Made by a program: the position numbers and the translations under genes
Notes under the pieces: generated by a model
The model's database searches: none
What the model was told of the DNA's origin: nothing
Seen by the model: the letters and a program-made list of their open reading frames with translations, nothing else
Assembly: GCA_903861145.1 (NCBI GenBank)
Contig: CAIOTH010000038.1
Location: forward strand, 1 to 33,878
Length of the DNA stretch: 33,878 bases
Direction of reading: 5' to 3'
DNA from: an uncultured Bacteroidota bacterium
GTDB taxonomy: Bacteria > Bacteroidota > Bacteroidia > Chitinophagales > LD1
Shown: positions 1 through 33,878 of the stretch, in pieces
How positions within the stretch are numbered: the first letter of the stretch is position 1
Layout: each line of letters starts with the position of its first letter

Positions 1-2
1 AG

Positions 3-632
3 GGCCCGGTAATTTATAAGTCGAAGCGTGTGGGCCAGTTCTACAAAATTTTCGACCTCATTAAGTTCAGAACCATGAGCCAGGATGCTGATAAGAACAC
101 TGACTTAATGAAAAAGCTGAACCAGTATGACACCACCGATGCAAAAGTTGAAGGCAGCGAAGACTGCCCATTTTGCCGTATGGCTGGCCATCTTTGCTCA
201 CCGGTGCTTATCAGCGATAAGGGAGAAGTTTGCGAGAATTTCTATTTTTTAAGGAAAGAAAGGGCCAACGCCTTCTACAAAATAAAGAACGACCCGCGTG
301 TTACTCCACTGGGCAGGTTCCTCCGCAAAACAAGTATCGACGAGCTTCCGCAGCTCTACAATATACTTATCGGCGATATGTCATGTATTGGCAATCGGCC
401 TCTACCATTGTACGAGGCAGAAAAGTTAACCACTGATTATGCAATTGAAAGATTCAACTCGCCTTCCGGCCTAACCGGTTTATGGCAGGTAGTACAACGC
501 GGTAAAGATGGGGTAAACGAAATTGGACGAATAAACCTGGATAAGCAATACGCTCAAACCTGGTCATTAAGAACCGACCTGGGTATTTTATTAAGAACTT
601 TTCCGGCAATCATTCAGAAAGAAAACGTATGA
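3..632 (+). CDS. Sugar-phosphate transferase (WbaP/WcaJ type), 5' end outside the window
   Basis: This is the C-terminal catalytic part of a bacterial sugar transferase, which moves a sugar-1-phosphate onto undecaprenyl phosphate at the inner membrane to start exopolysaccharide or O-antigen units. The frame is open from base 3 (GPVIYKSKRVGQ), so the GTG at 30 is internal and the N-terminal membrane part lies upstream. Family hallmarks are DLIKFRTM near the start, then DPRVTPLGRFLRKTSIDELP, GDMSCIGNRPLP and the GLTGLWQV motif. Between KFRTM and DPRVTP lies a Cys-rich insert (CPFCRMAGHLC and a further Cys) that could bind metal. I recall similar inserts in other Bacteroidota homologues, so this is probably a clade variant. 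The stop overlaps the next start by 4 bases (ATGA), so the two genes are translationally coupled. Confidence 0.93.
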   Translation, partial: GPVIYKSKRVGQFYKIFDLIKFRTMSQDADKNTDLMKKLNQYDTTDAKVEGSEDCPFCRMAGHLCSPVLISDKGEVCENFYFLRKERANAFYKIKNDPRVTPLGRFLRKTSIDELPQLYNILIGDMSCIGNRPLPLYEAEKLTTDYAIERFNSPSGLTGLWQVVQRGKDGVNEIGRINLDKQYAQTWSLRTDLGILLRTFPAIIQKENV

Positions 633-1357
633 GGATTTGTACCATTTACCGGTTAGTCAGCACCCTGCTTATCGGCGGGCTTTTACTCTTTTCAAACCAC
701 GGCAACGCCATGGTTGAAGACTCGCTGTTTAACGTGACCGATACTTCGGTAATACTTCCGTTGCCGCCAGATGATACTTTAATTGCCTGGGCACAGGCTC
801 ATAGCCCTTTATTAAAACAACAGGATGCCCTGATTGAAAAAAATACCGCTGATACCAAGCGCATAAAAAAATCGCTTCTCGACCTGTTCAAGTTAAACAC
901 AGGCATTCAATACGGCAACTATGGCGATCCTACTATCAACAAATTAAGCACCGGTTATAACATGGGTGCATCTGTGCAGTTTTCGCTGTTTCAATTATTC
1001 GGTTATAAAAACCAGGTGGATGTTTACAATGCCGAAAAGAAAGTAAGCATGTTTAAAAAAGATGAAGTGGCTATGGATATAGCGGTACTGGTAACACAGC
1101 TTTACAACAACACGCAGGGTCAAAAAGCGATGCTAAAAATCAGGAGCGAAGGAAGCTACTCAGCCTATTCGCACATGAAAATGGCTGAAAAGGAATTTAA
1201 CGAAGGCAGCGTGGAGGTGGGAGAGTTGAGCCGTGTTACCGAGATATATACAAAAGCACAGGCCGATTACGCACAGTGTTTAAACGACTTGAAGAATTAT
1301 TATATGCAGTTGGAAATTATAGTGGGTGTTCCGTTAAGCAGTTACAAACAACAATAG
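629..1357 (+). CDS. Short TolC-like outer membrane protein of the exopolysaccharide cluster
   Basis: The 242-residue protein has an N-terminal hydrophobic signal segment ending near NHGNA (residues 1-28). A helical, coiled-coil-rich region follows, resembling one half of an outer-membrane efflux protein: an early helix (LIAWAQAHSPLLKQQDALIE), a beta-like stretch, then long helices with EFNEGSVEVGELSRV. TolC proteins usually have 400 or more residues, so this is about half-size and may form a structural partner or multimer rather than a complete channel. It overlaps the sugar transferase by 4 bases and lies 2 bases before the Wzz-like gene, which suggests a role in export of the polysaccharide. 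The TolC assignment rests on the repeat pattern and context and is moderate. Confidence 0.65.
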   Translation: MRICTIYRLVSTLLIGGLLLFSNHGNAMVEDSLFNVTDTSVILPLPPDDTLIAWAQAHSPLLKQQDALIEKNTADTKRIKKSLLDLFKLNTGIQYGNYGDPTINKLSTGYNMGASVQFSLFQLFGYKNQVDVYNAEKKVSMFKKDEVAMDIAVLVTQLYNNTQGQKAMLKIRSEGSYSAYSHMKMAEKEFNEGSVEVGELSRVTEIYTKAQADYAQCLNDLKNYYMQLEIIVGVPLSSYKQQ

Positions 1358-1359
1358 CA

Positions 1360-3426
1360 ATGTCGGTATTAGAATTTATACAACTTATTATCAGAAACAA
1401 GCGGTGGGTAATTTACTTTCCCATCATTGTAGGCATTGGCGTGTTTTTACTTACCCGTAATACCGCTCACACCTACACTTCTGAAATGGTTATATACACC
1501 GGTATTGCCTCGGGCTTTAACCCCGATAACGACTTTGATAATAAAATAGATTTCCATGCGGTAAACTCTCGTTTTGATAACCTCATAAATATTATCGGCT
1601 CGCGCGAAATACGTAAGGACGTAGGCATAAAGCTGCTTGCTTTTATGCTACACAATCCTAATAAGCTAGATACGCTTTTAGAGAACAGCAAAAACCAAAC
1701 CCTTACCGATAGGTTTAGCAAAGAATTTATTGCCCGATATAAAAAAGAAAACCTTCAGGCCACCGAAGACTTTTTGCGTTTGCAATTAGATAGCACTGCT
1801 AAAGGGGGCGATGTTTACCAGCTTATTTTTGGTGAGAAGGTGAATTGCTTTAACGTTAAAACACTTGAAAGTATTAAAGCCGAGCGCGAGGGCTTTAGCG
1901 ACATGCTAAAAATTTCGTACGATTGTGAAGACCCCTTTACCTGCAAAAAAACATTAGATCTTACCAAGGAATTATTTCTTGCAAAATACCAGGGCATGCG
2001 TATTGGCGAAGCCAGTTCAGCCGTGGCGTATTTTAAAGAGCAAACAGATATTTCGAGAAAAAAACTAGGTGTTTGCGAAGAAAACCTAAAGCGTTTTAGA
2101 GAAGCTAACCGGGTTATAAACTACTACGAACAAACAAAGTACATAGCCGATCAGAACGAAGACATAGAAAAAAACCTTTCGTCCCTGCAAATGGAACTGG
2201 ATGGATACATCAATGCCCTGCAAAAGGTTGAAGACAAAATTGGTAAGCGTTGGATGATTCAATTGCAAAGCGAAAAGATAGTGCACATGCGCGATAGCCT
2301 TGCCTCAGAGTATACCAAAAACGGTTTAAACGCGGTAAAAACCGGTACGCAAATTCCCCCTAGCAATCCTGAGATTGATGGTTTAAAAGGTACCCTTAAA
2401 GAAAGTGTAGACAAATTATATGCCCTTAATAATACCATTGAGGGTGTGCCTGGTAAAAAACTGGTTGAACAATGGCTAACACTTGTTGTAAGTAAGGAAG
2501 AAACAGAGTCGAAGTTGCGGGTATTAACTGCCAATAAAACCAAGTTCGATTTGGTGTTCGAAAAATACGCACCCATGGGTTCGGAGCTTAGCAAGTTGGA
2601 GCGCGAAGTTGAAACTGCCGAGAAAGAGTATTTAAATTTGCTGCATAGCCTTAACCAGGCCATTTTGCGCGAGCGCAATTTAGAAGTATCTGAAACGGTT
2701 GAAGTAATTGATGATGCTGATATGCCAATAGTGCCTAACCCTTCAAAGCGCATGATGTTGGTTATTGCCAGTGTTTTGGCTTGTATAGTACTTTCGGTGG
2801 TGGCACTTATCATCAGGCAATATTTAGATAACAGCCTTGCATCGCCCATGCGTATGGAAAAGCTGATTGGCATAAATGCCGCCTCTGCATTTTTAAGCAG
2901 GGCAGAAAAAGGTATCGAGCCGCATGTAATGGACGAGGTAGATCAGCGCTCCTTCGAACGGTGGCAAATTGCAATGGCCGAGGTGTTGAATAAAACAGAA
3001 CAGAAATCCGCGTTGATAGTATTGCCCTTTAACTGCGAGTTTGACCAGGTAAAGCGGTATCTCGATAAAATGATTGAATACTTAAAGTCGAACGGTGTAG
3101 ATGTAACATTTGCCTCGTCGAAAGACTATGTTGATGGCCACGACGGCCCTTGCTTTGTGATGGCGGAAAAACCCTACCCCGAATTACAACCTAAATTGGT
3201 TTTAGAACAGTCGAAAATTATCTTCTTCTTTTTTGATGCAGCGCAAAAACTGGATGAATACCAAATGCAGTTGCTTGATAACTGGAAAAAAACCGGTATT
3301 ACCCCCAAAGGAATTTTATTAAACACCAACGAACAACACATTACAAAATACCTGGGCGAAATACCGCGCAAGCGTAGCAAGTTCCGGGCGTTCGTTAAAA
3401 AGCAGGTAACCCGTTATGCAAGTTGA
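1360..3426 (+). CDS. Wzz/CpsC-like chain-length protein with a C-terminal kinase-like domain lacking a P-loop
   Basis: This 688-residue protein (start ATG at 1360, just after the preceding stop) has Wzz-family architecture. It has a short cytoplasmic N-terminus, a membrane helix at about residues 16-33, a long periplasmic part with coiled coils, a Pro-rich approach (DDADMPIVPNPSKR) and a second membrane helix at about 465-487. The last 150 residues resemble a BY-kinase fold: a beta strand at KSALIVLPF, a later hydrophobic strand KIIFFFFDA, and GITPKGILLNT, which matches the end of that domain. No GxxGxGKT Walker A is visible, and there is no Tyr-rich tail. It probably acts in polysaccharide chain-length control or export at the inner membrane, with a catalytically dead tail. 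An upstream start at 1276 is possible but would overlap the TolC-like gene. Confidence 0.85.
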   Translation: MSVLEFIQLIIRNKRWVIYFPIIVGIGVFLLTRNTAHTYTSEMVIYTGIASGFNPDNDFDNKIDFHAVNSRFDNLINIIGSREIRKDVGIKLLAFMLHNPNKLDTLLENSKNQTLTDRFSKEFIARYKKENLQATEDFLRLQLDSTAKGGDVYQLIFGEKVNCFNVKTLESIKAEREGFSDMLKISYDCEDPFTCKKTLDLTKELFLAKYQGMRIGEASSAVAYFKEQTDISRKKLGVCEENLKRFREANRVINYYEQTKYIADQNEDIEKNLSSLQMELDGYINALQKVEDKIGKRWMIQLQSEKIVHMRDSLASEYTKNGLNAVKTGTQIPPSNPEIDGLKGTLKESVDKLYALNNTIEGVPGKKLVEQWLTLVVSKEETESKLRVLTANKTKFDLVFEKYAPMGSELSKLEREVETAEKEYLNLLHSLNQAILRERNLEVSETVEVIDDADMPIVPNPSKRMMLVIASVLACIVLSVVALIIRQYLDNSLASPMRMEKLIGINAASAFLSRAEKGIEPHVMDEVDQRSFERWQIAMAEVLNKTEQKSALIVLPFNCEFDQVKRYLDKMIEYLKSNGVDVTFASSKDYVDGHDGPCFVMAEKPYPELQPKLVLEQSKIIFFFFDAAQKLDEYQMQLLDNWKKTGITPKGILLNTNEQHITKYLGEIPRKRSKFRAFVKKQVTRYAS

Positions 3427-4282
3427 TAGAAAATTAAATATCGTAATCTGGGCTTTTCCAAGCTGGCATGGCAACTACATGAAGAGCACCGTTGAGTTGG
3501 CTAAAGAATTAGCGTTGCGCCACAGGGTGTTGTATATTGATTACGCCTATACCATTAAAGATGTAATTTCAGCAAAGCCGGATTCAGCCGTACCGGTTGA
3601 CCGTATCTTAAAGAGCGAACAAAGTCTTAAAACAATTGCGCTTGATAATGGCGGAAAAATTTCTATTCTCTCCCTTCCTCCAATCATCCCATTTAACTGG
3701 ACCAACTCACGCGCCATTTACCGGGCGATAGAAGAAATAAACTACCACATCGTTTCCGAAAGAATTAAAAGCACTTTGAAAGAGCTTGATTTTAAAGCTG
3801 ATATTGTTATAAATGCCTTCAACCCGTTTTTCGGTAATGCCATACCTAAATTATTTCCCAATAGCCCGGTAATTTATTACTGCTACGATAATATTGAAGC
3901 CAGTGACTGGGCAGCAAAACACGGCGGCCGTTTGGAGCGCGAATTTGTTGCAAATACCAAAGCCGCAATCTTCTCGTCAGATGCACTAATGGAAAATAAA
4001 GCCTGGAATGTGCCCGGCTACGTTGTAAAAAACGGGGTTGATCTGCGCATTTTCAACTGCATAGAGAACGAATTGAAACTAAGGAACGAGAAAAAAATTA
4101 TCGGCTATGTTGGCACTAACAGCGCTTGGGTCGGCGCTCTTTTCATCGTTATTCTCATTTATCAATCCATCGCGACAACTGCTTGTACCGCAATTGGGCC
4201 TGCCATCTTCATTACAACCACCCTGGCCGGTGCCATGTGTGCAATGAACCACTACAACCTTAATTCCTTTGGCCGCCGATGA
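3416..4282 (+). pseudogene. Glycosyltransferase (GT-B fold), truncated after the N-terminal domain
   Basis: The ATG overlaps the end of the Wzz-like gene by 11 bases. Residues 1 to about 232 look like the N-terminal half of a GT-B glycosyltransferase: the start IVIWAFPSWHGNYMKST, HRVLYIDYAYT, ADIVINAFNPFFGN, VIYYCYDNIEASDWA, AIFSSDALME, VKNGVDLRIF, and finally KKIIGYVGT. In relatives the last motif opens the second Rossmann domain, which carries the nucleotide-sugar site. Here the remaining 55 residues are the antisense of a convergent PKD-protein gene and resemble no glycosyltransferase. The enzyme therefore lacks its donor-binding half and should be inactive. The break lies near 4115 and may be a deletion, an inversion or an assembly join. 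Confidence 0.75.
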
Positions 4283-6394
4283 AGAACAACCTGCTGCATT
4301 TGTAACCGTTAACCGTAGCAGAAAATTACCAACTTCTTCGTACCGGTGATCAATTATTCTGCCGCCGCCATTATTGTGGTCGCCAAAATCCCAGCTATAA
4401 CTAGCGCCGTAAGTATGCGCAGTGCAAACCAGGTTTAATCCCTCGGTAATAGTACTTTCTGATATATCGAAAGTTGACATGGCGGCTACATTAATACTAT
4501 CGCTGATAATTGCGCCATTTGCAGTTGCCATTTCGCTGCCGCCATGCACCGTTGCATTTAAATCGGCTTGTACCCCTAAAATGGTATGTGCTTTAACCGG
4601 TGCGCCATTATGGTAATTGCAAAGCATTAGCGTTTGTGTTATTACGCGGTATTTGTGTGTTGTTGTAAACTGGCTTACCATTCCGTAAGTAATGCGCGTT
4701 TTGCCTGAGGTATCTGTGCGCACCGTACCCATAGTTTTTACGTGACTTGTTGAATCAATTAAATAGGAGGTAAGCACTTTTAAACCATTATCAACTGTTT
4801 GCACAAAAACACCTGAACTGACTGTATTGCCATTTAAATTCAACGCGGTGTTAAATTGTATGGTATCGCCGGGTTTTGAATCTGGCTTGTTGCTGCTCAT
4901 GGTTAAATCAAAACCGTGTGAGTTAGCAGCACCAAAATACATCATCCAATTATCGTTAAAGTTGGTAACCTCTACCGATACAGTTTTATCTGAATTGATT
5001 AACAGATATGGGCGATTAGGGCCACCTGCAAGCGTACCCGTTCCGTTATATATCGAAACCCATTGTGCTGAATCGAGCCCGCAGTCTACATAACCACCCG
5101 CGGGAACCGTATAGCTGCGGTTAATAATACTGCCGTTGGTGCCCGCATCTTTAACTGTAACATGTGCTACACTATCCCGGTTGGCAAAAATATAGGCGTG
5201 TGTGCCTTTGGCCGGTAGTTTATTACCTGTTAAAGGGTCCTTCACATTTCCTTCCTCGGTTGGCACCGGCATATATACTGCAAAGTTAGTGCCTGCAGTG
5301 CTTCCGTTTGATGAAGGGGCCATGGAGGCGATGTCGCTTGTAACCATACTACCGGTTTCAATCCAGTTGGCTTCAAACACAGTTACTTTTTTGCCTGCGG
5401 TGCAACTCACTCTAAAAATGGTGGCGTATGTTTCATTATTGGTAGCCCCCACCCATTCGGCGGCTTTATATTTGCCTAACTGGTTAAACTGGTTAACGGT
5501 AATCCATTGGCCATTGTTATAGCGCTGCAGCACCACATTGTTACTATCATTCCACGAAACTATTCGTATTTCCTGCTGCATACTGTCTTCAAAAGGCACA
5601 CCAAAATAAAACAAGCTACCGGTACCGGTTCCGTTATCCGATGGCACAAAACCTCCACCATCCTGCTCGTCGGTATAAAGTGCGCCGTATTGCACGGTAA
5701 CATCTTTATTGCTTTGTACCAGGTAAGTTTCGCCCGGTTTCAAAATATCGCGGCCATAAGGATACTTATATATAATGTCCTGCCCCGGCGAAATCATAAA
5801 TTGTGCTACCACCGTATCATTTATAAGCGAAACGTTGGTGTAGCCCGTACCGGTGTGAGCCGATTTTGAAATTTTAGTGATTGTTACATAAGTTGAGTCC
5901 TGGTAGGCCATAACGTTTAAATCGTTGGGGCTGGTTGTTACCTCATTGGCATAAACAAAGAACTTTGTGCCCTTAGATGATTTGTTGGTAGCGGGCAACC
6001 AGTCGTGTTCCCAATCGCTTTTAGCGGCTTGCGAAACCAGGATCAATTTGTTGCCGGTTACTATAAAATGATCGCCATTTTGCTCAGCACTGTCTTCATC
6101 GGCGTGTGGGGCATCATCATTCACTCCGTTATCACGTAGGTAAAGCACGTACGATTGCCCCGCCATTAAAATACCGCTGGCGCTGTCGTCGGCATCTCCA
6201 TCCTCAGCCATATCGCTTATTTTAAAAGTAGTGCTATCGTAAATAGCGGTTACTACTAACGATATGTCTTTGCCCTGACTTACATTACTGGGCGGAATAT
6301 ATACATTGAAATAAGTCCCTGCTTCGCCAGTGGCAAAAACGGGGCTCGCATATAGTAAAGCCATTAAAATCAAAAAAAGAGATGCCTTTTTCAT
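4079..6394 (-). CDS. Secreted PKD-domain surface protein, C-terminus probably truncated
   Basis: The 771-residue product (start chosen at 6394 because it gives a clean signal peptide, MKKASLFLILMALLYASPVFA) is a large extracellular beta-rich protein. Two GTxFxVYxP-type segments occur (near the start, and GTNFAVYMPVP in the middle). They recall the IgGFc-binding-like N-terminal fold of Bacteroidota surface proteins, a tentative match. A PKD domain near the C-terminus is clear (YSWDFGDHNNGG, then LLRLTVTNAAGCSS). A T9SS sorting domain would be expected next, but the protein ends in a Gly/Cys/Asn-rich stretch, and its last codons are antisense to the glycosyltransferase. The gene probably lost its 3' end at the same junction near 4115; without a sorting domain it may be stranded in the periplasm. 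Confidence 0.8.
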   Translation of the reverse strand: MKKASLFLILMALLYASPVFATGEAGTYFNVYIPPSNVSQGKDISLVVTAIYDSTTFKISDMAEDGDADDSASGILMAGQSYVLYLRDNGVNDDAPHADEDSAEQNGDHFIVTGNKLILVSQAAKSDWEHDWLPATNKSSKGTKFFVYANEVTTSPNDLNVMAYQDSTYVTITKISKSAHTGTGYTNVSLINDTVVAQFMISPGQDIIYKYPYGRDILKPGETYLVQSNKDVTVQYGALYTDEQDGGGFVPSDNGTGTGSLFYFGVPFEDSMQQEIRIVSWNDSNNVVLQRYNNGQWITVNQFNQLGKYKAAEWVGATNNETYATIFRVSCTAGKKVTVFEANWIETGSMVTSDIASMAPSSNGSTAGTNFAVYMPVPTEEGNVKDPLTGNKLPAKGTHAYIFANRDSVAHVTVKDAGTNGSIINRSYTVPAGGYVDCGLDSAQWVSIYNGTGTLAGGPNRPYLLINSDKTVSVEVTNFNDNWMMYFGAANSHGFDLTMSSNKPDSKPGDTIQFNTALNLNGNTVSSGVFVQTVDNGLKVLTSYLIDSTSHVKTMGTVRTDTSGKTRITYGMVSQFTTTHKYRVITQTLMLCNYHNGAPVKAHTILGVQADLNATVHGGSEMATANGAIISDSINVAAMSTFDISESTITEGLNLVCTAHTYGASYSWDFGDHNNGGGRIIDHRYEEVGNFLLRLTVTNAAGCSSSAAKGIKVVVVHCTHGTGQGGCNEDGRPNCGTSSCRDGLINENNDEKSADPSAVSANIADNFFLVP

Positions 6395-7008
6395 ACAGTG
6401 CTTGCTTAAATGCTTGGTAGAGGCAGGGGGCAATCTCTTGTTTACTGAATACTTAAATTGTTGCGGGGGAAGTTTAGGTTTGGGGAGAAACCTATCTGAT
6501 TGCTACATCCTATTACTGCTTATTTGCAAAAAGGTTACAGCGTGCTATAAGTTTTTGTCTTACCAATAATAAATAGGTGCAAACAATAAGTCGGTTTTAG
6601 AACTAAACCGCAGTTGTGTGGCATACAAGTTAACCCTTGTGCCACACAGTGAGGGGTGTTAGGCTTTTTGAAATCGGTTTTAATGCAGATGGGCGCCAAT
6701 TTTCGGTATGGCCATCTTATTCAGTAGCGCTTTTAGGCTGAAAATATTATGTTGTTGCGTGGCCTTAGCGCAAAAACGGGGTTAGACCTATAAGCATTGC
6801 ATAACAAAAGTTAATTCGCTTATAACTAAATTATTGGCTCAATTTAGTTAATGCTAAGGCTCTGCCCAGTGTTTATTGCCAGGTGGCTTTATACTGCTTC
6901 AAACAATAGACATACCCTGCCCGTTGTTTAAATCGTTTGCCGCTAAGTTACAAACGCGGTTACACTAAAAAATAACTTTGTTACGTTAATATACAAATAA
7001 GCAAAGTA
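6395..7008. other. 614-bp divergent intergenic region between the PKD gene and the TPR gene
   Basis: No convincing gene is seen. The region should hold the promoters of both divergent genes, but I could not find a complete TTTG / TAnnTTTG promoter for either. Two hairpins sit near its middle (listed separately). A short + strand ORF across 6330-6569 overlaps the PKD signal peptide in antisense and has no recognisable features. Confidence 0.5.
6592..6647. other. Two adjacent hairpins in the divergent intergenic region
   Basis: At 6592-6610 the arms CGGTTT and AAACCG form a short hairpin. At 6616-6647 a stronger one is formed by GTGTGGC plus ACAAG pairing with CTTGT plus GCCACAC, with a 2-base bulge and a 6-base loop TTAACC. 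No U-run follows on either strand, so they are not ordinary terminators. They could be REP-like, an operator or a structured RNA; the sequence does not decide. Confidence 0.5.
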
Positions 7009-10000
7009 GTGCTCAATAAGTTTTTTGCATTTATAATGGTTCTTTTCTTCGGTTTGGCGGCTTACCCCCAGCAAACGCAGTTCTATTTAGATAAGGAAGC
7101 AACTTACACCCGAGGCCGCGAATTGTTTGATGAAAAGAACTATTTAAGCGCCCGGCAGGAATTTGAAAAAATATACAAGCAAACAACTACCCCGGCTACG
7201 CATACCAACGAGGTAATGATGCAAAACCTGGAGTATTACATTGCCGTTTGTGCTACCGAAACAACTGATAAAGATGCTGAGCAATTATTGCTTGGCTATT
7301 ACAAGAAATATCACGAAACCGACAAGCGCCGGTTGATTAACTTTTACCTCGGCAAATACTATTTCCAAAACAATAATTATACCGAAGCATCTGCATACCT
7401 GGCCAAGGTAAAAATTACCGACCTCACTAACGACCAGATTTACGATTACAAGTTCGAACTGGGTTATTCGTACTTTATTAAAAAGAAATTTACTGAGGCG
7501 AAGCCACTGTTTTCTTCAATTAAGGATATTAAGGACAAGTATTACTACCCGGCCAACTACTACTACTCATTCATCTGCTTTTACACCAAAGATTATAATG
7601 AAGCGCTTAAAGGATTTTTGTTGATTGAGGATTCGAAAATGTACTCGTCGGTAATTCCTTACTACGTTGCGCAGATATACTTTATTAAAAAGGATTACGA
7701 CAAAGCCATCAGCTACGTAAATAACAACCTCGATAAGGATGTGTTGTATAAAGACGAAATGAAGTTTTTGCTGGGGCAAACGTATTTTCAAAAGAGCGAT
7801 TATACTGCGGCGTTGCCTTTGTTAGAAGAGTACATCAGCAAATCGCAAAAGGCGCGTAAAGAAGATATTTACCAATTGGCTTATTGTCAATATCAAACAG
7901 GGGCATACGCTAAAGCCATCGAAAACTTTAAGCAGCTTAATTTATTGAATGAGAAGCTTGGCCAAAATGCCACGTACGCTTTGGGCGATTGCTATTTAAA
8001 GTCGGAGCAGAAAGATAAGGCGCGCTCGGCTTTTCAAAGCGCGGCAAGTATGGATTACGATGCAGGCTTTAAGCAAAACTCGCTTTTCAATTACGGCAAA
8101 CTCTCTTTTGAGCTGGGGTATAGCACCGATGCCATTCAAAGTTTCGAAAATTATTTGGAGAAGTACCCTACCGGTGCTTATGTTGACGAAAGTAACGAGT
8201 TGTTGGCGGCGGCCTTGGTTCAAACAAAAAACTACGAGCGCGCTTATCATATCATGGAAACGCTTAAAAGCCAAAGCGTGCTCATTCAACAGGCATATCA
8301 AAAGGTAACCTATTTCCGCGCAGTTGAATTGTATAATGATAGGAAGCTGGATGAAGCCATGACCTTGTGCGATAAATCGCTAAAAAACCCTTTGGATGTT
8401 GACCTACAGGCGCTGGCCCTTTATTTAAAGGCAGAGATATATTACAACCAGGGCGATTATACGCAGGCACAAATCAATTATCAGCGTTTTGCGCCGTATT
8501 CAACACCTTCGTTAGAGAGTAAAGGGGAGGCATCGAAGTTTAGAGCCGATTACGGAGCAGCGTATTGTTATTTTAAACAGAAGAGCTACACCGATGCCGC
8601 TACTTACTTTGGTTCAGCAATTAGCGAGTCAGACCAAACCAGCGATGCCAAAGGTAAAACCGCGCTGCTTCCCGACCTATATCTGCGTTATGCGGATTGC
8701 GAGTTTGTAACCAAAAACTACAACAAGGCAGTTGAGGGTTATAGCAAAATTGTTGAGCGCAAATGGAATGCCGCCGACTATGCGCAGTTCAGAAAAGGAA
8801 TCATACTGGGCTTGCAGAATAAAAACACTGAAAAGATTGAGGCTATGAGCGGGCTAATCAGCCAGTTTCCAACGTCAAACTATGTTGACCAGGCTTATTA
8901 CGAGATGGGGGAAAGTTACCTTGATAAAGGCGATAACGGTGCTGCGCGCGAGGCTTACCAGAATATCGTTATCAAATACCCCAACAGCACGTTACTAACC
9001 AAGGCATATTTAAAAACAGCGATTATTGATTATAACAGCGGCAAAAAAGAGCAGAGCGTAAGTGATTACGAGGCTGTGGTAAAACTATTCCCTAAGTCAA
9101 AAGAGGCTAAGCAATCATTAGATGCGCTGAAAGATATTTATGTAGAGGTTGGCAGGCCCGATGCCTATATTGATTTCGCCAATAACTATTCCGATTTAAA
9201 AATCAGTTCTGCTTCGCAGGACACATTGATTTACCAGGCCGGCGATAATGCTTACCAGGCCGGTGATTGTGCTAAAGCCCTTAGCGCTTACGAAATTTAC
9301 TTAAATAAATTTCCTAACGGCTTATTTAGTAATGAAGCCCATTGGAACCGGACGGAATGTTTAATAAAAGCAAAGAACTTTGCGCCAACGCTGGTAGATT
9401 TTGATGCTATTATTCAAAATAAATACAGCAAGTATTACGAAAAGGCCTTGCTAAAAGCCTCGGGTATTGCTTACTACGAGTTGAAAGATTATACCAAGGC
9501 ATCGGCCTATTATCGCCAACTGTATATCGCCAGCACCTCGGCACAAAATACTTATACGGCTATGGTTGGTTTGCTTTCAACGGCAGTTAAATTAAATAAC
9601 CCCGATGAAACTATAGAGCGTGCCGACCAGCTTATCAATTCGGGCACCGGTAAAGATGCCGATGTGCAGGAAGCATTTTACCAAAAAGGGAAAGCCTATT
9701 ACGCCAAGAGAAACAAAGAGTTTGCATTTGGCGCTTACAATCGTGTTACGGAGTTACCGGTGAGCGAAAAGGCAGTTGAATCAAAATACATGGTAGCCAA
9801 AATATTGAATGAGCAGGGCAATTACATGGCATCGCTTGATACCTGTTTTAAACTGAAGGATAAATACAGCAGCTACGAATATTGGGTAGCCAAAGATTTT
9901 GTGCTGATGGCCGATAATTATTACGTACAGGGAAACTCGTTCCAGGCAAAGGCTACGTTAGAGAGCATCATTCAGAATTACGATGGCGATAAAGGGGTGA

Positions 10001-10122
10001 TTGAGGAGGCTCGCACTAAGCTTGAACAAATTCGTACAGATGAAATGAATAAATCCCGAATTGCAGTACCGGTGCCGGGCGATACTTTGATTATGGAGCA
10101 GGATTCAATTTTAAAACGCTAA
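7009..10122 (+). CDS. Large periplasmic tetratricopeptide-repeat protein
   Basis: This 1,037-residue protein starts with GTG at 7009, which gives a signal peptide (MLNKFFAFIMVLFFGLAAYPQ). Many TPR units then run almost to the end, with recurring motifs such as ALYLKAEIYYNQGDYTQA, AYYEMGESYLDKGDNGAA and LLGQTYFQKSDYTAALPLL. There is no lipobox Cys, so a soluble periplasmic protein is expected. TPR arrays hold protein complexes together. The next gene, one base after its stop, encodes an outer-membrane beta-barrel, so the two probably work as a pair at the outer membrane. The Bacteroidota T9SS/gliding protein SprE/PorW is also TPR-rich but shorter and a lipoprotein, so I do not assign that name. 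Confidence 0.9.
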   Translation: MLNKFFAFIMVLFFGLAAYPQQTQFYLDKEATYTRGRELFDEKNYLSARQEFEKIYKQTTTPATHTNEVMMQNLEYYIAVCATETTDKDAEQLLLGYYKKYHETDKRRLINFYLGKYYFQNNNYTEASAYLAKVKITDLTNDQIYDYKFELGYSYFIKKKFTEAKPLFSSIKDIKDKYYYPANYYYSFICFYTKDYNEALKGFLLIEDSKMYSSVIPYYVAQIYFIKKDYDKAISYVNNNLDKDVLYKDEMKFLLGQTYFQKSDYTAALPLLEEYISKSQKARKEDIYQLAYCQYQTGAYAKAIENFKQLNLLNEKLGQNATYALGDCYLKSEQKDKARSAFQSAASMDYDAGFKQNSLFNYGKLSFELGYSTDAIQSFENYLEKYPTGAYVDESNELLAAALVQTKNYERAYHIMETLKSQSVLIQQAYQKVTYFRAVELYNDRKLDEAMTLCDKSLKNPLDVDLQALALYLKAEIYYNQGDYTQAQINYQRFAPYSTPSLESKGEASKFRADYGAAYCYFKQKSYTDAATYFGSAISESDQTSDAKGKTALLPDLYLRYADCEFVTKNYNKAVEGYSKIVERKWNAADYAQFRKGIILGLQNKNTEKIEAMSGLISQFPTSNYVDQAYYEMGESYLDKGDNGAAREAYQNIVIKYPNSTLLTKAYLKTAIIDYNSGKKEQSVSDYEAVVKLFPKSKEAKQSLDALKDIYVEVGRPDAYIDFANNYSDLKISSASQDTLIYQAGDNAYQAGDCAKALSAYEIYLNKFPNGLFSNEAHWNRTECLIKAKNFAPTLVDFDAIIQNKYSKYYEKALLKASGIAYYELKDYTKASAYYRQLYIASTSAQNTYTAMVGLLSTAVKLNNPDETIERADQLINSGTGKDADVQEAFYQKGKAYYAKRNKEFAFGAYNRVTELPVSEKAVESKYMVAKILNEQGNYMASLDTCFKLKDKYSSYEYWVAKDFVLMADNYYVQGNSFQAKATLESIIQNYDGDKGVIEEARTKLEQIRTDEMNKSRIAVPVPGDTLIMEQDSILKR

Positions 10123-10123
10123 G

Positions 10124-11746
10124 ATGAAGTTGATAAAAGGCAAGATTCTTTTTTTAACTGCGATGAATTTCATCGCCTTATCTGTGTTTTCGCAAAACAC
10201 CACCGGTGGTGTAGGCGATGAGGTGGTAACCGTAGTAAAAGAGTATGAAGCTACCATACAGGATGCTCAAAAAATAAACATTCAACCTGCCATACCGGAA
10301 TTAGAAGAGAAGAAACCGAAGCTTGATTACACGGTGCCTGGCAAAGAATTTAAAGACATTAGTTTTGAAGCCAATCCACTTAAGCCTATTGCAATCAGCA
10401 AAGAAAAAATGCAGGCGTATAACAATTCGTATATCAAAATTGGTATTGGCAGCCAGTTAATGCCTCTTGTGCAATTTGCATACAACGATAACAAAACCAA
10501 GAACCTGCAGTTTGGTATTTTGTACGACCATCTTTCGGCACGCGGATGGGATTTAAAGAACCAGCATTTTAGCGATGATAAGGCAGGTGTTTACTTAAAG
10601 TATTTCCCTAAAAAGGTGGAGGTAGGCGCGGCCTTCAATTTCCGTAACTACCGTACCCACTTTTATGGCACCGACAGCACCTATACCGAGAAACAGGCCC
10701 GCCAGGTATTTCGCACGTATGATGCAAGCGCTTATATAAAGAATGCGCAGAAAAATAAAGCTGAGATTGACATTAAGCAAACGCTCAACTTTAACTACTT
10801 TCAGGAAACCTTTGGTGCGGCGCATGAGTGGTTTATGGCGGGTCAAACCGAATTTCAGAAAAGCTTTAAACAATACCATGCCATCACTGCCAGCTTCAAT
10901 TTTGATGTGTCAGAATTAAAACATGACTCGGTAACCCTTAACCGCACCATTTTTACGCCAATGGTTGGTTACGCTTTTAATAACGACGATTGGAAAGCGC
11001 ACGCCAGTTTCGGCCTATCGGCAGATGGCAGAGTACCTGTATTTGATTGTAACGTTCATGTAGAAAAGCGCCTTTATGAGCATTCGATTATTGCTTACCT
11101 GGAATACGCACGGGCAGATCATAAAAATTCCCTCAGCTCGTTGGCCCTAACCAACAATTTTGTTCAAAACAATATCAGCATTCAAAACTCGGTTATCGGC
11201 GATTTTGCTGCAGGCTTTAAAGGCACGTTAGAGAACTTCTCTTACAATATCGCCTTCCATTTAGTGCAGGATAAGCGCATGCCGTTGTTTATTAACGACT
11301 CTGCCGATATGAAGCGCTTTGTAGCCGTTTACGATTCGAATACCCTAATTTATAATGCGCATTTCGAGGCCGGTTATAATGCTAAAGAATGGCTGCGCTT
11401 TTTGCTGGTGGGCGATTATAACTACTATCACTTAAAAAATATTGCCCAGCCATGGCAGCAACCCGCGTTTAAGGCAACCTTGCGCGCTAACTATATATGG
11501 AAAGATAAGATCAGTTTAACCCTGGATTTATATGGCTTAACCAATAGCATGGCTTTATTGCCCGAAAATAAAACTGCCACCATTAAGGGAACCGCCGACG
11601 TAAATATTGGTGCCGAGTATTTGTTTAACAAACACCTGTCGTTCTTCGCAACGCTTAACAACATAGCCAACATAAAATACCAGCAATGGTATAACTACCC
11701 AGGCTACGGCATTAATGGGGTTATTGGCGGTAAGTTTGCCTTTTGA
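10124..11746 (+). CDS. Outer-membrane beta-barrel protein (TonB-receptor-like barrel without a plug)
   Basis: The 540-residue product has a signal peptide (residues 1 to about 23, ending FSQ), a charged, Pro-containing linker (PAIPELEEKKPKLDYTVPGK), then about 430 residues of alternating aromatic and polar strands typical of outer-membrane barrels. It ends in Phe (GVIGGKFAF), as barrels recognised by BAM usually do. The last strands (FATLNNIANIKYQQWYNYPG) resemble the C-terminal strands of TonB-dependent receptors. No plug domain or TonB box is visible, and the length is short for a full receptor, so a porin-like or assembly role is possible. It starts 1 base after the TPR gene, so they form one transcription unit. 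The substrate is unknown. Confidence 0.85.
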   Translation: MKLIKGKILFLTAMNFIALSVFSQNTTGGVGDEVVTVVKEYEATIQDAQKINIQPAIPELEEKKPKLDYTVPGKEFKDISFEANPLKPIAISKEKMQAYNNSYIKIGIGSQLMPLVQFAYNDNKTKNLQFGILYDHLSARGWDLKNQHFSDDKAGVYLKYFPKKVEVGAAFNFRNYRTHFYGTDSTYTEKQARQVFRTYDASAYIKNAQKNKAEIDIKQTLNFNYFQETFGAAHEWFMAGQTEFQKSFKQYHAITASFNFDVSELKHDSVTLNRTIFTPMVGYAFNNDDWKAHASFGLSADGRVPVFDCNVHVEKRLYEHSIIAYLEYARADHKNSLSSLALTNNFVQNNISIQNSVIGDFAAGFKGTLENFSYNIAFHLVQDKRMPLFINDSADMKRFVAVYDSNTLIYNAHFEAGYNAKEWLRFLLVGDYNYYHLKNIAQPWQQPAFKATLRANYIWKDKISLTLDLYGLTNSMALLPENKTATIKGTADVNIGAEYLFNKHLSFFATLNNIANIKYQQWYNYPGYGINGVIGGKFAF

Positions 11747-11851
11747 TAAACCGGAAAGCTAACTCTGCGGTGCAATCCGCTCCAAACCAGCTTATTTTTG
11801 ACAAAAAAGCAGCAATAAGCAGAAAGTATTTTAAAACTTTGCTGAAAGAAA

Positions 11852-11859
11852 TATATTTG
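11852..11859 (+). promoter_or_regulatory. Probable -7 box for the tRNA gene
   Basis: TATATTTG matches the Bacteroidota -7 consensus TAnnTTTG and lies 32 bases before the tRNA. The TTTG at 11838-11841 is too close to be a standard -33 element, so the assignment is tentative. Confidence 0.4.
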
Positions 11860-11891
11860 CGCCCTGTTCGCCGAAAAGCGGGCAGTTTAAT

Positions 11892-11965
<74 letters not shown>

Positions 11966-11971
11966 CTTTAG

Positions 11972-12016
11972 ATAAGCGTAGTTAATTGAAAATCAATTTA
12001 CTACGCTTATTTTTTT
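11972..12016 (+). terminator. Terminator inside the element's left end, serving the tRNA
   Basis: ATAAGCGTAG pairs perfectly with CTACGCTTAT, extended by an inner AATTG/CAATT stem, and seven T follow. It starts 6 bases after the attL core, so it is element DNA that ends the tRNA transcript. The host terminator was moved 7.9 kb away to 19901-19928. Confidence 0.88.
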
Positions 12017-12020
12017 ACAA

Positions 12021-12046
12021 AATAGTGGCATATTGGGTGGCATAAT
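12021..12046 (+). repeat. Left pair of GTGGCATA repeats (candidate integrase arm sites)
   Basis: GTGGCATA occurs at 12025-12032 and 12037-12044, in the same orientation and 12 bp apart. The 26-bp block matches 22 of 26 bases of the block at 19738-19763 near the other end. Paired direct repeats near both att cores are what arm-type integrase or excisionase sites look like. Confidence 0.6.
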
Positions 12047-12318
12047 TAAAGCGCAAAATTGCAGGCTAAAAATTTCTGCTCGCATTTCTAAGGGTAATGG
12101 GGATTATTGGAATCCAGCAGCGCAAATTATGGTGTTTCATTGTCAAATTAGAATAGAAAACGAATGTACCCCACCGGGCTTTTCAATGTTTATATATGGA
12201 ATTGCGGTTGCTGCAAATAATTCAGGCGTATTTTTAATATCCTTTCGAGTAACAATACAAAGGCTCCGCTTAAATTACATCTAATTTTAATTGATAAACT
12301 GATGCAGCCCATAATTGT
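12047..12318. other. Non-coding stretch at the element's left end
   Basis: I see no gene or clear structure here. An 83-codon open frame (12033-12284) runs through the arm repeats, lacks a recognisable domain and is probably chance. Confidence 0.4.
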
Positions 12319-12326
12319 TATCTTTG
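12319..12326 (+). promoter_or_regulatory. Candidate -7 box immediately before the antitoxin-like gene
   Basis: TATCTTTG is a perfect match to TAnnTTTG. It lies only 4 bases before the ATG at 12331, so transcription would begin at about the start codon, giving a leaderless mRNA or a downstream true start. No well-spaced -33 TTTG is seen. Confidence 0.4.
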
Positions 12327-12330
12327 CAAA

Positions 12331-13182
12331 ATGCTAAATCAAATTAATTTCCCTCCAGGGGAGGCACTAATATATATTTATGAGCATCCTAATTCCATTT
12401 CTGACGGATCCCCGTTGCGTGAAAAGCTGGTGAATCTTGTCGAATTACTAATTTTCAAAAGTAAAAACAAAGGAGTATCGCTCGCAATACAATCATTAAT
12501 AGAAGAATCTTTTGAGGTGCGCATGTTAATGGTTAGTCACCTACTGGGTCATCCATCAGAGATGAATGAAATGCAAGAGAGGATACTATCGGAAATAACA
12601 ACCCAAAGTTACAGCCAAGATAAGGGTAACCTATCTAAAATATATTGTGATACCCTTTCCATTTATTATCAAATACTTGCCCCTCATGCTGAAAAACTTT
12701 CTCAGTCTGAAGCCAAAACTTTAGATTTAACTCAATATAATTATCGAATTTTTAAGCAATTAATCTTATCAAATTCAGCCAGCCCTTATTCTGATGTTAT
12801 CTTGAATCAGTTAGATTTTGGAATGTACTATGATTTGGCCTCAATTTTAGGGCATTTAGTACTCGAAAACAAGCTTGAATTAGATCCTTCTGAGGTAAAT
12901 TTACTCAGTCAAATAATCAGAAATTGTTTTGAGGGCTTTGGGGCATGTGCAATCAAATTAGAATTATGGGAGCCAGAACCCGAGGATGCCTCATATCTTG
13001 TCATGAATATTCTTGACATAGTTGAACAGCCACTTCCTCCATCTGCTATTTTTAGAAACGAATGGCCAACTGAGTTCGAAGACGTCCAATCCCAAATTAA
13101 AAAGGGATTGACCGAAGTTGCCAAAATTCGGTCTGGTGAAATAAAGCCACAATCTCTTAACGACCTTTTATATGGCGAATGA
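12331..13182 (+). CDS. Oversized antitoxin-like protein with an unknown 230-residue N-terminal domain
   Basis: The 283-residue protein has no domain I recognise in residues 1 to about 235, a soluble, helix-rich region (LREKLVNLVELLIFKSKN, YDLASILGHLVLENKLEL). Its last 40 residues (SQIKKGLTEVAKIRSGEIKP, then a Leu-rich end) look like the C-terminal tail of small Bacteroidota antitoxins that precede RelE/ParE toxins. The next gene overlaps its stop by 11 bases and encodes such a toxin, which supports this. Normal antitoxins of this type have about 70-100 residues, so this would be an antitoxin tail on a large sensor or effector domain. It is cargo next to the left end of the element. The function of the N-terminal domain is unknown. 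Confidence 0.55.
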   Translation: MLNQINFPPGEALIYIYEHPNSISDGSPLREKLVNLVELLIFKSKNKGVSLAIQSLIEESFEVRMLMVSHLLGHPSEMNEMQERILSEITTQSYSQDKGNLSKIYCDTLSIYYQILAPHAEKLSQSEAKTLDLTQYNYRIFKQLILSNSASPYSDVILNQLDFGMYYDLASILGHLVLENKLELDPSEVNLLSQIIRNCFEGFGACAIKLELWEPEPEDASYLVMNILDIVEQPLPPSAIFRNEWPTEFEDVQSQIKKGLTEVAKIRSGEIKPQSLNDLLYGE

Positions 13183-13435
13183 AGTAATACCTACTCCTGA
13201 TTTTAATCGCCGCCTAAAAAGATTTTTAAAGAAGTTTCCTTCTTTAAAACAAGAAATCGCTGAATTAGAACAAAAATTGCTTGCGAATCCCACTATGGGT
13301 GACTGTGTATGTCCCAGTGTTTATAAACCTCGGCTTGGAAGTGAAAGCAAAGGAACCGGTAAAAGTGGTGGTTTTAGGATAATTAGAAAAGCCGGGCAAA
13401 CTGACCACCTAAGGCCGGAGCAAATTGACCACTGA
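13172..13435 (+). pseudogene. RelE/ParE-family toxin, 3' end replaced by an IS21 end
   Basis: Residues 1 to about 73 resemble Bacteroidota RelE/ParE toxins: start VIPTPDFNRRLKRFLKKFPS, helix QEIAELEQKLLANPTMG, and the conserved stretch SKGTGKSGGFRII. The expected C-terminal beta strand and helix, about 30 residues, are missing. From about base 13391 the frame reads into the repeats of an IS21-family end (GQTDHLRPEQIDH) and stops. YKPRL replaces the usual YKIRL, so the gene may be decaying. Toxins of this group typically cleave mRNA at the ribosome or bind gyrase; the truncation should abolish activity. It overlaps the antitoxin-like gene by 11 bases, the usual antitoxin-then-toxin order. Confidence 0.75.
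13391..13432 (+). repeat. IS21 terminal repeats
   Basis: Two direct repeats, GCCGGGCAAACTGACCAC and GCCGGAGCAAATTGACCAC, lie 5 bp apart at the junction with the toxin gene. They are the likely binding sites of the IS21 transposase. Confidence 0.75.
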
Positions 13436-13506
13436 TTTTGCTGGCGAAGATTTTAGAAGTTCATACATTTTTCGGGTCGTTTATTAATACAAATATAAGG
13501 TTTAAT

Positions 13507-14256
13507 CTACGTTGTTATTAATTCAGAGCTGTTGCTGGATTTTTTTCTGAGCGACTCTCCTTTTAAGTCCAGCCGGTGTGCTTCATGGATGATCCTGTCG
13601 AGTATGGCGTCAGCCACGGTTTTTTCTCCTATTATATCATGCCATTTGTTGACCGGTACCTGTGAGGTGATGATAGTAGAACTCTTACCGTGCCGGTCTT
13701 CAATAATCTCCATCAGTATCGCGCGGCTTGGTCCGTCTAAGGGTTGTATACCAAAGTCATCGAGGATCAGGAGGTGCTGCCGTTCTATTCGAGCCACTTC
13801 CTTTATGTAAGAGCCATCGGCTTTAGCCATTTTTAGTTTGCCAAAAAGTTTTGCGGTATTGTGGTAGGCCACCTTGTATCCTAAACTGCAAGCCTGGTGG
13901 CCCAAAGCAGAGGCGATGTAGCTCTTGCCGATTCCGGTACTGCCGGTTATTAGTACGTTCTCGTTCTTGTCAATAAACTTGCACTCTGCGAAGCGCATGA
14001 TGAGGTTCTTATCGATGTTACGGCCAGTATGGTAGTGCAGTTCTTCCAGCGCAGCCTTGTAGCGGAAGCGGGCGTTTTTAAGATGCCTTTCTATGTTCCT
14101 GTTTTGCCGGTCGTCCCATTCAGCTTCAATAAGGTTAGCGATCATCTCATCAACTGTGTAGTCTTCCAGTTTGCCTGATTCCAAGCTTGTTTTAAAAGTC
14201 CTGAACATGCCGAAGAACTTCATCTTCCGCATTTTTTCTAAAGTTGTTGCATTCAT
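13507..14256 (-). CDS. istB: IstB-like ATP-binding protein of IS21
   Basis: This 249-residue protein is the AAA+ helper ATPase of IS21 elements, which binds DNA and directs the IstA transposase to targets. Walker A is GSTGIGKS in VLITGSTGIGKSYIASALGH, Walker B is LLILDDFG, and the C-terminal part has the usual TIITSQVPVNKW and DAILDRIIHEAHRL. The start MNATTLEKM at 14256 is chosen over an upstream start at 14361 because an AAAGGAATT ribosome-binding-like stretch precedes it and the length is normal for the family. It has no intact IstA partner here, so it is an orphan unless a related IS elsewhere supplies the transposase. Confidence 0.93.
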   Translation of the reverse strand: MNATTLEKMRKMKFFGMFRTFKTSLESGKLEDYTVDEMIANLIEAEWDDRQNRNIERHLKNARFRYKAALEELHYHTGRNIDKNLIMRFAECKFIDKNENVLITGSTGIGKSYIASALGHQACSLGYKVAYHNTAKLFGKLKMAKADGSYIKEVARIERQHLLILDDFGIQPLDGPSRAILMEIIEDRHGKSSTIITSQVPVNKWHDIIGEKTVADAILDRIIHEAHRLDLKGESLRKKSSNSSELITT

Positions 14257-14287
14257 AATTCCTTTTGTTTTTGGTGATTTATTTGGT

Positions 14288-14374
14288 TTACTGATAGTAT
14301 TCTTCCCCGCGTATATTCTCGTGCAGCGGCATTTCCATTTGTTTGTTTTCCTCTGTTTCATCTAACTTATCCAT
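14288..14374 (-). pseudogene. 3' remnant of istA (transposase C-terminus)
   Basis: In the frame upstream of istB the sequence encodes a 28-residue tail ending PLHENIRGEEYYQ and a stop. HENIRG-x-x-YY is a C-terminal signature I associate with Bacteroidota IstA proteins. The rest of istA, about 480 codons with the DDE catalytic core, is missing. No reading frame continues upstream, so the deletion endpoint lies near 14375-14420. Confidence 0.65.
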
Positions 14375-14533
14375 TCCTTTTTCCAGGTGTAAGCGCCTGT
14401 TCTGCACTTATACTTGGATTGTTGGTTATGGGGTTCATGATAATTTTTTGTAAAATTCGATTTTATGTTGGGGCTGGTAAAACTGAATTCCACTTAAGTC
14501 ATGTTTGCGACCGTAAACGCCCAATAAGTCCCC

Positions 14534-14725
14534 TTAATTCCCTTTTTGGAAATCGGGAGGAGGACCTAAGCAGTCATAAATTAGACCTACCTCTTTCGGA
14601 GTCAACATATGTCTACGGGTATTTAATCGGATTTGAGGAAATTCTTTTAGCAGCTTTTTTAAGGTCTTCCGATGCATGCCATACTGCCGGGCGATATTTG
14701 TAAGGGTGGATGCGTACGTTTTCAT
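14534..14725 (-). CDS. Small helix-turn-helix protein of the element
   Basis: This 63-residue protein has a probable HTH in residues 8-27 (LTNIARQYGMHRKTLKKLLK), then a conserved-looking helix LTPKEVGLIYDCLGPP. Small proteins of this shape are common beside primase genes in Bacteroidota integrative elements and could act as regulators, replication factors or excision factors. It lies between the IS remnant and the primase-like gene, on the same strand as the replication genes. No ribosome-binding site decides the start. The specific role is unknown. Confidence 0.6.
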   Translation of the reverse strand: MKTYASTLTNIARQYGMHRKTLKKLLKEFPQIRLNTRRHMLTPKEVGLIYDCLGPPPDFQKGN

Positions 14726-14789
14726 TCGTTTACAATTTGAAGTCTATTAAAAATTAGTTCACGGTGTCGAAGGAATTGCTTTGCCTGCC

Positions 14790-15668
14790 TTAATGACCTA
14801 TTATTTCTCCATTGCGTGTTAGAAATGGCCGTAAACCATGGCTTGCGCGTTGCTCACGGTAGATATAATCAACTATATCTCTTATTTCTCTCTCTTCGAA
14901 ATCATCTTCGGCGAAGCCAATGCAATTTGTCATTGTAAGTTCGATTGCTAATCCTTTTAGGTTACAGTATCTGGCAAGGGAAACAAGGTAGTGATGCCTG
15001 TTTCCTTTAGTAAACGAGTGGGTTTTATTTATTTGAGTTACACACCAGGAGAAGCCAGTAAAGCTGTTGTTAAGACTAAGATGCTTCGCGTTATTTTCGG
15101 GAATATTGTTTGTAATGGAAGCTGATAGTAGTTTGTAAGGTTGAGCCGAATGATTAAACCAGTGGGTGGTTGCGTCGTTGTAGCTTACATACCTGGGCTG
15201 TGAAATAACTCGATGACAATTATCTCCCATTGGCAACCCCATGTCGTCAAATGATTGGATTAATCTCTCATAATGCCTTCCATAGTTTTCGGTCGCAAAC
15301 GGGACTATACAAAACAATCTTCTCCCTCTACAGGACAAACCACAATAAGCAATGTAGGGTATCCTTTTAAGTTCACCGGTAAGGTCGTACAAATCATAAT
15401 CTTCAGCACAGTCCAGATCCACGCAGGCAAGCTTTGATGGCAGAATTAAGCCATTTTTATTCCTTGAACTAAAAACACCAGCTACAGTGTAACATGGAAG
15501 AGTATCCTTAATTCTCTTTTGTTCCTTTTCATCATTTACGTTGCGCAAACGCTCGATTACTATCCTGTGTTTACCACTTGTAAGTAACTGCAATAGGTTT
15601 ACATTAACGGGAGTCTCTACTGAGGAGTGGTTTTGGAAGTAACTCACTTTTTTGTCTAATAAACTCAT
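14790..15668 (-). CDS. Primase-like protein with VirE-N/BT4734-type domain
   Basis: The 292-residue protein matches the Bacteroidota BT4734/BF3469 N-terminal domain found before VirE or helicase domains in mobile elements and related to archaeo-eukaryotic primases. Motifs seen are VAGVFSSRNKNGLI, the acidic LACVDLDCAED (probable metal site), the basic SCRGRRLFCIVPF and VISQPRYVSYN. The C-terminal part (KGNRHHYLVSLARYCNLKGL) resembles the helical region that follows the primase domain. It probably makes primers for replication of the element with the helicase encoded next to it; the two are separated by a 73-bp gap containing a long hairpin. Catalysis is inferred from the family, not shown. 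Confidence 0.8.
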   Translation of the reverse strand: MSLLDKKVSYFQNHSSVETPVNVNLLQLLTSGKHRIVIERLRNVNDEKEQKRIKDTLPCYTVAGVFSSRNKNGLILPSKLACVDLDCAEDYDLYDLTGELKRIPYIAYCGLSCRGRRLFCIVPFATENYGRHYERLIQSFDDMGLPMGDNCHRVISQPRYVSYNDATTHWFNHSAQPYKLLSASITNNIPENNAKHLSLNNSFTGFSWCVTQINKTHSFTKGNRHHYLVSLARYCNLKGLAIELTMTNCIGFAEDDFEEREIRDIVDYIYREQRASHGLRPFLTRNGEIIGH

Positions 15669-15695
15669 AAAAAAGTAATTGCTTTTAGGTTCAGA

Positions 15696-15735
15696 TATTC
15701 AGTTCTTCGGATTTCGATGGCTGAAGAACTGAATA
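15696..15735. other. Perfect 13-bp inverted repeat between the helicase and primase genes
   Basis: TATTCAGTTCTTC (15696-15708) pairs exactly with GAAGAACTGAATA (15723-15735) around a 14-base loop. There is no long U-run on either strand, so it is not a simple terminator. Its place between the primase and helicase genes makes it a candidate replication origin or primase recognition site, or an RNA element controlling the downstream primase. Confidence 0.65.
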
Positions 15736-15741
15736 GCTGAA

Positions 15742-17013
15742 TTAGTTTTGGTCATCATTTTTTGCCAGATTTTCTTCGGCGAAGAATGCTGCGCTACCAT
15801 TATTTAATCTTGCCCGGGTAAACCCCTTTTTCTCGAAACGAGCCGCAAATTTCTTTTTCCCTACGGGCCTAACCAATTCATCTTGGCAGAAGTGCTTGTA
15901 TTTCAGATAGAGTTCGGCCAAGCTAATTTTCCCATTCTCAGATGGACAATACTTAAATTCCTTTAAAAACTGCTCGACACTATCGGATTCTTCACGAAAT
16001 GTATTGAGTGCACATTTAGCTTTGGGGCTTTCGGTGAATTTTTCTTGCTTTAATAACCGGTTTAATCCCTCTAGAATCCAGTTAAATACACCTGGCAACT
16101 CGCTGGCTACAATTTTTTCCGCAAGATGAATATCCTTTTCTTTGTCAGTAATCTTTTGTTCAAAGGGTATTATCAGGTATCGTCTAAAGTAAGCGTCCGT
16201 TTGCTCGGTTTCACTGGGCATTTCATTAGCGTTAATCATGAATTTCACTTTATTTCTTATTGTAAAGCTCTTTCCATACGGTTCCCGCGCTTGGACCGGC
16301 TCTCCACTTACAAGAGCTTTGAAAGTATCAGGGTGCAGGTCAATATTTTTTTCGGATGAATAGTTTAGCAACACATTTGTTAAGCGTGCACGATTGTATT
16401 CCGTTTTGAATTGACCTAAGGAATAAGTCAATACGTTTTCAAAACTCAACAATCCAACGATGATGTCAAAAAACACAGATTTGCCATTATGGCCTGGACC
16501 CAATAAAACCAAGCATTTTTCAAGCTTAAGTTCGGTAAATATGAATCCTGAAAATTCTTGTAACGCCATTCTGCTTTCCTGTTCCGGCAAAACACGTTTT
16601 AGATAGGTATTAAAAAGTGAGCAGGCCGCCCCTTTATCATAAGAAAATGGTAACTGATAAGTCAGGAAATCATGAGAATCGAACTCCCTTAGTTTACATC
16701 CGGAAGAAGAGAATTCCATTGTTCCATTTTGAAGGTTAATAAGAATCTTCTTCTCTGCCAAGGGTGGTGACGGCAAGTACCCCGCACATAAAAATTGTTT
16801 AAGCAATTTTTCTCTAAATTCGAAATGCACGGCCTCATACTCCGGATAGCCCATGTTCATAGCTACTTGCCCTAAAAAATATTTTATAGTGTCTCGGTCG
16901 AATTGTTGCCAGTATTGACCGTTGAAAACGTAAGCGTAGTCATAGCGTTTGCACAAATTCCAGCCGAGTGAGCTGGAGAGCAGTTCGAAGCTCCGCCTTT
17001 TCAATTTCGACAC
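15742..17013 (-). CDS. Superfamily 3 (D5/P4-type) replicative helicase
   Basis: This 423-residue protein is a phage/plasmid-type SF3 helicase that unwinds the origin DNA of the element. Walker A is GPGHNGKS in CLVLLGPGHNGKSVFFDII, and the later KVKFMINANEMPSETEQTDA and AYFRRYLIIPFEQKI are the Walker B-to-sensor region and the Arg-rich end of the core. A D5-N-like domain precedes it (YDYAYVFNGQYWQQFDRDTI). A C-terminal winged-helix-like region (ISLAELYLKYKHFCQDELV) follows. The start is GTG at 17013, directly after an in-frame TGA, and the gene overlaps the excisionase-like ORF by 74 bases. The N-terminus is short, so its start may have been reshaped by a deletion. Confidence 0.9.
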   Translation of the reverse strand: MSKLKRRSFELLSSSLGWNLCKRYDYAYVFNGQYWQQFDRDTIKYFLGQVAMNMGYPEYEAVHFEFREKLLKQFLCAGYLPSPPLAEKKILINLQNGTMEFSSSGCKLREFDSHDFLTYQLPFSYDKGAACSLFNTYLKRVLPEQESRMALQEFSGFIFTELKLEKCLVLLGPGHNGKSVFFDIIVGLLSFENVLTYSLGQFKTEYNRARLTNVLLNYSSEKNIDLHPDTFKALVSGEPVQAREPYGKSFTIRNKVKFMINANEMPSETEQTDAYFRRYLIIPFEQKITDKEKDIHLAEKIVASELPGVFNWILEGLNRLLKQEKFTESPKAKCALNTFREESDSVEQFLKEFKYCPSENGKISLAELYLKYKHFCQDELVRPVGKKKFAARFEKKGFTRARLNNGSAAFFAEENLAKNDDQN

Positions 17014-17128
17014 TACGCATCAGTTTTACTTGGTGCGTTTCTTGAAGTGCTTCCCTGACTTTGTCCTTTATTAAGGCGCCAAGTTGGGATTCCGAAAGAT
17101 GATACACTTGAAAATAAGGTATATCCAT
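16940..17128 (-). pseudogene. Truncated excisionase-like ORF, HTH part missing
   Basis: The 62-residue ORF, if started at MDIPYFQVYHLSESQLGALI, carries the N-terminal helix pattern (LSESQLGALIKDKVREALQE) that precedes the MerR/excisionase-type HTH in many Bacteroidota element proteins. That HTH is absent: the frame runs 74 bases into the helicase gene and stops. A deletion fusing the end of a regulator gene to the start of the helicase gene would explain both the missing HTH and the odd overlap. A longer start at 17230 is possible but adds no recognisable sequence. Confidence 0.4.
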
Positions 17129-17267
17129 TAGAGTTGGTGTAGCTATGATTTGCTGAATAACTACTTCGCAAAGGGAAAAAAGCTTTCCCGAAGACCCAAA
17201 CCTTAAACGGTATATATAAGTGGAACCCAAATAGGTGGGGTGCTAAAATCTTTCCGGAAATTATTTT

Positions 17268-17831
17268 CTAAGAAATATTGCCGTTTATAAAATTTTTCAT
17301 GCGTTCAACCATTATTTTATAATAATCAGCTGAGTCCACGTCCTTATCCAGGTAATTTGGGAAATTCTCCGGGGATAACCACTCAAAAAAAGGTAATAGT
17401 AAACGATAATTATGGGATACCGAAAAGCTATCCCTATAGGGTTTTTTCACAGCAACGTCGTTGAGTATATCATGTAAAATCAAGCGTTGCCAAAAACTCA
17501 TATCAAACTCTAAAAATTTCATAAGTATCCCTTTTCCTTCTTCCTTTTCGGGGATTTTGATACCGGACGAAGCCGATTGAGCTCGAAATTTTTCCTCCTC
17601 GGCATCTATCATTTCATACCATGCAATTTGGTTTTCTAATATAGTAATTAATGAAGTGAATTGCTTTAAAACTTTATGCTCCCCTGGGAATTTATCCGAA
17701 AAGTTTATTGTCGCACTTTTGATTTTGTCTTTAAAAGTCTTATAATAAGAAAAGTCGAGGCCCAGACACAATTGCTCAATTAAAGAATTCGAATAAGAGG
17801 CACCTTCCGGGGGAAAGTTGGTAGCGGTTAT
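17268..17831 (-). CDS. Element protein of unknown function, start codon unclear (possible ATA)
   Basis: I do not recognise the family. The protein is helical and soluble, with acidic and aromatic runs (SFWQRLILHDILND, LLLPFFEWLSPENFPNYLDK). The frame is open up to an ATA at 17831, preceded by AAAAGGAG, and the extra N-terminal residues (TATNFPPEGASYSNSLIEQL) read like real protein. The first standard start is a TTG at 17771, giving 167 residues. Either ATA is used, translation is coupled to the gene ending 7 bases upstream, an ATG was mutated to ATA, or the TTG is used. It is the second of two unknown genes between the integrase and the helicase. Confidence 0.6.
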   Translation of the reverse strand: MTATNFPPEGASYSNSLIEQLCLGLDFSYYKTFKDKIKSATINFSDKFPGEHKVLKQFTSLITILENQIAWYEMIDAEEEKFRAQSASSGIKIPEKEEGKGILMKFLEFDMSFWQRLILHDILNDVAVKKPYRDSFSVSHNYRLLLPFFEWLSPENFPNYLDKDVDSADYYKIMVERMKNFINGNIS

Positions 17832-17837
17832 CTCCTT

Positions 17838-18350
17838 TTAATTTTTTATAAAATTCAGAAAGGCAAATTTATTTGGAATAAAATACAATCTTACTAAAGT
17901 GCCCGCCTGTCGGGTAAAGTATTTATCATTCTCTATATTATCAATAACTGAAAAAGCAAATTCTGAATTTATGAACTTTATATTTTGGATAAGATGCATC
18001 ATTACATAAGCAAACTCTATGAAGAATTGTGGGTCAGTGTTTTCTGCACTATTAGCACCTTTTATGCATTCAGATACTTTTTCATAACCGTCATTCCCTG
18101 TTATAAATAGCTCATCAACTTTGTCCTCGCTTAACAAGGCAAACCTGGCATGCTTTGGCAGAGTTAATTTACTTAAGGATTGAATGGACATGATTTCAGT
18201 GTAGGATTGTCCCTCCTTAACATTGATTATATACTTTAAATCCGTTGACAAAGCATCGTCCTGCTTCTCGGCAACTAGACCCCAAATAAAACTGGGTAAA
18301 GCAATGATTTCAGTTCTGCTTTTCTCAAAGAGCACATCGCCAAGATCCAT
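17838..18350 (-). CDS. Element protein of unknown function
   Basis: The 170-residue protein starts MDLGDVLFEKSRTEI and has no motif I can name. It is mixed alpha/beta, soluble and without a signal peptide; the second half is helical and hydrophobic (QFFIEFAYVMMHLIQNIKFI). It sits 73 bases downstream of the integrase and 7 bases before the next gene on the same strand, so the two unknown genes are probably one operon. By position they may be regulators, replication accessories or defence/interference cargo; none of these is supported by motif. Confidence 0.65.
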   Translation of the reverse strand: MDLGDVLFEKSRTEIIALPSFIWGLVAEKQDDALSTDLKYIINVKEGQSYTEIMSIQSLSKLTLPKHARFALLSEDKVDELFITGNDGYEKVSECIKGANSAENTDPQFFIEFAYVMMHLIQNIKFINSEFAFSVIDNIENDKYFTRQAGTLVRLYFIPNKFAFLNFIKN

Positions 18351-18423
18351 ATTTAATTGAGTTATTGCATTATTAAGAAATCAGTAGCCCTGGCTTTCTA
18401 ATTACTAAGAATTATATTTTCAA

Positions 18424-19725
18424 CTATTTCTTTTTGTTCCAGGCCTTGATCATTGCGTTTTTCTTGAATTCATCAGTAATTTCCAGGTACCGCATCGTGT
18501 CTTCTATATCAGTATGTTGTAAAAGTTCTTGCAGTGTTGTAATGTCCATCCCATTAATTAAAGAAATACAGGCAAACGAATGGCGAGAAGAGTGCATGGT
18601 TAATACCTCATGCTTGAGTACGATGTCGGCTATTCTATTCACGCCTTGAAATCTCACCACCTCAATCTTAGAATTCAGTTCCCCCTCTTTAGCCATTTCT
18701 TTCAATATTGAGTTCGATTCCTGGTTCGTCAGAACTGGCAAACACTTGCTACCAGGAAGTTTGCCGTGATATTTTTTTAGAATATTGAGGGCAGTGGGGT
18801 GCACAATAGGAATCACTGCTTTATTTGAACCCTTATGTGTAGTCAAATTAATTGCTGTCACAATTTTACCTTTCCTTACTAAGTGCTGCTCTGATAACTG
18901 GGCCAGGTCAGAATATCTAAGTCCTGTATAACAACCGAAGCAAAACACATCTCTTATGTGGTCGTATCTTGGATTTTTCGAGAAGTCAAATGCATTCAAA
19001 TGGAGTAGTTCATCTTCGTTGATCCAAATGATTGTCTTCTTTACCAGAGTTAATAGATCATTAATTTTCACTTTTTCTATTTCACGGTTATCAGTATCCT
19101 TTTGTTCGATGGCATAGTGTATAAACGCCTTGAGTTTGGAAAATTTCCCTTCGATTGTTTTGTTGGAGTTATCATATTCTTCAATCAGGAAGCTAAAATA
19201 TTTCACCACCCAGTTGTGATCAATTTCATGATATACCAAACTTGCCTTTGTCTTTTCCGCAAAATCAAGTAGCTCATCTTTCAGTTGCTTATTTTTCGTA
19301 ACAGTACGAGGGTTTCGTAATTTTGCACTATAATTAATATAATCATCAAGTCTTTCAATGAGACTGATCTGTTTTTTCTTTTCTTCAGAGTGAAAAAGTG
19401 ACTTGAAATAATCTTTTGACAATTTGATGTTTTTCCGCCTTGCATCTTTTTTAATGCCTTCAACCTTTTTGGCAAGTGTATCTAAGCTTTTCTGAAGTTC
19501 TTCGTCAGTTTCATCATCCCGAAGATTCCTGGGTTGGCCTTTTTTTTCATCCCAATATCTTTTTTTGATTTTCTCGCCGGTTGAATAGCGAAGACGGTTA
19601 TTCTTGTATATTGCACCTTCAGCGGATTCAACCTTGTCATAGCCAAGGCCGATGTACATCATGATAGTATAGAACCCGTTCTTATCCTTTTTATCCAAGT
19701 AAAACTTTGAACCATAGTATTCCAT
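18424..19725 (-). CDS. Tyrosine integrase of the element
   Basis: The 433-residue protein is a phage-type tyrosine recombinase of the Bacteroidota kind. An N-terminal arm-binding region is followed by a SAM-like core-binding domain (KYFSFLIEEYDNSNKTIEGK) and the catalytic domain. Catalytic residues are visible: Arg in CYTGLRYSDLA, the Lys region THKGSNKAVIPI, HxxR in HSSRHSFACISL, His in LQHTDIEDTM and the nucleophile Tyr in MRYLEI. It starts 160 bases inside attR and reads inward, the usual arrangement. The candidate arm repeats lie just before its start, so its binding could also control its own promoter. It should catalyse integration into and excision from the tRNA 3' end. Confidence 0.95.
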   Translation of the reverse strand: MEYYGSKFYLDKKDKNGFYTIMMYIGLGYDKVESAEGAIYKNNRLRYSTGEKIKKRYWDEKKGQPRNLRDDETDEELQKSLDTLAKKVEGIKKDARRKNIKLSKDYFKSLFHSEEKKKQISLIERLDDYINYSAKLRNPRTVTKNKQLKDELLDFAEKTKASLVYHEIDHNWVVKYFSFLIEEYDNSNKTIEGKFSKLKAFIHYAIEQKDTDNREIEKVKINDLLTLVKKTIIWINEDELLHLNAFDFSKNPRYDHIRDVFCFGCYTGLRYSDLAQLSEQHLVRKGKIVTAINLTTHKGSNKAVIPIVHPTALNILKKYHGKLPGSKCLPVLTNQESNSILKEMAKEGELNSKIEVVRFQGVNRIADIVLKHEVLTMHSSRHSFACISLINGMDITTLQELLQHTDIEDTMRYLEITDEFKKNAMIKAWNKKK

Positions 19726-19737
19726 TATATTATAATA

Positions 19738-19763
19738 AATGGTGGCATAAATGGTGGCATAAT
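19738..19763 (+). repeat. Right pair of GTGGCATA repeats (candidate integrase arm sites)
   Basis: GTGGCATA occurs at 19742-19749 and 19754-19761, 12 bp apart, as at 12025 and 12037 near the left end. The block lies 12 bases upstream of the integrase ATG and 121 bp inside attR. Confidence 0.6.
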
Positions 19764-19884
19764 AATTTTACACAAAGGTAAAAATGAAATTAATAAAGTA
19801 AAATTTGATTATTAAAAAGTGGGTAAGTCATTGATAATTAAGCAGGAAGGGGAAATATTTTACATGCCTGTAAAATTCAGATAC

Positions 19885-19899
19885 CTCCCCCCCCGCTAC
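19885..19899 (+). repeat. attR core: right 15-bp direct repeat
   Basis: This is identical to 11952-11966. Here it is not preceded by a tRNA, so it is the target-side duplicate made by integration. The 8-base C run may slip in sequencing, but both copies show the same length. Confidence 0.9.
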
Positions 19900-19900
19900 G

Positions 19901-19928
19901 AAAGGCGACTTAACGGTCGCCTTTTTTT
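19901..19928 (+). terminator. Original host terminator of the tRNA, now displaced
   Basis: AAAGGCGAC pairs with GTCGCCTTT around a short loop and a T-run follows. It starts 1 base after the attR core, so before integration it would have directly followed the tRNA. Confidence 0.85.
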
Positions 19929-19941
19929 ATAAGGCTGTTTT

Positions 19942-20544
19942 ATGCAACATCTGCGTTTTTACATGATAACCGCGCTAATATTTGGCGTTTCCCTTCCGGC
20001 ATTTTCAGCAACCGAGGTGTTGCGCTTTAAAGTTTTACTTTTTGGCGATAGTGTGGGCCGGCTTACCATTTCGAAAGAAACCAGGGCAGATGGCAGCGAG
20101 TTATACATGCTCGATAGCTATTCAAAAGCCAGAATATTGTGGATTGTTCATGAAAATACCACCCATTATGAGGTGGTTTATAAGGATGGAAAGCTATTTT
20201 CTTCCAGGTTTAAGGAAATTGAAAAAGGCGAGTTAAAGCGGTGGAACAACGTTAGCTGGGATGGCAAACAGTATAATGTGGATGGTTATAAAGGAAAGCG
20301 CATCCTTAACGAAACGCCTGTTTTTTCGATTGTAAGCCTCTTTTTTAGCAATACTCAAAATGTAAAGAAGCTTTTTTACGAAGCCGAAGCCGATTTTAGC
20401 GATGTAGAGCACCTTGAAAATAATACCCTCGAGTTTAAGAGCAGCGACGGCAACCGCAACGTTTACCACTACGTAAATGGCAGGGCAAATAGCATGGAGT
20501 TTCACGTATCCATAGCCTCGGTTAAAATGGTGAAGATTAATTGA
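19942..20544 (+). CDS. DUF6134-like secreted protein, first of a tandem pair
   Basis: The 200-residue product has a signal peptide ending near VSLPAFSA, then a beta-rich domain with LRFKVLLFGDSVGRL, ADGSELYMLDSYSKARI, RWNNVSWDGKQYNVDGYKGK and a closing SSDGNRNVYHYVNGRANSME. These match, as I recall, the Bacteroidota family DUF6134 of periplasmic proteins of unknown function. It shares this whole pattern with the next gene, 10 bases downstream, so they are a tandem duplication. It starts 14 bases after the displaced tRNA terminator, so its promoter, if not read through, must lie very close. Confidence 0.8.
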   Translation: MQHLRFYMITALIFGVSLPAFSATEVLRFKVLLFGDSVGRLTISKETRADGSELYMLDSYSKARILWIVHENTTHYEVVYKDGKLFSSRFKEIEKGELKRWNNVSWDGKQYNVDGYKGKRILNETPVFSIVSLFFSNTQNVKKLFYEAEADFSDVEHLENNTLEFKSSDGNRNVYHYVNGRANSMEFHVSIASVKMVKIN

Positions 20545-20554
20545 AAAGCGAAGT

Positions 20555-21154
20555 ATGGTTTATATAATGAGGTTGCTTTTGAGCATTGGGTTTTGTTTGG
20601 CAGTTTGGACACAGGCCTATGCCGAAAGTATTAGCTACGATATTTTGTTGTTCGGCAACAAAATAGGCAGCATGGTTGTAACCCACCAGGCGCAGGCCGA
20701 TGGTACCGATTTATATACCCTGGTAACCACCTCGAAGGCAAAAATTTTATGGATAGACAAGAGCAACGATAGCCGGTATCAATTGATATTTAACGGCGGT
20801 AAACTGCAATCCTCAGTTTTTAAAGAAGTTGAGAATGGCGCGGTTAAGCGCTGGTGCAATATTACATGGGATGGTGCCAAATACCAGGTTGATAGCCACC
20901 GCGGTAAGTACTCGTTTACCGATGTGCCAACTTACTCATCTATAACAGCGTATTTTGAGGGGTTTAAAAAATCCAACCGCATTTTTTACGAATCGGAAGG
21001 TGACTTTACCAGCGTTGAGTATCCTGAACCTAATACCATGCAATTTAAAACCAGCGATGGGCATAAAAGTATTTACCACTATGTAAATGGTAAGGTAAAC
21101 AACATGGAGTTCAAGATTTCGATTGCCACTATTTATATGGTGTTGAGTAAGTAG
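20555..21154 (+). CDS. DUF6134-like secreted protein, second of a tandem pair
   Basis: The 199-residue product is a diverged copy of the preceding protein: signal peptide ending AYA, then ISYDILLFGNKIGSM, ADGTDLYTLVTTSKAKILWI, RWCNITWDGAKYQVDSHRGK and SDGHKSIYHYVNGKVNNMEF. The spacing of conserved blocks is the same, but many residues differ, so the duplication is old and both copies appear maintained. The function is unknown. The gene follows the first copy by 10 bases and is probably co-transcribed. The ATG at 20555 could be replaced by the Met at 20567, which would also keep a complete signal peptide. Confidence 0.8.
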   Translation: MVYIMRLLLSIGFCLAVWTQAYAESISYDILLFGNKIGSMVVTHQAQADGTDLYTLVTTSKAKILWIDKSNDSRYQLIFNGGKLQSSVFKEVENGAVKRWCNITWDGAKYQVDSHRGKYSFTDVPTYSSITAYFEGFKKSNRIFYESEGDFTSVEYPEPNTMQFKTSDGHKSIYHYVNGKVNNMEFKISIATIYMVLSK

Positions 21155-21190
21155 AATTTCGTTTATTTAAACTATTAAAATCAATATACT

Positions 21191-21637
21191 ATGAGTTCAT
21201 TTCAGGAGAAAGCAGAGGCCTTTAGAAAGAAACAGGAGGAAGCACAAATGGCGGCCATAGCCGAGTTTAATATTTTTGTGCAGAAAAACTACCCTGGTGC
21301 CAAATCAACCGGTACGGGTTTGCACTACATTATTGAAACCGAAGGTGACGGCGCAAAAGCCGAGCCGCACCGCAAAGTATCGGTACACTACACTGGTAGC
21401 CTGCCCGATGGAAAAGTGTTTGATACCTCACATAAGCGTAACGAGCCCATTAGCTTTAAACTGGGTGTAGGCCAGGTAATTAAAGGATGGGACGAAGGTA
21501 TTGCGATGCTAAAAGTTGGGGGTAAGGCTAAACTGATATTGCCCTATTTTTTAGCCTACGGCGAACAAGGGCATCCACCGGTAATACCTGCGCGCGCCAC
21601 TTTAATTTTTGATGTGGAGTTAATGGATGTGAAATAG
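21191..21637 (+). CDS. FKBP-type peptidyl-prolyl cis-trans isomerase
   Basis: The 148-residue protein has a basic helix (residues 1-32, rich in K, E and Q) followed by a full FKBP domain: KVSVHYTGSLPDGKVFDTSH, ISFKLGVGQVIKGWDEGIAM, KVGGKAKLILPYFLAYGEQG and PVIPARATLIFDVELM. These include the active-site Tyr, Phe, Asp and Trp positions of the family. There is no signal peptide, so it is cytoplasmic and likely assists folding. It lies 36 bases after the DUF6134 pair. A REP-like inverted repeat begins at its stop codon. Confidence 0.95.
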   Translation: MSSFQEKAEAFRKKQEEAQMAAIAEFNIFVQKNYPGAKSTGTGLHYIIETEGDGAKAEPHRKVSVHYTGSLPDGKVFDTSHKRNEPISFKLGVGQVIKGWDEGIAMLKVGGKAKLILPYFLAYGEQGHPPVIPARATLIFDVELMDVK

Positions 21638-21764
21638 CGTGTTAATGTGCGAAAGTGTTAACGTGTTAATGTAATCCATTTTAAGCATGCGTTTGAAGCC
21701 GATTCTAACCAAGGAAAAGGAGTTTGGTTCATTAACACATTCGCACATTAACACCTTAACACGC
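21637..21764. repeat. REP-like imperfect inverted repeat built of GTGTTAATG units
   Basis: Arms of about 35 bp at 21637-21671 and 21730-21764 are imperfect inverted copies made of GTGTTAA, TGTGCGAA and GTGTTAATG blocks, enclosing 58 bases. The left arm overlaps the FKBP stop codon by 1 base. Repeats of this type occur between genes in many Bacteroidota genomes. It could act as an RNA hairpin between the FKBP and OmpA-like genes. Confidence 0.65.
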
Positions 21765-21806
21765 CTGTTATTGTTTTCTTTTCTACTTTTATCGAAATTT
21801 GATTGG

Positions 21807-23840
21807 TTGAAAGTTGATGTTAGATATATAGTGTTGTGTGTATTGGTAGCTGTGGCCTCGTGCAAGCCGTTGCCATTTAAGGTGCACGATGGTAAAACTG
21901 CTACTGAACTGAAGCTTTACAATCAAAGTATTGAGTTTCTGATTAAGGAGTTTCACGAGGAGAAGGACCCCATTAAACAAGAGGCAAAGGCGTTCTCCAT
22001 TGCCGAAGCTTACCGCAAATTTAACGACCTGCCTAATGCCGAAAAGTGGTATAAACAAAGCCTTGACCTAAAGGGGGGCGAAAAATCGATGTTTAACCTT
22101 GGCCTGGTGTTAAAACAGCAGGAAAAATACGAAGAGGCTATTAAGATTTTTGAACAGTACCAGCGCGTTGCAGGTAGTGGCTTTGAAGGCCGCAAACAGG
22201 AATACCAGAGCAAAGATGCCTTAGAGTGGAAAAAGGCCTTTAGCAAGGTGCAGGTAATAAACCTCGAAACGCTCAATACCGCCCAAAACGATTATGGGCT
22301 TACTCCTTACAAACAGGGCCAGTTTGTGCTTTCGTCTTCGCGCGATGAGGCTACCGGCGCAACCCGCGATGGCTGGACCGGTGAGAAGTTTACAGATATT
22401 TTTACTACCGAGAGAAAGGATGCAAAGTTTTCAGCACCGGTAGGGTTTGGTGCCCCAATTAATACCAATGGCCACGAAAGTTCACCCACCTTTAGCAAAG
22501 ACTTTAAGGAAATGTATTTTATAAGGTGCAAGGATGACCAGCAAAAAAGCGATCAGTATTGCCATTTGTATTACAGCGCCTTTAATAACGAGCACTGGGA
22601 TGAACCGGTTAAGGTTGAAATATTTCCTGATTCAATAAATGTTTACGACCCTTATTTATCGAAAGATGGCAAGCTTCTTTTTGTTGCTGCCGATGCCCCA
22701 GGTGGTTTTGGCGCTACCGATTTATACATGTTTAACCGGGTTGATACAGGATGGGGCGCGCCGCAAAATTTGGGTGGCAACATCAATACCCCTGGTAGCG
22801 AACGCTTCCCTTGGTTAGATGAGCATGGCAATTTGTTTTATTCATCAAATGGCCTGCCGGGTATGGGTGGCCTCGATATTTTTAAAGCAGTTAAAACAAA
22901 AACCGGTTATAAAGAACCTACCAATTTAAAAGCACCCATTAACAGTGGTGGCGATGATTATGCCTTCCGTATTGATAAATACAAACCCCGTGATGCCGGC
23001 GACACCGTTTTGTATTCGGGATACTTTTCATCTAATCGTGCCGGCGGCAAGGGAGGAGATGACATTTACCGGTTTGAAGAAAAGTGGATTAACATTTTTG
23101 TTTTGCGGGGAACTATAGTTGAAAAGAATTACGAAAAGGCCGATGACCCGGATAGCAAGGTGCTTGGGTTAAAACCTTTGTCTAAGGCCAGGGTAGATTT
23201 GAAAAACAACGAGGATAAAATAATTGCTACCTATACCAGCGATAGCATTGGGCGTTTTGTGTTTAGGCTAAATGCTGAAACAGATTATAAGGTAACTGCG
23301 GGCAAGGGCGGCGGTTATTTTGCCAAAAGCGATTTTACCAGCACCAAAGGCAAACGCCACCAGGACAGCACGGTTATAACGCTGCACATGCAAATTGAAC
23401 TGGAAAAGGTTTTCCCTACCAAGTTGATGGTGATACCTAACATTTATTACGATTATGATAAGGCCACCCTGCGCCCCGAATCGAAGTTGGTATTGGATTC
23501 AATCCTCATATTTTTTCATGAAAACCCTGACCTTACGGTTGAGTTAGGTTCGCATACAGATAGCAGAGGAAGCGATGTATACAACAATAAGCTAAGCCAG
23601 GAGCGTGCGCAAAGTGCCGTTGACTATTTGGTTGAAAAAGGAATACCCAAAGAAAGGTTAATTGCCAAGGGTTACGGTAAAACAATGCTGCTTAACAACT
23701 GCACTACGGGCGCCCCTTGCAGTGAAGAGGAACATCAAAAGAATAGAAGGACAACCTTTAGAATAGTATCGGCAAAGCTTAATCTTGAGTCGATACAGCC
23801 TGAGGATATAAAAGTGGTACCTAAACCGGACGAGAAATAA
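21807..23840 (+). CDS. PorE-like OmpA-family lipoprotein (TPR, propeller, CRD, OmpA)
   Basis: I chose the TTG at 21807 because it gives a short lipoprotein signal (MKVDVRYIVLCVLVAVASC, lipobox VASC) and 677 residues; an ATG at 21687 would start inside the upstream repeat. Domains in order: TPRs at about 20-110 (IAEAYRKFNDLPNAEKWYKQ); a beta-propeller with PD40-like repeats (SPTFSKDFKEMYFIR, GKLLFVAADAPGGFG, LFYSSNGLPGMGGLDIFKA, YFSSNRAGGKGGDDIYRFE); a carboxypeptidase-regulatory-like domain (LSKARVDLKN ... DSIGRFVFRL); and a C-terminal OmpA domain (YYDYDKATLRPESKLVLDSI, LGSHTDSRGS, NRRTTFRI) that binds peptidoglycan. This order matches PorE of the type IX secretion system, but paralogues with this order are common, so the assignment is to family only. 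Confidence 0.85.
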   Translation: MKVDVRYIVLCVLVAVASCKPLPFKVHDGKTATELKLYNQSIEFLIKEFHEEKDPIKQEAKAFSIAEAYRKFNDLPNAEKWYKQSLDLKGGEKSMFNLGLVLKQQEKYEEAIKIFEQYQRVAGSGFEGRKQEYQSKDALEWKKAFSKVQVINLETLNTAQNDYGLTPYKQGQFVLSSSRDEATGATRDGWTGEKFTDIFTTERKDAKFSAPVGFGAPINTNGHESSPTFSKDFKEMYFIRCKDDQQKSDQYCHLYYSAFNNEHWDEPVKVEIFPDSINVYDPYLSKDGKLLFVAADAPGGFGATDLYMFNRVDTGWGAPQNLGGNINTPGSERFPWLDEHGNLFYSSNGLPGMGGLDIFKAVKTKTGYKEPTNLKAPINSGGDDYAFRIDKYKPRDAGDTVLYSGYFSSNRAGGKGGDDIYRFEEKWINIFVLRGTIVEKNYEKADDPDSKVLGLKPLSKARVDLKNNEDKIIATYTSDSIGRFVFRLNAETDYKVTAGKGGGYFAKSDFTSTKGKRHQDSTVITLHMQIELEKVFPTKLMVIPNIYYDYDKATLRPESKLVLDSILIFFHENPDLTVELGSHTDSRGSDVYNNKLSQERAQSAVDYLVEKGIPKERLIAKGYGKTMLLNNCTTGAPCSEEEHQKNRRTTFRIVSAKLNLESIQPEDIKVVPKPDEK

Positions 23841-23851
23841 CGAATGCGAGT

Positions 23852-24067
23852 TTAATCAATAAAAAAATCGCTCATTGGCACCTCAAGCGCCTGGCTGATT
23901 TTGCGTAGGGTTAAAACTGTAGTATTGGTTTTGCCCGATTCAATACGCGACATGCTGGCCTTTTCAAAATCGCAAAGAGCAGCAAGCTTAAACTGCGTAA
24001 TATTTTTTTGGCTCCGTATTTTTTTAATCCTTTTACCAAGGGCTATCAGAAAAACTGCTTCGGTCAT
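23852..24067 (-). CDS. XRE-family HTH regulator
   Basis: The 71-residue protein is almost entirely one Cro/C1-type helix-turn-helix domain (LGKRIKKIRSQKNITQFKLA, then FEKASMSRIESGKTN and LRKISQALEVPMSDFF). It binds DNA as a dimer and has no effector domain. It is convergent with the PorE-like gene (stop-to-stop distance 11 bases) and divergent from the response regulator. Its target could be the shared intergenic region at 24068-24437, a common autoregulatory arrangement. Confidence 0.93.
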   Translation of the reverse strand: MTEAVFLIALGKRIKKIRSQKNITQFKLAALCDFEKASMSRIESGKTNTTVLTLRKISQALEVPMSDFFID

Positions 24068-24437
24068 ATGTTGTCAATAAACTTATTCAAATATGTATAT
24101 GTTAAATGGGAGTGTGGTTGTCGTATGGGACAACCTTGTTGAAGCCCCCTGAAAACCGTTAAGCATTAGTATGTTATATAATGTAAGTTACTGCAGCTTT
24201 GTTCTCGTTTTTAAGAGGAGAAATAACAAAAACGAGCCATCCCAGGAGGCCTGGTATCCGTGTTTTAATAATCTGAAAAAAGAATTAATATTTTGATAAA
24301 ATTGCTCAAATAATAAACGATATTGCTATATGTTACAACCTGCAGCGAGGCGGGCAGAAATGTTTTTTTGTCATTCAGGTTAACTTTTTTGGCAATTAAA
24401 TCATTTTGTACTATCACTTTTAAAAGGTAGTTTTATT
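24068..24437. other. 370-bp divergent intergenic region upstream of the XRE and response-regulator genes
   Basis: It holds a perfect 7-bp inverted repeat, GGTTGTC at 24116-24122 and GACAACC at 24129-24135, and a short CCAGG-AGG-CCTGG palindrome near 24243. Either could be an operator. No ORF of interest and no clear promoter pair was found. Confidence 0.45.
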
Positions 24438-24902
24438 ATGATTAAACCCCTGCTTATTATGGCGAATGGAGATATTGATATATTACTGGTTGAAGATAAT
24501 CCTCACGAAGCAGAGTTAACTATACGTAGCTTAAAGAAACATAACCTGGCCAATAACCTTCACCACTCGGATAATGGTGAGGAGGCGCTTGATTTTATTT
24601 TTGGCCGCGGGCAATATGAGGGCCGCAAAGTTGGAGCCGGACTAAAAGTGATTTTGCTTGACTTAAAGCTGCCTAAAGTAGATGGGCTGGAGGTTTTAAA
24701 GCAAATTAAAGCCGATGACCGTACCAAACAAATACCGGTAGTGGTGCTTACCTCATCTAAAGAAGAACAGGATATTGTTGCCAGTTATAAACTTGGTGTA
24801 AACAGCTATATAGTTAAACCGGTGCAGTTTGAATCGTTTGCAAAAGCGGTGGCTGATTTGGGCCTGTACTGGATGTTTCATAACCAACCGCCGTTATTGT
24901 AA
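24438..24902 (+). CDS. CheY-like response regulator (stand-alone receiver)
   Basis: The 154-residue protein is a single receiver domain of the Rcp1-like kind: acidic pocket in [13 protein letters not shown], phosphoacceptor Asp in [20 protein letters not shown], the Thr/Ser switch in [13 protein letters not shown] and the Lys in [11 protein letters not shown]. It has no output domain, so it must pass its signal by binding another protein, usually a hybrid kinase or phosphatase. A start at the ATG at 24459 (MANGDIDIL) would also fit and is the more usual N-terminus. No histidine kinase is nearby. Confidence 0.95.
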
Positions 24903-24929
24903 ATGCTGTTGATTGCCTGGTAAAATAAA

Positions 24930-24963
24930 AAAACCGGACACATAACAATGTGCCCGGCTTTTG
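24930..24963 (-). terminator. Terminator between the response regulator and adhesin genes
   Basis: CCGG-A-CACAT pairs with ATGTG-C-CCGG (one internal mismatch) around a short AACA loop. On the - strand it ends in a long T-run and lies just downstream of the adhesin stop at 24997; on the + strand four T follow, so it may also weakly end the response-regulator transcript. Confidence 0.75.
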
Positions 24964-24996
24964 TGTCAGCAAAAAATTGATAGTTTCCCAACTATT

Positions 24997-27900
24997 TTAT
25001 TTGGCGTTTACCTTTACAAAACGCGTATGGTAATGCTGGTTATTGGCCTTAATGTTTATGGTGTAAACCCCGGCGCTCAAATCAGCAATGTTTAGGCTAA
25101 TGCTAGTACCTGTTTCGGGGCATAAAGCTAAAACCTGTTGTCCGGTTAAATCAACAATACTAATATCCTGTATTTGGGTAAGCGTTGATTTAATATTTAA
25201 AACATCGTTAGCCGGGTTAGGGAAAATCTGAATGTGCAAATCCTTTATAATTGGTTTTACATCAGTAGGACTAAAAGCAACCACCGCGCTATCGCTGCCT
25301 TCATTAATTGATAGCACGTGGCCTGTGTCGTTAATTACGGTAAGCCTTGTAATAAAGTTATTCATAATGTAGTACGAAAGGTCTTTACCATTAATGTTAC
25401 CGGTGGTAATTTTCATGCTAACGGTAGCAATTGGGCCCTGGCCCGAGCGGTTACCGTGGTCAATACGTGTAAGCGCAGCCTGCACTTGCCCTGCATCATA
25501 AAATGTTTTGCTGATGCTAATATGGTCACCAGTGCCGGCCAGCCACGAGTTACCGAAGGAAATGTTTACGCTATTGCTATCAACCACCAGTGGGTCGAAA
25601 TTGTAGGTAAATGCAAGGGCATATACGTTGGTGCAAGGCATGGCCGAATCGCCAAGCGAGAGTGTGGCCACTGCAGTTTGCCCATCAACCAATGTATCGG
25701 GGCTAACGGTTACGTGCAATACCGGCGAGTTTATTTTCCATGGCTGGTCTGTTCCGTTACGTGGGTGGGTGCGGTCGTAATTCAATACAATGGCATTCGT
25801 ATCGGTGGCGTTAATTACTCCATCGCCGTTACAATCAACATGCTTGTAATTAATGCCGGCTAAAAGTGTATCGTACCAGTTGGTGCAGAATTGTGGTATA
25901 AAATTAATAGTGGCGTTTAAACGGGCATAGCCGATATCATCGTATCCCAATCCAATAGCAAGTAAATCGTTGTTATCAACCACTCCGTCATAGTTGGCAT
26001 CTCCCGGCCAAACGCATTGGTCGGTGCAGCCTAAATCTACCTGGAAGTAGGTGGCGCAACCTTCTGAATCTACCACCACTATATTCGAATTACTGCTCAG
26101 GTTATAAATATGGGTGCCAGTGCTATCGGGTAGGCTGTCAAAGGTGGTATTGTTCCAATTAACATAATACGGCAGTATACCGCCATGAATGATGATAGAA
26201 ACTGTATCGGGTACTGAGTTAGAATCGGGCTCTAGTACCTGCAGGTGTAAAGGATTGTTTTGACCCATTTGGATCGTATCGAACGCCCAGCAATTATTAG
26301 CATCGGTAACGGTTTCTATATAAACAGCAGGATAACTTAGTAAAACTATGCTTCCGGTTTGGCCACTACTCCAAAGATAATTATACGGTGGGGTTCCGCC
26401 CATGGCATAACTGGCCACAGTACAGCCGGTAAGGTATTGAACAACAGAATCTACAAGTTGCGTGGGTTGGGTAATAACTGCCGAAGCGCTTATTGAGCAG
26501 CCGGAACTATTAGTTGCAATCACCTGATATGCGCCCGAACTAAGACTTGTAACGCATGGGGTTGTGGCAGCCATAGGACTCCACATATAAGTAATACCGG
26601 GACCGCCCGATGCATAAACGCAAGCTGAACCACTATTCGTGGCGTAGCAGGCTACATTGGTTGTAACCATGGAATCGATAGTTATACCACCGGTTGCCGC
26701 AACCTGTCCGCAGCCACCAGCCGTGCAACCATTTACGTCTACCACGGTAAGGCAATAAGTATTTGCGGTAAGCCCGGTAATGGTTTGGGTTGTTCCCGTT
26801 TGGCTCCATGCATATACGTAAGTAGGAGTACCACCTGATGGGTGAACAGTCAACGTTCCGTTATTGACCCCGCAAGCAGTACTGGAGGAAAAAGAATCTA
26901 TTACAAGCGGCGCTGGCTGTGCAACAATTGCCGAGTCAACGATGCCGCAACCTAAAGCATCGGTAATAATAACATAGAATGACCCTGCACTAAGGCCGTT
27001 TATACATTGTGTAGTAGTAAAATTACTCCACTGAAAAGTGAATGGTATGGTGCCCCCGCTTACGGTAAGGCATGACGAGCCATTATTTGCGCCATTGCAA
27101 GTTACGTTCGTGGTACCAATCTGGTCATTAATTTGCGGTGACCGGGGCCTTATAGTATCTGGCACGAAAACCGTGCAGCCGTGCTGATCTTTTATGGTTA
27201 CAACATAAATGTTTGGAGTATTGACCGAAAAAACACCTGAGGATTGGAAAGTAATCCCGTTTAGAGAATAAGTGAAAGGGGACGTGCCCCCGAATATGGA
27301 AGCGGTTATAGTATCGCCGGGCGTATTGTAACACCAGGTGTCGCTTTTGTTAGAAACAGACCCTGTTACGCTGTAGTTGGCTTGAATGGTAGCATGTATG
27401 GTATCGCTGCAACCCAGTGAATCTGCAGCTGTAACAACATAAGCACCCGGCATTACTAAGGCAAAGGTGTTTGACTGTTGAAATGGCCCGCCGTTTATGG
27501 AGTAATTAAATGGGGGCGTGCCACCGGTGGCGGTAACAATAATGCTGCCATCTTGAACACCAAGGCAAGTACCATTTGTTGTTGTTTGGCTTAGCGAAAT
27601 TGCAGGTGGTTGCGTGATTGTTGCTGACGTGCTTACGGAACAACCAGTGGCGTTGGTAACCGTTAAAACATACGTGCCTGCAACAAGTTGAGGTATACAG
27701 GGATTCAGCGTTGCACCGTTGCTCCAACTATAAACAAAAGGCCCACCACCTGATGCAAATACACATATCGATCCATTGCTGCCACCAAAACAGCTAACGT
27801 TGGTTGTAACTATCGAGTCAATATTTACCGCTAAAGGGTCGGTTACAACTACACTGGCGGAAGCGCTACAACTGCGTGTATCGCTAACCGTAAGTACATA

Positions 27901-29358
27901 GGTGCCCGGCGATAAACCGTTGATAAATGAATTACCCAAAGCGTTATTACTCCAGCTATACAAATAACCCGGTGTGCCGCCCGATACATATGAGGTAACA
28001 ATTCCGTTATTGTCCTGGCAGGTTTGACTATTGGCAACTAACGAATCAATACGCGGTGAGGGATTTACCGTTATTACTACACTGCTGGTAGCTGAGTTAC
28101 TGTTGTTATCGGTTACGGTAATAGTATATGTTGTTGTAGTGATGGGAATGGCAAATGCTGCCTGCGAAGTTGGATTCACAAGGCCTCCGCCCGGAGACCA
28201 TGCATAAGCGTAAGGCGGAGAGCCACCATCAACGGTTGCTTCCAGGGGTATAGTATTTCCCCGGCATACGGTTGTATTAATGCCGGCACTAACTGTTAAG
28301 GTGCCTAAACAGCTACTTACATTTACTAATATACTTGCGGTGGCTGTTACGCCATTAGCATCGGTAACAGTAAGGGTGTACCGCGTGTTGGCCGCCGGGC
28401 TAAGCGCCGGGTTTGAAATAGGAGCTGCACCGCTATTCCAGGCATAAGTATATGGTTGGGTCCCCCCTTGTGCCGTTGGGTGGCCGCCTAATAGTGCCGC
28501 GCTGCCCTGGCAAACGGTGGTATCATTACCGGCGTTTGCAATTAATGTGCCGCAGTTAGTTAGGGTTATTGCTAAGCTATTGGTACCGGTACAGTTATGG
28601 CTATCGGTAACTGTAACAACGTAAGTATATGTACCTGCAAGGTTAGGATTAACCTGTACTGTTTGGGTATGCGGCGTATTTAAATATGAGCCACTCCAGC
28701 TAAAAGTATATCCCGGCACCCCGTTAACAGGGAGTGCTGTTAAAGTATCAACTGCTCCTGTATTTGCGCACCCATTTATCGGGCCGGTAATTGTGATGGA
28801 AACGGAAGGTATCGTTGCGTCGGAAGTTACCGTGTCCTCGGCAACCACGCTACAACCGCTTGAAGGGTCAGTAACGGTAACGTCATATATTCCGGGTTCA
28901 GAAACTGATTTGGATGCGCCGGTTATGCCCGCGCCCCAATTAAAAGTAGCCCCGGTTGTTGTTGACGAGGCCGTAAGCACTTCGCTATGTGCCGTGCATG
29001 TTAAAACCGCAGGAATGTTAAAACTTACATTAGGTGTTGGCGCAAGGCTTATTGTAACACTGGCTGTGGCCGTTGCGCTGTTAGCATCGGTAACAGTAAC
29101 GGTATACGTTACTAGCCCAAAAGCTGTAATTACCGGGTTTGGTACTGAAACCGAGGAAATGCCCACCGCAGGAGACCACTGGTAAGTATAAGATCCCACG
29201 CCACCACTGGCGGTGGGCGTGCCTCCTATAATGGCCGTGGCACCAGGGCATAGCGTTAAGTTAACCCCTGCGGAGGCAATTGGCTGGGCAAAAGTTTTAC
29301 CAATACCAAATAGGAACAACAAGCAAACCAGGGTTGCGGAGTTTAATTTTGAGCGCAT
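24997..29358 (-). CDS. Giant T9SS-secreted adhesin with PKD-like and SprB repeats and a dockerin-like pair
   Basis: The 1,453-residue protein has a signal peptide (ending KTFAQ), about four PKD/Ig-like repeats (each with ANAGNDTTVCQGSAALLGG-like starts and TYTVTVTDANSATA ends), about eight SprB-type repeats (for example VTCNGANNGSSCLTVSGGT, then WSN, then INGLSAGSFYVIITDALGC), a Ca-binding dockerin-like segment (GDANYDGVVDNNDLLAIGLG and DCNGDGVINATDTNAIVLNY), a cohesin-like beta domain with DPLVVDSNSVNISFGNSW, and a type A T9SS sorting domain (IFPNPANDVLNIKS, LSAGVYTINIKANN). It is exported through the T9SS and should be attached to the cell surface or released, probably as an adhesin for surfaces or polysaccharides. 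SprB of Flavobacterium is a gliding adhesin with related repeats, but no gliding genes are in this window. Confidence 0.92.
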   Translation of the reverse strand: MRSKLNSATLVCLLFLFGIGKTFAQPIASAGVNLTLCPGATAIIGGTPTASGGVGSYTYQWSPAVGISSVSVPNPVITAFGLVTYTVTVTDANSATATASVTISLAPTPNVSFNIPAVLTCTAHSEVLTASSTTTGATFNWGAGITGASKSVSEPGIYDVTVTDPSSGCSVVAEDTVTSDATIPSVSITITGPINGCANTGAVDTLTALPVNGVPGYTFSWSGSYLNTPHTQTVQVNPNLAGTYTYVVTVTDSHNCTGTNSLAITLTNCGTLIANAGNDTTVCQGSAALLGGHPTAQGGTQPYTYAWNSGAAPISNPALSPAANTRYTLTVTDANGVTATASILVNVSSCLGTLTVSAGINTTVCRGNTIPLEATVDGGSPPYAYAWSPGGGLVNPTSQAAFAIPITTTTYTITVTDNNSNSATSSVVITVNPSPRIDSLVANSQTCQDNNGIVTSYVSGGTPGYLYSWSNNALGNSFINGLSPGTYVLTVSDTRSCSASASVVVTDPLAVNIDSIVTTNVSCFGGSNGSICVFASGGGPFVYSWSNGATLNPCIPQLVAGTYVLTVTNATGCSVSTSATITQPPAISLSQTTTNGTCLGVQDGSIIVTATGGTPPFNYSINGGPFQQSNTFALVMPGAYVVTAADSLGCSDTIHATIQANYSVTGSVSNKSDTWCYNTPGDTITASIFGGTSPFTYSLNGITFQSSGVFSVNTPNIYVVTIKDQHGCTVFVPDTIRPRSPQINDQIGTTNVTCNGANNGSSCLTVSGGTIPFTFQWSNFTTTQCINGLSAGSFYVIITDALGCGIVDSAIVAQPAPLVIDSFSSSTACGVNNGTLTVHPSGGTPTYVYAWSQTGTTQTITGLTANTYCLTVVDVNGCTAGGCGQVAATGGITIDSMVTTNVACYATNSGSACVYASGGPGITYMWSPMAATTPCVTSLSSGAYQVIATNSSGCSISASAVITQPTQLVDSVVQYLTGCTVASYAMGGTPPYNYLWSSGQTGSIVLLSYPAVYIETVTDANNCWAFDTIQMGQNNPLHLQVLEPDSNSVPDTVSIIIHGGILPYYVNWNNTTFDSLPDSTGTHIYNLSSNSNIVVVDSEGCATYFQVDLGCTDQCVWPGDANYDGVVDNNDLLAIGLGYDDIGYARLNATINFIPQFCTNWYDTLLAGINYKHVDCNGDGVINATDTNAIVLNYDRTHPRNGTDQPWKINSPVLHVTVSPDTLVDGQTAVATLSLGDSAMPCTNVYALAFTYNFDPLVVDSNSVNISFGNSWLAGTGDHISISKTFYDAGQVQAALTRIDHGNRSGQGPIATVSMKITTGNINGKDLSYYIMNNFITRLTVINDTGHVLSINEGSDSAVVAFSPTDVKPIIKDLHIQIFPNPANDVLNIKSTLTQIQDISIVDLTGQQVLALCPETGTSISLNIADLSAGVYTINIKANNQHYHTRFVKVNAK

Positions 29359-29411
29359 ATTTCTGAATTTAAGGTAATTAAATTTTGCCTACACATTATT
29401 TGACGATACAA

Positions 29412-29473
29412 GAATACGGAGTGGTTTGCAGCCTGTATAGAACATTTTAAGCCTCAAATACGGAGTGTTTTGT
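29412..29473. repeat. Two AATACGGAGTG direct repeats upstream of the adhesin
   Basis: AATACGGAGTGGTTTG (29413-29428) and AATACGGAGTGTTTTG (29457-29472) are near-identical and 44 bp apart, with a third related AATACGGA at 29534. They sit in the divergent region between the adhesin and the helical-protein gene and could be regulator sites. Confidence 0.4.
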
Positions 29474-29625
29474 TTTATTTTTAAATAAATAGCCTTATTT
29501 TCATAGGTAAATTGCAGCGCATTATTTTACCCGAATACGGAACTATTTTTGAAAGAACAACGCCCGTTAATAGCCATTTGCGCATCTTTTTGCATCAAAC
29601 TTGTACACCTGAATACACTGATTAT

Positions 29626-31050
29626 ATGCAGCAAACTAAATTTCACGATTACACCAGCACACTTAGCGTTTACGAGCTAAACCGCTTTCGTAAATACATT
29701 AATTCGCCGTTGTATAACGAGGATGAAAGGCTGAAAGACTTTACGGATGTGTTTTTGCCCTTTGCCAAAACCAATACGCTGAATTTGCTGGAGGAAAAGG
29801 ATGTTTGGAAAAAGGTTTTTGGCAGCACTAAATACAACCATGGCAAATTTGTAAGGTTGCTATCGGACATGGTAAAAAAAATAGAGCACTTTTTAATTAT
29901 TGACCGCTATCAACAACAAACCGATTTGCAATATGCCTCGCAACTTGAAATTATGAACGAGCGCAAGCTTAATAAGCACGTGCCCGAACTAATGAACCTG
30001 GCTATTATCAAACACCAGCGCAAACCACACCGCGATGCAGGTTTCTTTTATTCAGGATTTCTGTTGCAGCAACAAAAAAATTTGTTTTTAGAGAATAAAG
30101 AGCAGCGCTCGGCTGAAAAAAATTTGGAGGGGGTTATAGATGCGCTCGATACTTATTACTTTGTTGAGAAGCTGAAATACTGTGCGGCCATGCTACACTA
30201 CAAAAACTTTTTAGCGGTGGGAGGGGAGGTGCCTTTGTTGGGCGAAATTTTTAAATACCTGGATGCGAAAGCCAATACCAATGTACCGGCAATTGAAATT
30301 TACCGCTGCATCATTTTATCATATACCGAAGAGGATGGAAGTGCGCATTTTAATAAATTAAAAGACCTGATTGTTGCCCATCAAAATTTATTTACGCTTG
30401 ATGAAGTGAAGAGCATGTATGTATTTGCCATGAATTACTGCATCAACCAAATCAATTTTGGCAAAAGCGAATATTTGAACGAGATTCTTTTTTTGTATAA
30501 AGAGGCACTTGCCAACGATGTGCTTTTAGATAATGGAGAATTATCGCAATGGGATTATAAAAACATAGTTACCACTGCGCTGCGCGTTAAGGATTTTAAG
30601 TGGGCCGAAAAGTTTTTGCGCGAATACAAAGCAAAGCTGCCCAGAGAAGACCGCAAGAACGCATTTACCTTTAACATGGCGCGGTACTACTTTGCTACGA
30701 AGAATTACGATGAGGTTTTGCAGTTGCTGCAGGAGGTTCAATACAATGATATTTTTTACCAGCTTGATGCCAAAACAACGCTACTTAAAACGTATTATGA
30801 GCTGGGCGAATGGCAGCCGTTGTATTCATTAAAAGATAGCTTCCGGATTTTATTGGGGCGTAAAAGATTGATTACGCCACAACAAAAAGCCAACTACTTA
30901 AACCTCCTTAATTTCGCTATCCGCGTTTTCAGGATGGATGTAAAGGATAAACCCAAACTGCACAAACTAAAGCAGGAAATTAGTATTGCCAATAATGTAG
31001 CCGATAAAAGCTGGCTGATGGAAAAGATGAATGAAATATGCCCGGATTGA
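29626..31050 (+). CDS. Conserved-looking helical protein of unknown function
   Basis: The 474-residue protein (ATG at 29626; an earlier TTG-type start at 29512 adds residues unlike real protein) is nearly all alpha-helical, with a charged N-terminal region (SVYELNRFRKYINSPLYNED, then WKKVFGSTKYNHGKFVRLLS) and later helical pairs (AEKFLREYKAKLPREDRKNA, ATKNYDEVLQLLQEVQY). I recall similar proteins in other Bacteroidota, but I do not know their function. The repeats resemble TPR/SEL1-like solenoids, so a scaffold role is possible. There is no signal peptide or membrane segment, so it is cytoplasmic. It is divergent from the adhesin gene. Confidence 0.85.
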   Translation: MQQTKFHDYTSTLSVYELNRFRKYINSPLYNEDERLKDFTDVFLPFAKTNTLNLLEEKDVWKKVFGSTKYNHGKFVRLLSDMVKKIEHFLIIDRYQQQTDLQYASQLEIMNERKLNKHVPELMNLAIIKHQRKPHRDAGFFYSGFLLQQQKNLFLENKEQRSAEKNLEGVIDALDTYYFVEKLKYCAAMLHYKNFLAVGGEVPLLGEIFKYLDAKANTNVPAIEIYRCIILSYTEEDGSAHFNKLKDLIVAHQNLFTLDEVKSMYVFAMNYCINQINFGKSEYLNEILFLYKEALANDVLLDNGELSQWDYKNIVTTALRVKDFKWAEKFLREYKAKLPREDRKNAFTFNMARYYFATKNYDEVLQLLQEVQYNDIFYQLDAKTTLLKTYYELGEWQPLYSLKDSFRILLGRKRLITPQQKANYLNLLNFAIRVFRMDVKDKPKLHKLKQEISIANNVADKSWLMEKMNEICPD

Positions 31051-31062
31051 GCTTAACGGCCG

Positions 31063-31207
31063 AATACATTTTCACGCAAAGAACACAATGTTTAACAGCC
31101 ATGCACGCAAATAGATGCACGATTTTTTTAATACAAAATGCAGATTTTTACGATTTTTTCTTCGCGCCCTTGGGCTGTTCCTTTGCGCGCTTTGCGTGAA
31201 ATGTATT
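31063..31207. repeat. MITE- or REP-like element with 18-19-bp terminal inverted repeats
   Basis: AATACATTTTCACGCAAAG (31063-31081) and, inverted, CTTTGCGTGAAATGTATT (31190-31207) match with one T indel, bounding 145 bp between a + gene and a - gene. It contains no ORF. The ACGCAAAG / CTTTGCGT motif is common in intergenic repeats of Bacteroidota. It also fills the gap where a terminator for both genes would be expected. Confidence 0.65.
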
Positions 31208-31208
31208 T

Positions 31209-32591
31209 TTAAAAAATAGCCGCTGCTACTTTGAAAGCAGAACGCGTTAGCACATTTGGTTTTTCGTTCATTACTAATGGCTCGACAATGTGCACAGCGC
31301 TTTTAAGCATTTTGTACGAGCGGGTAAAGCCGGTTTTTGAGGGAGATGTTTTTAGCATGCCACCAACGCCGTAAAGTGCTACAGCAAAAAAGTGCCGTAG
31401 CAATAATTGCTCATCGCGCGAAATTGCCGAGAGAATGGCAATAGGCTCAAGCGCGTGTTTGCCACCGCTTTTTAAATAATCGTAACAGGCGGTTTTTAAA
31501 TCTTCGTTTTGCATAACGCCATACAGTGCATCGGCCAATATGTTGATGGTGGCGTTTTGCTTGTGGCGCGTTGCGTAGAATGATGCTACAGCCGCATCAA
31601 CCGGTTTAATGCTTTCTGATTGTTCAAGCGCAATTAGTCGCGAGCCAAGATTAAGGATATCTGAAAAAGCGGCCGTCATTCCCCCACCGGTTAATGGGTG
31701 GCGCATGTTTAAGGAGTCGCCAATCATGGCAACGCCGGGTTTTGTAAATGGCTTGGCCGGTATTAAGTGGTTGGGCATGGATTTAAACTTGCCTTCGGCT
31801 ACTGCAGCCATAAACGAGGGCACAATCTGTGATGGTAATTGCGGTGCAATTGTTTCTGCCAAATAATTTGAAAGCTCAGCTGATTTTCGGGGTGCTTCAT
31901 TACCCGGAAAGTCAATAAGGATGCGGGTTTCGGTGCTTGATATTGGATATACAAGGCATGGTGAGGGTTTGGCAACTATAACGTGCCCGTGATTTTTGAA
32001 AGGCAGGTTGCAATCTTTTAAAATCATGCCCAGGAAGAAACTGCTCACCTTTTTTTCATTGCTTGATAACTGTCCGCGGAAAGCAGAGAACATACCATCG
32101 CAAACCACGGTGAGTTTTGCAGTGATGTCTTTGCTTTCATCACTATTCTTTTCGGTATATTTTAATCCGGTTATTCGCCCCTCTACTTCATTTAGTTGTT
32201 GAACGGTGCCTTCAATAACAGTTACGTTGGGCAACGACAGAATATGCTGCCTGATGCGTTGTACAAACTTACCGTTCCGCAAACCGCGACCGGTTAAAGT
32301 TTTCCCATTTTGGGTGGGGTACGAAATTTTGAAGTTATCGCCATTCATAAAAAGCCCATAGCCTTCTATTTCCTGTGCGTCAAGTTCATTCAGTAAATGT
32401 GCGAGGCCTAGTTCCTGTAGTTTTATTACACCCCCGGGTTGCAGCAATTCACCTATCATGCGTTCCTGCTCGGCCATGTTTTTTTCAACTACGGCAACGC
32501 GTAAGCCATTGCCACCGAGATAAGCAGCCAGCACACCGCCGGCTACACCTGCACCTATTATGCAAACATCAAATTGAGGGGTAGGCTTCAT
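31209..32591 (-). CDS. Squalene monooxygenase (squalene epoxidase)
   Basis: The 460-residue FAD enzyme inserts oxygen at the 2,3 bond of squalene, giving 2,3-oxidosqualene, the first oxygenation step of sterol synthesis. It carries the flavin motif CIIGAGVAGGVLAAYLGG, the family-specific IGELLQPGG, the FAD-binding VVCDGMFSAFRG and the most diagnostic IGDSLNMRHPLTGGGMTAAF, all in the order of the eukaryotic enzyme. ALYGVGGM and the C-terminal hydrophobic helices fit its membrane association; the N-terminal regulatory domain of the human enzyme is absent, as expected for a bacterium. The length is normal. The gene starts 3 bases after the squalene synthase stop, so the pair is one operon. Other FAD monooxygenases lack this motif set. 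Confidence 0.95.
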   Translation of the reverse strand: MKPTPQFDVCIIGAGVAGGVLAAYLGGNGLRVAVVEKNMAEQERMIGELLQPGGVIKLQELGLAHLLNELDAQEIEGYGLFMNGDNFKISYPTQNGKTLTGRGLRNGKFVQRIRQHILSLPNVTVIEGTVQQLNEVEGRITGLKYTEKNSDESKDITAKLTVVCDGMFSAFRGQLSSNEKKVSSFFLGMILKDCNLPFKNHGHVIVAKPSPCLVYPISSTETRILIDFPGNEAPRKSAELSNYLAETIAPQLPSQIVPSFMAAVAEGKFKSMPNHLIPAKPFTKPGVAMIGDSLNMRHPLTGGGMTAAFSDILNLGSRLIALEQSESIKPVDAAVASFYATRHKQNATINILADALYGVMQNEDLKTACYDYLKSGGKHALEPIAILSAISRDEQLLLRHFFAVALYGVGGMLKTSPSKTGFTRSYKMLKSAVHIVEPLVMNEKPNVLTRSAFKVAAAIF

Positions 32592-32594
32592 GGC

Positions 32595-33791
32595 TTAAAA
32601 AAGAACGGTTTGCTCAAGCGTTCCTTCAGTTATAATGTTGGGGTTATACTTTACATCATCCAGTGCCTCAATAATTCTATTCAGGTTCTTTTTGGTTTGG
32701 GTATAGTTGGGGTCTTCGGTATTTAGCTTTCTTCTTATTTCGGCCACAAATTTTTCCATGTATTTGCGCACGCTTTCCATGTCGTTGGTCTCGAGCATCA
32801 ATTTGGCGGCAATTCCTTTGCGTATTTTAACCACCTCGGTAAACACGTTATGGTTGTTGTAAATTTTTGCCAGTGTAGCCATAGCCATTACCTGCGGTAT
32901 AGCACAAAACCTGAAAACCTTCGGGTCGCTAATCATGTTTAAATACAAAATGCAATTCTCCACGTGAGTAAGTGCATCGGTAACCAACTCGTTAATGCAG
33001 GCTAACGATTCGGGTGATGAAGGATGTTTTTGCAGTTCATCTAACCGGTCGGTGTATTTGCCCCAAATTTGTTTTGGCCAAAAGGTGCGGCCCAGGTTAA
33101 GGTCTTCATAATAATCGCGCGAGATATTGGTTTTTTGTAGCAATAGGCCCATGCTATTAGCCAACTCGTACTTATCTTTTAACCTCGGTGACTCTAAACC
33201 CGAAGCAGAGAAAAGCGAGGAAAGCCCAATCCCCACTAATCCCGCTACGTAATAACAATAGTCGTTGTAATCATGCAGGGTAACTACTTTGCGCTCGGCA
33301 TAATCGGCCATGCCATTGCCCATTTTTTGGCAGATATCGGCAATAGCTAAGCGGTAGTCTTCATCCAGTGCCTGGAAAGCCCTGATTACTTTATCGAAGT
33401 TGGCCAGCAGCACGCGGTAATCGTGGCTATCGCCTACGTTTTGAATGTTCCAGTTTTTATCAAACAGTTTTTGATGAAAGTTGCGGAGCAACGGCAGGCG
33501 TTTATCAACCGGGTAGCTCATATCATCTTCAACCGAATCGAGGCCGCGCAGAACAAGGTAAAAAACACAAACAGGGTCTTTTAACTGCTCGGGCAGTTGC
33601 TGAATAACTATGGCAAAAGAGCGCGATACTTTGTTGAGGGAGGCATAGCAAAAATCGCGGTCGTTGCTATAACTCGCTATTTTTTCGAGGGACTCTTTAT
33701 TATCACTTATTGATATGTTACTAAACTTAATTCGTACCATTGCGAGAACCTCGGAAGGGCGGTGAACTGACTTTAGAAGATCCGTAATCAT
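32595..33791 (-). CDS. Squalene synthase (farnesyl-diphosphate farnesyltransferase), eukaryote-like
   Basis: The 398-residue enzyme couples two farnesyl diphosphates through presqualene diphosphate to squalene. It resembles the eukaryotic type along its whole length: ASLNKVSRSFAIVIQQLP, the first Asp-rich motif FYLVLRGLDSVEDDMSYP, ADICQKMGNGMADYA, YYVAGLVGIGLSSLFSASGL, SMGLLLQKTNISRDYYED with the second Asp motif, GRTFWPKQIW and FCAIPQVMAMATLAKIYNN. The C-terminal membrane anchor of eukaryotic enzymes is missing, so it is probably soluble or peripheral. Start MITDLLKSVHRPSEVLAMVR at 33791 is chosen because it aligns with the eukaryotic N-terminus; a start at 33833 is also open. Most bacteria instead use HpnCDE or CrtM-like enzymes, so this type is noteworthy. 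Confidence 0.95.
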   Translation of the reverse strand: MITDLLKSVHRPSEVLAMVRIKFSNISISDNKESLEKIASYSNDRDFCYASLNKVSRSFAIVIQQLPEQLKDPVCVFYLVLRGLDSVEDDMSYPVDKRLPLLRNFHQKLFDKNWNIQNVGDSHDYRVLLANFDKVIRAFQALDEDYRLAIADICQKMGNGMADYAERKVVTLHDYNDYCYYVAGLVGIGLSSLFSASGLESPRLKDKYELANSMGLLLQKTNISRDYYEDLNLGRTFWPKQIWGKYTDRLDELQKHPSSPESLACINELVTDALTHVENCILYLNMISDPKVFRFCAIPQVMAMATLAKIYNNHNVFTEVVKIRKGIAAKLMLETNDMESVRKYMEKFVAEIRRKLNTEDPNYTQTKKNLNRIIEALDDVKYNPNIITEGTLEQTVLF

Positions 33792-33811
33792 TAGGAGGGG
33801 TTTTAATATTT

Positions 33812-33870
33812 TGCGAATATTTCGCAGGGTCAAAAGAAGAACGAAAATTTCGCAAATGCAATAGCGAATT
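33812..33870. promoter_or_regulatory. Cluster of TTCGCA palindromes upstream of squalene synthase
   Basis: A perfect 15-bp palindrome TGCGAA-TAT-TTCGCA (33812-33826) lies 20 bases before the start codon, followed upstream by the palindrome CGAAAATTTCG (33842-33852) and a further GCGAATT (33864-33870). Repeated half-sites of this kind suggest a repressor or activator operator for the squalene operon. The regulator is unknown. Confidence 0.45.
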
Positions 33871-33878
33871 TTTCACAA

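Follow-up and report, generated by a model that had tools for sequence, protein, structure and literature searches.

The synthase and epoxidase genes at the contig end

The window, that is the whole stretch of DNA analysed here (33,878 nucleotides, corresponding to the entire contig C38), ends with two genes on the minus strand, coding for a squalene epoxidase and a squalene synthase. The epoxidase (squalene monooxygenase, 460 aa) occupies positions 31209-32591 and gives 294.8 bits against PF08491 (gathering score 20.1) and 308.5 bits against human squalene monooxygenase (6c6n); FAD-binding motifs are present, and its translation contains the FAD GxGxxG motif, GELLQPGG, NMRHPLTGGGMT and MRHPLTGGGMT, in columns that are mostly invariant or nearly so when aligned with 16 relatives. 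The synthase, a single enzyme of the eukaryotic type, lies at 32595-33833 and is 412 aa long when read from the first TTG; an ATG at 33791, codon 15 of the TTG frame, is a plausible alternative start and gives 398 aa. It reaches 457.6 bits against TIGR01559 (curated cut-off 286.75) and 329.4 bits against human squalene synthase (1ezf), and both aspartate-rich motifs, DSVEDD and DYYED, are found in the translation. Exactly 3 bases (32592-32594) separate the two genes. A sequence-only reading of this DNA had described full-length relatives of eukaryotic sterol enzymes, 3 bases apart and carrying DSVEDD, DYYED, GELLQPGG and MRHPLTGGGMT; coordinates, translations and family and structure scores agree with that description. 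For both predicted enzyme identities, chance is excluded.

Other features of the region can be described from its sequence. The minus strand at 24997-29358 encodes a 1453-aa protein that has SprB repeats as well as a T9SS sorting tail, and on contig C123, discussed below, a protein of 2229 aa is found (L003:6896-13585, minus strand); thus, very large proteins flank the cluster on both sides. Positions 13507-19725 code for an IstB-like ATPase, a BT4734-like protein, a D5_N/DUF5906 primase and a tyrosine recombinase, and probably represent an integrated mobile element, about 1.5 kb from a tRNA-Met. At 19942-21154 on the plus strand, a tandem pair of DUF6134 proteins adjoins an FKBP-type isomerase.

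The cyclase beyond the contig end

No cyclase lies in the window, as the sequence-only reading had stated, and the contig ends at 33878. A predicted oxidosqualene cyclase was found at the sequence level on contig C123 of the same genome (4.7 Mb in 174 contigs, 98.65% complete and 1.83% contaminated), so that the cyclase which the sequence-only reading had expected elsewhere in the genome is indeed there, as far as sequence tells. The end of the window (33738-33878) is identical over 141 bases to the reverse complement of one end of C123, an exact overlap which we infer to be what the assembler leaves at a graph junction. In the joined sequence, where the four genes are connected via this assembly overlap rather than read on a single contig, the cyclase (753 aa, TIGR01787) runs on the plus strand from 34032 to 36293 (L001:1444-3705, minus strand), starting 198 bp from the synthase and divergent from it. 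It is followed, in the opposite direction, by a polyprenyl synthase of 364 aa (joined 36441-37535, minus strand; L001:202-1296, plus strand; PF00348, 250 bits). Thus, the cyclase is absent from the window because the contig break hid it. Only one match to the cyclase model was obtained in this genome at E 0.001, so that no separate hopene cyclase was seen.

The same four genes, in the same order, are present in a close relative, the metagenome-assembled genome Bacteroidetes bacterium bog_950 (L119, PMXD01000266.1), with identities of 79% for the epoxidase, 88% for the synthase, 74% for the cyclase and 84% for the polyprenyl synthase; in that case, unlike here, all four are on one contig.

The window includes the start of the 198-bp region between synthase and cyclase (33834-33878), with a TTCGC/GCGAA dyad at 33849-33868. 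Dyads of this type occur in and beside the intergenic region (joined 33813-34024, the window reaching to 33878), and a second one near the cyclase start is also found in L119 and is absent from L121; this element is possibly a shared operator.

Type of cyclase

The cyclase scores 710 bits against TIGR01787 (cut-off 322.7) and 707.7 bits against the narrower model TIGR03463, below the 851-bit cut-off of the latter; its closest solved structure is human lanosterol synthase, with 699.8 bits as compared with 171.4 for hopene cyclase. Oxidosqualene cyclases are distinguished from hopene cyclases by a DCTAE-type motif in place of DxDD, and the motif found here, DCTAD, is of the DCTAE type. D455 (human numbering), which we take to be the catalytic residue, is kept; the acidic residue four positions after it is D, as in 3 of the 83 rows of the cyclase alignment, most of which have E (the rows are not deduplicated, some genomes being entered twice, once by G handle and once by record name). 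Loss of key residues, which the sequence-only reading had considered, was not seen in the alignments, where the motif residues of both epoxidase and cyclase are kept.

The positions corresponding to human T381, C449 and V453 are occupied in the alignment by Y392, H458 and I462, that is, by the residue signature of cycloartenol synthases. Indeed, the cycloartenol set is given as Y381/H449/I453 in human numbering, and I453 correlates completely with cycloartenol among the bacteria tested, including Fluviicola taffensis (PMC4919349). The same Y/H/I combination is found in 21 of the 22 long cyclases of the order survey, the remaining one being Y/H/V; three genomes with cyclase fragments are omitted from this count. 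The cyclases of Methylococcales are mostly Y/N/V or Y/Q/V, with L137, L142 and L154 as Y/H/I exceptions, while the five Eudoraea-type rows have F/N/V together with Y at the H232 position, where the query, Y/H/I, has H.

Comparison with other bacterial loci

Methylococcales with cyclase-epoxidase loci make lanosterol. In these loci, for example that of Methylobacter marinus A45 (L196), the cyclase is 49-52% and the epoxidase 44-47% identical to the query in most rows; however, V is mostly found at position 453, the genes are co-directional, no synthase match adjoins them, and 27 of the 58 loci scanned (L141-L198) have a P450-ferredoxin protein in their flanks. The carriers of these loci are described as lanosterol producers also in the literature (PMC4919349). 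In Eudoraea adriatica (L161) the epoxidase likewise adjoins the cyclase and is 44% identical to the query, whereas the cyclase is only 34% identical and has other product residues; indeed, the query does not belong to the Eudoraea-type cyclases, from which it is separated by an identity of 33-35% and by a distinct branch. F. taffensis, with SE (Fluta_3221) and CAS (Fluta_3214), is a cycloartenol producer among Bacteroidota, and resembles the present genome in having an epoxidase and a cycloartenol-type cyclase, with no canonical downstream homologues reported (PMC4919349). To judge from its published gene tags, a few genes separate epoxidase and cyclase there, a comparison made by description (PMC4919349); in the present cluster, only 3 bases separate the synthase from the epoxidase, and both point away from a cyclase 198 bp distant.

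Phylogenetic analyses were quick searches with SH-aLRT support only. The cyclase tree contains 61 rows (58 of the 83 cyclase rows and three PDB rows; 22 methanotroph rows, L067, L155 and L157 make up the 25 left out), and the epoxidase tree is built on 58, of which 56 come from the 80 named epoxidase rows and two are the query and the human enzyme (22 methanotroph rows, L155 and L157 make up the 24 left out, and G-handle rows are not included). The query cyclase is found with G160/bog_950 (support 100), within a bacterial group (97) that excludes the human and plant rows; the Eudoraea type is placed outside this group, far apart and on long branches, and the meeting of long branches, Eudoraea type with the plant row, calls for caution with this tree. 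The query epoxidase is grouped with L119 and L120 (99). Because the hopene cyclases that root the tree form a very long branch, we make no claim as to which way the genes were transferred between bacteria and eukaryotes.

Both trees also join the sampled Methylococcales to one Bacteroidota lineage (L153, L073; loci L141-L198), with two Methylothermaceae rows as exceptions in both cases; the cyclase of this Bacteroidota lineage is Y/H/V, between the cycloartenol and lanosterol residue sets. The Eudoraea-type epoxidases (L151, L155, L157, L158, L161, L172) are placed beside those of Bacteroidota and Chlorobiota that have cycloartenol-type cyclases, and their own cyclases are of a different type, 33-35% identical to that of the query, suggesting that the cyclase of these lineages may have been exchanged.

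Distribution of the epoxidase and cyclase genes

A survey of 396 genomes of the order gave strong epoxidase matches (at least 226 bits) in 25 and cyclases over the cut-off in 25, and the two sets are identical; both genes are on a single contig in 15 of these genomes and on separate ones in 10, among which is G007, an assembly of about 10 contigs. Both genes are found in 10 of the 18 sampled genomes of the same genus, in 17 of 30 of the same family and in 8 genomes of other families. In one further genome, G153, an epoxidase fragment scoring 89.6 bits lies at the edge of a contig, and no cyclase was matched; all other epoxidase matches of the survey are at most 38.3 bits and are probably other FAD monooxygenases. 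In named genomes 121 epoxidase loci were obtained, and the 80 best were examined with flanks of up to 8 kb and often less: a cyclase is present in the flanks of 70 of these 80 loci, a synthase in 31, a polyprenyl synthase in 12 and all four genes in 10.

Thus, the epoxidase-cyclase trait is not very rare in the order, as judged from 25 of 396 sampled genomes. The sequence-only reading had known of this chemistry in Bacteroidota only from a few lineages such as Eudoraea; the precedent proved to be wider, cycloartenol production by F. taffensis having been demonstrated in 2016 (PMC4919349). The component families are known ones, the synthesis of cycloartenol in Bacteroidota has been published (PMC4919349), and the chemistry, known from few bacteria, is more widespread in the group than cultured examples suggest. 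In the open-licence literature, no published account was found of this gene arrangement in the lineage, nor of its spread in the order; the interest of the cluster lies in its distribution, in the gene arrangement and in a clear, testable product prediction, the chemistry itself being known. Sterols found in rocks are interpreted as evidence of eukaryotes, and a cycloartenol-type cluster whose epoxidase and cyclase occur together in 25 of 396 sampled genomes widens the range of possible bacterial sources; the relatives that carry it are useful for dating and testing the origin of the cycloartenol and lanosterol types.

Candidate genes for downstream steps

The genome encodes six P450s. Among themselves they share 34-52% identity, as compared with 23-30% to the P450-ferredoxin proteins found near methanotroph cyclases, which are presumably CYP51. 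By this identity comparison no CYP51-like P450 was found among the six, and CYP51 was rejected for them on that ground; the two best PDB matches of the P450 on contig C127 are plant carotenoid-pathway P450 sequences. Profile searches of the genome for Sterol_MT_C and EBP gave no match, both being weak negatives, since no control was matched by the first and one control, below cut-off, by the second. Markers of a demethylating bacterial sterol pathway (CYP51-like P450, EBP isomerase) were thus not detected by family model or identity, a negative that does not amount to proof. The failure to find CYP51-like P450, EBP or sterol methyltransferase points to cycloartenol as the likeliest product predicted for the cluster.

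Contig C127 encodes a 438-aa sterol-reductase-like protein of the PF01222 family (L013:16483-17799, minus strand; 229.6 bits), which we take to resemble plant sterol Delta7-reductase, and whose nearest solved structure is the bacterial Delta14-reductase 4quv (192.6 bits). Across the 396 genomes surveyed, the gene was found in 24 (loci L089-L112), as a full-length copy in 21 and as a partial one in 3. Of these 24 genomes, 12 belong to the 25 with a cyclase (11 full-length copies and 1 partial) and 12 have no cyclase (10 full-length copies, one of them in G153, and 2 partial); these counts omit a short broken piece in G172 and weaker matches of 28-34% identity, taken as another subfamily. Within about 1.5 kb of flank at the 24 loci, no neighbour matched epoxidase, synthase or cyclase; conserved clustering with sterol genes was thus not seen when these loci were compared with the reference set. 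A P450 lies beside the gene in 3 of the 24 loci; on C127 it is about 1.2 kb away, and this pair is shared with the relatives G160 and G115. In genomes without cyclase the reductase perhaps acts on sterols of other organisms; plant-origin Delta7-reductases are reported from amoeba-resistant bacteria (PMC2667531). The genome also contains 13 places of the fatty-acid-hydroxylase family (FA_hydroxylase) and a desaturase-like protein (L022) with no solved relative at E 0.001.

Proposed pathway and alternative explanations

The four enzymes could form a continuous route. The polyprenyl synthase would probably supply farnesyl diphosphate, two molecules of which are predicted to be converted to squalene by the synthase; the epoxidase, using FAD and O2, would then produce 2,3-oxidosqualene, and the divergent cyclase would transform this compound into a protosterol, most likely cycloartenol, that probably remains in the membrane as the end product or close to it. 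We therefore favour, with a probability of about 0.78, a compact sterol-precursor cluster in a Bacteroidota genome, with cycloartenol as the most likely product and probably as the end product or near to it. From sequence comparison we infer the enzyme activities, the cycloartenol product, the lack of further demethylation and the membrane role.

A pathway that continues along a non-canonical route to a sterol that is demethylated or reduced, through the reductase-like protein of C127, one or more P450s and desaturase-like proteins, would be compatible with the PF01222 score and the similarity to 4quv, with the neighbouring P450 shared by G160 and G115, and with the room for tailoring left by six P450s and 13 FA_hydroxylase places; however, the reductase is distributed independently of the cyclase, it has no epoxidase, synthase or cyclase neighbour in 24 loci and a P450 in only 3, and CYP51-like P450, EBP and sterol methyltransferase were not found (two of these family searches being weak negatives), and such a continuation appears unlikely. 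Somewhat less credible still is that the Delta7-reductase homologue, unusual P450s and desaturase-like proteins tailor cycloartenol without CYP51, leading to an undescribed bacterial lipid; if true, cycloartenol would be the starting point of a sterol proper to these Bacteroidota. Lanosterol or parkeol as the cyclase product might be considered, since the prediction of cycloartenol rests on three residues and the E-to-D change in DCTAE is unusual; but the cyclase has all three cycloartenol residues, all but one of the 22 long cyclases in the order survey share Y/H/I, and the match between residue and product is complete in the published bacterial set (PMC4919349), which leaves this outcome quite improbable.

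The sequence-only reading had anticipated a sterol- or arborinol-like product: the sterol-type part is supported, by sequence, by the Y/H/I cyclase, whereas the arborinol part does not hold, Eudoraea's cyclase being distant. Eudoraea makes an arborinol-type pentacyclic product, belongs to the same phylum and also pairs epoxidase and cyclase (L161), but with cyclases only 33-35% identical, F/N/V instead of Y/H/I and a position far apart in the tree, this product is rejected on identity, product residues and tree placement, and is given next to no weight. The enzymes are of eukaryotic type and the assembly has 174 contigs, which could raise the suspicion of eukaryotic contamination or of a dead remnant; conversely, the reading frames are continuous, synteny with relatives is conserved and a protein with SprB repeats and a T9SS tail is encoded on the same contig. 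The trees, which the sequence-only reading had indicated as a check for contamination, give bacterial partners for both cyclase and epoxidase, in agreement with the bacterial context of the contig; eukaryotic contamination is thus rejected, and a contaminant or remnant origin is extremely improbable.

A fusion of epoxidase-like and cyclase domains in distant genomes

Of 395 sampled genomes from the phylum, five contain a cyclase over the cut-off, namely the present one and four that are distant from it. Three of the distant genomes (G680, G769 and G651) have the cyclase as the C-terminal part of a single frame of 1139-1176 aa (L222:8674-12204, plus strand; L223:5149-8568, minus strand; L221:9468-12962, plus strand), with V at the 453 position, and the N-terminal part is an epoxidase-like FAD monooxygenase; in the fourth genome, G629, the frame starts at the edge of a contig. 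The N-terminal part gives 72-75 bits against PF08491 and a similar 69-71 bits against the general FAD_binding_3 model, and is 23-29% identical to classical epoxidases, so that any substrate assigned to it is guesswork based on context. Among the three fusions, identity is 61-67% along most of the sequence, which makes an assembly error unlikely. In the open-licence literature, searched through titles and the starts of abstracts, no published account of an epoxidase-cyclase fusion was found, and this protein is perhaps a more novel lead than the gene pair of the window.

In G651 and G769 the fusion is preceded by genes for an epimerase/3-beta-HSD-type protein, a Rieske oxygenase, an ERG24-type reductase and a CYP51-like P450, the latter 37-39% identical to the methanotroph P450s, and thus forms the end of a sterol-type operon; in G680 the upstream genes include one of epimerase type and a PF01222-like match. 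The fusion of G769 adjoins the gene of a methyltransferase whose Sterol_MT_C domain scores 82.1 bits (L223:4132-5145, plus strand), which hints at side-chain alkylated bacterial sterols. At a like place in G651 two short frames (L202:3782-4144 and 4223-4594, both minus strand), one of which weakly matches a methyltransferase, have the appearance of a disrupted copy of this gene.
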